From NCBI GenBank assembly GCA_016201275.1, contig JACQDB010000044.1, positions 1 through 62,727 on the forward strand: a stretch of DNA of 62,727 nt, read 5' to 3'. Every line of letters begins with the position of its first letter. Position 1 is the first letter of the stretch. The notes beneath the pieces were generated by a model, which did no database searches, was not told the origin of the DNA, and saw nothing but the letters and a program-made list of their open reading frames with translations. This document shows positions 1-62,727 of the stretch, piece by piece. Both the position numbers and the translations under genes were made by a program. The DNA is from Acidobacteriota bacterium (GTDB taxonomy: Bacteria > Acidobacteriota > Blastocatellia > UBA7656).

Positions 1-98
1 ATCTTGCTCAGAGTATTTAACTCTGCATCCAAACTGTAATCGTGAACCCCGATCACTTTCCCATCATCATCCGTTACGGTTACTTTTACTCGTGCCAT
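1..98 (-). CDS. Small hypothetical protein, N-terminal part only
   Basis: Reading leftward from an ATG at 98 gives 32 codons, open to the window edge, beginning MARVKVTVTDDDGK. The segment predicts a short beta-rich start and an acidic DDD turn. I do not recognise the family. Small proteins of this look sometimes sit beside insertion sequences, but nothing here proves it. Its leader is the duplicated 44-bp unit at 98-185, which carries a TAAAAT hexamer that could act as a -10 box. Whether the full gene is intact cannot be judged. Confidence 0.45.
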   Translation of the reverse strand, partial: MARVKVTVTDDDGKVIGVHDYSLDAELNTLSK

Positions 99-185
99 AA
101 TTTCTTATTTTACAGGTCTCGCACGAATTATTTACAGTAACTAATTTCTTATTTTACAGGTCTCGCACGAATTATTTACAGTAAT
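98..185. repeat. 44-bp tandem duplication in a shared upstream region
   Basis: Two head-to-tail copies of a 44-bp AT-rich unit (98-141 and 142-185) are identical except for the last base. Read leftward, each unit contains TAAATAATT, then GTGCGAGACC, then TAAAATAAG just ahead of the start codon at 98. The duplication therefore doubles the probable promoter or leader of the edge gene. It lies about 35 bp left of the divergent gene at 221. Near-identity implies a recent slippage event. Confidence 0.85.
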
Positions 186-220
186 TAAAAAGTTGTACAG
201 CGATTTGCATCATCGCAATC

Positions 221-1042
221 TTGATGCTTCACATAACGCAAGCGCAGCCGCAGGAGTCTGCCGATATGAAAGAACTTTTGCGGCTCGAAACAGTTTGGAA
301 TGACGCTCACCTGCAAGGGGCGGCGGCGCTCGATGAGTTATGGGCAGATGATTTTGTCGTCACGGTTCCAGGTATGGCGTTGATGACCAAGCCGGAGGTG
401 ATCGGCATCTGGCGCAGCGGACGCCTGAAATTTCAACGCTATCAGACCTCAGACCTTCGCATAAAAATTTATCAGGATACCGCCATCGTCACCGGGCGCG
501 TAGAGCGCTCACGCACCATCAACAGTAAAGCCGTTGACGATGACTGGCGATTTACTAAAGTCTATATGCGGCGCGCTGGCAACTGGCAGGTGATTGCCTG
601 GCACGCCTCAAGCAGCGCTCAATATGTGAGCAAGGAGAAAAATATGACCATGCAGGCAAGTGGAACATTCGCTGTGAAAGTCACTCCTGTGGATAATAAA
701 TCCGCAGATGCTTCGCTTGGCAGAATGACGCTTGAGAAACAATATCACGGCGATCTGGAAGCGACCGGCACAGGCCAGATGCTGACCGCTGGTTCCGCCA
801 GTAAAGGTTCCGGCGGTTATGTTGCCATCGAAAAAGTCAGCGGCTCTTTGCAGGGTCGCAAAGGCACTTTCATGCTTCAACACAGCGGCACCATGAAAGG
901 CGGCGAAGCGCAGTTGACCATCACCGTCGTGCCGAACTCCGGCACTGACGAATTGCAAAGCCTTGCCGGTAAACTGGACATCAAGATTGCCGATGGCAAA
1001 CACTTCTACACCTTCGAGTACACCCTCAACAAAACCCCTTGA
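221..1042 (+). CDS. SnoaL-like (DUF4440) / DUF3224 fusion protein
   Basis: The protein has 273 residues and two domains. Residues about 16-130 form an NTF2-like SnoaL/DUF4440 domain (ELLRLETVWNDAH, then VIAWHASS). Residues 142-273 match DUF3224, a small beta-barrel family of unknown role (ASGTF, HGDLEATGTGQML, GYVAIEKV, FEYTL). A better start than 221 may be the ATG at 266. An AAGGAG stands eight bases before an in-frame ATG at 644, exactly where DUF3224 begins, so the second domain may also be translated alone. The two domains are normally separate proteins, so this looks like two genes joined by loss of a stop codon. No signal peptide is evident. Substrate or role is unknown. Confidence 0.8.
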   Translation: MMLHITQAQPQESADMKELLRLETVWNDAHLQGAAALDELWADDFVVTVPGMALMTKPEVIGIWRSGRLKFQRYQTSDLRIKIYQDTAIVTGRVERSRTINSKAVDDDWRFTKVYMRRAGNWQVIAWHASSSAQYVSKEKNMTMQASGTFAVKVTPVDNKSADASLGRMTLEKQYHGDLEATGTGQMLTAGSASKGSGGYVAIEKVSGSLQGRKGTFMLQHSGTMKGGEAQLTITVVPNSGTDELQSLAGKLDIKIADGKHFYTFEYTLNKTP

Positions 1043-1176
1043 AGTTTGAAAACCGTAAAGCCGAGTCTGTTGAACGAAACGTGAGCAACCAGATTGCGGC
1101 GAGCGTAAGGCACGCTTGTGAGCCTGAAATCCGCAGGCAAATGCGCCTTGCACTCTCGATATGGATCAAGTTGAAG
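1043..1176. other. Short convergent intergenic gap
   Basis: This gap lies between the 3' ends of the DUF4440-DUF3224 gene and the leftward TPR/NHL gene. I see no convincing hairpin with a T-tract and no coding signal. Confidence 0.4.
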
Positions 1177-2499
1177 TCACAATTTCACTCGTAAAATCAA
1201 GGGATTTTGCCACTTTTCAGCGGGAGCGGCAGTGCCGTTGTCGTCAACTTTGCGCCACTGACTGTTGGCAATGAAATAGAAATCGTCCTTGATAATCACG
1301 CCCAGCGTCGGCTCATCGAACAAAGGATTATTGGCTTCGAGGACAGCAACCGCTTTCACTTGCTTGAAGTCAGACGACAGCGACAATCGCACCAGACGAT
1401 TGGGATTGACGCCGTTTTGCGTGGCAATTAAATCGCCTCTATAAAAATAGAGTCCGTCTATGCCGTGCAAAGTCGCCGTTGCCGGAGGTTGAAGATAGAC
1501 GACTCGTTTGCTGTTCACGTCTATGGCGAAAAGGCCTCGCGCATAATCTGCCATCAACACATGCTTGTCGTCAGCAGCAAAACACAAGCCTTGCGGCGAA
1601 GCAAACATAGGGTTTTCCAAAAATAATTCCAGCGCTTCTGACTGCGGTTGAATACGATAGACGGCAGGCGTGAGACTGTCTGTGGCAAACACCTCGCCGC
1701 GTGCATTCAAAGTTAAATCGCCGAGCGCGTGATGCGCTGAGGTGTTCGGCAGCAGATATTTTTTGATCAGCCTGCCGGTCTGTAAATCAAATTTGAAAAC
1801 GCCTGATAAACCCTCTTCTTCCTTTTTGCGATTTTGCATTTGCGGCAACGCCGAACTGGTTGCCCACAAATGCCGCCGCTTCGCATCAACCTTCATCCCC
1901 AGCACCGACCACAAACCGGCGCGCTCATCGGCAAAAGTTTTCGTCGCACCGTGTTTATCAAGACTGACGATTTTACGTTGATGAACGCTGCTGACAAAAA
2001 AGGTTTGGGTCACCGAGTCATAAGCGACCGATTCGGTGAGCAGAGCTTTTGCATCAAGAGTGAACGCGATTTGGCTTTTTCCTATAGGCGTTTTGTTAGC
2101 GGCGAACTTTTTCAACAGCGCTTTGAATTCGTCGCGGTTGCGGATGGACGCGAACTCTTCGCTCTGGTCAACCGCAAAAAACAAGCCCAGGTCGGCCAGT
2201 TGCTGCAAAGCCTTGAACGCTTCCGCATAGTTGCCAAGCGCCGTTTGCAACACCGCGATATTCAAAATGAAGCGCGGATAATTCGGCACTAACGCCGCAG
2301 CTTTTTTGAAGTTCTCTAACGATGTCGCAAAGTCTTTGGCTTGATAAGCAGCGATGGCCTGCTTCTGATAGTCGCTGACGGTTTTGGTTTGGTCATCCTG
2401 AGCGTAAAGATTTGCTGGCAGAGAAATCGCCAGCCCCAGAATGAAGACGATGCCGGCAATTCGGTGAAACAGCGAATGACCTGTGAGCAATGAGCGCAT
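1177..2499 (-). CDS. Exported TPR / SMP-30-like beta-propeller protein
   Basis: The protein has 440 residues when started at 2499, where AGAGG precedes the ATG; a longer reading to 2661 has no ribosome site and no sequence logic. Residues 1-34 form a signal peptide ending in NLYAQ. TPR-like helices cover about 38-130 (ALVPNYPRFILNIAVLQ). The remainder reads as an NHL/SMP-30-type propeller, with blades such as SPQGLCFAADDKHVLMADYARG and LHGIDGLYFYRGDLIATQNG. Such proteins bind small molecules or act as lactonase-like enzymes, but no catalytic metal ligands could be assigned. The likely location is the periplasm. It is convergent with the gene at 221 and is followed upstream by a tricorn-type gene on the same strand. 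Confidence 0.75.
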   Translation of the reverse strand: MRSLLTGHSLFHRIAGIVFILGLAISLPANLYAQDDQTKTVSDYQKQAIAAYQAKDFATSLENFKKAAALVPNYPRFILNIAVLQTALGNYAEAFKALQQLADLGLFFAVDQSEEFASIRNRDEFKALLKKFAANKTPIGKSQIAFTLDAKALLTESVAYDSVTQTFFVSSVHQRKIVSLDKHGATKTFADERAGLWSVLGMKVDAKRRHLWATSSALPQMQNRKKEEEGLSGVFKFDLQTGRLIKKYLLPNTSAHHALGDLTLNARGEVFATDSLTPAVYRIQPQSEALELFLENPMFASPQGLCFAADDKHVLMADYARGLFAIDVNSKRVVYLQPPATATLHGIDGLYFYRGDLIATQNGVNPNRLVRLSLSSDFKQVKAVAVLEANNPLFDEPTLGVIIKDDFYFIANSQWRKVDDNGTAAPAEKWQNPLILRVKL

Positions 2500-2608
2500 A
2501 GATATTTTCCTCTTGGGGTGAAAAATTGATACTTGATTCGCTGGGTTGATTTGTGGGAAACGATTTAGCAGAGAGGTTTCGTAGTCCGATCTGAGGTTCA
2601 TTGAAAAA

Positions 2609-2750
2609 TTAATGCACAAAGCTGAATCCTGCGCCCCGCCGGGGCGCGAGATTGAGGACAAACTGCAAGCCTGCGGCTTTACCGTAGGCTAATATCCCGT
2701 GCGCCTCCAGCGCACTTAGTTTGCACATTAAATTAATCAAACACAATCAG
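2609..2750. repeat. Palindromic intergenic element with a GC-rich hairpin
   Basis: The gap between two leftward genes contains a perfect hairpin, GCGCCCC-GCC-GGGGCGC, at 2631-2647. Imperfect inverted ends lie around it (AATTAATGCACAAA near 2609 and TTTGCACATTAAATT near 2730). This suggests a short REP/MITE-like element rather than a simple terminator, since no T-tract follows. No gene is seen. Confidence 0.4.
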
Positions 2751-2785
2751 ACAGGACTACGAAACTTTTTTCTCCGCAAGAATGA

Positions 2786-2814
2786 GCGACACCTGATGAA
2801 CTTTCAGGTGTCGC
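2786..2814 (-). terminator. Hairpin downstream of the tricorn-like gene
   Basis: A perfect 11-bp stem GCGACACCTGA / TCAGGTGTCGC with a 7-base loop lies 29 bp past the stop of the leftward tricorn-like gene. An A/T run follows about 12 bases later on the leftward strand, not directly, so its action as an intrinsic terminator is plausible but not typical. Confidence 0.5.
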
Positions 2815-2842
2815 CGGTGTTGAATGAGACTTGCGCCGCACA

Positions 2843-5800
2843 TTAATTCTTAGGCGTCTTCACTGGCGCGGGAGGACGCGGCGGCAACTTGTACCCTTTG
2901 GTCGGCAACTGCTTCATCACTTCTTCAACGGCGCGTTCCAATTGCGGATCGCGTCCGGCAATCACCGATTTCGGATCGTTCTCTACTTCGATGTCAGGGT
3001 CAACGCCGTAGCCTTCGATGATCCACTCGCCTTTTGGATTGGCGAAACCGAATTCAGGAACATTGACGCCGCCGCCATCAATCAAAGTGCCGCGATTGGT
3101 GATGCCGACCACGCCGCCCCAAGAGCGTTTGCCGATGAGCAGCCCCAGCCTTGCTTCACGAAACATGGCCGGAAAGATGTCGCCATCGGAGGCCGAATTC
3201 TCGTTCAAGATGGCCGCCATAGGGCCTGTGAAAACCTGGTCAGGATAGGTCGTCGCTCTGTCGTTGGTGCGCGAGTAACCCAAGGCCAGCAGCTTTCTTC
3301 GCATACGTTCAATCAACATACGCGAGACGTTGCCGCCGCCATTGGCGCGCACGTCAACCACCATGCCGTCTTTATCCATTTGGCCGTAATACCATTTGAT
3401 GAATTCGCGTATGCCGCTGGCTCCCATGTCGGGGATATGTATGTAGCCAAGTTTGCCGCCCGACAACTGCTCGACTTTTTTGCGGTTCGTCGTTACCCAA
3501 TCCAGATAAATCAAATTGCTTTCATCGGTAATCGGGCGATAAGAAACCGTGCGTGCGCCCTCCATCGAAGGCTTGCTGTTGACGGTCAAAGTCACGGGAT
3601 TATCGGCGCGATTGCGTAGCAGGCGATACGGATCATCGTTGCCTTTCAACTCTTCGCCGTTGATGGCCAAGACATAATCGCCTGCGGCTATGTTGATGCC
3701 GACTTCGGTGAGCGGCGAACGATACAACTCTTCTTCGTTCTGTCCGGCAAAAATTTTCGTGATTTTATATCTGCCGGATTCTTTGTCCAACTCGAAACGC
3801 GCCCCCGGCAAAGCAACTCGCGGACGCGGCGGAATATTGAAATCGCCGCCATCAATATAGGCGTGCTGTACCGTCAATTCGGCAATCATTTCGCTGATGA
3901 CGTAATTCAGATCGGAACGATGCGCTACATATTTCAGCAGCGGACGATACTGTTCGCGCAACGCTTCCCAATCGTAGCCGTGCATATTCGGCACATAAAA
4001 CCAGTCACGATAACGCCGCCACACTTCATTGAAAATTTGATTCCACTCTTCGGTTGGCACGCGGTCAACATAAAGACCGGCGGTCGAAACCGGCTTCTTG
4101 CTGCGCTCGCCCTGCGGGTTGGCGTCAAACAAGGTGAGATTGGTTGGCCCTTGAATGGCCAGCAATTTCGTGCCATCCGCAGAGAGCGCGTAGCCGAACG
4201 CGCCATCAACCAAGGTAGTTTCACGGCGGTCTTTCAAAGAGTAAATGCGAAGTGACGGTGGGCGGTCGCCGCCGCGCCCGTAATAAAAGGCCGAATTGAC
4301 GGTGTAAATCAAATGGCCGTTGTTGGCGGAAAGATTGTTGTAGTTATTGGCTTCAACCGGTACGCGAACGACTCTTTGATTGAGGCCGTCAAAATCAATC
4401 GTCAACTCCGCAGGCTTGGCCGGTGCGGCTGGCGGCGTATTGTTTCCCGGTTGATTGTTTCCTGATTGATTGTTTCTTGGTTGACCATTGGCGGCAGGCG
4501 GCTTCGGCGCGTCGCCTTCTTTGGTGATGGTCACCTCGTCGCTTTCGGGCGGGAACGGATGCTTGACATCTTTGCGAAGCGAGGCCGCAAAAATTCCCGT
4601 CGCCCGATTGGTGGCAAAGTTGAATTCGAGTCCCGAAATCTGCGGCGCAAATTCGCGGTCGCTCAGATAATAAATATAGTTGCCCTGCGCGTCCCAAGCC
4701 GGACTGTAAGCATTGAACAATTCATCGGTGATTTTGTGCAGCTTGTTCGCGCTCGCGCTCCATATATAGACCGACGCATAGCCGTTCGGGTTCGGCATAC
4801 TGAATGACAAGAAATTGCCACGCGGCGACCACGCATAATCGCGTATCTGTCCGCTTGGTGAATCGGCAATCTCGGTCAATTTTTTATCGGCCAAGGTAAG
4901 GATAAACAGCTTGCCGTCTTTATCGCCAAAGGCGAGTTGTTTGCCATCGGCAGACCATTCGGGCGCATAACGCATGGCTTTGCCGCCGTTGGTCAATTGC
5001 TCGGCGGCGGTTGCGCCATCCTGGGCGATGACATAGACCTCTTCTTCGCCGCTCTTGTCGGAAATGAAAGCGATGCGCGAGCCATCGGGCGACCAGCGCG
5101 GCCATTTATCGTGCGCCCCGGAGGAATGCGTCAGGTTGCGCGTCGCGCCTTTTTCGATGGGCGCTGTGAAGATGTCGCCGCGAGCGCAGAACAAAGCGCG
5201 CTCGCCTTTCGGACTCAGTTCCACGTCTTCTATATAATTCGCCACATTGATGCGGCTGGGGCGACGATTCAAACCGTCATCGGGAACCGTGATCGCAAGC
5301 GCCGTGTTCTTTTTGGTTTTGACATCGAAGATTTGCAATTCGCCATCGAGTTCATAGACGATGCGGCTGTCGTTATCGCTCGATGGCCAGCGCACGTCCC
5401 AGACTTTGTTGGTGGTTAGTTGTGTGGATTTGCCGCTCGCCACATCGTAGGCGTAGAGATTGAAATGGCCATCCTTATCGGAGTTGTAATAGATGGTGTT
5501 GCCTATCCACATGGGATCGCGGCTGGGGCGCGGCCCTTCGCTGATGCGTTTGGTGTCGTAGGTTTTCAAATCGAAAGTGTAGAGGACGTTGGCCTGACCG
5601 CCGCCGTAGCGTTTCTCGGAACGAAAATCGCGCATACGCGGCGAGTAAACCATCTTCGTGCCATCGGGCGAATAATCGCCTGCGCCCGATTCCGGCATCG
5701 GCAAAGCTTCCGCCGCGCCGCCTTCTATGGATACGGTGTAGAGTTTGCTGATTGGCAGTGTCCACGAGTCGCGTTGCGAACGGAACAAAATATTTTTGCC

Positions 5801-6193
5801 GTCTTTAGTCCAACCATAAACTTGATTGTCATAACCCCAACGCGGCGACAGTGGCCCTTTGGCCGGATAGAAAGTTAATTGCTTCGGTTCGCCTCCCGTA
5901 GCCGGCATGACATACACCTGTTCGTCGCCGTCATATTGCCCAGTGAAGGCGAGCCATTTGCCATCGGGCGAAAACTTGGCAAACACTTCGATGCCGGGAT
6001 GCGTGGTCAAGCGCGTCGCCGTGCCGCCCGTCACCGGCGCAGTCCACAAATCGCCGCCGTAAGTGAAGACGACTTTATCGCCATAAATATCAGGAAAGCG
6101 CAGTAGTTTGGTCTGCGCCGCAACTGCCGCTGGAAGTAAAAAAAGCATTGCCAGCAATGCCAGATAAAAAATCCTTGATAGCTTCAAAAGCAT
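2843..6193 (-). CDS. Tricorn-type protease (PDZ, S41-like)
   Basis: The protein has about 1116 residues. A signal peptide spans 1-27 (LLPAAVAAQ). Two WD-like propellers follow (about 28-330 and 335-620, with repeated SPDGKWLAFTG, WSPDGSRIAFISD and similar strands). A linker rich in Asn, Gln and Pro lies near 565-600, a PDZ domain near 825-880 (AAGDYVLAINGEEL), and a C-terminal S41-like core. The nucleophile region NENSASDGD lies near 998, the His in VQHAYIDGG near 775, and the acidic residue in IIEGYGVD near 1058. Tricorn has Ser before this His; here it is Gln. The family degrades peptides; here it is exported, probably periplasmic. GGAGGA directly abuts the ATG at 6193, so a TTG two codons later (6187) is also possible. 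Size and domain order fit bacterial tricorn homologues. Confidence 0.88.
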   Translation of the reverse strand: MLLKLSRIFYLALLAMLFLLPAAVAAQTKLLRFPDIYGDKVVFTYGGDLWTAPVTGGTATRLTTHPGIEVFAKFSPDGKWLAFTGQYDGDEQVYVMPATGGEPKQLTFYPAKGPLSPRWGYDNQVYGWTKDGKNILFRSQRDSWTLPISKLYTVSIEGGAAEALPMPESGAGDYSPDGTKMVYSPRMRDFRSEKRYGGGQANVLYTFDLKTYDTKRISEGPRPSRDPMWIGNTIYYNSDKDGHFNLYAYDVASGKSTQLTTNKVWDVRWPSSDNDSRIVYELDGELQIFDVKTKKNTALAITVPDDGLNRRPSRINVANYIEDVELSPKGERALFCARGDIFTAPIEKGATRNLTHSSGAHDKWPRWSPDGSRIAFISDKSGEEEVYVIAQDGATAAEQLTNGGKAMRYAPEWSADGKQLAFGDKDGKLFILTLADKKLTEIADSPSGQIRDYAWSPRGNFLSFSMPNPNGYASVYIWSASANKLHKITDELFNAYSPAWDAQGNYIYYLSDREFAPQISGLEFNFATNRATGIFAASLRKDVKHPFPPESDEVTITKEGDAPKPPAANGQPRNNQSGNNQPGNNTPPAAPAKPAELTIDFDGLNQRVVRVPVEANNYNNLSANNGHLIYTVNSAFYYGRGGDRPPSLRIYSLKDRRETTLVDGAFGYALSADGTKLLAIQGPTNLTLFDANPQGERSKKPVSTAGLYVDRVPTEEWNQIFNEVWRRYRDWFYVPNMHGYDWEALREQYRPLLKYVAHRSDLNYVISEMIAELTVQHAYIDGGDFNIPPRPRVALPGARFELDKESGRYKITKIFAGQNEEELYRSPLTEVGINIAAGDYVLAINGEELKGNDDPYRLLRNRADNPVTLTVNSKPSMEGARTVSYRPITDESNLIYLDWVTTNRKKVEQLSGGKLGYIHIPDMGASGIREFIKWYYGQMDKDGMVVDVRANGGGNVSRMLIERMRRKLLALGYSRTNDRATTYPDQVFTGPMAAILNENSASDGDIFPAMFREARLGLLIGKRSWGGVVGITNRGTLIDGGGVNVPEFGFANPKGEWIIEGYGVDPDIEVENDPKSVIAGRDPQLERAVEEVMKQLPTKGYKLPPRPPAPVKTPKN

Positions 6194-6291
6194 TCCTCCA
6201 AAGTAAATTTGTGCCAAGCACTTTCTACATTTCTCCATCGTTCGGCGCAACCGCAAAGCGCCGAAGCGCGGTCAGAAGTATTTTCGCCTCT

Positions 6292-7209
6292 TCAACTTTT
6301 CTTTTTGACATAGGTTCCGTCAAAGGCCAGGCTCCAGGTTTTGCCATCATCTGTGGAAGTCTCCCAGAGTTGGCGAACCTTGTCGCCTACCAGTTTGAAG
6401 AACGTCATGCGTTGCAGAGTTTTGCTGCCGTTGACAGTCGTAGTGACCGCTTCATAACGCATCGCGTCGTCTTTGAAAGCGCCGGAAAAATTAATCACGC
6501 CGCCGTTGCTGCCGACCCAGAGTTGATGCCATTTGCCGTCATTGCGGTCATAGAAGTTGAAGCTCTTGCCGTTGCCGCCTTGCGCCCCCGTCCAATTTTC
6601 AAAGATGACGCAACCATCTACGACACGCTGAATGCTGCTGGTTCCGGCCAGTTGCCCCGGCGGCGTAAAGACTTCCCATTCGCCTATCCAGAAATCGAAT
6701 TGCCGATGTTCCGGCGCATACAGACAGGGCGTAGCGCGTTTGGCGATTGCTGTTTGCAACTCTTTGAAACGCGCATCGTCGCGCAGGCTCGCTAGGTCAG
6801 CGTCGTTATTCAATTGGGCGCTTTGCGAAAAGCCCGCGTTGACAGCTTTCGTCAACCACGCGAAGGCCTGCTCTTTGTGGTTCAAACGGGCATACGAACG
6901 GGCAAGATTGTAGAGCACCGAAGGGTTGTTGGTGGCAACAATTTTCTGATACGCGGCAATCGCTTCGTTATACTTGGCGGTCGAATGCAAGGCGTAAGCG
7001 AGGCGATACCAGGCGCGATTATTGGTCGGCTCGGTTTTGGTGATGGCCTCATAAGCGGGAATCGCTTGCGACCATTTTTGAGCAGTGAACAAAGCGTCCG
7101 CCGCCTGCATCTGCGGCGACAGCGCTGGCGTTTGCGCCCGTGAAGTGGTGAAGCAAGCAAAGACGAAAAGACCGGCGAAGACGAAAGTGAAAAGGCGATG
7201 TTGGTTCAT
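6292..7209 (-). CDS. Exported TPR protein with a C-terminal FDFWIGEW domain
   Basis: The protein has 305 residues from the ATG at 7209, which is preceded by AAGGAG. Residues 1-26 form a signal peptide ending TSRAQ. Three or so TPR units cover about 30-150 (AWYRLAYALHSTAKYNEAIAAYQ). The C-terminal half (about 170-305) contains FDFWIGEWEVF and strand-rich repeats ending TWSLAFDGTYV. This resembles the DUF1579-like beta-barrel proteins with the same FDFWIGEW signature, of unknown function. It lies 98 bp upstream of the tricorn-like gene on the same strand, so co-transcription is possible. Both are exported, but a shared job is not shown. Confidence 0.7.
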   Translation of the reverse strand: MNQHRLFTFVFAGLFVFACFTTSRAQTPALSPQMQAADALFTAQKWSQAIPAYEAITKTEPTNNRAWYRLAYALHSTAKYNEAIAAYQKIVATNNPSVLYNLARSYARLNHKEQAFAWLTKAVNAGFSQSAQLNNDADLASLRDDARFKELQTAIAKRATPCLYAPEHRQFDFWIGEWEVFTPPGQLAGTSSIQRVVDGCVIFENWTGAQGGNGKSFNFYDRNDGKWHQLWVGSNGGVINFSGAFKDDAMRYEAVTTTVNGSKTLQRMTFFKLVGDKVRQLWETSTDDGKTWSLAFDGTYVKKKS

Positions 7210-7323
7210 CAAAAAATCTCCTTTGAGGTTGGCCGAGAAGTCGAAGGAGAGTTTACTACCAATCGTCATCAAGCCATTGTGAAAAGAAGTCAAAGTTGTA
7301 AGGAGTTGTAAAAACCGGCGCAA

Positions 7324-7863
7324 AATCGCACTTTTCTTATGCCGATGGCGAAGGCGACAGGTTGTGCCACTAGCGCTATCAGCAGGCAGGAACGCAAAAG
7401 GAAAAGGGAAAGGGGATGGGTGAGATAATCGGTGAGAGGATGGCGGAGAAGGTGTCGCGTAGCAGAAGATTGTTGCAGCGTGACGGATTAAGGATGGTGG
7501 ATGAAATAACCTGCAAAACGTCAGTGATTTTCCAATGCCCTGTAGGGGCGACCCTGTGGTGGTCGCTCCTACAGGGTTGCACTTTGTTTAATCCACAATC
7601 CTAATTGGCTATCACCCGCTTGGCGGGCTAACCATACGAATGGGTGTTCGTCCACGGGCTGACACCCGTGGCTTTATGCTTGCGCCCACTTCGCGGGCTA
7701 GCCAACTGCACCATAACTTTGGAACACTACTAATCAGAGATTCTTGAGGAAATCAGTAGCGCTCAATCCCATAGAAAAGGGGGCAAGCCAAACTGCCAGC
7801 CCGTCACCTCGAACAAATTTTGAAGAGGACAACAGCGACCGACTGGCAGCCTTCGGAGCCTCT
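7324..7863. other. Gene-free stretch holding a repeat element
   Basis: About 540 bp lies between two leftward genes. Its right half is the palindromic repeat described at 7488-7730. The left part (7324-7487) is purine-rich with no coding signal that I can support. Short open frames here are incidental. Confidence 0.6.
7488..7730. repeat. MITE-like palindromic repeat, copy 1
   Basis: The left module (about 7488-7603) is an inverted repeat: AAGGATGGTGGATGAAATAA on one side and TTAATCCACAATCCTAA on the other. An inner palindrome reads CCTGTAGGGGCGACC / GGTCGCTCCTACAGG. The right module contains CACCCGCTTGGCGGGC and CACGGGCTGACACCCGTGG hairpins and ends CTTTGGAACACTAC, close to the terminal repeat GTAGTGTCC of the copy at 45240. 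Copy 2 (42388) carries both modules with the right one inverted. No transposase is encoded, so it would be moved in trans. No target duplication is visible for this copy. Confidence 0.7.
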
Positions 7864-9621
7864 TCACTTGATTTTGAAATTGGCATCGCTGGCGTCCGCA
7901 CCGCTGTTGCCTGCTGCATCACGCGCCACTACGCGAATGCGATATTTTTTACCCTGCACAGCATCTGCGGCTATCGTCCAGTTGTAACGGCTCGTGCTGC
8001 CGCTTAACCCGGTAACGATGGACGCATAATTCGCACCGCCATCGGTTGAAACTTCCACGTCCTGAGTGCTGAGGGCGACATTGTCGGAAGCCGTCCAGGT
8101 AATGGTTGTCGTAGTGCCGCGCCGGATTCGTTCGCCGCCGTTTGGCGCACTGACGGTCACGGTCGGCGGCGTCGTATCGCCGGTGCTTGACGTTGAACGC
8201 AAGCGCGCCCGGTCGGCCATTTCGTGAACCCCTGCAGCGTAAGCGGTCGCTTCTACATCATCCGGGTAAGCGTAGCTTGCAGGCGTCGTCCAAATCGGGG
8301 CCGTCAAGGCGGCGGTTTCCGGTATATCGGTTCGGCGGCTTAACGCCGAACCGATTTCGGTGTAGTAACTTCTAGCGGGATTGATGCGAACCCATTTGCC
8401 CGCCGCTACCCAATTATCAAACACCTGATGGGCGTGCGGTTTTTCCGGCGCAGTGGTTTGAATGTGGTCTGTGAGACCGACTAAAAACATCGCTTCAAGA
8501 TCGGAGATGTTCGTTGCCGCTGTTGAAATCATTCGCACCGCTTCGCGCAAATCCCAAAAAGTATTCGCTTCGCTCACCGTAGCAACGGTCGCAGGCCACG
8601 TCGAAAACAATCCCAAACTTTCAAACGCCTGCGTCGCTTGTCGTGAATAGACGCGCTTGACGCCATCGCTATAGGCGTAAGAGGAAAGCCCACGGTCTTC
8701 GCTAGTGGACAACGTGCCGTCGCCGTTCAGGTCCGGCGTTTGGCAACCGGCGTGCGCGGGGTCGGCAATCGTGGTGTAACGCCCGTCGCCGCTGCCATCA
8801 AAAAACAGCGGACGTGCAGTGCTGGTCGGGTCGTAGCGCACGCGGCTGTAATCCACGCTCAATTCAGTTGCGGTATTGCGCGTGTAATCGTACCAAGGGT
8901 TGGCGGCATTCAAGCGTTGCGGCGCGCTGCCCAACCCACAATCCAAAGCCGGTGGCGCAATGTCGCCGACCGCGATTTGACTGCACACCGGCGATTCCCA
9001 ATGTATGACGTAGCGCAGGTAGCCACTCAATGGTGCGCCGTGTTGCGCCGCTACTGCCGCAACCATGTTGCCGCCGTTCGACGAGCCGAAGATGCCTATG
9101 TTGTTGTGTATGACCGGCACTGCTACGCGACGGTCAATGGTTCGCCCCGCGTTGTCTGTAAGCAAGCCTGCGGCATACAAAACCACATCGCGCATGGCGG
9201 CTATGGAGTTCGCGCCACGATAATCATAAGTGCCGCTGCTGCGGCGTCCGCTGGTTAAATCGTTGCCGCCAGGGTAAAGAAAGACTATGCGTATGCAGTC
9301 GGTAGCGCGACCGAGTTGTTGATCGAGCGTGCCGGATCCTTCGCCGCCGTTGGCAAAGATGATGACCGGCGCGCCTTCCGGGTAACGCGCACTGGCAAGC
9401 GTCGCTGGCGCAAAGATTCGCAAGGCCAGCGTGCCGGTAGAACTGCCGGTACTGGTCGAAGGCAAATCCACATCAATGGTCGAAGTCGCCGCCGTAGCAA
9501 TTTCCTGATACCGAGTTTTGGAGTTGGCAAAAAGATTGCTAGTGCTACAGAGAAGCAGGCCGCAAAACATCGTGAAGGCTAACAAAATTGAACAGACGGT
9601 CTTCGCAATTCGGGTTTTCAT
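7864..9621 (-). CDS. Exported alpha/beta-hydrolase with a C-terminal Ig-like domain
   Basis: The protein has 585 residues from the ATG at 9621, chosen because AGGA lies eight bases upstream. A signal peptide covers about 1-33. The central part looks like an alpha/beta-hydrolase: APVIIFANGGEG near the oxyanion strand, GIFGSSNGGN as nucleophile elbow (Ser near 177) and acidic and His candidates further on (TDHIQTT, VHEMAD). After a TGDTTPPTVTV linker, about 100 residues form a bacterial Ig-like domain with repeated Thr-rich strands. The protein is probably a secreted esterase or peptidase. It also contains an EF-hand-like calcium loop, DLNGDGTLSTSED. The substrate is unknown. The 3' end abuts the repeat at 7488-7730. 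Confidence 0.72.
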   Translation of the reverse strand: MKTRIAKTVCSILLAFTMFCGLLLCSTSNLFANSKTRYQEIATAATSTIDVDLPSTSTGSSTGTLALRIFAPATLASARYPEGAPVIIFANGGEGSGTLDQQLGRATDCIRIVFLYPGGNDLTSGRRSSGTYDYRGANSIAAMRDVVLYAAGLLTDNAGRTIDRRVAVPVIHNNIGIFGSSNGGNMVAAVAAQHGAPLSGYLRYVIHWESPVCSQIAVGDIAPPALDCGLGSAPQRLNAANPWYDYTRNTATELSVDYSRVRYDPTSTARPLFFDGSGDGRYTTIADPAHAGCQTPDLNGDGTLSTSEDRGLSSYAYSDGVKRVYSRQATQAFESLGLFSTWPATVATVSEANTFWDLREAVRMISTAATNISDLEAMFLVGLTDHIQTTAPEKPHAHQVFDNWVAAGKWVRINPARSYYTEIGSALSRRTDIPETAALTAPIWTTPASYAYPDDVEATAYAAGVHEMADRARLRSTSSTGDTTPPTVTVSAPNGGERIRRGTTTTITWTASDNVALSTQDVEVSTDGGANYASIVTGLSGSTSRYNWTIAADAVQGKKYRIRVVARDAAGNSGADASDANFKIK

Positions 9622-9776
9622 TATCCACATCCTTATTGGTTTTTAGCGTGCTTGGGAGCAGACAATGAATGACCCTCTCACTCATCTTCGGCTTAGACTA
9701 GGGTTTTCCTCGCGTGGTTTGAAAAAATATTTGGCGTCTGAAAAGGGCAAGAAAAAGGCTGTTTTGCTGGCAAGTT

Positions 9777-12700
9777 TTAATCGCGTTTTTTACGTTTGGC
9801 ATCCAGCAAACGACTGGCGAGCGATTTATCGTCCGTGGTGCGCGCAGTCTCTGTAACGATTTTTGCTTCGCCTTCAGCTTGACCGGCAACGGGCTTTGCC
9901 GCAGGCGCGGCGCTACTTGTCGCGGTCTCGTTGGCTCGCCTTTTGGCTTCGTTGGTTCTGGCGTTGTCGAGCTGGTCTGTGGCGATGAAGGCCGCCGGTT
10001 GATGTGATTTTTGCAGCGCCGGAGCAAGAGGTTTGCTGACCACTTCATCGGTTGCATCTTCAGCGCTGAGGCGCACACGCCGACGCGACCGCTTCAACTG
10101 CGCGTGTGCCGCTGCGGTTGCCGCAAGCGTTTCTTGCTTGGGTGCGCGGCGCAATGTTGCTGTCAGCCAGTCCCGCGCCGCTTCGCTTTGCTCACGCGAC
10201 AAGTGAACGCGCCGCAAGCCTACATCAACCGGTAACAACAAAACCGCCAGCAACAAGAGCGTTGCAAAAATTTCTCGCGGCGTGGTTTTTTCGGTGCGAT
10301 GGTCAAACAACTTCGCCTTGCCGGTTGAGGCTGACGGATTCGCCGCGTCACTGGATGAATTCGGCGGCGTGCTGTTGCTTGAATTGTCGTTCGCCGCGTT
10401 ACCGTTCAAAACGCTGCCGCCAGTTACCTCGCTGATTTGCGCCAGCAAATTTGCATCCGCACTGGTGATGCTGAATTCCGGCGAGTAGGAATTCACCGAA
10501 CCCGTAATCGGCGCAGTCAAGCCGCCAGCTTCGTTAACGCTGACCAAGTAAGCGCCGCGTGTGACGGCCTCGAAATCGCCTTCGTAGCGTCCCGAAGCGC
10601 TCTGCTCAAGCGTCACCTCCGAGGTGGAAAAATCGGGCGCGACGATGTGCGCCTGCAAACGCAAATTGTTTTTGAACGAGCCGTCCGCACGCAACGCTTC
10701 CACGACGACGTGGCCTTTACCGGCGTTGATTTCAACACGCGGCTGCAATTCATTCGAGCCTTCACGGCGCAACGTATCGCGCAACACCTGTGTCCAGAAT
10801 TGTCCAAAGCCAGACCAGTTCATCCAGTTCACCGCCCAACGCGCTTTGGCGTCCGAAGTAAAAGCCGCTACACGACCAAGCCCGTATTGCCAGACCGCAT
10901 ACACCGGGTCGTCTTTATCGGAAAGCAGCGCGGTGATAGCCGGTGAGTTGGCGGCATCGCGTTCCGCCGTGCCTACATAACCATTGAGTTGTGGCGCGCC
11001 CGTCCAATCAATGCCGTTGGTCGCTTGCGTGGCTCGAACCAGTCGCGGTTGAAAGGGTTCTTCGATGATGGTGGAACGCGACGCTAGGAAAGCTTCGCGG
11101 GTGAAAATCTGCGGCAAGGTTTCGGCTCTGTCGGTGGCATAAAACCGTCCGCCGCCAAGGTCAGCAATCATCTTCATGCCGCGCACGTCGGCGTCACGAC
11201 CTACGGCTATGGTGGAAAGCGTCATACCGGCAGCGCTCACCGCTTTGGCTATGCCAGCGAAGTCGCCGGGTTCGCTCTGGCCGTCCGACAACACGATGAT
11301 GTGTTTGATCTGCGCGTCGCTGGCTTGCAACCATTGGTAAGCCTGTCGTATGCCGGGATACATAGCGGTTCCGCCGACCGCTTGAATGGATAAAATCTCT
11401 TTGATGATTTTTTTCTTGTCTTCCACTTTGGTGATTTCGGCAACCGTTTGCGCTTCGCTGTCGAACGCCAGGACGCCAACCGAATCGCGCTCCGACAAAA
11501 AATCCACCGCCGTCGAAGCGGCTTCCTGCGCCAACTCCATCTTGCTGCGTCCGCCACTTTGAATCTCGGCCATCGAACCCGATTTATCAATCACCAAGAC
11601 CAGCGCCAGCGCTGGAAAATGCTTCTTCTGGCGAATGTCTAAAGAAACCGGCAGCATCTCTGCGATAGGCGTTTTGTAATAACCGCCGGGGCCGAAACTC
11701 TGTTCGCCGCCAATCATCAGAAAGCCGCCGCCCAAATCCCGCGCATAAGCTTGCGCCATTTTCATCTGCTCTCTGGTCAATTGCGTCGCCGGTAGATTAT
11801 CGAAAACCACCAAGTCGTAATCTTGAAACCCGGCCAGCGAAGTGGGCGCAACGTGGCTGGTATCAACGACGAAATTGCCTTCGGCAAAGACGCGCAGCAA
11901 AGCCGCAGAAGGTTGCGAATCGCCCGTCACATAAAGCAATTTCGGTTTGCCTTCGACCAACGTGAAAGCTTCGCGGGAATTGTTCTGCACGAAGCTGTCG
12001 GCTTGCAATGCTTCGATTTCGGCGCGGTAGGTGTAAAAGCCTTTGCGGTCGTTGCGCTCCGGCAGTATGAAAACATTTTCGCCGTTTGCCGCCAGTTGCA
12101 CAGGGCGTTCGGCAATCAAGGTGTCGTTGCGAAAAATTCTCAACTTTGCGTCGGTGTCAACGGTGCTGTCAATCGTCGCTTTCAACTCGAAGGCTTCACC
12201 TTCGGCGAGTTGTTGCGGCGCGAGCAGTTCGCGCACGGCAATTTCACCTTGTTGATGCGAGCCGTCGTTGACCGTGTTCAAAGCGCGTGTGTGAACTTCT
12301 ATGGCTTCGGCTTTTAATAGTCGCGCTTCGGCGATGGCGTTTTCCAGATTTTCATTGCCGTCGGAGATCAACACCAAACGCCCAACGGCGTCTTCCGGCA
12401 CGAGGGCGGAAGCGAGTTTCAAAGCGCCAGCGATGTCTGTGTAATCACGCGACGGCGCGGAACTGATTTCCTTGAGTTGCCAATCGCCGAGAATTTCTTT
12501 ACGGGTTGGCGCGACTTCAACCACGGCGTCACGTCCGAAAGCAATGACGCCGACATAATCGCGTGGCGCGGCGCGCTGCATTTCGGCGTTGATAAACGCG
12601 AGAATGTCTTTTTGTTGGTCTGGCGCGACGCTGGCGGAAACGTCAACCAGAAAGAGTAACGCCAGGTCGTGAGCCGTAGCGCGTAGCCGCAAACCGGCAA

Positions 12701-12860
12701 GCGCCAGCACCAGCAAAAGCAGTATCAGTATGCGGATGCCCGTGCTCCAGGCGGCGCGCCTGCGCGATAGATTTGCCAGACTGTGCCGCGCCAGATAGAT
12801 GGCCGCCGGAATCAGTAGCAATAACAGAAGCGCCAGCGGATTGGTGAATTCAATTTTCAT
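9777..12860 (-). CDS. Large membrane VWA-domain protein (BatA-like)
   Basis: The protein has 1027 residues from the ATG at 12860. Two N-terminal membrane helices (about 7-62, FTNPLALLLLLLIPAAIYLA) match the aerotolerance BatA N-domain. Next come a first VWA-like domain (LVDVSASVA near 80), a glutamine-amidotransferase-like fold (about 325-415, GGGFLMIGGEQSFGPGG) and a second VWA domain with a classic MIDAS, DKSGSM, near 425. A late membrane helix (FATLLLLAVLLLPVDVG near 900) and a Lys/Arg/Ala-rich tail follow. VWA domains bind partners through a metal; the Bat set is linked to stress tolerance and works with MoxR ATPases, none of which lies in this window. It is 51 bp downstream of the rhomboid gene on the same strand and is probably in its operon. 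Confidence 0.82.
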   Translation of the reverse strand: MKIEFTNPLALLLLLLIPAAIYLARHSLANLSRRRAAWSTGIRILILLLLVLALAGLRLRATAHDLALLFLVDVSASVAPDQQKDILAFINAEMQRAAPRDYVGVIAFGRDAVVEVAPTRKEILGDWQLKEISSAPSRDYTDIAGALKLASALVPEDAVGRLVLISDGNENLENAIAEARLLKAEAIEVHTRALNTVNDGSHQQGEIAVRELLAPQQLAEGEAFELKATIDSTVDTDAKLRIFRNDTLIAERPVQLAANGENVFILPERNDRKGFYTYRAEIEALQADSFVQNNSREAFTLVEGKPKLLYVTGDSQPSAALLRVFAEGNFVVDTSHVAPTSLAGFQDYDLVVFDNLPATQLTREQMKMAQAYARDLGGGFLMIGGEQSFGPGGYYKTPIAEMLPVSLDIRQKKHFPALALVLVIDKSGSMAEIQSGGRSKMELAQEAASTAVDFLSERDSVGVLAFDSEAQTVAEITKVEDKKKIIKEILSIQAVGGTAMYPGIRQAYQWLQASDAQIKHIIVLSDGQSEPGDFAGIAKAVSAAGMTLSTIAVGRDADVRGMKMIADLGGGRFYATDRAETLPQIFTREAFLASRSTIIEEPFQPRLVRATQATNGIDWTGAPQLNGYVGTAERDAANSPAITALLSDKDDPVYAVWQYGLGRVAAFTSDAKARWAVNWMNWSGFGQFWTQVLRDTLRREGSNELQPRVEINAGKGHVVVEALRADGSFKNNLRLQAHIVAPDFSTSEVTLEQSASGRYEGDFEAVTRGAYLVSVNEAGGLTAPITGSVNSYSPEFSITSADANLLAQISEVTGGSVLNGNAANDNSSNSTPPNSSSDAANPSASTGKAKLFDHRTEKTTPREIFATLLLLAVLLLPVDVGLRRVHLSREQSEAARDWLTATLRRAPKQETLAATAAAHAQLKRSRRRVRLSAEDATDEVVSKPLAPALQKSHQPAAFIATDQLDNARTNEAKRRANETATSSAAPAAKPVAGQAEGEAKIVTETARTTDDKSLASRLLDAKRKKRD

Positions 12861-12911
12861 GCAAAAACTTTTGCTTGATGCTGCCAACTACACGCGCAAC
12901 CTCAGCGCGTT

Positions 12912-14120
12912 TTATTCTTCCTTTGTGCGAACAAGGCCGTATTTCTTCAACACGCTGTCCAGCCACTGCTGATACTCGTCAAAGGTGGCTTTCATCTCGT
13001 CCACATCTTTCGGTAAAAACGCGGTTGATTCTTTGGGGTTCTTCGCGGCTTTTTCAAGCGCCTCGGCGCGTTTATTCATTAAGTCAACAACGCGATTGCG
13101 AATGGCATCGCTGCGCTCATCCAGCTTGGCGATGGCGGATACATCGGCGGCCTTTCTTCTTAAATTTCTGGCAACCTCCGCAAGGTTGGTTGGCTCGCTG
13201 ATCCTTCTTGAATTTTCCAAAGCGATCTCTGCATTATTTATCGCTTTTGTTAAATGAATGACGGTTTGCGCTTGACGCTCTGCGTCCGGTCCCTGTTGCG
13301 CCTGTTGTTGCACTGTGCCGTAATTGATCCCTACCATCACAAAACTGGCGATGATGGTGACCACGCTGAGGACGGCCAGCGCATTCCACACAGTTGCCGA
13401 GCGCACGGTTTCCGGCGACTCGCCTTTTATCCAGAAGCCCAACGCGCCGCCAGCGATGAAGCCAGCGGCGTGTGCGACGTTGTTGGCTTTGATTATAAAA
13501 CCGTAAATGATCGTCATCGCTATCCAGGTGAGCATGGTTCGCATCAGTCCCTTGCCAAAGGTGCCGCCTTGCCGATAGCCGTACACCGCCAGCAAACCGA
13601 TTAACCCGGAGATCGCTCCCGAAGCGCCAGCCCCGTTGATGTTAAAAAAATAGGAAGCGATGGAACTGACGATTCCCGTCAGCACATAGATGAAGATGAA
13701 TTTCTGTTCGCCAAAAATATTCTCCGCCAGCGGCCCGATTTGATAAAGCGCATAGCTGTTGAACAACAGGTGAATCAAGCCTATGTGCAGGAAGTTCGCC
13801 GTTACGAAGCGCCACCATTGGCCTTCATTCACCAGCACCACAACAAACGAACCGAAGTCAACAAGCACCGCCCCGGAGGCGCTGGCGACAAACGCTTCCA
13901 TGCCGCGCCCGTTTTTCAATCCGACCGCGCCCATCAAAATGAAAATCAGAACATTGATGCCGAGAATCAGCATAGCGAAGAAATTGCCCGAAGTTCCGCT
14001 CCCACTGACGCGCTGTTCCGGCACTGCTTCATTGCCGCACATCGGGCAGACGCTTGCCGCCGGGTCAACTAAGGCCCGACAGTTTTGACACATCACCAGT
14101 CTTTTCTTTTGACCAAACAT
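12912..14120 (-). CDS. Rhomboid intramembrane serine protease with zinc ribbon
   Basis: The protein has 402 residues. An N-terminal zinc ribbon has CxxC pairs at about 11-14 and 25-28 (CQNCRAL, CPMCGNE). Six or seven membrane helices follow. The catalytic Ser lies in GAGASGAISGLIG near 167 and the His in NNVAHAAGFIAGG near 214, the rhomboid dyad. The last 115 residues are soluble and helical with many charged residues (IRNRVVDLMNKRAEALEKAAK), probably a coiled coil. Rhomboids cleave membrane helices of other proteins. Here the gene starts on the last base of the upstream VWA gene's stop codon (TAATG) and lies between two VWA membrane proteins. Those proteins, or their partners, may be substrates; this is inference. 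An AGGAG lies 11-12 bases upstream. Confidence 0.9.
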   Translation of the reverse strand: MFGQKKRLVMCQNCRALVDPAASVCPMCGNEAVPEQRVSGSGTSGNFFAMLILGINVLIFILMGAVGLKNGRGMEAFVASASGAVLVDFGSFVVVLVNEGQWWRFVTANFLHIGLIHLLFNSYALYQIGPLAENIFGEQKFIFIYVLTGIVSSIASYFFNINGAGASGAISGLIGLLAVYGYRQGGTFGKGLMRTMLTWIAMTIIYGFIIKANNVAHAAGFIAGGALGFWIKGESPETVRSATVWNALAVLSVVTIIASFVMVGINYGTVQQQAQQGPDAERQAQTVIHLTKAINNAEIALENSRRISEPTNLAEVARNLRRKAADVSAIAKLDERSDAIRNRVVDLMNKRAEALEKAAKNPKESTAFLPKDVDEMKATFDEYQQWLDSVLKKYGLVRTKEE

Positions 14121-15994
14121 TACGCCGCTATTCTCCTATGATAAACCCACCACTCGAAAGCCAGAATCACCAGCGCCGCAAGCAACAGCCATTGCCAAGC
14201 TTCGCGCTCGGAACTGAAGGTCTCGGTCTGGCCGCCCACTTCGCCAAGCCGTGTTTGAATCGCCTCACGCGGTGCGGTATTGGATTCCGCTTCGTTCAAC
14301 AAACTGACGGCGAAGGGGGGCGCGTCCTTCACCTCGTAAAGCCCTGCGTGCAAGGTGTCGGCAAACAGCGCCGCGCCATCGCGCAAATTTATTTCCGTCG
14401 CGTCGCCGTTGGGCGCGGTGATCTTTGTCGTAGCCGCAGCAGCGCGAACCGTGACGGGCTGGCCTGCATGAATCGCCCGTTCATCGGCAACCGCGTCGCG
14501 TCCGGCAAGCCACGCCAGCGAATTCGCCAATAAAATCGGGAACTCGATCTTCAAAGGCAAATCGCTTTTCGATAAATCAAAACCGACCATCACCACTTTG
14601 CGTTTGTTGTCACCGGCAAAGATAAGGCCGTCCGCACCGCTTTGCGCTACGGGTTTCAACCAACTGCTGACCGTGTGTTTCATGGCCGCTTCGATATGCA
14701 AATCGGCGTAGCTTAAAAAGCTGTTCACCGGATGAGCGCGATCAACGAAAGTAATCGAAGGATTTTCCAGCGCGCCGTTTGCTGTCCACCATCCCGCAAC
14801 GTCGAGAGGATTGATGGCAAACAGCGGTTTGTTACTCGCTAAGATTTCGGCGCTGATGCCGCCATCGGTGATGAGGCAATCGAAATCATCAAGCGCAGCC
14901 GATACGGCGGTCAACTTGCGCGCTTCTATCGCCGCGTTGACCGCCAGCGCTTGAAGCAAAAATGGATTGTCGCTTTGCACGGCGACGCGAACTTTGCGCG
15001 CATCCGGCAAGCTGGCGTAGGCAATATTATCGGCGGACAAATCATCCTCGGCGAGGAGTTTCAATTCGGCTAGGCCGCCGGTCTGCGGCAACGCATCGAA
15101 GACCACGGCAGTGCGATCATGAGCGGCAAGATTCACGCTGCGCGCATCGGCTATCTTGCCGTCAAGTTTTAATTCGAGATTTACCTGGCGCTCCTGGTCG
15201 CTGAAATTGGCGATGGCGGCAAACAACTCTTCGCGGCTGTTGGCTTGCGAAGCGCGCGAGTTCAAAGCGACGATGCCGACATTTTCAGCGCGCCGCCCGA
15301 CGCGCACCAGCCGCACGGCGATGGAACGCGCCGTGGTTTGCGACGTTTTCATAGCCGCTGCGCGTGAAGCGGTCGGTGGCGCGACAGGATTAGCGAACGA
15401 GGCCGCGCCGCCGCCATCGGAAATAACGACGATGCTGGCGTCGCGTTCAGCCTTCGCCAGTTGTTCGGCCAACAACAGAGCGTCGGCGAGCGTGCCAGCC
15501 GCGTCGGTCTCCTGAATCTGATTGACCGCCGAGGCAAGTGTAGCGCGGTCGGAGGTGAGGGCGCTGCGAACCGTGACGCGGGACGAACTTTCGATAATAG
15601 CGGCGCGGTCGCTGCCGCCTAGACCGGCAATCATCTCGCGGGCGAGTTGTTTGGCGTGTGCAAGGCGGGTGTTGCCGTCTTCGTCAGTGGCGCTCATGCT
15701 GGCGGTTGAATCAATGATGATGATGGAACTGCCGGTCGCCAGGGCTTGGGTTTTGACCAGTGGACGAGCGAGCGCGAAAATCAGAACGGCTAGAATCAGG
15801 AGTTGCAGTAAGAGTAAAAGACTACGGCGCAATTTGCGGAACGGCGCGTTGGCTTCGATTTCTTCGAGGGCGCGTTGCCATAAAAAAACGCTCGGCACGA
15901 CGCGACGTTGGCGTTTGAGTTTGAGCAAGTAAAAAAAAATGATGATCGCGCCGAGCAGCAGCCACCACAGCGCGTGTGCCGAGAGAAATCGCAT
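14120..15994 (-). CDS. BatA-type VWA membrane protein
   Basis: The protein has 624 residues. Its N-terminal BatA domain has a first helix at about 8-24 (ALWWLLLGAIIIFFYLLKL), a basic stretch, and a second helix near 60-78. A VWA domain follows with the MIDAS variant DSTASMSATDEDG near 95, where a Thr-Ala pair replaces the first Ser pattern. A middle part resembles the amidotransferase-like region of the larger neighbour, and a last helix (WLLLAALVILAFEWWVYHRR) lies at the end. It heads the leftward operon VWA - rhomboid - VWA. Its start codon and 43 bp of leader lie inside the 96-bp repeat also present at 24310-24405. The accessory cassette thus ends just upstream of this gene while leaving it intact. 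Confidence 0.85.
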   Translation of the reverse strand: MRFLSAHALWWLLLGAIIIFFYLLKLKRQRRVVPSVFLWQRALEEIEANAPFRKLRRSLLLLLQLLILAVLIFALARPLVKTQALATGSSIIIIDSTASMSATDEDGNTRLAHAKQLAREMIAGLGGSDRAAIIESSSRVTVRSALTSDRATLASAVNQIQETDAAGTLADALLLAEQLAKAERDASIVVISDGGGAASFANPVAPPTASRAAAMKTSQTTARSIAVRLVRVGRRAENVGIVALNSRASQANSREELFAAIANFSDQERQVNLELKLDGKIADARSVNLAAHDRTAVVFDALPQTGGLAELKLLAEDDLSADNIAYASLPDARKVRVAVQSDNPFLLQALAVNAAIEARKLTAVSAALDDFDCLITDGGISAEILASNKPLFAINPLDVAGWWTANGALENPSITFVDRAHPVNSFLSYADLHIEAAMKHTVSSWLKPVAQSGADGLIFAGDNKRKVVMVGFDLSKSDLPLKIEFPILLANSLAWLAGRDAVADERAIHAGQPVTVRAAAATTKITAPNGDATEINLRDGAALFADTLHAGLYEVKDAPPFAVSLLNEAESNTAPREAIQTRLGEVGGQTETFSSEREAWQWLLLAALVILAFEWWVYHRRIAA

Positions 15995-16037
15995 AAAACC
16001 TTTACGGGCAACCGTCGCCCGCTGTTCCTGTTTTCAT
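15942..16037. repeat. 96-bp direct repeat, copy A (5' end of the BatA-type gene)
   Basis: The segment is identical, base for base, to 24310-24405 and in the same orientation. It covers the first 17-18 codons of the BatA-type gene plus 43 bp of leader. To its left the match continues weakly through an A-run. To its right about 45 bp still align with 24406-24450 but with many differences. The two copies bracket 8.27 kb holding the three-gene nuclease/methylase operon. Confidence 0.95.
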
Positions 16038-16125
16038 GTTGACCTAAAGAGAGAGAGTATCGCATAGCTTAACGAAGCGCAGCCAATGTCTTTGGATGGA
16101 GGCTCGCGGAATCTATCGCTTTTAA

Positions 16126-17241
16126 TCATTCCTCTTTTGCGAACCTGCGACGTGACGCGAAATGTTGCTGCTCATGCTGCAATTCGACGCGCAATTCTTC
16201 GGCGGTCGGCAAATAGAGTTGATAACGCGAAGCAAAGATTTGCGCCTGTTCTTCGGCTAGTGTGTAGCGCACCACCGCATCATTTTTTTCCGCACATAGT
16301 AGAATACCGATAGCCGGATTTTCCCATTCTTCGCGCCTCTCCCGCGTATAAAAATTGGTGTACATCTGTATCTGTCCAAGGTCGCCGTGCGTGAGTCTGC
16401 CAATCTTTAAGTCAACCAACACGAAACAGCGCAACAAGCGATTATAGAAGACCAGATCAATGTAAAAGTGATCGCCATCAAGCGTGATGCGTTGTTGACG
16501 GGCGATAAAAGAGAAGCCTTTGCCCAGTTCAAGCAAGAACTGTTGCAGGTGGTCGAGCAGAGCCGTTTCCAGTTCTGATTCGCTCAGGGAATGCGCTTCG
16601 GGCAAGCCTAAAAATTCCAGCACGAAAGGGTCTTTGATAAAGTCGAGCGGAGTCTGTTTTTCTGCCTGTTCTCGCGACTCTTTAAGCAGGGCGCGCTTTT
16701 GTCGAGAGAGCGCCACACGTTCATAAAATAGTGAATTGAGTTGTCGTTCGAGCTGCCGGGTTGACCAGTTCGCTTCGGCAGCTTCGGTTGCATAAAAGTC
16801 TCTGGCATCCGCATTCTCAACCTTGAGCAGGAGGCGATAATGTGTCCACGACAATTCTCGACGCAGTGCGTCGAGAAAGTTTGGAAAGGTGAGATGAAAC
16901 TTCCGCATATGCCAGAGATTCGATCTATCAAATCCCTTGCCGAACTCTTCGGTGAGACGCGCCGACAGCGATTCGATCAACTGCTCTCCGTATTCGGCGC
17001 GATTTTTGCCTCGCTGTTCATACTCAACAATAGCTTGCCCAATCAACCAATAGGCGCGCACCATCTCGCTGTTGACCTGTCGAGCAATACGAGTGCGCGC
17101 TTCATTCAAAATATCGCGCACTTCAACGTAGAGATTGCCAACCTCAAGTGATTCGAGCCTTGCAGCGCGACGCGATGTCGTCAACGATTTTGACCTCGTT
17201 CGATTTGCGACTTTGGTTTTCTTCTTCAATGCCTTTGTCAT
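16126..17241 (-). CDS. DUF1016 / YhcG-type PD-(D/E)XK nuclease
   Basis: The protein has 371 residues, near the usual length for the family. The basic N-terminus and residues about 35-180 form the DUF1016 N-domain (YWLIGQAIVEYEQ, SNLWHMRKFHLTFP, ELSWTHYRLLLKV). Residues about 200-350 hold the PD-(D/E)XK core: HFYIDLVFYNRLL gives the acidic residue and VLVDLKIG the D-x-K pair. The family is common in defence islands and beside restriction-modification genes, but its chemistry is poorly defined. The start overlaps the methyltransferase stop by four bases (ATGA), so it is the third gene of a translationally coupled operon. It ends 131 bp before the BatA-type gene. Confidence 0.85.
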   Translation of the reverse strand: MTKALKKKTKVANRTRSKSLTTSRRAARLESLEVGNLYVEVRDILNEARTRIARQVNSEMVRAYWLIGQAIVEYEQRGKNRAEYGEQLIESLSARLTEEFGKGFDRSNLWHMRKFHLTFPNFLDALRRELSWTHYRLLLKVENADARDFYATEAAEANWSTRQLERQLNSLFYERVALSRQKRALLKESREQAEKQTPLDFIKDPFVLEFLGLPEAHSLSESELETALLDHLQQFLLELGKGFSFIARQQRITLDGDHFYIDLVFYNRLLRCFVLVDLKIGRLTHGDLGQIQMYTNFYTRERREEWENPAIGILLCAEKNDAVVRYTLAEEQAQIFASRYQLYLPTAEELRVELQHEQQHFASRRRFAKEE

Positions 17242-20200
17242 TTTACCAGCCCTCTTTCAACATCGCGATAAGCGTTCTGGGCGGCGACCTTCACAGGTTC
17301 AAGCACTAGCGGGAAGGTGGTCAGGATGTAGGCGAATTCCGCTTCGCTCAAACCGTAGAGGTGAGCGACGAGTCCGTCGAGTTCAGCGCGCAGCCTGGCG
17401 CGTTCGGTTTCGTTGGTTGCGCCATCTTGGTGCGAGGCGAGACCGACTTGGCGGGCGAGGTCATCGTATTCGGGAGTCGTGCAGATGAGCCGCGCCGCCC
17501 GCTCAACGATAGGTGCGAACACCGCGTCTTTTGAGGTCAGTCGCGGCAGGGGAAGTTGATAAAAAGTGAACATTGAAATTGTTGTTGTTGTTCTTTGTCT
17601 AACTTGGTAATCGAAACTGAAGCCATTAAGCAAGGCACAGCAAAAAAGAAGGTCGTGATAAGACGTGCTCCCGCGAGAGCTACTTAACATTAGCTTGTGA
17701 TTTGCGAAAACATTTCCAGGCAGTAATGTTGAAATCATAGCTCTTTCATTAGTGTTTGAGGCAATTTCTCTAAATGCCATTCTGTATTTCTGATAATCAA
17801 GTTTTTGCTCTGTATCTTCTCCGCGAGTTCCAAGCAAAGCTCTTCGCGCTTCTTTTTCATCAAGCCAGTATTTCGGCTCGCCCCATTTGTGCGTGAATTG
17901 ATGAATCATCTTGCCTTCGTAGAGCGGCAAGCGCCCTTTGCCCGGAGCGCTCTTGAACAAATGGCTATCGTTGGTCATGTGAAACTCGTTGCACAAAACC
18001 AGATTCCACTTGTCTTCAAGCTTATCGCCGAGCAGCGGAAAGCGCAGCATCTTTTCGGCGATTTGAATTTCCAACTCGTTCTTGAACTCCATCACTGAAA
18101 GCGAATCAGGCGACAAGCGACGAATCAACTCAACAGACATTCGTAACGCGCCATCTCGTGGGAAGCGCACTAACTCTGCTACATCAAGCCGCATAAAGGC
18201 GGAGGGGAATTCCTTTGTGCTTTTGCCTTTCTCGAAGGTCAGCACAATAAACTTGAAACTGCGATGAACGCCTTCAAAAATCTCTTTGCGATTCTCGAAA
18301 CAGAATAACCCTGTGACTTCGGTTTGATTGAAAAGCATTTCGCGCAATTGCTTTGTTCCCAAATCGGTGTAGATGCCGCTTGGAATAACGATGCCGCCTT
18401 GTCCGCCTTCGCGCAGCAGGTTGAAGCATTGCTCGGTGAAAAGTTTATAAAGATTGATGTCGGTTCCCGCCTTCTTGCCGTTGACGATGGCGATTTGATT
18501 CTTGTATTGCTGCGCGTTGCGGTAATACAAACTGACGTGCGGAAAGCGGCTGAGGAATTCCAGCCACGCCGCTCGGACATCGGCTTGCTTGAGCAACTTC
18601 GCCTGTTCCTTCTCAAAATCTTTAATGGTCATCTTGTTCTTGGTTACCAAGTCGGAATACTCGGCGAAGAACTCTTTCGCTTGCGGCTTGAAGATTTCCC
18701 AAGGCGGGTTGGTGATAATCGCGTCAAAGCCGCCGCGCTCAACAATAATCCTGTCGAACTCGTAGCCCCAATGAAACGGACGCAATCTCTCCATGTCAGA
18801 AATATCAAGCGGACGTTTCTCCGCCTTGCCTTCTTTGTTCTTCTTGTCGTCCCACGTCGCCTGTTCGTACTTGATGCCGAGATTGCGAAACTCATCAAGC
18901 AACAGAGTGTTGATCTTTTTGTACGACTCTTCGCGGACTTTTTCGATATGCTCGCGCAGTTGCAGCAGGCGCGTGTGCTGGTCAAGCCCTTGATGCTCTC
19001 CGGGTTTGAAAGCGTGGTCTTTGTAAAGCGCGATGGAACGGTTCTTCTCTTCTAAAATTTTGTTGTAATCGGAAGCGTCCCACTGCCCAAAGAAACTGCC
19101 TTGAAAGCCTTCGCCTATCTTATTGAATTTTTCCGCGTTGACTTTCAGGATACCCATCAACGAATTGCCGGTCAGGATGTTGAAATCAATGTTAGGCAAC
19201 GGCTCTAACTGTTCAACACTCTGCGCCGATGCAACGAGCGACAAAAATAACCGGAGCCGGGCAATCTCCGTCGCCTCTTCCATCACGTCCACGCCAAATA
19301 GATTGTCTGTGATGATGCGCTTCTTGATGAAGTAGTGCAGGCTTTTATGCTGGCGTTCGGTGTCGTGCAACCACTTCGTCAAATTGGCGTCCGAAAGAAA
19401 TTTAATCCTGCCGGTGATTGCCGAATAGACGTAAATCAAACGCTTCATCGCGGCAACCAGAAACGCGCCTGAACCGCAAGCCGGGTCAAGTAAGCTCAAG
19501 TTAGGCAGCACGTCGAACAACAGTTCGCGGCACAACGGCGCGTTGAGGTTCATCAATAACTCTGCCAATGAATCGAACTGTCGGGCAGCCAACACACCCT
19601 TGATTTCCGGCGCGTTGATGCGCTTCAAAATCAACTGGTCAATGGTGCGTTCACAAAGGTACTCGGTGATTTCGATGCGCGTGTAGTACGCGCCAAAGGC
19701 TTTCTGGTTGATGTACTTTTCAAAGATGTAGCCCAACACATCTGGATTGATTTCATCATCCTTACCCTCCGGGCTGTCGTTCAAGTTCCACGAATAGCTC
19801 CCGAAGAGCGCCAAGAGATTTTCAAAGGCAAGATCGGGAATGCGTATATCGTATTCCTTGTTTAACTCTATGCGGTGTTCAAGGAACAAGCCGCCGTTGA
19901 GGTATTTGATATTGCCAAGCAGGGCGCGAACCTCCGGTGTGCGTTGCGTGTCGGGTTTGGCAAAGCCTTCAAAGAAGAGCATCCGCAAAAACTCTTGGTA
20001 GTAGAGGTCGCGCCCACGCCCCTTACTTTCAGCAAGCTTGTTTTGCAAGTAGCGTATGTCGCCCTCGTTGAGAAAATGCTTGGATTGCAGAAAGTAGATG
20101 AACATCAAACGATTGAGCAGAATCGAAGCGTACCAACGGCGGTCGCGCTCGTCATCAATCCCTTGAATGAGTTCGGTAAACGCCACATACTCTTCAGAAT

Positions 20201-20729
20201 AATCTTTGTAGAATTTCTTGGTGACGCGCTCAACATCAAGCGCATCTTTAAGGCGACGGGCGACAACGATGACGGGGACATTGCCATCTTGGTCAAATTC
20301 GCTGAGGTCAACAACCATTGCGCTTAATTTGCTGAGGAAGAGGTCGCCGGGTTGCCCTTTGATGTAGAGGTGATCGCGGACGAACGTTTTATTGCCCTCG
20401 CGTTTGACCCAATACCAGAGGCTTTGCGAAGGGTTATCTTTCTGGTTCAGAAAGATAAACAGATTTTCGTGATGCAGTTGCGATATTTGTTTGTGGATAG
20501 CGGCGCGAGCCTTGGCGTTGGGGATTACGCCATCCGACGAAATGATTTCAAAAATTACCACGCCTGAGAGTTGAGCGATCTGTCGGCGCTCGAATTCAAT
20601 ACTGTCAAAAGACCCTTTGATTGATTTGCGCTCTGTGGGTTGCGCCCATCCGAGTTCTTCTATGAAAAGCGCTTTGAAATCGAATTTTTGCAGCAGGTCG
20701 CGGGTTCGCAAGATGTCCAACTTTGCCAT
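17238..20729 (-). CDS. Eco57I-type N6-adenine DNA methyltransferase (putative type IIG-like)
   Basis: The protein has 1163 residues from the ATG at 20729, which has a strong AGGAGGAG four bases upstream and shares one base with the preceding stop (TGATG). SAM-binding motif I is DPACGSGAFLVA near 416 and the catalytic motif IV is ITNPPWE near 673, as in gamma-class N6-adenine methylases. The C-terminal part (about 880-1100, TFYQLPLPRLTS) resembles a target-recognition domain. The N-terminal 350 residues are helical with a beta-rich start (GVVIFEIISSDG); I cannot see a clear PD-(D/E)XK site, so cleavage may depend on the partner proteins. No separate specificity subunit is present. It is co-transcribed with the PLD-helicase and DUF1016 genes. 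Confidence 0.88.
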   Translation of the reverse strand: MAKLDILRTRDLLQKFDFKALFIEELGWAQPTERKSIKGSFDSIEFERRQIAQLSGVVIFEIISSDGVIPNAKARAAIHKQISQLHHENLFIFLNQKDNPSQSLWYWVKREGNKTFVRDHLYIKGQPGDLFLSKLSAMVVDLSEFDQDGNVPVIVVARRLKDALDVERVTKKFYKDYSEEYVAFTELIQGIDDERDRRWYASILLNRLMFIYFLQSKHFLNEGDIRYLQNKLAESKGRGRDLYYQEFLRMLFFEGFAKPDTQRTPEVRALLGNIKYLNGGLFLEHRIELNKEYDIRIPDLAFENLLALFGSYSWNLNDSPEGKDDEINPDVLGYIFEKYINQKAFGAYYTRIEITEYLCERTIDQLILKRINAPEIKGVLAARQFDSLAELLMNLNAPLCRELLFDVLPNLSLLDPACGSGAFLVAAMKRLIYVYSAITGRIKFLSDANLTKWLHDTERQHKSLHYFIKKRIITDNLFGVDVMEEATEIARLRLFLSLVASAQSVEQLEPLPNIDFNILTGNSLMGILKVNAEKFNKIGEGFQGSFFGQWDASDYNKILEEKNRSIALYKDHAFKPGEHQGLDQHTRLLQLREHIEKVREESYKKINTLLLDEFRNLGIKYEQATWDDKKNKEGKAEKRPLDISDMERLRPFHWGYEFDRIIVERGGFDAIITNPPWEIFKPQAKEFFAEYSDLVTKNKMTIKDFEKEQAKLLKQADVRAAWLEFLSRFPHVSLYYRNAQQYKNQIAIVNGKKAGTDINLYKLFTEQCFNLLREGGQGGIVIPSGIYTDLGTKQLREMLFNQTEVTGLFCFENRKEIFEGVHRSFKFIVLTFEKGKSTKEFPSAFMRLDVAELVRFPRDGALRMSVELIRRLSPDSLSVMEFKNELEIQIAEKMLRFPLLGDKLEDKWNLVLCNEFHMTNDSHLFKSAPGKGRLPLYEGKMIHQFTHKWGEPKYWLDEKEARRALLGTRGEDTEQKLDYQKYRMAFREIASNTNERAMISTLLPGNVFANHKLMLSSSRGSTSYHDLLFCCALLNGFSFDYQVRQRTTTTISMFTFYQLPLPRLTSKDAVFAPIVERAARLICTTPEYDDLARQVGLASHQDGATNETERARLRAELDGLVAHLYGLSEAEFAYILTTFPLVLEPVKVAAQNAYRDVERGLVK

Positions 20730-23700
20730 CAATCTCCTCCTCTTTCGCCGGAGAGTCCTAAAGAGCAAATAATTTGCGGCTCATCCGTTGCTTCTTCTTC
20801 GCTGCTTCGACAGAGGCGGTCTTGGTCGCGCAAGGCAAGCACAAGTTCGGCGAGTTTCACATCTGTGATGCCGCTTCGCAATTGCCGATTGAGAATATCT
20901 ATCGCCGCTTGCTGCAACGGGTGGCGATAGAGTTCATCGAGAGCTTTGAACAAGGCAGGCGATTCAAAGAGTGTGCCTTTGACATCTTCGGCGTAGCGTT
21001 TGAGGCGTTCATATATTCTAAAGCGCGCCCCTGTGGGTCTGCCCAATTGTCCGCCGGTTGATTTGTCTTCTTCGACGATGACTTCAACGCCGCGCTGAAC
21101 CAGATGATGATGCTTGTCGTTGTGAGGCAGGGCAGGGGTGTCTGGCAAACATTCGGCGGCTCTGAGAATGGTGAATTGAGATTCGCTGACGCTGTTGCCT
21201 GCTTTATCAACCCAGGCAAGCGCGTCGTTGCCTTCGGCTGTGCGTAAATAAACCAACACGCCTTCAGGCTCGCGTGGGCTGGGTTGATGAGCCCTGGTTG
21301 AATAAACGACGTGCGGCATATTAGGAATGATGCGTTGCAGATTGGCATTCGCCGTGATGGCATTGTTCCAGATTTGATAAGCGTAAGAAGCCAAGTCAAC
21401 TTCTGTGTCCGCGTCGCCATCAAGTATGCCGGACTTTTCGTTGTAGAGATCAAGCACCACTCTGTCGTTGCGGTCATCTTCAAAGAAGGCTTCGTCCGTG
21501 CCTATGACTTCGGCGTTTTCAGAGAGGCGTTGGCGGACGCGCTCACGCAAGCGAATGATGCGCTCTACGCCTTGGGCTGGCAGAAAAGAGTAGCAGAAGA
21601 TTTTTTCCGCCATCTGCCCTATGCGGTCAACGCGACCGGCGCGTTGAATGAGTCGGATGATTGCCCAAGGCAAATCATAATTGACGACTATGGAACAGTC
21701 TTGCAGGTTTTGACCTTCGCTTAAAACATCTGTGGCAATGAGGGCGCGCAATTCGTCTTCGGGCTTTATCTGTTTGTTATTGCTGAGGGGACTGAATCGC
21801 CAGGCAAGAGCCGTGGGGTCTGCGGATGCGCCGGTTACGCCGGAGATTTTCAACAAGCCTCGCGCTTGAACCTGCCTAGCCAAATAGTTCACGGTGTCGG
21901 CGAATTGCGTAAAGATGAGAACTTTCTCTTTCGCGTGTCGCTTGGTCAGCAGTTTCAAGAGCGCCTCGAGCTTTGCATCTTTGTTGGCGTCCCACTCGCC
22001 GGACATCTGCAATACTTTCAGCAGAGCTTCGGCATCTTTGCCAAGGTCTTTTGCCAGCGCCTTGATAAAGAGGTTTGGGCGAAGCCATTTGAAGCGATTT
22101 TTGTACTCCATTTCGTACTGTGCATAGACCTCGGCGGCGCGCTGCTTGAAATCATTTTCAGCGCCTAAAGCGAGCCTTTCTACGGATGAATTTTCTTCGC
22201 TGTTGTCATTGTCGGCAAAGATCTCTGCCATAGCGTTAGCCGTATCTGCATCGGCGTCGTAAACCCGTGTGTCGAGCAAGGCTGAATCCTGTGTGCCTAT
22301 GGGCAGCGGCTTTTCATGCTCTATGGCGTGAAGGTATATGTAGTTTCGCAGGATGTGACGTTCGATAGAAAGCAGAAAGGCTTGTCCGCTGCTTTCAAGG
22401 CGTTTGAAAAGATTGGTTCGACAGAACCCCATCAAGCGTTTACCGGCGCGCGAAAGGTCTTGCAGAAGCTTTGCTTCTTGCGCTGTAGGTTGTTGTGACA
22501 AAGACGCGGCGACGTAATTGCCCAAGCCGTAGCGCGGCAGATTGAGCGCGTTGATGATGTCAACAACCTCTGCGGAATAGAGCCGCGCATATTGGTCATC
22601 AGGGTCGCTCTCGTCTATTTTGATCTTCACGGTTTTGGGTAGGCGATCAGGGAAATAGGATAACGAACCGTCTTCAAACTTCAGATATTTGCGCCTCGTA
22701 GTGGTATCGGTTTCGGCGTAATTATCTTGAATGAAACTGCGCGTTCTTCTGACCATGTAGAGTCGCATCAACTCGCGCCAGTCATCGGCATATTCGCTCT
22801 TTTCAAAAGCGGCGAGCGAACGCGGGGCGCATTGGTGGCGACGTATGAATTCGGTTTCGCCAAGTTGTTTGAGCAATTGTTCCGGGCGAATTCCTAAATC
22901 TTTGTCTTCGGAGATGCAGAGCCGCAGTTGGTTGGAAAGGTCTGTGTAGGTTTTGTTGTATGGCGTAGCGGACAACAGTATGCACTTGCTTTCGTTTTTT
23001 TGAATGTAGTCTTGAATGGCTCGATAACGACTGCCTTCGCGGTTGCGTAAGTTGTGGCTCTCATCAATCAGTAGTAAGCGATAACGCCGCAGTTCGGGCA
23101 ATTCGCGGCTGACTCTGGTGATCGAAAGAATGCGGGCGCGCAGGCGATATTGGTCGCGATAATCTTCCCACATCTTAACCAGATTTTTCGGGCAGATGAT
23201 TAAAGTCTCAAGGTCGAAATCGTCCTCGAAGATGCGCGCCAGAGCCGTTGCCATCAAGGTCTTGCCTAGACCGACAACATCGCCTATCAAGACGATGCCG
23301 CGTTTGTTGAGATGATGCGCGGCGATTTGCACAGCCGCTTCCTGGAACTTGAATAACTTATTTTTGAAATCTTTTGGGATGCTGAACTCCGCGAGTCCGG
23401 CACGCGCTTCTTGCGAAAGGTGATAAGCCATCTTTACATAAATGTGATAAGGCGGAATCAAATCTTGACGCGCCCAACTCTCTTCAATGACTTGAAGCAA
23501 GGCTTCAGAAATGTCCACGCACCAACGATCATGCCATCTATCTTCAAACCACTTGGACAATTTCAGACAGGCATCGTGATCTAAAACATCTACGTTCAAT
23601 TCACCTTGATGAGAGAGTCCCGCAAAGGTGAGATTGCTGCTGCCTACATAGCCAGTTATAGGATTTACCGGATCGGCGCGGTGCAGCAGATAGAGTTTTG

Positions 23701-24118
23701 CGTGCAGCGAATGTCTGAGAAACAGTTTGACGATGACTTTCTTCGCTTTGATTTGCACAGCTAAACGCCGCAAGCCAGCTTCGTCTTCATTGGTAGGCGC
23801 GCCCAGGGCTAACTGTTTGCGGAAATCTTCCGCCAACTCTTTTTTAAGGCGCAAGACTTTTTGGTTATCTATCTCGTTATCACGATTGGTGAGGCTCAAG
23901 GCAGCGCGCAACTCCTCACTTGCTGATCGTTGCATACCGATTAAAAGGCGACAGCAATTGCCTTCACTGCCGGAAAAATGTTCTATGGAGGAGTCCATCA
24001 TTTTCCAGCCGCGCAGATTGAAATAGCCGACGCTGAAATCTGCGCGATGCGAGAGTTGCAAAGTTTCGCGGAGAGTAGGTAACAGTCGTTGTTCTATATT
24101 GTCGAATATACGAGGCAT
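20729..24118 (-). CDS. PLD-nuclease / SNF2-type helicase fusion
   Basis: The protein has 1129 residues. Residues about 15-205 form a phospholipase-D-like nuclease domain with the H-x-K of SLHAKLYLL near 139 and GSSNLTFAGL following. The canonical Asp of HKD is not at its usual place. A superfamily 2 SNF2-like helicase follows: Walker A DVVGLGKT near 280, DESHN near 353, SATPYN, then C-terminal motifs VLSEGQNLQ and IQRAGRVDRIGQ near 828. The last 250 residues are unassigned. Proteins of this design track or open DNA and cut it, and they occur with Eco57I-like methylases in anti-phage loci. It is the first gene of the cassette and has a weak ribosome site. The tail ends one base into the methylase start. 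Confidence 0.88.
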   Translation of the reverse strand: MPRIFDNIEQRLLPTLRETLQLSHRADFSVGYFNLRGWKMMDSSIEHFSGSEGNCCRLLIGMQRSASEELRAALSLTNRDNEIDNQKVLRLKKELAEDFRKQLALGAPTNEDEAGLRRLAVQIKAKKVIVKLFLRHSLHAKLYLLHRADPVNPITGYVGSSNLTFAGLSHQGELNVDVLDHDACLKLSKWFEDRWHDRWCVDISEALLQVIEESWARQDLIPPYHIYVKMAYHLSQEARAGLAEFSIPKDFKNKLFKFQEAAVQIAAHHLNKRGIVLIGDVVGLGKTLMATALARIFEDDFDLETLIICPKNLVKMWEDYRDQYRLRARILSITRVSRELPELRRYRLLLIDESHNLRNREGSRYRAIQDYIQKNESKCILLSATPYNKTYTDLSNQLRLCISEDKDLGIRPEQLLKQLGETEFIRRHQCAPRSLAAFEKSEYADDWRELMRLYMVRRTRSFIQDNYAETDTTTRRKYLKFEDGSLSYFPDRLPKTVKIKIDESDPDDQYARLYSAEVVDIINALNLPRYGLGNYVAASLSQQPTAQEAKLLQDLSRAGKRLMGFCRTNLFKRLESSGQAFLLSIERHILRNYIYLHAIEHEKPLPIGTQDSALLDTRVYDADADTANAMAEIFADNDNSEENSSVERLALGAENDFKQRAAEVYAQYEMEYKNRFKWLRPNLFIKALAKDLGKDAEALLKVLQMSGEWDANKDAKLEALLKLLTKRHAKEKVLIFTQFADTVNYLARQVQARGLLKISGVTGASADPTALAWRFSPLSNNKQIKPEDELRALIATDVLSEGQNLQDCSIVVNYDLPWAIIRLIQRAGRVDRIGQMAEKIFCYSFLPAQGVERIIRLRERVRQRLSENAEVIGTDEAFFEDDRNDRVVLDLYNEKSGILDGDADTEVDLASYAYQIWNNAITANANLQRIIPNMPHVVYSTRAHQPSPREPEGVLVYLRTAEGNDALAWVDKAGNSVSESQFTILRAAECLPDTPALPHNDKHHHLVQRGVEVIVEEDKSTGGQLGRPTGARFRIYERLKRYAEDVKGTLFESPALFKALDELYRHPLQQAAIDILNRQLRSGITDVKLAELVLALRDQDRLCRSSEEEATDEPQIICSLGLSGERGGD

Positions 24119-24309
24119 TAAAATTACTCGTTTATGCTTTTTGTGGAAAAGATAATCAGGTTAAAAAATCCCTTTTATTGAACGACACAAGGAACCAGCC
24201 ATATTGAACAGGTAGGCAGAATACCATCACATCACATCACCATCAAGCATCATGAATTTCGGGTAATGATTTAGATTCTAATTGCCTTTCATGAAAAGTA
24301 AAAAAAATA
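24119..24309. promoter_or_regulatory. Leader and probable promoter region of the cassette
   Basis: About 190 bp of AT-rich DNA lies upstream of the leftward PLD-helicase gene. Read leftward it holds a GATG/GTGATG run (24222-24252) and several A/T stretches such as AATAAAAGGG, but I cannot fix -35 and -10 boxes with confidence. No gene is seen. The composition differs from the core genes around it. Confidence 0.4.
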
Positions 24310-24405
24310 ATGATCGCGCCGAGCAGCAGCCACCACAGCGCGTGTGCCGAGAGAAATCGCATAAAACCTTTACGGGCAACCGTCGCCCGCTGTTCCTGTT
24401 TTCAT
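24310..24405. repeat. 96-bp direct repeat, copy B, with a truncated BatA-type gene start
   Basis: The segment is identical to 15942-16037. On the minus strand the ATG at 24362 begins the same residues as the BatA-type protein (MRFLSAHALWW), then after about 20 codons the match stops at an A-run and unrelated sequence follows. This copy is therefore a dead 5' fragment of the gene. It marks the far border of the cassette, and recombination between the two copies would delete 8.37 kb and leave one intact gene start. Confidence 0.93.
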
Positions 24406-24732
24406 TTCCACCGTGTCCAAAGAGTATCGCACAGCGCAACGAATCACAGCCAACCTTCCATACAGTAGCCTTGGCGAATTGGCGCTTGGCGAAACGCCTT
24501 CGTTCGACAGCGCCACAGGAATTCCCAGCCGCTGCGGCGGATGGCGCGGATGGCGACGGATAATCGGTCCCTATCCGTGGCATCCGCAGCATCGGTTGGG
24601 AATTCAAGCAACACCTTGGTCGGATCGAATTGTCGTCGCCTGATCGCGCAAGCCAACATTTATTACTCGTTGCAGAAACTCTGGCGCAAGCTTGGCGCTA
24701 TCGGCTACCATGCCTGCGTTGTCTGATTGCGT
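24406..24732. other. Gap upstream of the PAP2 gene
   Basis: The first 45 bp are a diverged relative of the sequence beyond copy A of the 96-bp repeat (16038-16085), consistent with an ancestral leader of the BatA-type gene. The remaining 280 bp are GC-rich with a gatggcgcggatggcg run. No gene or clear promoter is recognised. Confidence 0.5.
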
Positions 24733-25491
24733 ATGGTCGAAAATTTAACAAACCATTCCGAGATCAAACCAGAGCCTGTCAATTCGCTATCGGCAGCAGC
24801 AGCAGCGGCGGCAGCGCGGCAACTTCGCAAAGGCTTGATAGCTTTTGCGCTGACCTTGTGCCTTTATGTTGCGCTTGCGGTGTTCGCGCACTTCTTTGCG
24901 TATTTCAACTGGGACAAAAAACTTGACGCGGCGATTCAAAACATATCGCTGCCGGGCTTTGGTTCGCTGATGATTTTTTTATCGTTCCTCGGCGACCGCT
25001 GGATTCCGTTTGCGATTGTCATCGTCGTCAGCCTCGTGTTGATACTGGCGCGCAAGCGCCTGGAAGGAGCGATCTGTTTGGGCGGCATCGCTTTGGGCGC
25101 GGCCTTGAATGAACTCACCAAAGTGTTGATCGGCAGACCGCGACCCGATAAAAGTTTGGTGCATATTTTGACCGAAGTGAATCACAACAGCTTTCCTTCG
25201 GGGCATACATTTTTCTTCGTGGAATTTTTCGGCTTCCTGTTTTTTGTCATCTACGTTCTGCCTCTCCCGCGTCTGTTTCGCCGAGTCTTGTTGGCGCTCT
25301 TGCTCACCTTGATTGCGCTGATCGGCGTATCGCGAGTTTATCTGGGAGCGCATTGGCCGAGCGATGTCCTCGGCGGTTATCTGGCCGGAACCTTGTGGCT
25401 GACCTTAATGATTAAAGTCTATCTGCGTTTACAAGACCGCCAGACGAAAGCGCCAAAGCCGACCACGCCATCCTCCACAGATATTTCCTGA
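24733..25491 (+). CDS. PAP2-family membrane phosphatase
   Basis: The protein has 252 residues from the ATG at 24733. An Ala-rich N-terminus is followed by about six membrane helices. The three PAP2 motifs are present: KVLIGRPRPDKS (motif 1), SFPSGHTFF (motif 2) and SRVYLGAHWPSDVLGGY (motif 3, with the His and Asp of the active site). The family removes phosphate from lipid phosphates or undecaprenyl pyrophosphate at the outer face of the inner membrane. The substrate here is not fixed by the sequence. The ribosome site is weak. It is followed 75 bp later by brkB-like on the same strand. Confidence 0.85.
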   Translation: MVENLTNHSEIKPEPVNSLSAAAAAAAARQLRKGLIAFALTLCLYVALAVFAHFFAYFNWDKKLDAAIQNISLPGFGSLMIFLSFLGDRWIPFAIVIVVSLVLILARKRLEGAICLGGIALGAALNELTKVLIGRPRPDKSLVHILTEVNHNSFPSGHTFFFVEFFGFLFFVIYVLPLPRLFRRVLLALLLTLIALIGVSRVYLGAHWPSDVLGGYLAGTLWLTLMIKVYLRLQDRQTKAPKPTTPSSTDIS

Positions 25492-25566
25492 CCTGGCTGC
25501 GCCTCTGCATTCGACGACAGCAATCTTTGACCGCGCCCTTAACCAGAGGCTATAGTTTTTCCGTTT

Positions 25567-26466
25567 ATGCCGAAGAAAGTCACGAAGAGGAAAATCCTGA
25601 CGCGCAGTTTCATGACGTTCATGGATAACGATTTGACCACTTCGGCGGCGGCGGTGTCGTACTTTTCGATGCTGGCATTTTTTCCTACGCTGTTGTTTGT
25701 GCTGGCACTCGGCGCTCGATTAAGCGGCTCCGCACAGGTTGAAAAATATATCATCAGTCAAGTGCTGACCTTTTTTCCCGGCGCGCAAGCTTTCGTGCGA
25801 AAGAATCTGGAATCGTTTTCCGACGCTTCGACGAGTTTGATCTTCAGTTGCTTTACGGTGATGTTGTGGGCGGCAACGTGGATTTTTACGGTCATTGAAA
25901 AAGCCTTGAATCGGATATGGGGAACCGCGCCGCGTTCTTTTCTGCACGGGCGAGCCGTCAACTTCGCGGTGATGAGCACCATTTTTCCCTTGCTGATTAC
26001 CTCTTCCGTGTTGACGGCGACGCTTACCGGTTTACGGGCGATGGCGAGCCGTTTGCCGGTCAGACTCAGCCAGCAACTTGAAATGCTGTCGGGGTATTTC
26101 TGGCAATCGGTGTTTATTTTCGGCAGCGCCTTGATCACCATTTTGTTGTTCACCATGCTCTATAAATTTTTGCCCAACACGCGCATTGCGGGGCGCGAAG
26201 CGTTGACCGGTGCCATCGTCGCCGGAGTGTTATGGGAAGGCGCAAAATTCGGCTTCGCCTATCTGTTGCCCTATTTTCATTATGATTTATTGTACGGCTC
26301 GATTGGCGCAGGCATCGCGCTGTTGTCGTGGGTTTATCTGTCGAGTGTGATTATGTTATTCGGCGCGCAGTTCACGGCGCTATTGCACCGCGACCATCTC
26401 TTCACCAATGGCAAGCCGGAGTCCGAGCCAACGCAGGAAGAATCACCTCCCGCCCTCACTTCTTAA
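25567..26466 (+). CDS. YihY/BrkB-family membrane protein
   Basis: The protein has 299 residues with six membrane helices. Family signatures include a basic start, DNDLTTSAAAVSYFSMLAFFP near 20, a long helical loop (TLFFPGAQAF-type region near 75), WTVIEKALNRIWG near 115, and a late GAIVAGVLWEGAKFGFAYLLPYF. The family was once called RNase BN by mistake and is now regarded as a membrane protein of unclear transport function. A Pro/Glu-rich tail ends the protein. It lies 75 bp after the PAP2 gene, so the two may share a transcript. Confidence 0.85.
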   Translation: MPKKVTKRKILTRSFMTFMDNDLTTSAAAVSYFSMLAFFPTLLFVLALGARLSGSAQVEKYIISQVLTFFPGAQAFVRKNLESFSDASTSLIFSCFTVMLWAATWIFTVIEKALNRIWGTAPRSFLHGRAVNFAVMSTIFPLLITSSVLTATLTGLRAMASRLPVRLSQQLEMLSGYFWQSVFIFGSALITILLFTMLYKFLPNTRIAGREALTGAIVAGVLWEGAKFGFAYLLPYFHYDLLYGSIGAGIALLSWVYLSSVIMLFGAQFTALLHRDHLFTNGKPESEPTQEESPPALTS

Positions 26467-26838
26467 TTCAGATAGGCAAGGGAACGCCAGATGGCGAAAA
26501 TGCTTTTGCGGCAATGAAGTTCGACCTACGCGCCGGTTCCTCGGTCATGAGGTTTGCTTTCATTTGCTCTTCACGAATTGCCGAGCGCGATGATCGCCGC
26601 CGCCGCCGCGCCACCTAATGACTCGGACATTGAGGCGAAATTTCCTCGCCAGTGCTTTCGTAAGGCGAGGGCGTCGGCTTTACCAAATACCTCGAACACT
26701 GTCGGCGCAGGAGTTTTGTCGTTGGTGCTTTGGCGGTTGCCTTTTGCCTTCATACAGGTAATATATATTCAAACTTTAGCGCGGTTCGCTCAGTCAAAAT
26801 TTTTGCGGACGACGACCGTCCTGAGACTGGAGTAAGCG
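26467..26838. other. 372-bp gap upstream of the Spy-like gene
   Basis: No gene is recognised. The middle contains GC-rich runs (cgccgccgccgcgcc) and GAGGCGAAATTTCCTCGCC, a small hairpin. Just before the next gene a short inverted repeat GGACG-ACGAC-CGTCC (about 26810-26824) could be an operator, but this is weak. Confidence 0.4.
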
Positions 26839-27537
26839 ATGAAAAAAAATTTCCTGACCCTTTGCTTAATCGTTTTGGCATTTGCCTCGCTGATGAATGC
26901 CGACAGCGTAAGGGCGCAAAACGGGCATTTTCAGAAGAATAAAACGCAAAAGCTACAGCCCAACGAAGGCCAACTGGGACGGCCTGGAAATCAGCGAAAA
27001 CTGCCGCCGATATTCAACCCTCGGCGCTTTCCGTCGGGCAACAAAGGTGGCTTGGACAATCGCCCCAATAATCCGGCAATTGTTGCGCTGCAAAAACAAC
27101 GCAAGCGAATGTTAATGGAAGCCTTGGGACTGACGCCTGAGCAGCGTCTGCGAATCGCGAACATTGATCGTCAACATCAGGACGACGCCGCTGCCATAGG
27201 CCGCAGATTGCGCCAGTCACGCGCCGCTTTAGACCACGCCCTGATGAGCGAAACCTATAACGAAGCCTTAGTCAAACAACTCACCGAAGAAGTCGCAACG
27301 GCACAGGCGGAGCAGATACGGCTCAATGTCCGCGTGCGCTCGGAATTTCGCAGCGTCTTGACCAATGAACAAGTGCACCGCTTCATTGAAAAAGAGCGCG
27401 AGATACAGCAACAGTTGCGCGAGTTGAAACAGCGTGAGTTGATGAATCAGCAGGAGACCCAGAAGCCGCCGGATAAAGAAAAAGACGGCTTCGATGAGCA
27501 GGACGTGGAAAGCGCTCTGCTGGATTTAATCCGCTGA
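26839..27537 (+). CDS. Spy/CpxP-like periplasmic protein
   Basis: The protein has 232 residues with a signal peptide at about 1-27 (ADSVRAQ). A Pro/Asn/Gly-rich stretch to about 75 precedes a helical core typical of the Spy/CpxP/LTXXQ group: RMLMEALGLTPEQRLRIANIDRQ gives the LTxxQ-type motif, followed by long charged helices (LTEEVATAQAEQIRLNVRV, VLTNEQVHRFIEKE). The group includes periplasmic chaperones and metal-stress sensors. No Cys or His cluster for metals is visible. GGAG lies 7-8 bases before the ATG. The acidic tail (EKDGFDEQDVESALLDLI) is unusual. Confidence 0.75.
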   Translation: MKKNFLTLCLIVLAFASLMNADSVRAQNGHFQKNKTQKLQPNEGQLGRPGNQRKLPPIFNPRRFPSGNKGGLDNRPNNPAIVALQKQRKRMLMEALGLTPEQRLRIANIDRQHQDDAAAIGRRLRQSRAALDHALMSETYNEALVKQLTEEVATAQAEQIRLNVRVRSEFRSVLTNEQVHRFIEKEREIQQQLRELKQRELMNQQETQKPPDKEKDGFDEQDVESALLDLIR

Positions 27538-27619
27538 GAAACCAGCGGCTTGCTGGACAGTGCGCGCCCTCGGCGATTAAAATAACCAAGTATTTCAGGT
27601 AAATTTTTCAGGAGGAGTA

Positions 27620-27820
27620 ATGGAAGAAAACGAAACCACGTACCATGCAGTTGAAAAAGATGGGCACGTTACAGCGATCTGGGAGATGCAGGGACGCAAG
27701 CATCTTCGCACCATAGACCCGCGCAGCGAAGAAGGTCATCGCATCCTCGGTTCCCACACCTTGGATGAAGCCCACGAACCGGCGACCAACGACCAAGCGC
27801 AAGCCCAAAGCCACGAATAA
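27620..27820 (+). CDS. Small hypothetical protein, 66 residues
   Basis: The ATG is preceded by a strong AGGAGGAG, which supports a real gene. The protein is acidic and His-rich with no signal peptide or membrane helix. It contains VEKDGHVTAIWEMQGRKHL and a Gln/Ala/His tail. I do not recognise a family. It stands alone 82 bp after the Spy-like gene and just before an inverted repeat. Confidence 0.65.
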   Translation: MEENETTYHAVEKDGHVTAIWEMQGRKHLRTIDPRSEEGHRILGSHTLDEAHEPATNDQAQAQSHE

Positions 27821-27838
27821 CTGCTGGCGAAAGCTTTC

Positions 27839-27897
27839 GGTTTCTAGTTTTCAAATTGTTTGGTGAGTTTCATCTAGCAGTCTGAAAACTAGAAACC
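27839..27897. repeat. Inverted repeat between convergent genes
   Basis: A perfect 15-bp stem, GGTTTCTAGTTTTCA and TGAAAACTAGAAACC, is separated by 29 bases. There is no T-tract, so a terminator role is uncertain. The arms have the heptamer feel (TTTCTAG/TTTTCA) of other inverted repeats in this window. Confidence 0.7.
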
Positions 27898-28129
27898 CAT
27901 CCGTTGCCCCGTCTAATTTTTTCTTCCGTCCTGACCCCAACTTTCCACCCGCGTAAGCTCGTACCGAATTGCAACATAACATAACAATGAGTTGAGCAGC
28001 GGTCACTGCCCACTGGTAAAATACGGGCAGAGCGGCATTGAGCGGCGGTCAAAGACCATTTCTCAACAACGTGCGCCTCAGTTGGTTTTGCCATTCCAGA
28101 GCAAACTTTTTTCCATCGCCACAGCCGTA
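27898..28129. other. Gap between convergent genes
   Basis: No gene or structured RNA is recognised in this stretch before the mqnA stop. It carries a short AT run (cataacataacaatg). Confidence 0.4.
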
Positions 28130-28930
28130 TCATGCTTGCCGGAACAGCAACTCTTTCGCCTCTTCAATCAAGCCGCATTCATAAGCAAGCTGATAAAACA
28201 GGTGCAGGCCGCGCAAACTCTCTTCATCCAAATCGAAGTTAATATTCTCGGTCAAATAAGTGATTAACTCTGCGCTTGGTAAACCCAGATTTTCCGCATA
28301 GCGTGTCGCCAACTCTTCTGTGTGCGCCAGCCCTTCGCGCTTGGCCGCGAGAAAATCCACCGCGCCAGGCCAATGCTTTGCCTCCTTGCGAACCGCCCAG
28401 AAGGCGAACACAAAAGGCCTTCCGGTATGTTTGCGCCACTCTTCGGCAAGGTCATAAACCTGAAGCGCCGAGCGCTCAATCAGCATCGCCGGGTCGCCGA
28501 TAATCAAGGCCGCGTCAGCGGTTTCCAACATCTGTTCGATGCGCGGCGGCGCTTGGCTATAGAGGGGATTCAATCCGTAAAACTTGCGAAAGATAATTTG
28601 AATCAACGCCGCAGAGGTGCGCGAAGTGGTGTCGAGCGCCACCGAACGCACCGCTTCAATCGGCAACCGCGACGCCAGCACGACGCTGCGAACTTTGCTC
28701 TTGGAAGCAACGCAAACCTCCGGTATGGCGACAAGGTTCGGTATGCGTTGATACTCGATGGCGGGAATCATCGCCGCGTCTGCACGTTGGTCTTTTAACA
28801 TCTCGGCGCAGACCGCCGGCGAAGCGTCGGACAGAAACCGGCAATGATTAATCTGTTCGCCATAGATAAAGCTGTAACAAAGCGGCGCGGTGTTGAGATA
28901 ACTGGAAGCGGCTACGTAAGGTTTCTTCAT
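28130..28930 (-). CDS. mqnA: Chorismate dehydratase (menaquinone futalosine pathway)
   Basis: The protein has 266 residues. It belongs to the MqnA/MqnD solute-binding-protein fold: ASSYLNTAPLCYSF at the start, then DAAMIPAIEYQRIPN, RSVALDTTSRTSAALIQIIF, and ALIIGDPAM with VYDLAEEWRKHTGRPFVFAFWA. These are the usual MqnA blocks. The enzyme converts chorismate to 3-enolpyruvylbenzoate, the first step of the futalosine route to menaquinone. No other mqn gene is in the window. The ribosome site is weak (GGTAG), and a heptamer-type hairpin lies 19 bases upstream of the start. It is cytosolic. Confidence 0.9.
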   Translation of the reverse strand: MKKPYVAASSYLNTAPLCYSFIYGEQINHCRFLSDASPAVCAEMLKDQRADAAMIPAIEYQRIPNLVAIPEVCVASKSKVRSVVLASRLPIEAVRSVALDTTSRTSAALIQIIFRKFYGLNPLYSQAPPRIEQMLETADAALIIGDPAMLIERSALQVYDLAEEWRKHTGRPFVFAFWAVRKEAKHWPGAVDFLAAKREGLAHTEELATRYAENLGLPSAELITYLTENINFDLDEESLRGLHLFYQLAYECGLIEEAKELLFRQA

Positions 28931-28948
28931 ACTACCGAAAGTCTAACG

Positions 28949-28973
28949 AAGTCTTGGAGGTCTTCCAAGACTT
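28949..28973. repeat. Hairpin AAGTCTTGGA...TCCAAGACTT upstream of mqnA
   Basis: A perfect 10-bp stem with a 5-base loop GGTCT is followed by a partial third unit (CCCAGACTT). It sits between the zinc-ribbon gene's stop and the mqnA start on the same strand. It could lower read-through or affect mqnA initiation. It belongs with the other heptamer-built inverted repeats. Confidence 0.75.
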
Positions 28974-28990
28974 CCCAGACTTTCACGCGG

Positions 28991-29656
28991 TTATCGCAAA
29001 GGCATTTTTACGCCGCATTCGGGGCAGAATTTCGGCGCGCCTTCGGGTTGAAAACCGCAGCCCGTGCAGGTGAGTTTCACTTGCAAAGCGCCGCCGCATT
29101 CCGGGCAGAACTTGCTGCCTGTAGTTTTGGCTCCGCAGGTTGGACAGGAGATCGCGCTTTGCGGCGCAGAACTGCCAGCGCGCATATCCACGTTTGCGGT
29201 GTAATCGGTCTGCTGGGCTTTTTCATAAAGTTGATTGCGCGCCGCGTCCGACATGGCCTGCGCTTTACTGGCAGTGAACTGCTCTTCAAAATCGGGAGCG
29301 CACTCTTCGCACAAACCGGCCTTGCTGTTCCAACAGACTTCCGGGCAAACCCACTTGCCGCAACGCGTGCATTGTTTGAAAAAGTCTTTGGCTTCCTGCA
29401 CAGCGGTGTTGAACGCATCGTCGTGCGCTTTGCCGCCAACGGCGCGTTGAATCTCGTAGGCGCTGTTGCCAGCGTTCGAGAAGACGCCGCCGAACAAATC
29501 GCCAGCGGCGCGCAAAAAGCCTCCCGCCATGCCGGTCAGCGAAGGCTGAAAGCGTGTCATGTGACCGTTGCCACATTTGTCGCAGTAAAATTTAAACTGG
29601 TAGCCCTTATCGGTTGATAAGTCTTGGTGATTGGCTGTAAAGGCAATCAGTGCCAT
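28991..29656 (-). CDS. Zinc-ribbon protein
   Basis: The protein has 221 residues from the ATG at 29656, which has GGAGG upstream. It contains several Cys pairs: FYCDKCGNGH near 25, a CTRCGKWVC...CEECAPD treble-clef-like region near 92-120, CPTCGAKTTGSKFCPECGG near 170, and CTGCGFQPEGAPKFCPECG at the end. Between them lies a Gly-rich helical segment (GGFLRAAGDLFGGVF). It is probably cytosolic. Similar double zinc ribbons occur in the cluster at 47223-51232. The family role is unknown. Confidence 0.75.
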   Translation of the reverse strand: MALIAFTANHQDLSTDKGYQFKFYCDKCGNGHMTRFQPSLTGMAGGFLRAAGDLFGGVFSNAGNSAYEIQRAVGGKAHDDAFNTAVQEAKDFFKQCTRCGKWVCPEVCWNSKAGLCEECAPDFEEQFTASKAQAMSDAARNQLYEKAQQTDYTANVDMRAGSSAPQSAISCPTCGAKTTGSKFCPECGGALQVKLTCTGCGFQPEGAPKFCPECGVKMPLR

Positions 29657-29815
29657 AAAAATTTTCCTCCAAATGATGTGATTCCGACCTACGCTCGACA
29701 TCACCATGCCAGCGTATGGCAAGCAAGCCGGAGAACTATGCCGCGACGGCTCTAGTGCTTGTCGTTGTCAGGCGCACGCTTATCGAAGCCATAGGCGCTC
29801 CCTTGACCGCACGCC

Positions 29816-30199
29816 CTACACCCTTGCAATTAGAGCATACGGCAATAATATGACTGAAATGATGATGTGCATCCATATAATTATCTTACTCATTGTCCAA
29901 AATTTTGAGTCTTTCTTCAATCCGCTATAACTGATGATGAAGCCATATGCAGGGAATTGAATAATCGCGATCACAAAGGCAAGCGCCATGATTATGTTGT
30001 CTAAAATTCCCTTGAGAAACACACCATCAATGTCAACAGGCTGCAAAAAGAGCAACAGTAGCGGGATGGGATAAAAAACCAGAGTTGATAAAAAGCTGCC
30101 GTGACCAGCGCCAGTGGCAACCATTGCGATGCCGATGAATATCGGTGTAGCCAATGCCCCAAGCATAACGGGAATCCAGAATCTAAAGCTCTTCATCAT
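29816..30199 (-). CDS. Hypothetical small membrane protein
   Basis: About 127 residues start at the ATG at 30199 (a TTG at 30214 is also in frame). Four membrane helices are predicted (FWIPVMLGALATPIFIGIA, LSTLVFYPIPLLLLFL, IIMALAFVIAIIQFPAYGF, IIIWMHIIISVILLPYALI). No family is recognised. Codon use is more AT-rich than that of the neighbours. The ribosome site is poor, so the start is uncertain. Confidence 0.55.
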   Translation of the reverse strand: MMKSFRFWIPVMLGALATPIFIGIAMVATGAGHGSFLSTLVFYPIPLLLLFLQPVDIDGVFLKGILDNIIMALAFVIAIIQFPAYGFIISYSGLKKDSKFWTMSKIIIWMHIIISVILLPYALIARV

Positions 30200-30307
30200 C
30201 TTGGCTATGTTCAACCTGAACGCCTACTGCTCGCCTTCAGCGAGAGTGGCATTCAAAGTATCCCTGAGAACGGCGCTGCGCTAACGGCTTGTGGGGCAGC
30301 GCCCCGA

Positions 30308-30775
30308 TTAACTTCGCCTGGTTACATTTGACGCATGAATGTGGACGATTTTCCAGGCGTGACCTTGGCGATGAAATACAAGCGTCCGGCGACCCAGCGA
30401 GTTGCCCGCTCGATCAAACTCGAAGGTAACAAGCGCGGTGTCGCCGTACACTTGTATCCGCACCTCCTTCGGCACGAGGTGCAAGTACGGAGGTCCGCTG
30501 GCCTGTTTCCGACTTGCCTCAAAAACAGACTTGAAACCCTCCTTGACTTGCTGCCGCCCATTGAGTCTGCCGATACTTGGAGCTTCTGGAATGTCTGGGT
30601 TAAAGACCGTCACCTCGTCTGCCAGCGCCATCCGAAATTCGTCCCAATCAAGATTATTGAAGGCGGTGATGAAACGCTTGAAGGCCAGTTCTACATCCTT
30701 GCGCGCCTTGGCGTGGTTGACAACGGGATTGAATGCGAGCCACAAAATAGCGAAGAATATCAGCGGTATTTTCAT
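30308..30775 (-). CDS. Exported NTF2-like (SnoaL/DUF4440) protein
   Basis: The protein has 155 residues. A signal peptide covers about 1-22. An NTF2-like cone fold follows: VELAFKRFITAFNNLDWDEF, then DEVTVFNPD, VYGDTALVTFEFDRAG and WKIVHIHAS. This is the same fold as the N-terminal half of the protein at 221. Members range from isomerases to lipid-binding proteins, and no catalytic residue could be assigned. It is followed by no close partner. Confidence 0.7.
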   Translation of the reverse strand: MKIPLIFFAILWLAFNPVVNHAKARKDVELAFKRFITAFNNLDWDEFRMALADEVTVFNPDIPEAPSIGRLNGRQQVKEGFKSVFEASRKQASGPPYLHLVPKEVRIQVYGDTALVTFEFDRAGNSLGRRTLVFHRQGHAWKIVHIHASNVTRRS

Positions 30776-31216
30776 ATCAAGCGATTTTCATCCGACTTAT
30801 TTTTGCGAAGCCGCCGAACAACCCTTGACGGAACCAGGAAGAGCCGCGTGCTTCGTTTCCCCTAGACTGGTTTGCCGCGTCTACCGCTCTATCAATCTTC
30901 TTGTCGGCAACTCTTCGCAAGCCGCGAGTTTTCCACAGGCGCTGTGGAAAAGCTTGTGGAAAACCCTGGTTTTCAGAGCGCAAATTTTTGAACTATGAGG
31001 ACTTTTAGCATTTTGCACATATGTTGTTCAAATATTGTTTACATTGCAAGTCACAGTATTTCAGCGTTTGCAAATAAAGGGGGCGATTTTATTGGCTTTT
31101 TTGCAGGTTTTGGTTAGCAGATGTTTTGGTTTAACCGCCGCGCTGTGCAAAACTTCCTGAACACTGTGCAAAAGTCCAATAAAAACCCTATTAACTTAGC
31201 ACTTCTTCAACATTTT
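30776..31216. other. 441-bp gene-free region with repeated 9-mers downstream of ftsK
   Basis: No gene is seen. The region holds three copies of TGTGGAAAA (30929-30937 inverted, 30943-30951, 30955-30963) and three of TGTGCAAAA (31011-31019 inverted, 31144-31152, 31165-31173). They surround an AT-rich stretch (31018-31100). The second and third TGTGCAAAA start 21 bp apart, two turns of the helix. TTTTCCACA is a close variant of the DnaA box TTATCCACA and is the box form reported in some cyanobacteria. The layout could bind DnaA or another dimeric regulator. Confidence 0.55.
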
Positions 31217-33862
31217 TCAATCGAAATCTTCTTCCAGGCGCTGCCCTAAACGCTCGCGGAATTCAAACGCCGCGCCCAATACTTTGCGCGGTTTTGCGCC
31301 TTCGGCTGGCCCTATAAAACCTTCGCGCTCCATCATGTCCAAAATCTTGGCGGCGCGGCCATAGCCTACGGAAAGTCGGCGTTGCAGCACCGAGGTCGAA
31401 GCCCTTCCCATGTCGGTGACAATCGCCAGCGCCTGGTCGTACAACTCGTCGCGCTCGCCCACTTCGCCGTCCAAGCCTTCGGCCTCCTGCTCGTTCATCG
31501 TCACCTTGTCATCGTAAGCCGGTTCGGCTTGACGGCGCGCATGGTCGGCAATCTCTTTGACCTCTTTTTCATTGACGAAGGAGCCGTGAACGCGAATCAA
31601 ACGCGAGGTGCCGGGCGGCAGAAACAACATATCGCCCTGCCCCAAAAGCGCCTCTGCGCCGTTGGCGTCAATAATCGTGCGCGAGTCCACTTTCGACGAC
31701 ACGCGGAAAGAGATGCGCGAAGGAATGTTGGCTTTAATCACCCCTGTGATGATGTCAACCGAAGGGCGCTGCGTCGCCAACACCAGATGTATGCCGACAG
31801 CGCGCGCCATCTGCGCCAGTCTGGCAATCGAAGTTTCGACTTCACTTTTTGCGACCATCATCAAATCGGCCAGTTCGTCTATGGCGATGATGATGTAAGG
31901 CAGCGGCTTCATGGCGTTCGGATCATCTACGGAAAGCGTCGGATGATTCAACTCTATGGCTTGACGATTGTATTGCTCGATGTTTCGCACGCCATATTTG
32001 GCCAGTTCTTTGTAGCGCGTCTCCATTTCATTGACCGCCCATTTCAAAGCGTTGGCGGCGCGTTTCGGGTCGGTGACAATCGGCGTCAGCAAATGCGGAA
32101 TGTTTTCATAAAGCCCCAACTCGACGCGCTTGGGATCAACCATGATGAACTTCACTTCTTCGGGCGAAGCCTTGTAGAGAATCGAACAAATCAGCGCATT
32201 CATCGTCACGGATTTTCCCGCGCCAGTCGCACCGGCAATCAACAGATGCGGCATACGCGACAAATCGGCAGTGTACTCTTCGCCGTTGATGGTCTTGCCG
32301 AGCGCGATAGTCAATTTCGATTCCGAGTTTTTGAACTTGGGCGATTCGATGACTTCGCGCAGTAGGATTTTTTCGCGGTGCAGATTCGGCACTTCTATGC
32401 CGACCGTGGATTTGCCCGGTATGCGGTCTATGCGTATGGATTCGGCTTTCAAGGCCAGGCACAAATCGTCTGCAAGGCCGACGACGCGGCTGTATTTGAT
32501 GCCAGGGTCGGGTTTGAATTCAAAGGTCGTCACCACAGGCCCAGGGTTGATTCTGTGAATGTGACCGACGACGGAAAACTCTTTGCACTTTTCGGCAAGC
32601 GTGGTAGCGCGTTCGCGCAATTCTTCTTCGGCCTGTTCGTGCGGCCCTATAGGCACTTCCAGCAAATCAATCGAAGGCAGCGCATAATCCGTGTTGGCGG
32701 ATTTCACGATTGCCGGTTGGCGCGGCGCTCGCACTTCTTTGACAGGCGCGACGAACACTTCGGCTTCGTCATGCAAAGGCATAGAGCGGTCTATCCAGGC
32801 GGTTGAAGTCATCTCCACAACATCCGGGTCCATCGTGACTTCGGCGGCCAACTGACCGGGGGTTTTGATCTGCTCGGTCTTGTTTTTGTAAGCTCGCAAA
32901 GCTGCCGCCGCCTGGGTTCGCCTGGAAACGGGAGCCGCAGGGTGACGCGCCGCTAAGGGTTCTTCAAACAGCGGCGCGTCATCAAAGAAGTCGTCTGCGA
33001 GATTTTCATCAACTGCATCGGCGCGAAAGGTTTTGGCAATCACCGGCGTAATGACGGGTTCGACGGCAATCCCCGGCTCGTCTTTCAGGCGCTTGGCTTC
33101 TTCAACTTGGCCAGCCAGAGGCTTGCGGCGCGGCGGTTTTTCCACGCCGGTTTCGCTGTCGCGGACGAGGCGTTCCTGTTCTTTACGCTTAAACTCTTCG
33201 GCTTTGGCGGCTCTCAAAGCAATCAATTCCTGACGGCGTTTTTCCGCACGCGCCGCCCACCAGCCTTTTACCGGGGCCAGCAAACCGGCGACAGAAATTT
33301 TGCTCACCAGAGTGCGCGTCATGCCCAACTTCAGGGCGATGCTGGCAACCGATACTTCCATCGTCCACATCAAGGTCAGGGTGAACACAACCGCCAGCAC
33401 GATGGCAGCGCCCAGGGTGTTCAAGAACGCCGCCAGCCAGCCTTCCACCAGATAGCCTATCATGCCGCCGTTGCTGGCCGAATGCCGCAACCAACCGAAA
33501 GCGATTTTTGGAAACAGGGCAAAGAATCCGGCGTTGGCAATCAGTAAAAAAACCGCGCCGATGATCTTTCGCAGATGCATGGCCAATTCTTCGGCAAAAA
33601 AGATTCGCACTGCAATCACGCTCATCAGTATGGGCATAAACAACGCCGCCAGACCGAACAGCGAAAGCAGAAACGCCGACAGATACGCACCGAAGACGCC
33701 TATGAGATTGGCCGAGCGTTGTTGCGGCCCTACGGAATTCCAGCTTGGGTCTTTCGGGTCGTAAGTGACCAGACTCAACAGCATCAAAACCGCTAAGGCG
33801 ATAAACACGATGGCGATGACTTCATTGGTTCTGGATCGGTGATGTTTCGATTTGCTGCCCAT
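31217..33862 (-). CDS. ftsK: DNA translocase FtsK/SpoIIIE
   Basis: The protein has 881 residues from the ATG at 33862, with GGAG seven bases upstream. Four N-terminal membrane helices cover about 15-170. A charged linker follows to about 400. The RecA-like motor has VVTTFEFKPDPGIKYSRV, Walker A GATGAGKSVTMN near 546, DPKRVELGLYENIPHLLTPIVTD, and Walker B IIAIDELADLMM. The C-terminal winged helix gamma domain (RASTSVLQRRLSVGYGRAAKILDMME) reads KOPS-type polarity sequences. It moves chromosome DNA through the septum and activates XerCD at dif. The linker is shorter than in E. coli. Confidence 0.95.
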   Translation of the reverse strand: MGSKSKHHRSRTNEVIAIVFIALAVLMLLSLVTYDPKDPSWNSVGPQQRSANLIGVFGAYLSAFLLSLFGLAALFMPILMSVIAVRIFFAEELAMHLRKIIGAVFLLIANAGFFALFPKIAFGWLRHSASNGGMIGYLVEGWLAAFLNTLGAAIVLAVVFTLTLMWTMEVSVASIALKLGMTRTLVSKISVAGLLAPVKGWWAARAEKRRQELIALRAAKAEEFKRKEQERLVRDSETGVEKPPRRKPLAGQVEEAKRLKDEPGIAVEPVITPVIAKTFRADAVDENLADDFFDDAPLFEEPLAARHPAAPVSRRTQAAAALRAYKNKTEQIKTPGQLAAEVTMDPDVVEMTSTAWIDRSMPLHDEAEVFVAPVKEVRAPRQPAIVKSANTDYALPSIDLLEVPIGPHEQAEEELRERATTLAEKCKEFSVVGHIHRINPGPVVTTFEFKPDPGIKYSRVVGLADDLCLALKAESIRIDRIPGKSTVGIEVPNLHREKILLREVIESPKFKNSESKLTIALGKTINGEEYTADLSRMPHLLIAGATGAGKSVTMNALICSILYKASPEEVKFIMVDPKRVELGLYENIPHLLTPIVTDPKRAANALKWAVNEMETRYKELAKYGVRNIEQYNRQAIELNHPTLSVDDPNAMKPLPYIIIAIDELADLMMVAKSEVETSIARLAQMARAVGIHLVLATQRPSVDIITGVIKANIPSRISFRVSSKVDSRTIIDANGAEALLGQGDMLFLPPGTSRLIRVHGSFVNEKEVKEIADHARRQAEPAYDDKVTMNEQEAEGLDGEVGERDELYDQALAIVTDMGRASTSVLQRRLSVGYGRAAKILDMMEREGFIGPAEGAKPRKVLGAAFEFRERLGQRLEEDFD

Positions 33863-34180
33863 CTTTGCACTCCATTTCTCCGGTGAATTTTCGCGCCGTG
33901 CCGGAGACCGAACAAGCTTCACTAGCCCCGCAAAAACCGCATCAGCCGCAACAAGGCTCTACCCGGCAAAGCCCCTTCCCAGTGACCGTCTGCGCTTGCG
34001 TCTATCAATTTTCAAAAGGGGTCGCTGCGATGTTCCAGTCCGTTGTCGAACCAGCTTTGCGGAATGCTTCGAGGCTTCCTGCGACTGTGAGGGGGTGGCA
34101 CGAAGCGGAAAAAAATTCTTCCGCTTCGTGACTGGTTTTCTTCGCCGAGGATTATACTGCGTTTTGCCTGTCGAACGAAA
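33863..34180. other. 318-bp gap upstream of ftsK
   Basis: This gap holds the ftsK leader on the minus strand and the 3' side of the M16 gene. A stretch GTGGCACGAAGCGGAAAAAA...CTTCCGCTTCGTGACTGG (34095-34134) forms a strong inverted repeat, CACGAAGCGGAA / TTCCGCTTCGTG, with an A-run in between. It could be a terminator for the divergent side or a regulator site. No gene is recognised. Confidence 0.55.
34097..34130. terminator. Strong hairpin CACGAAGCGGAA / TTCCGCTTCGTG
   Basis: A perfect 12-bp stem encloses a short A/T loop (aaaaaattc). On the leftward strand it lies between ftsK's leader and the start of the downstream M16 peptidase's 3' region, but no T-run follows the stem directly, so a regulatory or attenuator role is also possible. 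Confidence 0.5.
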
Positions 34181-36955
34181 TTACTTTGTTGCTGATTTGG
34201 CAAAATCTCCGGCTTTAATGATCGTCATCTTCGACACATCCACATAGCGCCGCAACGCCGCGTTCACCTGTTCGACGGTCAAGGCGTTGATGTTCTTATC
34301 CATCGCTTCATCCCACGCCAGGGTGCGATGGAGAAACAGATAGGTCGCCAAAGTTCTCGCCAAGCCGCCGTCATCGGCGCGGTCGCGTTGCTGTGCCTGC
34401 AAGTATCCGGCTTTTGCCGCCGCCACTTCTTCGGCGCTGAAGCCGTCTTTCAAAGCGCGCATCATCTCTTCCTTAAAGCCGTTCTCCAGCTTGGCAACAT
34501 TTTGCGGCGCATAGATTGCGTAAGTGAGGAAGGCACCATTTTGATCAAGCGAATCGGCATGAAGTTCGGAACCCGCGCCGTAACTCAAACCGTCTTTTTG
34601 TCGCAGTCGTGTGACGATGCGCGAATTCAAAAAGCCGCCGCCAAGAATTTCATTGGCTAATACCAACGCCGGAAAATCAGGAGCATCGTCGCGCAAGTTC
34701 AAGCGTTGCGCTGCTATAAAAAAGGCATTGGCTTTATCCGGAGTGAGCAACTCTTCGTTTTGCGGAGCGATCTCTTGGAACGCTTCAGCCAAACGCGCAT
34801 AAGGTTTAGGATTTTTCCAGTTGCCGAATAAAGCCGTAGTCAGTTGCTCTACCTCTTTCGCCTCGAAATCGCCAACCACCGCCAACTCGCCATTCGATGC
34901 GCCGTAAAAATCTCTGTAAAAATTCTTCACTGCATCGAGGGTCAGCGCCTTTACTGCCGCCGCCTCTTCTTCCGGCGTTGCGACATAGCGCACATCGCCT
35001 TTCGGGTAAGGATAAAGATGACGACGCAGAGCGGTGACTGCCGTGGCGGTCGGGTCGCTGCGTTGTGCTTCAATTTGCGCCAGCGAACTCTGCTTCAATT
35101 GCTCGAACTCGGCTTCCGGGAAAATCGGTTCGCGCAACATTTCCGCTACCAGTTTCAGGGCCGCAGGGAAATGCTCGCGCGTCGTTTCCATGAAGACGGT
35201 AGCGGAAGTCGCACCGCCATTGACTGCGACTTGGGCTTTCAATTTATCGAACTCGTCTTTGATCTGTTGGCGCGTGTGTTTCGCCGTGCCGCGCCTCAAC
35301 AGACCGCCGACAAATTGCGCGGCGGTGGCGCGATTGGTCAGACTTTTTTCATCGCCAAAGTGCAAGGTCAAAGAAGCCACTACGGTATTGCCGCGCGTCT
35401 TCTTGGGCAACAACGCCAGCTTGAGCGCACCGGCATTGGTGCGGGTGGTGCGCGCTTCGATGTTGGCCGGTGACGGGTCGAAGGCTTCACCGGCGGCAAT
35501 CACCGCTTCGCCTTTATAATCTTTCAAAGCGGCGGCGATGTCCGGGGTGGCGGGAATTTCGGCGCGGTCGGGTTTTGCTGTCGGTATGAACAGGCCGAGG
35601 GTGCGATTCGAGGTTTTCAAATAGGCGGCGGCCACGCGCTGCACCTCCTCCGGCGTGACTTTACGCAGGCGGTCACGATGCAGAAAGAATAGACGCCAAT
35701 CGCCCATGCCCATCCATTCGCTCAAGACCAAACCGACACGATCCGGGGCGCGCAAAATCAAGTCGTAAATTTTCAACAAGGCGGTACGCGCTCTTGCGAC
35801 CTCTTCTGTCGTAGGCGGATTCGCCGCTATGCCTTCAATAGTTTTCAATAGCGTGTCGCGGGCTTCGTCAAGCGAAGATTCCTGGCGCACTTCGGCTTGA
35901 AAAATCGCCAACGAAGGGTCGCGGAATTGATAGCTTTCGCCGCCTACGGAACTGGCCTTCTTGGTTTCGACCAGCGCTTTGTGCAGACGACCGGAAGGCG
36001 TGTTGCCCAGCACGTAAGTCAACACCTGCACGGCGGCAAAGTCGGGATGCGAACCGGCGGGGATGTGATAGGCGGCGCACACCGCTTGCACATCGCCGAC
36101 GCGACGCAGCGTGACGGTGCGTTCGCCGTCTTGTGTCGGTTCGTCGGTGTGAGTGGCTTGCAGTTGCCGGGTCGGACGCGCCAGCGGCGCGAAGTATTGG
36201 TTAACCAAACCGAGGGTTTTGGCTTCATCGAATTTTCCGGCAACCAGTAGCACAGCGTTGTCTGGTTGATAGTATTTGTGATAGAACGCCTGCAAATTTT
36301 GAATCGGCACTTTCTCGATGTCCGAGCGTGCGCCGATGGTTGATTTGCCGTAGTTGTGCCACAGGTAAGCCGTAGCCGTGACGCGCTCTTCCAGAATCGC
36401 GGTCGGTTCGTTTTCGTTCATCTCGAATTCGTTGCGAACCACGGTCATCTCGCTGTCTAGGTCTTTTTTGGCGATGTAGGAATTCGTCATGCGGTCGGCT
36501 TCCAGGTCTAAAGCCCACCTCAAGTTTTCTTCGTTGGCGGCGAAAGTCTCGAAGTAATTGGTGCGGTCAGTCCAAGTCGAACCATTGGGCGAAGCGCCGT
36601 GTTCGGTCAACTCCTGGGGAATGTTCGGATGTTTGGGCGTACCCTTGAAGACCAGATGTTCGAGCAGATGCGCCATGCCGGTTTCGCCGTAGCCTTCGTG
36701 ACGCGAGCCGACCAGATACGTAATGTTGACGGTGATGGTCTGCTGCGACGGGTCGGGAAAGAGCAAGACGCGCAGGCCATTTTCCAAAGCATATTCGGTG
36801 ATGCCTTCAACCGAGGTGACGCGGCTAATGCCTTTGGGTAAAGGCGGCGGCTGGCCTTGCGCGAACAGCGTCGCTGGCGCGAAGCCCGACAGACTGGCCA
36901 CCAGCAACACGGCAACCAGACGCGAACGAGACTTTGATAAGTGGTTGAAATTCAT
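34181..36955 (-). CDS. M16-family (pitrilysin-like) zinc metallopeptidase, double domain
   Basis: The protein has 924 residues from the ATG at 36955, preceded by AAGGAG. A signal peptide covers 1-34 (ATLFAQG). The first M16 domain has the inverted zinc site H-x-x-E-H in MAHLLEHLVFKGT near 98 and a downstream Glu in ENLRWALDLEADRM. The second half (about 480-924) repeats the fold without the HxxEH, the usual inactive partner half. Members degrade small peptides; this exported form is probably periplasmic. It lies downstream of xisI on the same strand, with a 105-bp gap. Length and two-part architecture are typical. Confidence 0.9.
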   Translation of the reverse strand: MNFNHLSKSRSRLVAVLLVASLSGFAPATLFAQGQPPPLPKGISRVTSVEGITEYALENGLRVLLFPDPSQQTITVNITYLVGSRHEGYGETGMAHLLEHLVFKGTPKHPNIPQELTEHGASPNGSTWTDRTNYFETFAANEENLRWALDLEADRMTNSYIAKKDLDSEMTVVRNEFEMNENEPTAILEERVTATAYLWHNYGKSTIGARSDIEKVPIQNLQAFYHKYYQPDNAVLLVAGKFDEAKTLGLVNQYFAPLARPTRQLQATHTDEPTQDGERTVTLRRVGDVQAVCAAYHIPAGSHPDFAAVQVLTYVLGNTPSGRLHKALVETKKASSVGGESYQFRDPSLAIFQAEVRQESSLDEARDTLLKTIEGIAANPPTTEEVARARTALLKIYDLILRAPDRVGLVLSEWMGMGDWRLFFLHRDRLRKVTPEEVQRVAAAYLKTSNRTLGLFIPTAKPDRAEIPATPDIAAALKDYKGEAVIAAGEAFDPSPANIEARTTRTNAGALKLALLPKKTRGNTVVASLTLHFGDEKSLTNRATAAQFVGGLLRRGTAKHTRQQIKDEFDKLKAQVAVNGGATSATVFMETTREHFPAALKLVAEMLREPIFPEAEFEQLKQSSLAQIEAQRSDPTATAVTALRRHLYPYPKGDVRYVATPEEEAAAVKALTLDAVKNFYRDFYGASNGELAVVGDFEAKEVEQLTTALFGNWKNPKPYARLAEAFQEIAPQNEELLTPDKANAFFIAAQRLNLRDDAPDFPALVLANEILGGGFLNSRIVTRLRQKDGLSYGAGSELHADSLDQNGAFLTYAIYAPQNVAKLENGFKEEMMRALKDGFSAEEVAAAKAGYLQAQQRDRADDGGLARTLATYLFLHRTLAWDEAMDKNINALTVEQVNAALRRYVDVSKMTIIKAGDFAKSATK

Positions 36956-37060
36956 TCGTACTCCTTCTAATAAAGTGAGAATTGCTGGGATTTTTGTGGT
37001 TTTCGAGTAAACGGTTTTATGCGTCGTTGGCTTCGGGTAAAGCATTTTGCAACACCCCGG

Positions 37061-37396
37061 TCAGGCCACCGCCAGGTCAATCAACTCTTGCGCGTGCGGT
37101 TCCATGAATGCTGGAATGATGTCTTCTGTTGGCACGCCAGCGTCGAGCAAATCCTCCATGATGCCGTATTCGATGCCATCTTGTTCAATACGAATTTTTT
37201 CATCACGGATACGAAGATGAAGCACGACCCAGTGAGCGCGATTGCCTTCCTCCCAGCCGACATCTACCAAAAGATAGTTGTCGCTGGACGGATCGCAAAT
37301 CGCCAGACTTTCAATATCCGACTGTTCGGAAGCATAGTTAGCGTGGCGATTGATCACCTCAATTAAAATTTTTCGATATGTTTCTAGCTTATCCAT
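37061..37396 (-). CDS. xisI: XisI-family protein
   Basis: The protein has 111 residues, the normal length of XisI (fdxN element excision controlling factor). Family blocks seen are MDKLETYRKILIEVINRHA, VDVGWEEGNRAHWVVLHLRI, KIRIEQDGIEYGIMEDLLDAGVP and IIPAFMEP. The name comes from the Anabaena fdxN excision locus, but most copies stand outside such elements and their role is unknown. AGGAGG stands ahead of the start. It overlaps the end of the xisH frame by 13 bp, the usual xisH-xisI arrangement. Confidence 0.9.
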   Translation of the reverse strand: MDKLETYRKILIEVINRHANYASEQSDIESLAICDPSSDNYLLVDVGWEEGNRAHWVVLHLRIRDEKIRIEQDGIEYGIMEDLLDAGVPTEDIIPAFMEPHAQELIDLAVA

Positions 37397-37755
37397 TCCT
37401 TGACCTCCTCGCGGTTCGGATCAAAACCAGTAAGCGAATTTTTTTGGTCCAACACCACCAACTGAATCGCCGGACGTTGAAAGAATTTTTGATAAACCTC
37501 TTGCGAGACCGCAAGGAACAATTGTCTTTCCGAATGACTTTCGTTCAGCAAAAAGCGATAAATGTTGTATTGCCCCACCGCCTTTTCCAGATCATCCAGC
37601 GGCGACAGGCCCCCGAACACTTTTACTTCAAGGGCAATTTTGTGTTCGCCTTTTTCATCCGCAGAGGTCTTTTCCGCGCCTAAATCTATAACCCACCTTG
37701 TGCCTTTGAACTTGATGACCAGAGGATCATGCGTAACCGTCCAGCCGTCTTCACC
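37384..37755 (-). pseudogene. xisH: xisH, 5'-truncated
   Basis: The frame encodes XisH from its DGWTVTHDPL block through IDLGAEK, KIALEVKVFGG, LEKAVGQYNIYRFLL and QEVYQKFF to the normal C-terminus. It keeps the acidic and E-x-K residues of its nuclease-like fold. About 14 N-terminal residues are missing, and no ATG, GTG or TTG exists in frame before codon 45. Upstream it runs into the prfB stop. An ATG at 37759 right after that stop would enter this frame only if one base were lost (it reads ATG TGG TGA). So the gene is either truncated and frameshifted or uses an unusual start. The partner xisI is intact. Confidence 0.75.
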
Positions 37756-37760
37756 ACATT

Positions 37761-38892
37761 TTATGCGCCGTTGGTTTCCGGCAAGGCTTCGCCGCGCTCG
37801 ACCTTGCTCTTGAAGACCAGATAGCTTTTGATGAAATCGTCCAAGTCGCCGTCCAGCACGGTGTCCACATCTGCACGTTCGTATTTGGTCCGCACGTCTT
37901 TCGCCAAACGGTACGGATGCAAAACGTAGTTGCGGATTTGCGAACCGAAGGAGATGTCGCGCTTGGTCTCTTCGAGTTGCGCGGTTTCCGCTTTGCGTTT
38001 TTCCATCTCCTGTTCGTATAACCGCGAGCGCAAAATCCGCATGGCGACTTCGCGGTTCTGATGTTGCGAACGCTGATTCTGACAGGTGACGACGATGCCC
38101 GAAGGCAGGTGCGTGATGCGAACCGCAGAATCGGTGGTGTTGATGTGTTGACCGCCTGCGCCGGTTGAACGATAGGTATCAACGCGCAGGTCTTTGTCCT
38201 GAATTTCAATCTCTACGTCTTCTTCAATCGAGGGATAAACAAAGACCGAGGCGAAACTGGTTTCGCGGCTCGAACCGGCGTTGAAGGGGCTGAGGCGAAC
38301 CAGGCGATGCACGCCCGCTTCGGCAGCCATCAAGCCGTAAGCGTAATCGCCCGACACGGTGAACGTAGCGCTCTTGATGCCTGCCTCTTTGCCGGGTTGT
38401 TCGTCCACCAGTTCGGTTTTGAAACCGCGTCGCTCCGTCCAGCGCAGGTACATACGGAGCAGCATCTGCGCCCAATCTTGAGCATCGGTGCCACCGGCTC
38501 CGGCGTTGATGGTGACGATGGCATCGCGGGCATCGTTTGGCCCCGACAACAGCATTTCGGTTTCGGTCTCTTCCACCTCGGTTTGTAATTTGTCCAGCAG
38601 CGGTTGCAGTTCTTGCAAAGAGTTGGCGTCTTCGGCAACGAACTCGAACAACACGGCGGCATCATCCACGGTACTGCGAAAGCGTTCGGCTTTGGCAATG
38701 GCGGCTTCGAGGCGCGAGCGCTTCTTTAAGGTTTTCTGCGCCTGTTCCTGATCGTTCCAGAAATCCTCTTTGGTAAGCGCTTCTTCGAGGCTCACCAGTT
38801 CGGCGCGCTTGGTTTCCGGGTCAAAGAAACCTCCGCAGTTCTGCCGCTCTGGAGACTAACTCTTCGTATTTTACGCGTAATTCTTCAATCAT
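37761..38892 (-). CDS. prfB: Peptide chain release factor 2, with programmed +1 frameshift
   Basis: The first ORF starts at 38892 (MIEELRVKYEELV) and reaches CTT TGA at 38826-38821. Skipping one base joins it to DPETKRAELV and the main frame, giving about 376 residues. RF2 motifs are RLVRLSPFNAGSSRETSF (SPF anticodon-like tripeptide) and GGQHINTTDSAVR (catalytic GGQ). The protein releases peptides at UGA and UAA. The internal UGA means low RF2 raises frameshifting and so RF2 output. The start overlaps the lnt stop by four bases (ATGA), so prfB is translationally coupled to lnt. Confidence 0.95.
38821..38838 (-). promoter_or_regulatory. RF2 frameshift signal
   Basis: Read leftward the site is GGAGG-TTT-CTT-TGA-C. 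It contains the internal Shine-Dalgarno-like element (GGAGG), slippery CTT, stop TGA and following C, the elements known from E. coli prfB. The spacing from GGAGG to CTT is three bases, as in the classical site. Confidence 0.92.
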
Positions 38893-40502
38893 TCTTCGTC
38901 GTCTTCTTTCTTTTTCAATCTCGCAAAAATTATCGCCGCGACCGCCAGCAGCGCGCTCAAACTCGCACAAGCGATAGCGAACCCATCGCCGTAGCGCGTG
39001 TAAAAAGTCCGGCTGCGGGCTTCTTGAATTTTGTCCGTTGCAAAGACCCCGGTTGCGGTTTCAAACATAGGGGCTTCATATACAATTTCGCCTTCGCCAG
39101 TTACTTGTCCGGACAATCCCGAATTGGTGACGCGAATCAAGTCGGTGTTGTTCTCGACGGCGCGAAACACCGCTTGCGCCAGCACCTGTCGCGCTGCCGC
39201 AGTCGGCCCGAACCACGATTCATTGGAAAGCTGCACCAAAGTTGTCGCGCCTTCATTTTTGAATCGGCGGGCAATCTCTGGCCTCGTCACGTCAAAGCAA
39301 ATCAGGGTGCCGAGTCGGGCGTCGCCGACTTCCTGCAACGTAAAATTTTTGCCGGGCAAAACATCGGCAACCAGGGTCGGGATTTTATCCATAAACGGAA
39401 TGAAGCCCCGCGCTGGCACATATTCGCCAAATGGCATAAGCGCTATCTTATCATAGCGACTGATTAGCTCACCACTGGGGCTAATCAACAACGCGCTGTT
39501 GTAATTTCTATCGGCGGCATCGCTTGCTTTGGGCGCGCCCCAACTGTTGATCAGCAGATAGACATGATGTTTTTGGACAAAGGCGCTCAAGGTCTGGCGC
39601 AACTGTGCATCGCTCTCGTAGTGAAAATCCATTGGCGATTCCGGCCAGATGAGTAACTGCACAGGCAGCGGATGACTGCGCGCCGCTTCTTCCTGAAACG
39701 CTTCTTCGGAGAGTTTGAAATGGCGCAACAGCATCTGCTGTTCAAAATTCTTATCCCCCCAATTGCCATCTATGGGAATGTTGGGTTGAATGATGGCAAC
39801 CGGAAACGAGCCATAGGAATGCACCCCGCGAAGGCCGTACCACAGAGTGGCGATGGCCAGCAAAACCGCGATGGAAAAAACCACCCAGCCGCGCCGATAG
39901 CCCAGATAGATCAGCGAAAAAACTATCGCCGTACTCATTGAAACCAGAAACGCGCTGACCAGATAGACGCCGCCTAGTCTGGCAGTTTGAATCAAGGTCG
40001 GTTGAAAGGCTTGCGAATATCCTAAATTATTCCAACCCAGCCCGGTCAGTTGCAAACGCAGCCACTCGCTGGCCGCCCACAACACCGGCGCGGATAAAAT
40101 CGCCCAGCCGCCAAAACTTTTCACCGCATAGCCCAACACGCCAGCAAACAACGCCGTAAACGAACCGAGTATCATGGCTATGACGACCAGCAAAAGGTAG
40201 CAAAGCCACAAGGGTATGCCGCCATAATTGTGCATCGAATAGGTGATCCAGGGCGACGATCCGGCATAAAAAATTGTTCCCGTAGTTAAGCCTAACGCAA
40301 ACGAGCGCCAGAATTTTTGCTCACGCGCCAACGCCATAATCAAGGGCGCAGTGCCGACCCAACCGAGCGACCACAGATTCCAATTTGGAAACGCCAGCAC
40401 CAGCAAAACGCCGGACACCACGGCCAGCCATAGATTATTGATGAACGGCGGCGAGGCTTGTTGAAAGGGCAAAACTTTCGTCACCCGCAACCGTGCCGCC
40501 AT
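38889..40502 (-). CDS. lnt: Apolipoprotein N-acyltransferase
   Basis: The protein has 537 residues from the ATG at 40502; a longer frame to 40661 runs through repeat DNA and is rejected. Six N-terminal membrane helices are followed by a carbon-nitrogen hydrolase domain (about 220-500). The catalytic triad is visible: Glu in LLIWPESPMDF near 290, Lys in RYDKIALMPFGEYVP near 351, Cys in GTLICFDVTRP near 401. The enzyme adds the third acyl chain to lipoproteins at the inner membrane, which supports a diderm host. The stop overlaps the prfB start (ATGA). An AT/GC heptamer repeat lies about 50 bp upstream. Confidence 0.92.
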   Translation of the reverse strand: MAARLRVTKVLPFQQASPPFINNLWLAVVSGVLLVLAFPNWNLWSLGWVGTAPLIMALAREQKFWRSFALGLTTGTIFYAGSSPWITYSMHNYGGIPLWLCYLLLVVIAMILGSFTALFAGVLGYAVKSFGGWAILSAPVLWAASEWLRLQLTGLGWNNLGYSQAFQPTLIQTARLGGVYLVSAFLVSMSTAIVFSLIYLGYRRGWVVFSIAVLLAIATLWYGLRGVHSYGSFPVAIIQPNIPIDGNWGDKNFEQQMLLRHFKLSEEAFQEEAARSHPLPVQLLIWPESPMDFHYESDAQLRQTLSAFVQKHHVYLLINSWGAPKASDAADRNYNSALLISPSGELISRYDKIALMPFGEYVPARGFIPFMDKIPTLVADVLPGKNFTLQEVGDARLGTLICFDVTRPEIARRFKNEGATTLVQLSNESWFGPTAAARQVLAQAVFRAVENNTDLIRVTNSGLSGQVTGEGEIVYEAPMFETATGVFATDKIQEARSRTFYTRYGDGFAIACASLSALLAVAAIIFARLKKKEDDEE

Positions 40503-40548
40503 GATGTCTTCATCGGAAAAAGCGGTTTCGCCGGGCGGACAACTGCTG

Positions 40549-40750
40549 TGATTGCGGACGCTGTGATTGCGGATTGCGGATTGCGGATTGCGGATTTTGG
40601 AAAAGCTCAATTTCAGATTTGCGAGGGTGAATTTGCCGCTTTGGATTTTGGAGTTATTCATCTGTTATTTATTTTCACGCCGCAGCACACAGAGCGAAAT
40701 CACCGCTGCATTTTTCAATCCGCATTCTGCAATCACAGCGTCCGCAATCA
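40549..40750. repeat. 22-bp inverted repeat with a heptamer array (ATTGCGG)n
   Basis: The arm at 40549-40570 (TGATTGCGGACGCTGTGATT, then GC) is matched perfectly in reverse at 40729-40750. The left arm runs into four or so copies of ATTGCGG (to about 40595). The right arm overlaps the lipA stop codon. The 158 bp between carry no gene. It could be a small palindromic element inserted between lipA and lnt, or a heptamer repeat expanded from both sides. Confidence 0.85.
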
Positions 40751-41644
40751 GAGTGCTTGTTGGTGAATCAAATCAGCCATGTAAGAACTGCGAACCAGGG
40801 GGCCGGCAAAGACAGCGCGAAAGCCCAAGCCTTCGCCATACGCTTTGTAGGCGGCAAAGATTTCAGGATGAATGTAGTCAGCGACCGGCAGATGCTGGCG
40901 CGTCGGCTGCAAGTATTGGCCGATGGTGACCACATCTACATCGTGAGCGCGCAAATCTTCCAACAACTTTTTCACTTCGTCCGCTTGTTCGCCCAACCCA
41001 ACCATCAAGCCCGACTTGGTGACAATCTCCGGCGCGTAATGGTGCGCCTCTTGCAACACCGCCAGCGATTGCCGGTAATCGGCCTGTGGGCGCACCGTTT
41101 TATACAGTCGCGGCACCGATTCGACATTGTGATTATAGGTATCCGGTCTGGCCTTTAATACCGTGTGCAGCGCTGCAACATCGCCTTTGAAATCGGGAGT
41201 CAGAACTTCGATTTGGGTTTGCGGCAAACGCCGACGCACGGCGTGAATCGTCGCGGCGAAATGCTGCGCCCCGCCATCGGCCAATTCATCGCGGTTGACC
41301 GAGGTGATGACCACATAACGCAAGCCGAGTTGGGCGGCGGCTTCGGCTACCTGTTCGGGTTCATCGGCAAGTTGTTCCAGCGACAAACCGCGCCCGGTCT
41401 TCACCGAACAGAAGCCGCAACTGCGACTACAGGTGTCGCCTAAAATCATGAAGGTCGCCGCGCCTCTGGCAAAACATTCGTGACGATTCGGGCAGCGCGC
41501 TTCTTCGCACACCGTGTGCAGGCCGCGCCGCCGCAACATACTTTTCAAATCGTGATCGGCTTCGACATGGCGTTGCGGTTTTCGCAACCACTCCGGCAAT
41601 CGCGGCGTTGCTTTGCGTTGTAGTCCTTCGAGTTGAATCAACAT
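40748..41644 (-). CDS. lipA: Lipoyl synthase
   Basis: The protein has 298 residues. The auxiliary 4Fe-4S site is in CEEARCPNRHECF (three Cys) and the radical-SAM site in GDTCSRSCGFCSVKTG (CxxxCxxC). The C-terminal serine ligand region RSSYMADLIHQQ is typical. The enzyme inserts two sulfur atoms into protein-bound octanoyl groups. The weak AAAG before the start is the only ribosome site. The protein is cytosolic and complete. The stop lies in the 22-bp inverted repeat. Confidence 0.96.
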   Translation of the reverse strand: MLIQLEGLQRKATPRLPEWLRKPQRHVEADHDLKSMLRRRGLHTVCEEARCPNRHECFARGAATFMILGDTCSRSCGFCSVKTGRGLSLEQLADEPEQVAEAAAQLGLRYVVITSVNRDELADGGAQHFAATIHAVRRRLPQTQIEVLTPDFKGDVAALHTVLKARPDTYNHNVESVPRLYKTVRPQADYRQSLAVLQEAHHYAPEIVTKSGLMVGLGEQADEVKKLLEDLRAHDVDVVTIGQYLQPTRQHLPVADYIHPEIFAAYKAYGEGLGFRAVFAGPLVRSSYMADLIHQQAL

Positions 41645-41772
41645 AACTTTGCTGTATAACGCGAAGCCCTGAAGGCGAAACCGTGCGCGCCTGAAGCGGA
41701 GATAAACTCATTGCGCCACAGGCTTCTCAACCTCTTTGCCTCGCTATCGGAATTCCCTGCCTCGTTCATCGT

Positions 41773-42303
41773 TCAATTCTGATTGTCCTGATAAATCCCC
41801 AACACTTTGCTTTCGATGGATAATTCATTGGCCACCTGTTGCGCTTCTTCGCGTGATTTAAACGGCCCTATGTTGACGTAATAGAGCGTGTTTTCCGCTG
41901 TCGGCAACTGCACATAGGCGCTGATATATTTTTTTTTGCGAAGTTCGTTCTTGAGTTCTTCGGCTTTTTCCTGCGTACCAAACGCCGCGACGCGCACCGT
42001 GTAGCGGCGCTCGGCATTGGCTTCGGCGCTGAGATTTTGCGCCGGTGCAGCGGCAGCGTTCGAACTTGTCGTCTCGTTTGGTTTCGCGGGTTCTAAGGGT
42101 TTTTGCTGAGGCGGCAGACTGCTATTTTTTTGCGCCGTTTGATTTGAGCCAGCAGCGATGCCGCCTTTGATGATGCTCAAACCCGCCCAGAATGCCACAA
42201 ACAGCATCACCAGTCCGAGCGCGAAAATTGCCACGACCTGTTTATTGCTCAACAGTTGTTGATTCGCAGAGGCTTTAGTATAGCCGTCACTCTGCATCTT
42301 CAT
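41773..42303 (-). CDS. Membrane-anchored SPOR-domain protein
   Basis: The protein has 176 residues. A short cytosolic N-terminus is followed by one membrane helix at about 24-45 (VVAIFALGLVMLFVAFWAGL), a Pro/Gln/Ala-rich linker (to 95), and a SPOR domain at about 98-172 (YTVRVAAFGTQEKAEELKNEL, YYVNIGPFKSREEAQQVANEL). SPOR domains bind denuded glycan strands at the septum, so it may be a division protein (FtsN-like in layout), though this is inferred from domain type only. It lies upstream of lipA on the same strand. Confidence 0.85.
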   Translation of the reverse strand: MKMQSDGYTKASANQQLLSNKQVVAIFALGLVMLFVAFWAGLSIIKGGIAAGSNQTAQKNSSLPPQQKPLEPAKPNETTSSNAAAAPAQNLSAEANAERRYTVRVAAFGTQEKAEELKNELRKKKYISAYVQLPTAENTLYYVNIGPFKSREEAQQVANELSIESKVLGIYQDNQN

Positions 42304-42998
42304 GGTGCTCCTTGCTTCGAGAATTCGTTTTGAGATGAAGCGAATTTATTGTTTCAAAGAACGTCCGCCTCAGCAAGGCTATGTTGAGTCGTGTCCTAAT
42401 CGTATGGTGTTGTTAGATAGTCCGCGAAGTGGGCGCAAGCATAAAGCCACGAGGTCTAGCCCACGCACGAGCGCCCATTCAGTATGGTTAGCCCACCAAG
42501 CGGGTGATAGATAATTGGCTATCAGCCGCTTGGCGGGCTAGGAGGCCATCACAACTCGCTTAGGATTGTGGATGAAATAACCTGCAAGACTTGAGTGATT
42601 TTCCCATGCCTTGTACGGGCGACCCTGCGGTGGTCGCCCGTACAAGGTTGCACTTGATTTCATCCACCATCCTTACCCAGCGCTGGCGCAATGGGCTTTA
42701 GGCGGTCACCCGCTTCGCAAATTCTCACGACTCGCCACAACTTTAGGACACTACTCTATACGGCATGATGGAAAGTGAACGATAGACCAGCACGCGCCGA
42801 CCTCGCAGCTAATATCCGTATCGCCGCGTCGTCGCGTTTTCTCATCATCGCGGTGCGAATATTGCCGCCGCACCGCTAGCCATCCGCTTTACAATTGCCG
42901 CATCTTTATGACATTCTGCGACCACGAGAAATCGTGCGTGTACCGCGAAATCACGGGTAAAGTTTCACCGACAGAAAAATTCTACAAGCGAGGTCTTT
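42304..42998. other. 695-bp gap with a repeat element
   Basis: This divergent gap between the SPOR gene (leftward) and the acyl-CoA ligase (rightward) has its middle taken by copy 2 of the MITE-like repeat (42388-42756). The last 240 bp hold a hairpin GCGGTGCG...CGCACCGC (42850-42876) and the ligase leader. No gene is recognised. Confidence 0.6.
42388..42756. repeat. MITE-like palindromic repeat, copy 2
   Basis: The ends are inverted: GTCGTGTCCTAAT at 42388 and CTTTAGGACACTAC ending at 42754. The right module (42561-42675) is an inverted repeat with GGATTGTGGATGAAAT / ATTTCATCCACCATCC arms and an inner palindrome TTGTACGGGCGACC / GGTCGCCCGTACAA, related to the left module of copy 1. The left half is the reverse complement of copy 1's right half (GCGAAGTGGGCGCAAGCATAAAGCC). 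No target duplication is visible, so it may be a rearranged or old copy. Confidence 0.75.
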
Positions 42999-44564
42999 AT
43001 GAGCATCGTAGAGGGTCTGAAAAACACCGTCGCCGCGCATCCTGATAAACTCGCCTCCATTGCGACCGAGGCGCGCTACACCTTCAAACAACTTGACGAG
43101 CGCATCAATCGTTTATCCGGCGCGCTTGCCGATTTAGGCATTCAACGCGGCGACCGCGTAGCGATACTGGCGTTGAATCATTCGCGCTATCTGGAACTTT
43201 ATTACGGCGTGCCGCAAATCGGCGCGGCGGTCGTGCCGATCAACTTTCGCATTCCGCCTGCCGAAGTCCAATACATCATCGAGCATTCGGAAGCCGTCGC
43301 CCTAGTCGTTGACGATGCGCTCGCGCCGTTGATTGACGCCTTGCGTCCGCAGCTTGCCACGGTCAAACATTTCATCTCGATAGGCGAGGCACAGCGCGAA
43401 GATTATTTGATGTATGAAGCCTTGCTCTCGAACCATTCGCCGGATTTCCATGCGCCGGAAATCAGCGACGACGAGTTGTTGGGTTTGTTTTACACCTCCG
43501 GCACAACCGCCCAACCCAAAGGCGTGATGTTGACGCATGACAATATGCTTTCCAACATCAGACACTCGAACACCGTTGCTGTGCCGTTGCCGGATGATGT
43601 GTTTCTGCACACCGCGCCGATGTTTCATTTGGCAGATGGCGCGGCGGTCTTTAACAACATCGCGCACGGCGTTGCCCAGGCGTATCTGTCGCGCTTCGAC
43701 CCGACCGAGGTTTTAGAGACCATTCAACGCGAACGCATCTCGACCATCGTGCTAGTGCCGACGATGATCAATTTTCTGCTGCAACATCCGCGCATTGAAG
43801 AATACGATTTGTCATCGCTCCGGCACCTCACTTACGGCGCGTCACCGATTGCGCCGGAAACGCTGCGCCGCGCCATGAAAGTTTTTGGTTGTCGGTTCGG
43901 GCAAGGCTATGGCTTAACGGAAGCCTCGCCTTTGTTGACCGTGCTGTTGCCGGAGGACCATCAGGCGGCGCTCGAAGATCAACAGGCCGAAAAGCGCCTG
44001 GCTTCATGCGGTCGCCCGGTGCAAGGCGTAGAGGTGCGCGTCGTCAAAGACGATGGCACGCAGGTCAGTCCCGGCGAAGTCGGCGAAATTATCGCTCGCG
44101 GCCCGAATATCATGAAAGGCTATTGGAAACGTCCACAGGATACGGCCAACACGGTGCGCGCGGGTTGGTTGTACACCGGCGATTTGGCAACGGTTGATGA
44201 AGAAGGGTATCTGTATTTGGTGGACCGCAAGAAAGACATGATTGTATCGGGCGGCGAAAATGTATTTTCCACCGAAGTCGAAGCGGTGATTTATATGCAC
44301 CCTGCGGTGAAAGAAGCAGCGGTGATTCCTGTACCTGACGCAGAGTGGGGCGAGCGCGTTCATGCTTGTGTGAGTATCAAAGACGGCGCGACCTTGACGC
44401 TTGCAGAATTGGAAGAATTTTGTCGCCCACATCTGCCGAGTTATAAAATCCCGCGTTCAATAGAAGTGATCGCAGGCGAATTGCCCAAAGGCGGAACCGG
44501 CAAAATCCTGAAGAAGACCTTGCGCGAAAAATACTGGCAAGGCAAAACGCGCTTGATTGGTTAG
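42999..44564 (+). CDS. AMP-binding acyl-CoA ligase
   Basis: The protein has 521 residues. ANL-family motifs are present: LFYTSGTTAQPKGVMLTH (P-loop), GYGLTEASP, GWLYTGDLATVDEEGYLYLVDRKKD (hinge) and the C-terminal catalytic Lys in GELPKGGTGKILKKTL. The enzyme activates a fatty or aromatic acid to its adenylate and CoA ester. Length and motif spacing fit the medium/long-chain fatty acid ligase group, but the substrate is open. GAGG precedes the start. It is 37 bp upstream of a small exported protein on the same strand. Confidence 0.88.
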   Translation: MSIVEGLKNTVAAHPDKLASIATEARYTFKQLDERINRLSGALADLGIQRGDRVAILALNHSRYLELYYGVPQIGAAVVPINFRIPPAEVQYIIEHSEAVALVVDDALAPLIDALRPQLATVKHFISIGEAQREDYLMYEALLSNHSPDFHAPEISDDELLGLFYTSGTTAQPKGVMLTHDNMLSNIRHSNTVAVPLPDDVFLHTAPMFHLADGAAVFNNIAHGVAQAYLSRFDPTEVLETIQRERISTIVLVPTMINFLLQHPRIEEYDLSSLRHLTYGASPIAPETLRRAMKVFGCRFGQGYGLTEASPLLTVLLPEDHQAALEDQQAEKRLASCGRPVQGVEVRVVKDDGTQVSPGEVGEIIARGPNIMKGYWKRPQDTANTVRAGWLYTGDLATVDEEGYLYLVDRKKDMIVSGGENVFSTEVEAVIYMHPAVKEAAVIPVPDAEWGERVHACVSIKDGATLTLAELEEFCRPHLPSYKIPRSIEVIAGELPKGGTGKILKKTLREKYWQGKTRLIG

Positions 44565-44601
44565 ACTCGATAACTAAAAATTTTGCGACAACGAGAAATT
44601 C

Positions 44602-44991
44602 ATGAAAAAATTTATCATCGCTCTGTTAATGACTATATTTTGTATGTCTACAATAGCAGTGCAAAAAGGCACTGCTGAACCGGATTATTACCCTATGGGA
44701 TATAGCGGAGATACGTGGACAGGAGAGGTCACAGCAACTGACGAGAGCAAAAGAGAGATCACGCTTATCTATAAGAAGAAAGACAAAGAAGAAACTTTTG
44801 TTGGAATATTGGAGGAAGGCTATTCTGTAAAAATGAAAGATGGCAGTATGCATAAATTAAAAGTGTCGGAGATTCCTGCAGGCACAAAAATCAAAGTCTA
44901 TTATGTCAGCAAAAATGACAAGGATGCTTCGGGCAGCAAAGTGAAAATTAACTACATCTTCAAAGTAAAATTCTTGCCGAAAGACAAGTAA
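44602..44991 (+). CDS. Hypothetical exported protein
   Basis: The protein has 129 residues. A signal peptide covers about 1-25 (LMTIFCMSTIAVQKGTAE). The mature part is Lys- and Tyr-rich and looks like a small beta barrel (TWTGEVTATDESKREITLIYK, IPAGTKIKVYYVS). Base composition is clearly more AT-rich than in the ligase upstream, a hint of different origin. No family is recognised. An insertion-sequence relic begins 20 bp downstream. Confidence 0.65.
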   Translation: MKKFIIALLMTIFCMSTIAVQKGTAEPDYYPMGYSGDTWTGEVTATDESKREITLIYKKKDKEETFVGILEEGYSVKMKDGSMHKLKVSEIPAGTKIKVYYVSKNDKDASGSKVKINYIFKVKFLPKDK

Positions 44992-45095
44992 ACCTCACTT
45001 CAACATTACATTTAACCCAAGTTGCTAACTTGACGAAGGAGTGAGGGGTATCCAAAAGTCTTTCTTTAGAAATCAAACTTTAAAGGAGAAAGACT

Positions 45096-45185
45096 ATGGG
45101 CATCCAAACTCTCGTCATTTATTGCATAACCGATGATATTTTGAAAGCCATGCATCACCCGCAGAACGCACAACAGAAAATGACC
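45096..45185 (+). pseudogene. Transposase, N-terminal remnant
   Basis: The frame opens MGIQTLVIYCITDDILKAM and continues HHPQNAQQKMT, which resembles the start of DDE transposases of the IS982/IS4-like group. GGAG stands ahead of the ATG (aaaggagaaagact). After about residue 30 the sequence is unrelated and runs into the MITE at 45240. The open frame then continues to 45302 by chance. The assignment to a family is a recollection of similar starts, not a search. Confidence 0.55.
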
Positions 45186-45239
45186 GTTGAAAGTTGCCCT
45201 GTTTGTTTTAGCTTTCTCATTTGGTTGCGCCTGCTAGGT

Positions 45240-45414
45240 GGTAGTGTCCTAAAGTTGTGGTGGTCGGTAAGGATGGTGGATGAAATAAGACGCAGTTTTT
45301 GAGGTTCAGAGGTACGCCTTTATTATGCTTGCGCCCACGGGCTAACACCCGTGGCTTTATGCTTGCGCCCACTTCGTGAGCGCTCCAACCGCACCATACA
45401 ATTAGGACACTACT
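45240..45414. mobile_element. MITE-like element, copy 3, with 8-bp target duplication
   Basis: This 175-bp element has inverted ends GTAGTGTCCTAA (45241-45252) and TTAGGACACTAC (45402-45413). It is flanked by the direct repeat TGCTAGGT (45232-45239 and 45415-45422), a clean 8-bp target duplication. Inside lie AAGGATGGTGGATGAAATAA and the CACGGGCTAACACCCGTGG hairpin shared with copies 1 and 2. An 8-bp duplication and GG-start end fit several families (IS1595 among them). It has no ORF of its own. Confidence 0.85.
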
Positions 45415-45505
45415 TGCTAGGTAGCAACTTGGGTTAACTCTATAGCTTTGCTAGACTGTGGCTTTTAGAAACCTGAATTCTCCAAACGTCCGTAAGAGGT
45501 ATCGC

Positions 45506-47080
<1,575 letters not shown>

Positions 47081-47222
47081 TTCCGGCGTCTTCGAGCGCG
47101 CTGCGTTTGATTGTGGCGCACTCTTTGCTCTGAATTCATGTGGTGTAGCGAATTCATGCAGACCGCTAAACTTCGCTTGCTGGCACACCTGCTATAAATT
47201 GCCCTATAGTGCTGGAGGTTTT

Positions 47223-47747
47223 ATGAAAGAATGTCCCGAATGTAATCGTTTTTACGCCGACACCAATCGCTTCTGCACGATGGATGGCGCGAAACTGACG
47301 GAGATCACCCAGAGTTCGGTCAAGCTGCCGGAGCAAGGCCAAGCGCAGTTGATTCCGCCGCCGCCCACTCCTTTGCCTATGCGCTTGACCATCGTGGACC
47401 AAAGCGACGAGGGGCATCGCTCCCGTGTGATTCAAGGCGTGGTGCTGGATACCGGTGAACAGGGAATGCGAATTAAAACCGGCACTATTGAAACCGGGCA
47501 GTTGAACATTGTGCGCGACCACACGGTAGCGTTTAAGAACAAGTTGGAATTGGAGGTGGATTTGCCCGACAAACAGATACAGGTGACCGGCTTTGCGGCG
47601 TGGTACAAACCGACAGGCGACGGCATGAATTGGACAGCAGGAGTTTACATACGCGATATGTCCGCCGAAGACCGCCGCGCTTATGATGAGTATTTAAAGA
47701 CCCTGATGAACGCATCGGAAAACCTACAGGCATCGTCCAACTCCTGA
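47223..47747 (+). CDS. Zinc-ribbon PilZ-domain protein
   Basis: The protein has 174 residues from the ATG at 47223, preceded by GGAGG. The N-terminal Cys cluster CPECNRFYADTNRFC is a single zinc ribbon. A Pro-rich linker leads to a PilZ-like barrel (about 52-155, VIQGVVLDTGEQGMRIKTGTIETGQLNIV, AAWYKPTGDGMNWTAGVYI). The usual RxxxR and D/NxSxxG signals for c-di-GMP are not clear, so binding is uncertain. It is the first of three rightward zinc-ribbon genes (48555 and 50117 follow). Confidence 0.7.
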   Translation: MKECPECNRFYADTNRFCTMDGAKLTEITQSSVKLPEQGQAQLIPPPPTPLPMRLTIVDQSDEGHRSRVIQGVVLDTGEQGMRIKTGTIETGQLNIVRDHTVAFKNKLELEVDLPDKQIQVTGFAAWYKPTGDGMNWTAGVYIRDMSAEDRRAYDEYLKTLMNASENLQASSNS

Positions 47748-47944
47748 AAATAAGTTGCCGCCGCTGGTCAGTCCTCATTGACGCGGTTCGTCGGAGAGGC
47801 GCATTTTTAAGTAGCGCAGAAGCAAAAAGAATGGTGACAATAGAAATAACCGTTTGCCGTTACAAGCTCGAAAGCTGCAAACTTTTTTTGTCGCCTGTCA
47901 TTTGAGCAAAACGGCAGCAAGGCGAAACGGAGGCATGAAAAATT

Positions 47945-48478
47945 ATGAGTACCCTGAGAAACTGGATCGAAAAAATATCTACGAAAATCCCCGGCTACAG
48001 CGGCTATATTGATAAAGAGGGCAGGCGCGATACCGACAAACGCCATCGGGAAAATCTGGCGAATCGTTTGCGCGCCAGCAAAACTCCGTTGACCGATTTC
48101 ATGAGAGAGTTGACCAACAGCGGACGTTTGTTTGAAGTGACGCCGATTGATACGGCATTGAAAAAGCTGGACAAAATCGAAAATCGTGTGCGCTACGCGA
48201 CCTATGGCTACGGCGGTTTTTTTGATGCCGTGAAGATCGAAGAGGCGCAACTGGATGCCATTTATCGTTTCGATTTATCCTTGGTCGAGCAGACCGAAAA
48301 GATTGAAGCGGAGGTTGCCGAAGTGAAAGCGCAGGGCGGCACAAGTGACGGATTAAAGACCGCCGCCGCGCAACTCATCAGCGCCATTGATGCCTTTGAC
48401 CGCGCCTTTGATGAGCGCTACAAAGCCATCAACGATTTCAATCCTGAGCAACCACAGGGGCGACCGTTGTTCGGATAA
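47945..48478 (+). CDS. Hypothetical alpha-helical protein
   Basis: The protein has 177 residues. It starts MSTLRNWIEKISTKIPGYSGY, then is mostly charged helix (LKKLDKIENRVRYATYGYGGFFDAVKI). No signal peptide or membrane segment is seen. GGAGG lies 12 bases upstream of the ATG, farther than usual. I recognise no family for certain. It sits between the PilZ and DUF4097 zinc-ribbon genes on the same strand and may act in the same setting. Confidence 0.7.
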   Translation: MSTLRNWIEKISTKIPGYSGYIDKEGRRDTDKRHRENLANRLRASKTPLTDFMRELTNSGRLFEVTPIDTALKKLDKIENRVRYATYGYGGFFDAVKIEEAQLDAIYRFDLSLVEQTEKIEAEVAEVKAQGGTSDGLKTAAAQLISAIDAFDRAFDERYKAINDFNPEQPQGRPLFG

Positions 48479-48554
48479 GCGCAGCCATCGGCGGGGGCGG
48501 CTTTGCAAAAATACGAACCGCTAAACCCACGGCACACGGTTGGAGATGATGCGT

Positions 48555-49979
48555 ATGCATTGTATGAATTGTGGCGCAGAGCTAGTAGAGGGACAGCGCT
48601 TCTGTCGCGCTTGCGGCAAGCCTTCGGCCAATCTGGAAGGCGCGGAGGCCAGGCCAACCGTGGAGACAGACCCGAACGGTTTGCAGCACGCGCCCGTCGC
48701 CCATTCAATCAATACCAATCCGGTCGCCAACGCAACGCACGGGCAGACCACCTTGATGCAGGATTCCTACCGCCCTGACACCACGATCATGAATGCCAAG
48801 CCGCAGACTGGAGGACAGGGACGCACACCCGATGCCGCAGCAAGCGCGCCACCGACTTCGCCGATTATCGAGCCACCGCTGGCGGCGGAAATCTCTATAC
48901 ACAGCACCGCGCCGTTTCATATGGAAAAGCCCCGCTTGACGCAAGCACCGCAAGCGCCGGTCAATTTTCAAGCGCCGCCGCAGTACGCGCCGACCGCATC
49001 GCCTCCGCCAAAATCTTACGGCTGGTTGATTGCGCTGGGCGGCATAGCGCTTTTCGGATTTATCTTTTTCGCGTTCCTGCTGTTCGGTCGTTCGCAACGC
49101 GCCGCAAAGCGTCCGACGACGACGACGACGACAGCAACAGTGACTCCCGACCAAACCAACGACAACTACATGAATGAAGCGACAGCGCGAGTCACTTCCG
49201 AGGAAACCACCTTTACGCAGAAATTCCCTTTGCCTGAGAGCGCTAAATTTTTTCTCAATAATGTCAGCGGCAACATCACGATTGTCGGCAGTGACAGCAC
49301 TGAAGCGGAAGTGAAAGTCATCAAAAGCGGCGGCACCGCCGAACAGCGTCAAGAGGTCAAGATTGTTTATTCAACGATAGGCGGCGGCCTGTCTTTGAAG
49401 CCGTCCGCACACTTTATTCAGGACATAGACATCGCTTATGAAATCCGCCTGCCGCGCAAGCTCAGCCAGGTCAATGTTAAAGCTGTCAGTTCCAAAATCA
49501 AAATCAAGGATGTAGATGCGCTGATCACCATAGAATGTGCCAGCAGCAATATGGAACTGGAAAACCTTCGCGGCGCATTGAATGCCAAAACGGATAGTGG
49601 CGACATCTTTGTGGCGAAAACCAGCGGCGACATCAACGTAAAAACCTTGAGCGGCAAAATCGAACTCGACGAGGTTAGCGGCTCGATTAAAACCGTCAAC
49701 ACCTCCGGCAACACCAAAGCGATGATTGACAACAGCACGTCCAATGATGTGCTGACCTTTGAAAGCATCAACGGGGCAATTGATTTGCGCTTCAAAGCGG
49801 AGATCAATGCCGAAATGATCGCCAGCACCGTGTCTGGCAACATCAAAACCGAAGGGCTGGGCATAGCGGTTAAAAAAATGCCCGGCAGCCAAGAGGCTAT
49901 CGGGCGTCTGGGCATCGGCGGGCAGGCGCTGAACATTAAAACTGTTTCCGGCGATATAAAAATTACCAAGAAGTCTTGA
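48555..49979 (+). CDS. Zinc-ribbon membrane protein with DUF4097-type beta domain
   Basis: The protein has about 474 residues from the ATG at 48555, nine bases after GGAG. The zinc ribbon is CMNCGAELVEGQRFCRACG. A long Pro/Gln/Ala-rich part leads to one membrane helix near 155-178 (LIALGGIALFGFIFFAFLLFG). The outer part is a DUF4097-like right-handed beta repeat: NVSGNITIVGSDSTEAEV, GALNAKTDSGDIFVAKTSGDI, TVSGNIKTEGLG. The domain is found in surface or adhesin-like proteins. The layout suggests a cytosolic zinc end and an outer beta structure. It lies before the SPFH gene on the same strand. Confidence 0.75.
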   Translation: MHCMNCGAELVEGQRFCRACGKPSANLEGAEARPTVETDPNGLQHAPVAHSINTNPVANATHGQTTLMQDSYRPDTTIMNAKPQTGGQGRTPDAAASAPPTSPIIEPPLAAEISIHSTAPFHMEKPRLTQAPQAPVNFQAPPQYAPTASPPPKSYGWLIALGGIALFGFIFFAFLLFGRSQRAAKRPTTTTTTATVTPDQTNDNYMNEATARVTSEETTFTQKFPLPESAKFFLNNVSGNITIVGSDSTEAEVKVIKSGGTAEQRQEVKIVYSTIGGGLSLKPSAHFIQDIDIAYEIRLPRKLSQVNVKAVSSKIKIKDVDALITIECASSNMELENLRGALNAKTDSGDIFVAKTSGDINVKTLSGKIELDEVSGSIKTVNTSGNTKAMIDNSTSNDVLTFESINGAIDLRFKAEINAEMIASTVSGNIKTEGLGIAVKKMPGSQEAIGRLGIGGQALNIKTVSGDIKITKKS

Positions 49980-49985
49980 GTCAAA

Positions 49986-50084
49986 AGTCCGGCGTCCGGC
50001 GTCTGAATGTAAACCTCTGGCGTTTGATTTGGGAGCGACGAATTTTCAGATAGAGTTTGGGATTTCGTAGCCGGACACCGGACT
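49986..50084. repeat. Inverted repeat AGTCCGGCGTCCGGC / GCCGGACACCGGACT
   Basis: These 15-bp arms with one mismatch lie 69 bp apart between the DUF4097 stop and the SPFH start. Each arm holds two heptamer-like units (GTCCGGC). It could form a hairpin in the intergenic RNA. It groups with the other heptamer-built repeats. Confidence 0.75.
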
Positions 50085-50116
50085 CCAGACTTGGGACTGA
50101 TTAAAAGGAGATTACG

Positions 50117-51232
50117 ATGGCAATTGAAGTGTTAGAGTATTTCGACAATTCGGGACAAGAGATCGTGCACCGCATACCGGAAGCCGGTTCGTCCGACATC
50201 AAGATGGGGGCGCAATTGATTGTGCAGGAGAATCAATCGGCGGTCTTTTTCCGCGATGGCAAAGCCTTGGATGTCTTCGGCCCCGGTCGTCACACCTTGA
50301 CGACCATGAACCTGCCAGTTTTAACCAAGCTGCTTGCGATTCCGTTCGGCGGCAAATCTCCTTTTCAGGCCAGCGCTCTGTTCATCGCCCGTCACACCTT
50401 TCAGGATTTGAAATGGGGAACCAAAGAGCCGATCACTTTCCGCGATACTGAATTGCGCTTCGTGCGCTTGCGAGCCTTCGGCAAATTTTCGCTGCGCGTC
50501 GCTGACCCGCAACTGTTTGCCACTGCGGTGGTCGGCACTCGCGGCATCGTCTCCACCGAAGCGGTCAGCTCGTTCCTGCGCGATATAATCGTAGCGCGTT
50601 TGAATGATTTACTCGGCGAAAATCTGAAGACGGTTTTTGATTTACCGGCTTATTACGATGAAATTTCTGCCGGTGTGAAAGCGCGCGTCGCCGATGATTT
50701 CGGCAAGCAGGGCTTGGAGTTGGTGGACTTCATCATTTCGGCCATCACGCCGCCCGAAGAAGTGCAGAAGATGATTGACGAGCGTTCCAGCATGGGCGTC
50801 ATCGGCGATATGAATGCTTTTATGCAGTACAAAGCGGCGCAATCCATACCCGATGCAGCGAAGAATCCCGGCGGCGCTGCCGGTCAAGGAATGGGCTTTG
50901 GTTTAGGCATGGGCTACGGGCAGATGATGGCCGGAGCGTTTGGTCAAGGGCAAGGGCAACAAGGTGGCGGCGGCGCAGCACCGACGGTTGCTTGCGCCAA
51001 GTGCAGTCATCAAAATCCTGTGGGCGCGAAGTTCTGTCAAAATTGCGGCGCGACGCAACAAGCACCGCAAGCGGCAACCTTGGAATGCCCCAACTGTAAA
51101 GCTGCGGTTTTGGAAGGCGCGAAATTCTGCTCCAATTGCGGCCAATCTATGGTGCCGCAGCCTTGCAAGAATTGTCAGACGCCGGTGCAGCCGGGCGCGA
51201 AATTCTGCGCCAATTGCGGCACTCCCGTTTAA
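50117..51232 (+). CDS. SPFH-domain protein with C-terminal zinc ribbons
   Basis: The protein has 371 residues. An SPFH/band-7-like core covers about 20-235 ([74 protein letters not shown]). A Gly/Gln-rich stretch follows and then three CxxC zinc ribbons ([19 protein letters not shown] and two more of the same kind). AAGGAG precedes the start. SPFH proteins form rings on membranes, and this zinc-ribbon form is a common bacterial family, of unknown role. It is the last gene of the run at 47223-51232 and ends at a strong terminator. Confidence 0.85.
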
Positions 51233-51275
51233 GCTTCAGGAAAAATTTGCCCAGCGGTGTGGCTGGATAAACGAC

Positions 51276-51336
51276 AAACCGCAAGCGCTACAGAAGCCCT
51301 ATTTTTAAGGGGATTTCTGCACCGCTTGCGGTTTTT
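51276..51336. terminator. Bidirectional terminator between convergent genes
   Basis: A long stem AAACCGCAAGCG / CGCTTGCGGTTT carries an inner CAGAAxCCCT / AGGGGATTTCTG continuation and ends with TTTTT on the right. On the leftward strand A-runs match, so both SPFH and HYR genes could terminate here. It lies 44 bp after the SPFH stop. Confidence 0.88.
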
Positions 51337-51375
51337 CATTGCCGCTTTGTGCTACGCCTGAAAGCTGCCAAGCGG

Positions 51376-54300
51376 CTACGGACAGGCGCAGGAGTTATTG
51401 CTGATGTTTCTGTCCGAGATCGAACATTTGACAATGCCTAGCGGCGATTGCAAGCTTGCCGTACCGAGTTTTGTTCCCACATCCAAACGCGCCAGCACTC
51501 GCCGATCCGCCTGATTATGCGTCAACGTCCAAATGTTCCCCTGCTTTGCCACGCTGCCTTTGCCCGTGAATACCGCGCCGTTACAGCAGAAGCGATAATC
51601 GCCGGTCAGCGTATTGAACAACAGCACCGTCGTCGGATTCCCATCATCCTGCAAACAGGCGTTGAAGACGCTCACTGTGAAACTACAGGTTGCCGTATTG
51701 AGCGCCGTATCCGTTGCCGTACAGGTTACGGTGGTCACGCCCAAGTTGAAGGTTGCTGCCGAGGGCGGCGAACAAACCACGGTTGCCCCCGCACAATTAT
51801 CCGTCACCAACGCTGCCGGATAATTCACCACGGCGGTCAAGCCTCCCGGTTGCGTCGTCACACGAACTTGATTGGCCGGACAAGTGATCATCGGCGGTTG
51901 GGTATCGTTGACCGTCACCGTAAACGAGCAACTCGGCCCCGCTGTGGTTGTGCAAGTGACCGTGGTCGTGCCTGTAGGGAAGAACGAACCGGAGGCCGGA
52001 CTGCAAATCACCGTGCCGCAGCCCAGGCTGGCGGTCGGCGAATAATTCACCACCGCACCGCATTGATTGGCGGCGTTTGCCATTGTGATATTTGCCGGAC
52101 AACTAATCGTGCAAGGGACTAGCGTAACCGTGAAGGAACAACTGGCAGTGTTGGTGCTGGCATCGTTCACCGAGCAACTTACCGTCGTCGTTCCTAACGG
52201 AAAAACTGAGCCACTTGGCGGCGCACACGTAGGCGTTCCCACCCCCGAACAATTATCGGAAACGGTCGGCGTAGGATAGCTAACCGAGGTACTACCGGCG
52301 GAACTCACGATTTGGTTTGCCGGACAGGTAATGGTGGGCGGGGTCGTATCACTGATCGTCACGGTGGTTGCCGCCGACGCGGCGCTGGTGCAACCGCTCG
52401 CAGTCACCGTCACGGTGTAGTTGCCCGCTGCCGTCGCTATGTATGACTGATTGGTTGCGCCGCCAATCGGATTGCCATTGAGGAGCCATTGATTGCCGGT
52501 CGCACTGCTTGAGTTCAAGGTGACGCTGCCAGCCGGGCAAAACGTCGTCGCACCCCCTGCGGAGATGGTCGGCGTCGCCGGAAGCGAATTGACGGTAACA
52601 GTCGTAGCCGCCGATGCGACGCTGGTGCAACTGCTCGCAGTCACCGTCACGGTGTAGTTGCCCGAAGCAGTGGCGCTATAGTTTTGGTTCGTTGCGCCGC
52701 CAATCGGATTGCCGTTAAGGAGCCATTGATTGCCGGTCGCACTGCTTGAGGTCAGGGTGACGCTGCCGCCAGTGCAAAACGTCGTGGGTCCTCCTGGCGT
52801 AATCGTAGGCGTTGCCGGAATCGGATTCACGGTCACGGTCGTGATGGCAGACATCGCGCTGGCGCAACCGCTGGTTGTCACGGTCACAGTGTAATCACCC
52901 GCCGCTGTCGCTGCGTAAGACTGATTGGTTGCGCCGCCGATGGGATTGCCGTTGAGGAACCATTGATTACCAGTCGCGCTGTTCGAGGTCAGCGTCACCG
53001 AACCGCCCACGCAGAAAGTCGTGGGGCCTCCGGGCGTGACCGTCGGCGTCGGGATGGAGAGCATAGGAACACTTGTCGAGTTCGACACCGGACAGCCATT
53101 GGCAGCCGTTAGCGACAGCATCAAGTCAACATTGCCGGAAGAACCAGCGCTGTAGGTTACGGTCTGCGAAGTCGCGCCACTGGTGATAGTGCCGTTGGTG
53201 ATAGACCAGGAATACGCTGTCGCGCCTGCCGGGCCGCTCGCTGTATTGCCGGTTGAGTTGGGGCAGACTTGCGCGGGGGTTGGCGTAATCGGTGCTGTCG
53301 CGGTGCTGCAATCAACATCCGCATAACAGACGGTGACATCATTCAGCGTTGGTGTCATCGTAGCGTCAGTGGTCGAAAGATACGCCTTGTACTTGAGGTA
53401 ACGATTGCCACTGAACTGACTGAGAGATGCGCCGCTGGTGGTAAAGAAAGTCGCTGCGGTCGCATCGGGACCGACGAAGTTGAACGGCCCTGAAGCCGAA
53501 TTGCTCGCCGCCGCTTGAAAGCTCAACGTGGTGTTTGCCGGAGCGTTGACCGTCCATGAGAGAGTTGACCAAATCGGCGTAAATCCAGTTGCCGGGTTAC
53601 TGTCTTTGGTGGATGAAACCTGGTTGCCGGATGCGGGGTACCCGGTGAGCATATAGTTTCTGAAGTTAAAGTCCCTGGTCGAATCGGCTGCCCACGTCGC
53701 ACCACTATCGCCCGTAGTGACCCGCTGACCGTTGGCATAGGTACTGGGGCTGGAGCGAATCCAGAAATACCCCCCAACGGAAGGATTTGAAACGGGGCGC
53801 AAAATCAGAGCGTATTGCGTTCCAGAAGTCAGAGCTGGCGGCGAGCCAAAGCTGGCTGTGTAAAAAGTGCCTGCGCCGCTTGAAAAACCAGGGATGGTCG
53901 AAGTGACGAGGTCAGCGCCAGTGGGCAGACCGGCGCTTGTGTTGCGAATTGAAACTGTGAGGTTGGGGGTGGTACCTGTGCAGCCACTACAAAAGAGCTG
54001 GACATCCACTTTTGCGAGTGTTCCAGTAACGGCTGGAATAAAAGTCTGTCCACCCAAACTGGTAGCCGAAAAGCTCGTCCCAGTTGTCGTACCCGCCGTG
54101 TTCTGCTGATCAATTGTCGGAGCATTCAACAGTGTTACATCGCCGGGAGTGGTAAGGAGATCAACGGATGTCGGCACGCCTCCCTGAAAGTCAAGCTGAG
54201 TCGTATCGGTCAGACAAGCGCTGCTTGCCGCTGTGCCTAACGAAAAATCTCTGGTGGTCGTCGTGCTGTCATTCACGACAATGCTATTGAAGGTGACGGA

Positions 54301-56169
54301 AGTGAAACCCGGATCGCTTGCAATAATAATTGGATACGTGCCAGCCGGAATACTGGCGAAAGAATAGAAGCCGCTCGGATCAGTGGTGGTCGTCCGGCTT
54401 CCGAGGGCAACGGTCGCGCCGCTGAGTGGAGCGCCGCCGGTGGTTGCCGTCACGGTTCCCGAAATTGTGCCGCCCGTTCCTACTGACACACAGGAGGGAA
54501 ACCCGAACGAGCCTATACGGGTCTGATGGTTCAAGCCATCAACCGCGTAATACATACTGGTGTACCAGAAGGTACAGCCGTTGGGGTCTAAGGTCATCGA
54601 GCTATAATCGCCCCAGCGCATACACGCAGACCCGCCGCAGTTTCCAGTCTGTGTGCCTGTGCCTTGAATCAGCAGAGTCTCGGTCTGGCTCAAAGTATTG
54701 ACAGGATCGCTTGCCAAGCGTCCAGCGTAGGCTATCGCTGGCTTCGTTGTGCTGCTAGAGGTGGTGTATCCGAGCGCCATGTCGCCAGCACGGTCAACCG
54801 CCAAACTCGGCATGAATCGGTATATGACATTTGCCCCGTCCGGATCCCAGGTTGCGGCTTGCGGAAGATTGGCGTTCACTGTGCCGCCTGTGACGTTTAC
54901 CTGATACCAGCGCGGCGCAGCAAATCCGGTAGTGTTTCCTCGGCGCACTGTGTGGGTCGTCCATAATGATTCAGCGCCGCCGATATTCGCGTATTGATTC
55001 TGCACCATAGCGCGAATCTGAAGCACGTCCAGACTATTGCCGCCCAGTGACGGGGCATTCGGCACAGCCGCGTTCGGCCAACTCGTGGAGGCTAGCGGTA
55101 CGTCCGGCCCGGTAAAAGTCGAGAGCGAGATATGGTCCCAGTCAACGTGAAATTTATAGACCGTCAGCGCGTTCAAGAATTGCCAAGTCGAGACGAAGTA
55201 GTTGGGAGTGCCAGGCGGCGGCGTACCAGTCTGTAGCCGCGCATTGCTCGGCAGAATTGTGAAGTCCGCCGCCGGAGCGTTGAAGTTGACCACCTGTACG
55301 GTCGGGTTTCCGGCGTACATCTGCGCCTTATTGAAGGCATAGACTCTTGCATTCTGGAAAGCTGCACCGGCGGGGTAGCCGAACATATTGACAGACATAT
55401 ACAAGCCATCTGGCCAGATGCCGAATTTCGGATAGTCGCCGAGTCCGCCAACCGTGTTGATGGAATAAAAATTCCAGCCGCCCATCACCGGATCGCCGGT
55501 CTTGGAGACCGCTATGACTTGAAAAGAGCCTGGCGGATTGACGACGTTGTTACTGCCATCGAGCGTAAAGGCGAAATCGCTAATCACCCAACGGTCTTCG
55601 AAAGTATCATACAAAACAACCGGGTCGCCGAAGTTACCGGTATCGCGTACATCGCCAAAGTTGCCTTGACTCATGAAGGTATTGAAGGTGAAGGCGGCAA
55701 CCCGCACCCCGTCGGATTTGCGAAAGATGCCTATGGAAGTATTGATGGTCTGAATGTAATAGGTTGGTCCGACATCGCCGTTGGTATCGGGCGGATGCCC
55801 TGCGCCCCAACTGGCGAAATCAAGTCCGTCGAAATTCATGAGGGGCGAAGGTGCGGGAGCGTTTAACACCGCCACGGATGGGGTGACAGCTTCAGGTTGC
55901 AGGTTGGTTCCCCTGGAAATCTCTGTGCGTTCGATGTCTGGGTCCTCACGCTCGGGGCGCTCGCGCTTGTCTGGCGGAAGCTGCGGCAGTCTGCGTAAAT
56001 CCATCGTCGGACTCGCGCCGCGTCGCATCACCATTTCAGTTGGTTTTTCCAGCGTCCCTAGACCGGGGCGAGTATTGATTGACTCCTGTTGAGCCAGGAC
56101 GCTGCCGAGCATGGCGGCAAGCATCGCCATAACGAGCAACGCGAAGGGAGTGCGTTTCATTTTAGTCAT
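51376..56169 (-). CDS. Giant exported protein with Ig/PKD-like and HYR repeats
   Basis: The protein has about 1597 residues. The signal peptide ends near GSVLAQQ (residue 25). A long N-terminal domain (to about 590) has many Trp/Tyr/Asp strands like secreted hydrolase-type propellers. Then come a carboxypeptidase-regulatory-like domain (GTISGTVTATTGGAPLSGATVAL), a beta-rich middle (about 690-970), three near-identical PKD-like repeats (79 residues each, TFCxGGSVTL and GNPIGGATNQ), three HYR-type modules (DTTPPTITCPANQIV) and a Cys-rich end. HYR and PKD modules occur in surface and adhesive proteins. It is leftward, with its terminator at 51276-51336. The start could also be at 56160. Confidence 0.82.
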   Translation of the reverse strand: MTKMKRTPFALLVMAMLAAMLGSVLAQQESINTRPGLGTLEKPTEMVMRRGASPTMDLRRLPQLPPDKRERPEREDPDIERTEISRGTNLQPEAVTPSVAVLNAPAPSPLMNFDGLDFASWGAGHPPDTNGDVGPTYYIQTINTSIGIFRKSDGVRVAAFTFNTFMSQGNFGDVRDTGNFGDPVVLYDTFEDRWVISDFAFTLDGSNNVVNPPGSFQVIAVSKTGDPVMGGWNFYSINTVGGLGDYPKFGIWPDGLYMSVNMFGYPAGAAFQNARVYAFNKAQMYAGNPTVQVVNFNAPAADFTILPSNARLQTGTPPPGTPNYFVSTWQFLNALTVYKFHVDWDHISLSTFTGPDVPLASTSWPNAAVPNAPSLGGNSLDVLQIRAMVQNQYANIGGAESLWTTHTVRRGNTTGFAAPRWYQVNVTGGTVNANLPQAATWDPDGANVIYRFMPSLAVDRAGDMALGYTTSSSTTKPAIAYAGRLASDPVNTLSQTETLLIQGTGTQTGNCGGSACMRWGDYSSMTLDPNGCTFWYTSMYYAVDGLNHQTRIGSFGFPSCVSVGTGGTISGTVTATTGGAPLSGATVALGSRTTTTDPSGFYSFASIPAGTYPIIIASDPGFTSVTFNSIVVNDSTTTTRDFSLGTAASSACLTDTTQLDFQGGVPTSVDLLTTPGDVTLLNAPTIDQQNTAGTTTGTSFSATSLGGQTFIPAVTGTLAKVDVQLFCSGCTGTTPNLTVSIRNTSAGLPTGADLVTSTIPGFSSGAGTFYTASFGSPPALTSGTQYALILRPVSNPSVGGYFWIRSSPSTYANGQRVTTGDSGATWAADSTRDFNFRNYMLTGYPASGNQVSSTKDSNPATGFTPIWSTLSWTVNAPANTTLSFQAAASNSASGPFNFVGPDATAATFFTTSGASLSQFSGNRYLKYKAYLSTTDATMTPTLNDVTVCYADVDCSTATAPITPTPAQVCPNSTGNTASGPAGATAYSWSITNGTITSGATSQTVTYSAGSSGNVDLMLSLTAANGCPVSNSTSVPMLSIPTPTVTPGGPTTFCVGGSVTLTSNSATGNQWFLNGNPIGGATNQSYAATAAGDYTVTVTTSGCASAMSAITTVTVNPIPATPTITPGGPTTFCTGGSVTLTSSSATGNQWLLNGNPIGGATNQNYSATASGNYTVTVTASSCTSVASAATTVTVNSLPATPTISAGGATTFCPAGSVTLNSSSATGNQWLLNGNPIGGATNQSYIATAAGNYTVTVTASGCTSAASAATTVTISDTTPPTITCPANQIVSSAGSTSVSYPTPTVSDNCSGVGTPTCAPPSGSVFPLGTTTVSCSVNDASTNTASCSFTVTLVPCTISCPANITMANAANQCGAVVNYSPTASLGCGTVICSPASGSFFPTGTTTVTCTTTAGPSCSFTVTVNDTQPPMITCPANQVRVTTQPGGLTAVVNYPAALVTDNCAGATVVCSPPSAATFNLGVTTVTCTATDTALNTATCSFTVSVFNACLQDDGNPTTVLLFNTLTGDYRFCCNGAVFTGKGSVAKQGNIWTLTHNQADRRVLARLDVGTKLGTASLQSPLGIVKCSISDRNISNNSCACP
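52360..53070. repeat. Three 237-bp tandem coding repeats in the HYR protein gene
   Basis: The attgcc anchors fall at 52471, 52708 and 52945, exactly 237 bp (79 codons) apart. The middle and left copies share long identical runs, for instance around the GGAGCCATTGATTGCCGGTC segment. Recent duplication or gene conversion is likely. The unit encodes one PKD/Ig-like domain, so the number may vary between strains. Confidence 0.9.
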
Positions 56170-56871
56170 ACTGTAAAATCTTCCTATTAATGTTGATCTG
56201 GTTCTGCACTTCAACCGTCGCGGCCACGGCGAGAAGTATCGGCAAGAAAATTTCCACTGGCGATTGAAGCGGCTATAAACTGCCGGTTTGAGAGGGTGAG
56301 CCTTCCGTTACCGAGTCGGCAGTATTTCAAAGTTGCGGATGAGCGCGATAAAAAACCAATAAAATCGGGCGTTTTTTATGCTCGTCCTCGTGGTGAACCC
56401 AAGTCCAAAGTGTCGTGCGGTTATTTCGCGAAAGGTTCTTTGTATCGGCATTCTCCAGTCTTACTCAACGCCTGGACGAAGCCTGAGCAGCGCCTCGCTA
56501 CGCTTACCTTGAGCAAGCGCATCATCGCCATCGAACCGCTCGCGGACTGACGAAGGCAATCACACTTGGCGACTACCGACCGGCTCCGCCTCGTGTTGCA
56601 ACTAGCCAGGTGTTGGAAGCACTCGGCAAACTGATTGATTGCAAACTTGATGACAATGCAGGAATGAGCAGAGCGGATACTAACGTAAACACCAGCAACC
56701 TTACAAGACAAATTCATCCCCAAGATGGCGCAATCAGAGATTTGCTTGACCCTGCTGGAAGGGGATTCGTATCATAAAGTTTGGTTTGCCCCTCGCCACT
56801 CCGGTCACGACCTTCGGCGATGGCAATTCAGCGCGCCAAATCATTTTTTTTGCTCACCACAGGAGATCGAA
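56170..56871. other. About 700-bp divergent gap with no convincing gene
   Basis: This gap lies between the leftward HYR gene and the rightward ilvE. Several short open frames exist but have no family features or ribosome sites. No riboswitch or hairpin stands out. A longer reading of ilvE starting at 56725 is rejected because the ATG at 56872 has AGGAG before it. Confidence 0.55.
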
Positions 56872-57834
56872 ATGGTATATCAGGAAGCCGGTAAATTTGT
56901 GTGGCACAACGGCAACATCATTCCCTGGCAGGACGCCAACATTCATGTCATGACTCACGTTGTCCATTATGGTTCATCGGTTTTTGAAGGCATACGTTGT
57001 TATGAAACCAAACGCGGCTCGGCCATCTTTCGCCTCGACGAACATCTTCAGCGATTGATGAATTCCGCCCACATCTATCGCATGGAAGTGCCGCACAGCA
57101 CAGCCGAACTTAGCGAAGCCTGCAAACAGATGGTGACTACCAACGATTTCCAACATTGTTACCTGCGTCCGTTGATATTTCGCGGCTACGGAACCTTCGG
57201 CGTTGACCCGTTCGCGGCTCCCATTGAAACGTATGTCTGCTCGTGGATATGGGGAAAATATCTGGGCGAAGAAGCCCTCGAACAAGGCATAGATGTATGC
57301 GTATCAAGCTGGACGCGCATCGCTCCGAACACCCTGCCATCGCTGGCCAAAGCCGGAGCCAATTACATGAACTCGCAGTTGATTAAGATGGAAGCCAAAA
57401 TCAATGGCTACGTTGAAGGCATAGCGCTGGACGCCAACGGCTTCGTCAGCGAAGGGTCGGGCGAAAATCTTTTTTTAGTCAAAGACGGCAAGGTGATGAC
57501 GCCGCCCTTGACCTCTACGGTGTTGCAGGGCATCACCCGCGATTCGGTCATCCGTATGTGCGAAAGCCTGGGCATTCCGGTGCTTGAAAAAACTTTGCCG
57601 CGAGAAATGCTCTATCTGGCCGATGAGTTATTTTTCACCGGCACGGCGGCGGAGATCACGCCGATTCGTTCGGTTGACAAGATTCAAATCGGCGCAGGCA
57701 AACGCGGCGCGATTACCAAGATGCTACAGGACAAATTCTTTTCGATTATCGAAGACGGCGAAGACGAATACGGCTGGCTCACGTTTGTGGAAACCACCAA
57801 AGCCGTATCGCCGAGCGAACCGCAAACGGTGTAA
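56872..57834 (+). CDS. ilvE: Branched-chain amino acid aminotransferase
   Basis: The protein has 320 residues from the ATG at 56872, eight bases after AGGAG. Class IV PLP enzyme motifs are VVHYGSSVFEGIRCYETKRG at the N-terminus, the catalytic Lys in SLAKAGANYMNSQL near 161, and GIALDANGFVSEGSGENLFLVKDG. It transfers amino groups between Leu/Ile/Val and 2-oxoglutarate in the cytosol. Length fits E. coli IlvE. A terminator follows at 57857. No branched-chain attenuator-like leader peptide was noticed. Confidence 0.93.
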   Translation: MVYQEAGKFVWHNGNIIPWQDANIHVMTHVVHYGSSVFEGIRCYETKRGSAIFRLDEHLQRLMNSAHIYRMEVPHSTAELSEACKQMVTTNDFQHCYLRPLIFRGYGTFGVDPFAAPIETYVCSWIWGKYLGEEALEQGIDVCVSSWTRIAPNTLPSLAKAGANYMNSQLIKMEAKINGYVEGIALDANGFVSEGSGENLFLVKDGKVMTPPLTSTVLQGITRDSVIRMCESLGIPVLEKTLPREMLYLADELFFTGTAAEITPIRSVDKIQIGAGKRGAITKMLQDKFFSIIEDGEDEYGWLTFVETTKAVSPSEPQTV

Positions 57835-57856
57835 TGTTTGATTTGGCGTGTATCAG

Positions 57857-57896
57857 AAAAAGGCATCGCGCAGATTATTCCGGCAATGCCTTTTTT
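57857..57896. terminator. Terminator after ilvE
   Basis: The stem AAAAAGGCAT / ATGCCTTTTT has a run of six T on the right, giving a classic intrinsic terminator. The A-run on the left strand would also serve the convergent gene ending at 57952. Confidence 0.92.
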
Positions 57897-57951
57897 ATTG
57901 GCGTGGCTTTTCGTCGCCGCAAATTTTTCTTTGTCAGCCGGACCTCTTTCA

Positions 57952-58377
57952 TCAGGGAAAGATTGCCGCAGGCGCTTGGTAACGCTGGCTCCAATCTACA
58001 TACGGTACATCGGTTGAGCCAAGGCAATGATTGACGACCTGCCATTTATCGCCCTTCTTGCGAAACAGGCCGCACACAAAATCGCTGAACATTCCATCCT
58101 TGTAAGTGCGATAAAACGGCGTGCCGCGAAAATCCATCGCCGCACCATTCGGTTGCTTGAGCGCGCCTGTCATAAACGCCCAACCATTCTGCGCCTGCAA
58201 ATGCTCGACCTTGAAGACCACTTTTTTACCCAGCGCTTTTTCCACAGGCACGCGCAAGGCATCCATCAGCGCTTTGCGTTCGGCGCTGCCGGCCTTGGGC
58301 GTGTAGGTTTGCGCTGTAGCCGTCGCCCAAACCATAAGTCCGACCATCAACGCACTGCCAAGATATTTGATCTGCAT
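57952..58377 (-). CDS. Hypothetical exported protein
   Basis: The protein has 141 residues from the ATG at 58377, preceded by GGAGG. A signal peptide covers about 1-22 (MVWATATAQT). The mature part has repeated Lys/Val and an LNMDG-like core (RVPVEKALGKKVVFKVEHLQ, FRTYKDGMFSDFVCG). Two Cys (VCGLF, NHCLG) may pair. I do not recognise a family. It lies 66 bp downstream of cysS on the same strand and may be in its transcript. Confidence 0.65.
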   Translation of the reverse strand: MQIKYLGSALMVGLMVWATATAQTYTPKAGSAERKALMDALRVPVEKALGKKVVFKVEHLQAQNGWAFMTGALKQPNGAAMDFRGTPFYRTYKDGMFSDFVCGLFRKKGDKWQVVNHCLGSTDVPYVDWSQRYQAPAAIFP

Positions 58378-58443
58378 AATCGCCTCCGCTGAAATCGTTT
58401 GCTGTATCACCGGTGAGCGCCCTCGCTGCGCTTTGCCAGTGAA

Positions 58444-59838
58444 TTATTTTTTCTTCCACTTCGTCCCTTGCGGCGTGTCTTCGAGGATGATGCCGCGTTC
58501 GGCCAGTTCATTTCTGATTTGATCGGCGCGAGCGAAATCTCTATGCTTGCGCGCCGCATAGCGGTCTCCGATTAATTTTTCAATTTCGCTTTCGAGGGTG
58601 ACTTCCTGCTCTTCGCCTAAAATTCCCAACACCGTATCAAAGCGCGTCAACAACGCCTGCACATTGGCTTTGTCGGCTTCGCCAAATTCGTCTTCATCAA
58701 TCGCCGTGTTGACATCGCGGCGCAAATCAAACAGCGCCGCCAACGCTCCGGCAGTATTCAAATCGTCATTCAGTGCCGCTTCAAAATCAGCTTGGGCGCG
58801 CTCCAGCGCCGCCTGTATGCGCGGGTGTGACGCGGGACTGCCGTCAATCTCTTTGACGCGGCGACGGAAATTTCGCAGCTTTTCGATAGCGCTCGCTGCG
58901 CCCTTCAAACCGTCCAGGGTGAAATTCAATTGCGTGCTGTAGGGCGCAGAGATCAGCAGATAGCGAATCGCAGCGGTCGAAAATCCTTGTGTGACCAGAT
59001 CGCGCACGGTGTAGAAATTGCCTGCCGACTTGGACATTTTTTTGCCGTCAACCAGCAGAAACTCTACGTGAAACCAGTGCTTCACGAAGGGCTTGCCGGT
59101 CGCGCCCTGCGATTGCGCGATCTCATTTTCGTGATGCGGAAAAATCAAATCCACGCCCCCGCAATGCAGATCGAAAGTCTCGCCCAAATACTTCATCGCC
59201 ATAGCCGAACATTCCAAATGCCAGCCCGGTCGCCCCTCGCCAAAAGGCGTTTGCCAGCGCGGCTCGTCCGCTTCTTTCGGGGCTTTCCACAACACGAAAT
59301 CGCGGGCGTCGTCTTTTTCATACTCGTCCACATCCACACGCGCTCCGGCTTGATTGCCTTCCAGTTTCAGGCCAGAGAGCTTGCCGTAATCGCTCAACGT
59401 AGAGATGCTGAAATAGAGCGAGCCATCGCTTGCATACGTATGCCCGTTGGCTTGAAGCTTGTGCATGATCGCGACCATCTCATCAATATGCTCGGTGGCG
59501 CGAGGGATAATTTCCGGGCGCTCGATGTTGAGGCTATCGGCATCTTGCAAAAATTCGTCGGTGTAAAAGCCGGTGAACGCTGCGAGACTCTTCCCGGCCT
59601 TTTGCATATCGCGGATAATTTTGTCTTCGATGTCGGTGATGTTCATGACGTGCAGCACCTTATAGCCGAGATATTTCAGATAGCGGCGCAAGACATCCAC
59701 GGCCACGAAGGTGCGGAAATTGCCGATGTGTCCGTAATCATAAACCGTAGGCCCACACGCATACATACGCACCGTGTTGTTTTCCAGCGGCGTGAATTCT
59801 TCTTTGGCGCGGGTCAGCGTGTTCCTGAGTTTCAGCAT
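58444..59838 (-). CDS. cysS: Cysteinyl-tRNA synthetase
   Basis: The protein has 464 residues. Class I signatures are YGHIGNFRTFVAVDVL (HIGH) and KMSKSAGNF (KMSKS). The zinc ligands are a Cys in ACGPTVYD, one in WHLECSAMAM and the His/Glu pair in PHHENEIAQS. The enzyme charges tRNA-Cys in the cytosol. Length matches the family. The downstream gene is the small exported protein at 57952. Confidence 0.96.
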   Translation of the reverse strand: MLKLRNTLTRAKEEFTPLENNTVRMYACGPTVYDYGHIGNFRTFVAVDVLRRYLKYLGYKVLHVMNITDIEDKIIRDMQKAGKSLAAFTGFYTDEFLQDADSLNIERPEIIPRATEHIDEMVAIMHKLQANGHTYASDGSLYFSISTLSDYGKLSGLKLEGNQAGARVDVDEYEKDDARDFVLWKAPKEADEPRWQTPFGEGRPGWHLECSAMAMKYLGETFDLHCGGVDLIFPHHENEIAQSQGATGKPFVKHWFHVEFLLVDGKKMSKSAGNFYTVRDLVTQGFSTAAIRYLLISAPYSTQLNFTLDGLKGAASAIEKLRNFRRRVKEIDGSPASHPRIQAALERAQADFEAALNDDLNTAGALAALFDLRRDVNTAIDEDEFGEADKANVQALLTRFDTVLGILGEEQEVTLESEIEKLIGDRYAARKHRDFARADQIRNELAERGIILEDTPQGTKWKKK

Positions 59839-59952
59839 ATTGGTCGAGTGTCCTCTGTAATCGGTTTTGCGTTGAAATAAAGATATTGATGGTATCGGAC
59901 AAAAAATTAGCTTGTCAACGAGGGGAGTTTTATTCTTACCGAAGCGATTGAA

Positions 59953-60561
59953 TTACCAGATTTCCGCGAGGTTTAGCACAAAGCCTTGCAAGACCAATTC
60001 ACCGCTTACCGTGGCAGGATTATCGAGACACTCAACCGGTTGGTTTGGGCGATAGATGAAAACCTGTTTGCTCTTCGGGTCAATCAACCAACCTAATTGC
60101 GCGCCGTTTTCCATGTACTCAAGCATTTTGTCTTGCAAGGTAGACAAGCGGTCTGTGGGTGAACGAAGTTCGATAACAAAATCGGGGCAGATCGGCGCAA
60201 AGCCTTCTTTCTCATCTTCGGTTAAAGCATTGCATCGTTCAAGACGAATCCATGAAACATCCGGCGAACGCTTCGCGCCGTTCGGCAGTGTAAATAAAGT
60301 CGAAGAATCGAAACAGATTCCTGTGCCATTGGCTTTGCTCCAGGCGACTAATTGATAATTCAAGTTGCTGTTGCGCCAGCCACTCATATAACCGGTTGGA
60401 GGCATAATGAGTAATTCCCCTTCTGCGGTAAGTTCGATTCGCATATCCCGATTATCACGGCATAACAGTTCAAACTGCTCCTCGCTCAAATCCAGAGATT
60501 GAATATTGAGACTGATGAAAGAAGGCGGAGTTTCATTGATGGTGGTCGTTGATTGTGCCAT
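59953..60561 (-). CDS. Uma2-family (DUF820) PD-(D/E)XK-like protein
   Basis: The protein has 202 residues from the ATG at 60561, with GAGG upstream. Family motifs are RIELTAEGELLIMPPTGYMSG, SSTLFTLPNGAKRSPDVSWI (the D), ICPDFVIELRSPTDR (E-x-R in place of E-x-K), LEYMENGAQLGWLIDP, and the C-terminal strand end. Uma2 proteins are common and abundant in cyanobacteria and similar genomes; nuclease activity is assumed, not shown. It stands alone between cysS and kdsC. Confidence 0.88.
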   Translation of the reverse strand: MAQSTTTINETPPSFISLNIQSLDLSEEQFELLCRDNRDMRIELTAEGELLIMPPTGYMSGWRNSNLNYQLVAWSKANGTGICFDSSTLFTLPNGAKRSPDVSWIRLERCNALTEDEKEGFAPICPDFVIELRSPTDRLSTLQDKMLEYMENGAQLGWLIDPKSKQVFIYRPNQPVECLDNPATVSGELVLQGFVLNLAEIW

Positions 60562-60615
60562 GTCTGTACCTCGCTTGAGCGCATTGTATGACGATTCGAT
60601 TGGCGCTTGCAACGC

Positions 60616-61143
60616 TCAATCCATTGTGTAGCGCGCCATCAATTCATCCCATTTTTCCTGCGCTTTCAAGATGACTTCGATAACTTCGCGCACTGCGCCG
60701 CGTCCGCCTTCGCGCTCGGTGACGAAATGCGAATGCGCCTTCACTTCGTCAACCGCATCGGCGACAGCAACCGCAAGTCCCGCTCGACGCAGCAGCGGAA
60801 TATCTACAACATCATCGCCGATATAACACACCGCTTCATCCGCCAGGCCTTCTTCAGCGAGAATCGCCAGATACGGCTCCCGTTTCACCCACGCCATTTC
60901 GTGCAGATGATGTATGCCCAATTCGTTGACGCGCTTTTGCACAACGGCGGATTGGCGACCGGAAATAATCGCCGAGCGAAGACCGGCGCGATGCCACATC
61001 ACGATGGCGTGACCGTCCTTCACGTCAAAGGCTTTCATCTCGTCGCCTTCGGCGGTCATCAAGATGCGCCCATCGGTCAACACCCCATCGCAATCGAGGA
61101 TCAACATTTTTATTTTGTGCGCCCGTTTGATAATTTCGGTCAT
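60616..61143 (-). CDS. kdsC: 3-deoxy-D-manno-octulosonate 8-phosphate phosphatase
   Basis: The protein has 175 residues of the HAD type without a cap. Motif I is LILDCDGVLTDGRI, motif II is the Ser in SAIISGRQS, motif III the Lys in VKREPYLAIL, motif IV is YIGDDVVDIPLL. Length and motif spacing match KdsC, which makes KDO for lipopolysaccharide. There is no ribosome site: heptamer repeats begin two bases upstream of the start codon. The gph gene precedes it on the same strand. Confidence 0.92.
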   Translation of the reverse strand: MTEIIKRAHKIKMLILDCDGVLTDGRILMTAEGDEMKAFDVKDGHAIVMWHRAGLRSAIISGRQSAVVQKRVNELGIHHLHEMAWVKREPYLAILAEEGLADEAVCYIGDDVVDIPLLRRAGLAVAVADAVDEVKAHSHFVTEREGGRGAVREVIEVILKAQEKWDELMARYTMD

Positions 61144-61145
61144 GG

Positions 61146-61246
61146 TTCTTGGTTACTGGTTACTGGTTACTGGTTACTGGTTACTGGTTCTTGGTTACTG
61201 GTTGCGGCTACGTCAACAAATAACCAGTAACCAGTAACCAATAACT
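61146..61246. repeat. Heptamer array (GGTTACT)n and its inverted copy
   Basis: Some eight units of a seven-base repeat GGTTACT (with one TTCTTGG variant at each end) fill 61146-61208. After 11-12 bases an inverted stretch AACCAGTAACCAGTAACCAATAAC follows to about 61246. Together they can form a long hairpin between gph and kdsC. The array lies directly upstream of the kdsC start. Confidence 0.9.
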
Positions 61247-61910
61247 AAAAGAAGTTTTCTATCAATTTGTCGAAGCGATCAATCAGCACATCGGGCGCAT
61301 AGGCTTGCAGTTCTTCGGCGGTGCGGAAACCGAAACTGACGCCGCAGGTCTGCGCTCCGGCATCGCGTCCGGCGAGAATATCGTTTTCGCTGTCGCCCAC
61401 CATCAAGGCTTGGTTGGCAGTGCCGCCGAGTTGGTGAATCGCCGTAATCACCGGCAGCGGATTGGGCTTGCGCGCCGAAACCGTGTCGCCGCCGATGATG
61501 CAGTCGAAATCTTCGGCGATGCCGAAATGTTCGAGTATCTGATGCGTGAAGCGTTCCTCTTTGCTGGTGACCACGGCTTTGCGTTTGGCTTTGAAATGTT
61601 GCAGCGTCGCTTTGACCTGCGGATAAAGTTGGGTCGCCACATACATCTGCTCGGCATAATGCTGGTGCATCAAGCGTATGGCCTGTTCGTGCAACTCTTT
61701 ATCGGGCGGTTGCTGGTGGGCATCGGTGGCGGTCAAACAGCGATAAGTCAAAACGCGCACGCCATCGCCGACAAACCCGGCAACCTGAGCTTCCGATAAT
61801 TGCGGCCTGTGTAAATCGGTGAGCATTAAATTCACGGAGCGCGCAAGGTCTGCCCGTGAGTCAATCAAGGTGCCGTCGAGGTCAAATAGCAGCAGTTCTA
61901 CTTTAATCAT
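61245..61910 (-). CDS. gph: Phosphoglycolate phosphatase-type HAD hydrolase
   Basis: The protein has 221 residues. HAD motifs are LLLFDLDGTLIDSR (motif I), AVVTSKEE (motif II, Thr-Ser), GGDTVSARKPNPLP with the Lys, and VGDSENDILAGRDAG (motif IV). A C1 cap lies between. The layout fits gph/phosphoglycolate phosphatase, though closely related phosphatases cannot be excluded. It is cytosolic. Its stop meets the heptamer array. Confidence 0.85.
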   Translation of the reverse strand: MIKVELLLFDLDGTLIDSRADLARSVNLMLTDLHRPQLSEAQVAGFVGDGVRVLTYRCLTATDAHQQPPDKELHEQAIRLMHQHYAEQMYVATQLYPQVKATLQHFKAKRKAVVTSKEERFTHQILEHFGIAEDFDCIIGGDTVSARKPNPLPVITAIHQLGGTANQALMVGDSENDILAGRDAGAQTCGVSFGFRTAEELQAYAPDVLIDRFDKLIENFF

Positions 61911-62109
61911 CGTTTGCTCTTTCGCTTTTAGTGTCGCTCGGCATCAATTTGTTGAAGCCCTCTCTGCTTCAACCAGAAGCCCATACGGGATAGCAAAATC
62001 CTTCAGCGCTTTGTATCATACGGGAGCTTTTCATTATACGGATGCTTTTTCCGGTAACGCCGCCGCTCAAGATGATAGACTATCGCAAATGAAATGTGAG
62101 GAAATCAAC

Positions 62110-62406
62110 ATGATCATGGTCACCGGCAGTATCATAGCCAAAGCCGACGCTCTGGATAAACTCTTAGCCCTCAGCCTTGCCCACGTCAGGCGGTCGAGAA
62201 CCGAGCCGGGTTGCGTGGCGCACGCGGTGCATCAGGATGCCGAGAATCCTTTGCGTCTGGTGTTTCTCGAAGAATGGACAGACAGGGCTGCACTGGCGGC
62301 GCATTTTGCCGTTCCCGCCTCGCGTGATTTTGTGCAAGCCGTCAGGCCACTGGCTGAAGCGCCGCCCGTGATTCACATCTTTGAAGCCACTCACGTTCAG
62401 ATGTGA
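62110..62406 (+). CDS. Antibiotic biosynthesis monooxygenase (ABM)-domain protein
   Basis: The protein has 98 residues from the ATG at 62110, chosen by GAGG seven bases upstream. ABM features: VTGSIIAKADALDKLL, RTEPGCVAHAVHQDAENPLRLVFLEEWTDRAALAAHFA, and FVQAVRPLAEAPPVIHIFEA at the end. The fold is a small dimeric beta-alpha sandwich related to quinol monooxygenases and similar enzymes. The substrate is unknown. Confidence 0.9.
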   Translation: MIMVTGSIIAKADALDKLLALSLAHVRRSRTEPGCVAHAVHQDAENPLRLVFLEEWTDRAALAAHFAVPASRDFVQAVRPLAEAPPVIHIFEATHVQM

Positions 62407-62439
62407 ACCTGAAGAATCGTGTCGGTAGTCATCCCCGCA

Positions 62440-62559
62440 CTATTCTTCGTCTTCGCGCAGCGCCGCCAGCACAGAGAAATCTTCGAGCGTAGTCATATCG
62501 CCTTTGGCTTCGCCGCTGGTAGCGATTTCGCGCAACAATCGCCGCATAATCTTGCCGCT
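62440..62559 (-). pseudogene. acs: Acetyl-CoA synthetase, C-terminal fragment
   Basis: Reading leftward, 39 codons end at TAG 62440 and spell [18 protein letters not shown] then a Leu/Asp tail, which is the C-terminal end of Acs with its catalytic Lys. Just upstream of the Ser the frame meets an in-frame stop, and the sequence then changes. An IS-like transposase begins 87 bp further right, so the gene looks broken by it. The rest of acs may lie beyond the window. Confidence 0.75.
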
Positions 62560-62646
62560 AAATCAATCTGTCAGAGCGCGCCATTATCTAAGAGCGTGTT
62601 TTGGAATTATGAGAAAGTCGGCTGGAATGGTTAAACTTATCTTGCA

Positions 62647-62727
62647 ATGGACAGAAAACCGTATCCAACCGACCTCTCTGATGAGCAGTGGCAACTGCTC
62701 GAATCGATGTTACCACCGCCTGCCAGT
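62647..62727 (+). mobile_element. IS5-type transposase, start only
   Basis: The frame starts at the ATG at 62647 and reads MDRKPYPTDLSDEQWQLLESM up to the window edge. This matches the N-terminal block of IS5/IS427-like transposases (DUF4096). The sequence just upstream (GAGCGTGTTTTGGAAT near 62590) may be the left terminal repeat. Only the beginning is visible, so intactness is unknown. Confidence 0.8.

Follow-up and report, generated by a model that had tools for sequence, protein, structure and literature searches.

A predicted phage-defence cassette bracketed by mosaic direct repeats of a host gene start

The elements e14 and phage 21, in icd, restore one end of the host gene, leave a diverged stub copy of it and encode a site-specific integrase. 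How defence genes enter chromosomes without a transposase or integrase is an old open question. In the available portions of four articles (PMC3031569, PMC1643837, PMC3874152, PMC4978471), restriction-modification (R-M) systems are described as inserting with long and variable target duplications, on the order of 100 bp. Such an insertion was first noticed between two strains of Helicobacter pylori (Nobusato et al. 2000, as cited in all four), and the reference given there for 'insertion with long target duplication' is Nobusato, Uchiyama, Ohashi and Kobayashi 2000, Gene 259:99.

Here we describe a stretch of bacterial DNA of 62,727 nt, referred to as the window, in which an insert is bracketed by direct repeats of host sequence. 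The arrangement already has a name where R-M genes are concerned and, judged from the sequence, the window is a further case of it, one in which the copies form an informative mosaic.

The insert and its host site

The 8.2-kb insert is one operon-sized cassette of three predicted phage-defence genes (Table 1). All three genes lie on the minus strand in operon order, with overlaps ranging from a few bases to some tens, and 5-40 bp, depending on the alignment, separate the stop of the YhcG/DUF1016 gene from where copy A ends. None of the three proteins reaches the NCBIfam equivalog cut-offs for DrmD, phospholipD_antiphage or PglX, the DISARM and BREX markers staying below the curated threshold (DrmD 131.5 of 610 bits, BREX-1 PglX 35.7 of 500 bits). 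The G+C content over 1-kb windows differs mildly between the insert (0.46-0.53) and its left (0.53-0.59) and right (0.50-0.56) surroundings.

Table 1. Coordinates of the host genes, repeat copies and cassette genes in the window
Feature	Position	Strand	Remarks
BatA/VWA-type host gene, intact	14120..15994	(-)	Pfam VWA_2, BatA
Copy A, whole homology	15927..16086		88% over 163 columns; diverged part 16038-16086
Copy A, identical 96-bp repeat	15942..16037		VWA 5' end and 43 bp upstream
YhcG/DUF1016 PDDEXK nuclease gene, last in cassette	16126..17241	(-)	Pfam DUF1016_N, YhcG_C; PADLOC PDC-S02
Eco57I / type IIG-like DNA methyltransferase gene	17238..20768	(-)	Pfam Eco57I; PADLOC REase_MTase_IIG, E 2.2e-112
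PLD (HKD) nuclease-SNF2 helicase gene, first in cassette	20729..24118	(-)	Pfam Helicase_C, SNF2-rel_dom, PLDc_2; PADLOC C3a139 'HKD+Snf2', E 3.6e-53
Cassette DNA, helicase gene to copy B	24119..24295	(-)	
Stub frame, 39 codons	24243..24362	(-)	21 VWA-start residues, then unrelated residues and stop
Copy B, whole homology	24296..24453		
Copy B, identical 96-bp repeat	24310..24405		
PAP2 phosphatase gene, right border of site	24727..25491	(+)	Adjoins VWA in three sister genomes

A long direct repeat of host sequence is present at both ends of the insert. Direct comparison within the window reproduced, to the base, the perfect 96-bp repeat on which the original prediction was built. Extended without gaps the repeat measures 113 nt at 96% identity, and aligned with gaps it covers 163 columns at 88.3% identity; under looser scoring the homology reaches to ~16121/24487, with 49/64 aligned positions identical to the right of the 96-bp block. 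Copy A includes the ATG (15994) and codons 1 to ~22 of the VWA gene, while copy B is an open frame that matches the VWA start over its first 21 residues and not thereafter, in keeping with the proposal that A is the true gene start and B a stub. Searching the whole assembly (6.84 Mb) with the 113-nt segment returned copies A and B as the only 2 matches, on which ground a dispersed repeat was rejected as its source.

Of 58 genomes searched, six were from the same family. VWA orthologues with 55-69% amino acid identity occur in 5/6 same-family genomes (G001-G005). In three of these five (G002, G003 and G004) the VWA gene is divergent to, and adjoins, the PAP2 gene, the two matches lying 209-308 bp apart; these three represent other genera, so that the site is seen empty with its exact insertion joint not readable base by base. 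Cassette proteins have no match in the VWA-PAP2 stretches of these three genomes, and in G002 a BrkB gene follows PAP2. For G001 and G005, a PAP2 match was not seen within the stretch fetched around VWA. The six same-family genomes contain no close helicase homologue (best E 2.1e-25). On the strength of the empty sites and of this absence of a close helicase, the cassette is an insertion at the joint of the divergent VWA and PAP2 genes, with both genes left whole. Comparison shows that the insert is now flanked on either side by some 160-190 bp of host DNA, comprising the VWA start and sequence upstream of it. Thus the expectation that the host gene would be whole and its start duplicated was borne out, and the empty site that was to be sought in sister genomes exists in 3/5 of those with the gene.

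A motif in the diverged part, common to G002 and G003 by eye, was considered as a promoter. A sigma-70 scan of 15900-16200 was empty, and the shared motif is therefore regarded as a conserved upstream motif only.

The insert had been predicted to contain no integrase. A Pfam scan of its three genes, the only genes in which transposase families were covered, found neither an integrase nor another known mobile-element enzyme. Genome-wide, none of the 14 Phage_integrase (PF00589) and none of the 2 Resolvase (PF00239) matches lies on the window contig (C88); 13 of the Phage_integrase matches are above cut-off, all on other contigs. Thus a site-specific recombinase of its own, the hallmark of an integrase-type genomic island, was not found for the cassette in these searches. 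The window contains no tRNA, and a tRNA was accordingly rejected as insertion site.

Other repeats were seen in the window. An imperfect palindrome of 87 nt (80%) lies between copy B and the PAP2 gene (24519-24605); its relatives occur at 8 further genomic places, with 12 matches altogether and both strands matched at some places, which marks it as a dispersed hairpin element. Positions 7491-7739, 42379-42673 and 45332-45414 hold members of one dispersed repeat family, for which a query of 7480-7745 gave at least 64 genome matches, some in local arrays. A tandem repeat at 52358-53051 has a shift of ~237 bp and copies that are 75-78% alike.

Related cassettes and their flanks

The helicase family is found at 67 loci in the genome contig collection, in 25 of 72,556 plasmid records (E <= 1e-50) and in 13 of 396 same-phylum genomes (E <= 1e-60, own genome counted). 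Phages were rejected as carriers of the cassette, as 50,697 phage records gave 0 helicase matches at E 1e-30. An Eco57I-like protein match lies beside the helicase at 61 of 74 loci, and among the remaining 13 are several that a contig end truncates.

A repeat test was applied to 87 loci, 46 of them with enough flank, and a cassette was counted as bracketed if it lay between direct repeats of 100 nt or more whose left copy was no farther than 1 kb from the start of the helicase. By this definition 5/46 testable loci are bracketed (the window, L060, L061, L086 and L089), or 4/46 without L061, and the repeat is absent from the other 41. The repeat measures 128 nt at 85% identity in L060 (genome G017), 508 nt at 83% in L086 (from a record titled Myxococcales) and 464 nt at 98% in L089 (from a MAG titled Bifidobacterium breve, a doubtful label). 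The repeat of L061 (genome G021; 213 nt, 97%) belongs to a dispersed family, the locus containing another 19 pairs, direct or inverted, of 100 nt or longer, and L061 was for this reason set aside as a parallel. A repeat of 173 nt at 88% also brackets the cassette of L071 (titled Desulfobacterales), which stands outside the 46-locus count with 4,295 bases after the helicase match, 4,500 being required. L093, with 78 nt at 77% and its left copy 1,393 bp away from the gene, was not counted. Bracketing repeats were absent from the 8 plasmid loci examined out of the 25 and from the 4 testable loci among five further same-phylum ones (L151-L155).

In control stretches, direct repeats of at least 100 nt at a spacing of 5-15 kb occurred in 0/20 around type I R-M systems (four of these 20 being shorter than 20 kb) and in 0/20 chosen arbitrarily; shorter repeats of 61-89 nt were seen in 2 and 3 stretches, respectively. 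Measured by count, recurrence is weak (Fisher p 0.077 for 4/46 vs 0/40, and 0.039 for 5/46). The placement next to the helicase is stronger evidence: with L071 added and the dispersed L061 left out, five cases remain, and in each the left copy stops 64-352 bp short of the helicase match. If placement in each locus were random, the product of the chances of falling within 400 bp would be 6e-8, or 9e-6 without the window; since the 400-bp limit was chosen once the data had been seen, this serves as a guide and not a test. Similar bracketing appears to recur around some related cassettes in distant bacteria.

The duplicated DNA differs at each parallel locus, with lengths from 128 to 508 nt and no common core noticed by eye. 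In L060 the repeat comes from the end of a gene of 202 codons, which matches DUF4276 weakly and below the Pfam cut-off. This gene is regarded as accessory because it is absent from the empty site for G017 found in G025 (L140), where the genes on the two sides of the whole insertion are neighbours, with matches that end at 5479 and 5517; in G044 (L139), inspected as a possible empty site, the right-hand gene alone was found. In L089 two convergent genes have had their ends duplicated, each gene being complete on its own side of the cassette and a stub across it; the frame of the second gene is 11685-12557 (-), 11389-12471 being a different frame. No empty site was shown for L089: in G428 the flanking genes lie ~8.2 kb apart without a repeat, and in L237-L239 the second flanking gene only was matched. 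The duplicated stretch holds a small open frame in L086 and resembles a terminator, by eye, in L071.

Several related loci have features of their own. The cassette of G021 lies among dispersed intergenic repeats (L061, 6076-7039 and 15474-16150). In G017 the methyltransferase frame of 1787 codons contains two near-identical repeat arrays with units of 78 and 75 bp (L060, 12434-15233). Extra genes stand behind the methyltransferase in L089 (8422-10997), namely DarT with a macro-domain partner and a DprA-like protein below the Pfam cut-off, and a DprA-like protein occupies the same place in L071 (16740-17378). In Synechocystis plasmids a VapC-type toxin lies between helicase and methyltransferase.

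Possible origin of the repeats

The two copies in the window are a mosaic. Their longest identical run spans 96 of 164 alignment columns, against a mean of 26.1 and a maximum of 80 in 5,000 shuffles (p<=0.0002). Evenly spread differences would be expected had a long target duplication just drifted, and the identical run therefore speaks against simple drift. Nor is the 96-bp block specially conserved, since 72/93 of its positions are identical to those of the sister genome G002. The same shuffle test gave p 0.0012 for L086 and, more weakly, p 0.016 for L060, and was not significant for L061. L071 shows no clear mosaic (run p 0.024, 48-column range test p 0.13), and L089, uniformly 98% identical, shows no clear one either (run p 0.91). 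With reading frames checked, 6/9 coding differences in L089 are synonymous vs 27% expected (p 0.015), an excess that fits two working alleles and not a decaying stub. L086 has 13 differences over 48 codons, distributed 2/5/6 over codon positions 1/2/3, with no clear synonymous skew.

We consider it probable, with moderate confidence, that the repeats around the cassette arose by homologous recombination between the host segment and a diverged copy of it, a reading favoured over a drifted duplication by the identical block inside diverged homology and by the mostly synonymous differences of L089. The incoming DNA, from a presumed donor, would already have borne a diverged copy of the host segment beside the cassette. 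Recombination of the RecA type, itself presumed, would have joined donor and host copies either by a single crossover, if the DNA was a circle, or, if it was linear, by one homologous end and one illegitimate join; no integrase of the cassette's own would be involved. The 96-bp block would then mark the crossover or a conversion tract, and the diverged remainder would preserve the donor and recipient versions. The empty sites, the mosaic, the parallels at L060, L071, L086 and L089, the contig free of integrase matches and the plasmid-borne helicases all count for this reading. Counting against it are the two parallels without a clear mosaic (L089 and L071), the missing skew in L086, the accessory gene duplicated in G017, the repeat-free G428 and the 41/46 cassettes that have no repeat. 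The six same-family genomes, in which a close helicase match is lacking, yielded no donor that has the cassette next to a VWA gene. It seems unlikely that the cassette spreads without its own recombinase; in that case the repeats would let RecA loop out a circle with one copy of the host segment, and homology would bring the circle back into related strains at that locus, where the repeats would form anew each time from a diverged pair.

A less probable alternative, which we nevertheless take seriously, is a true long target duplication by a non-homologous route, with distant nicks filled in or template switching, followed by drift and a later 96-bp conversion. This would leave the same end structure, has R-M precedent in print in the available parts of PMC3031569, PMC1643837 and PMC3874152, and would suit the uniformly alike copies of L089, which look like a fresh duplication. 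In the window, however, it requires that about a quarter of the outer positions have drifted and that a separate conversion has occurred recently. Moreover, the sister genera lack the cassette, yet divergence in the outer part is roughly that between genera, and the predominance of synonymous differences in L089 also argues against it.

Integration of an island that restores the gene start, with its integrase lost or acting in trans and the 96 bp as att core, seems distinctly unlikely. Beyond the core, the homology runs almost entirely on the upstream side of the VWA start and extends 15 bp the other way, a pattern shared by elements that supply a gene end anew, and the genome has integrase matches above cut-off elsewhere; against this stand the window contig without an integrase or resolvase match and the parallel repeats, different each time and sharing no core by eye. 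The original prediction had offered Campbell-type integration and a target-restoring island side by side. Because the duplication is longer than the perfect repeat and mosaic, the first option, homologous recombination, is favoured and the integrase-type island disfavoured. An assembly artefact, the refutation that had been anticipated, is highly improbable, for although the genome is a draft in 162 contigs, the two copies do not share their neighbours, about a quarter of positions outside the identical block differ between them, and similar arrangements occur in independent assemblies, including the 2-contig genome G017.

Relation to known systems

To the old question of how defence genes enter chromosomes, the window contributes an example that has clean limits and an empty site. 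Its mosaic copies provide evidence that a long target duplication can be mimicked by homologous recombination with a diverged copy, and the similar bracketing that apparently recurs at some related cassettes of distant bacteria can be tested on a larger set. In the literature searched, which excluded most subscription papers, no account was found of such bracketing for a PLD-SNF2/IIG cassette, and the available part of PMC12839542 has nothing on this cassette.

The three cargo proteins belong to the same families as PADLOC C3a139 'HKD+Snf2', REase_MTase_IIG and PDC-S02, and differ from curated DrmD, phospholipD_antiphage and PglX in falling below the equivalog cut-offs. With e14 and phage 21 in icd the locus shares a restored gene end and a diverged stub; unlike those elements, it has no integrase that we could find. 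The closest likeness is to R-M insertion with long target duplication, as far as the available portions of the articles describe it: R-M-type genes without a known mobile element or its enzymes, long and variable host repeats on the order of 100 bp, and an empty site in relatives. If near-identity of the copies is held to be part of the term, which is our own reading of it, 96 bp are identical and the rest is diverged. The window differs from the R-M precedent in its presumed bacterial group, other than Helicobacter, in its cargo of PLD-SNF2 helicase, IIG-like methyltransferase and YhcG, in copies that are diverged and mosaic, and in the similar bracketing that some related cassettes seem to have in distant bacteria.
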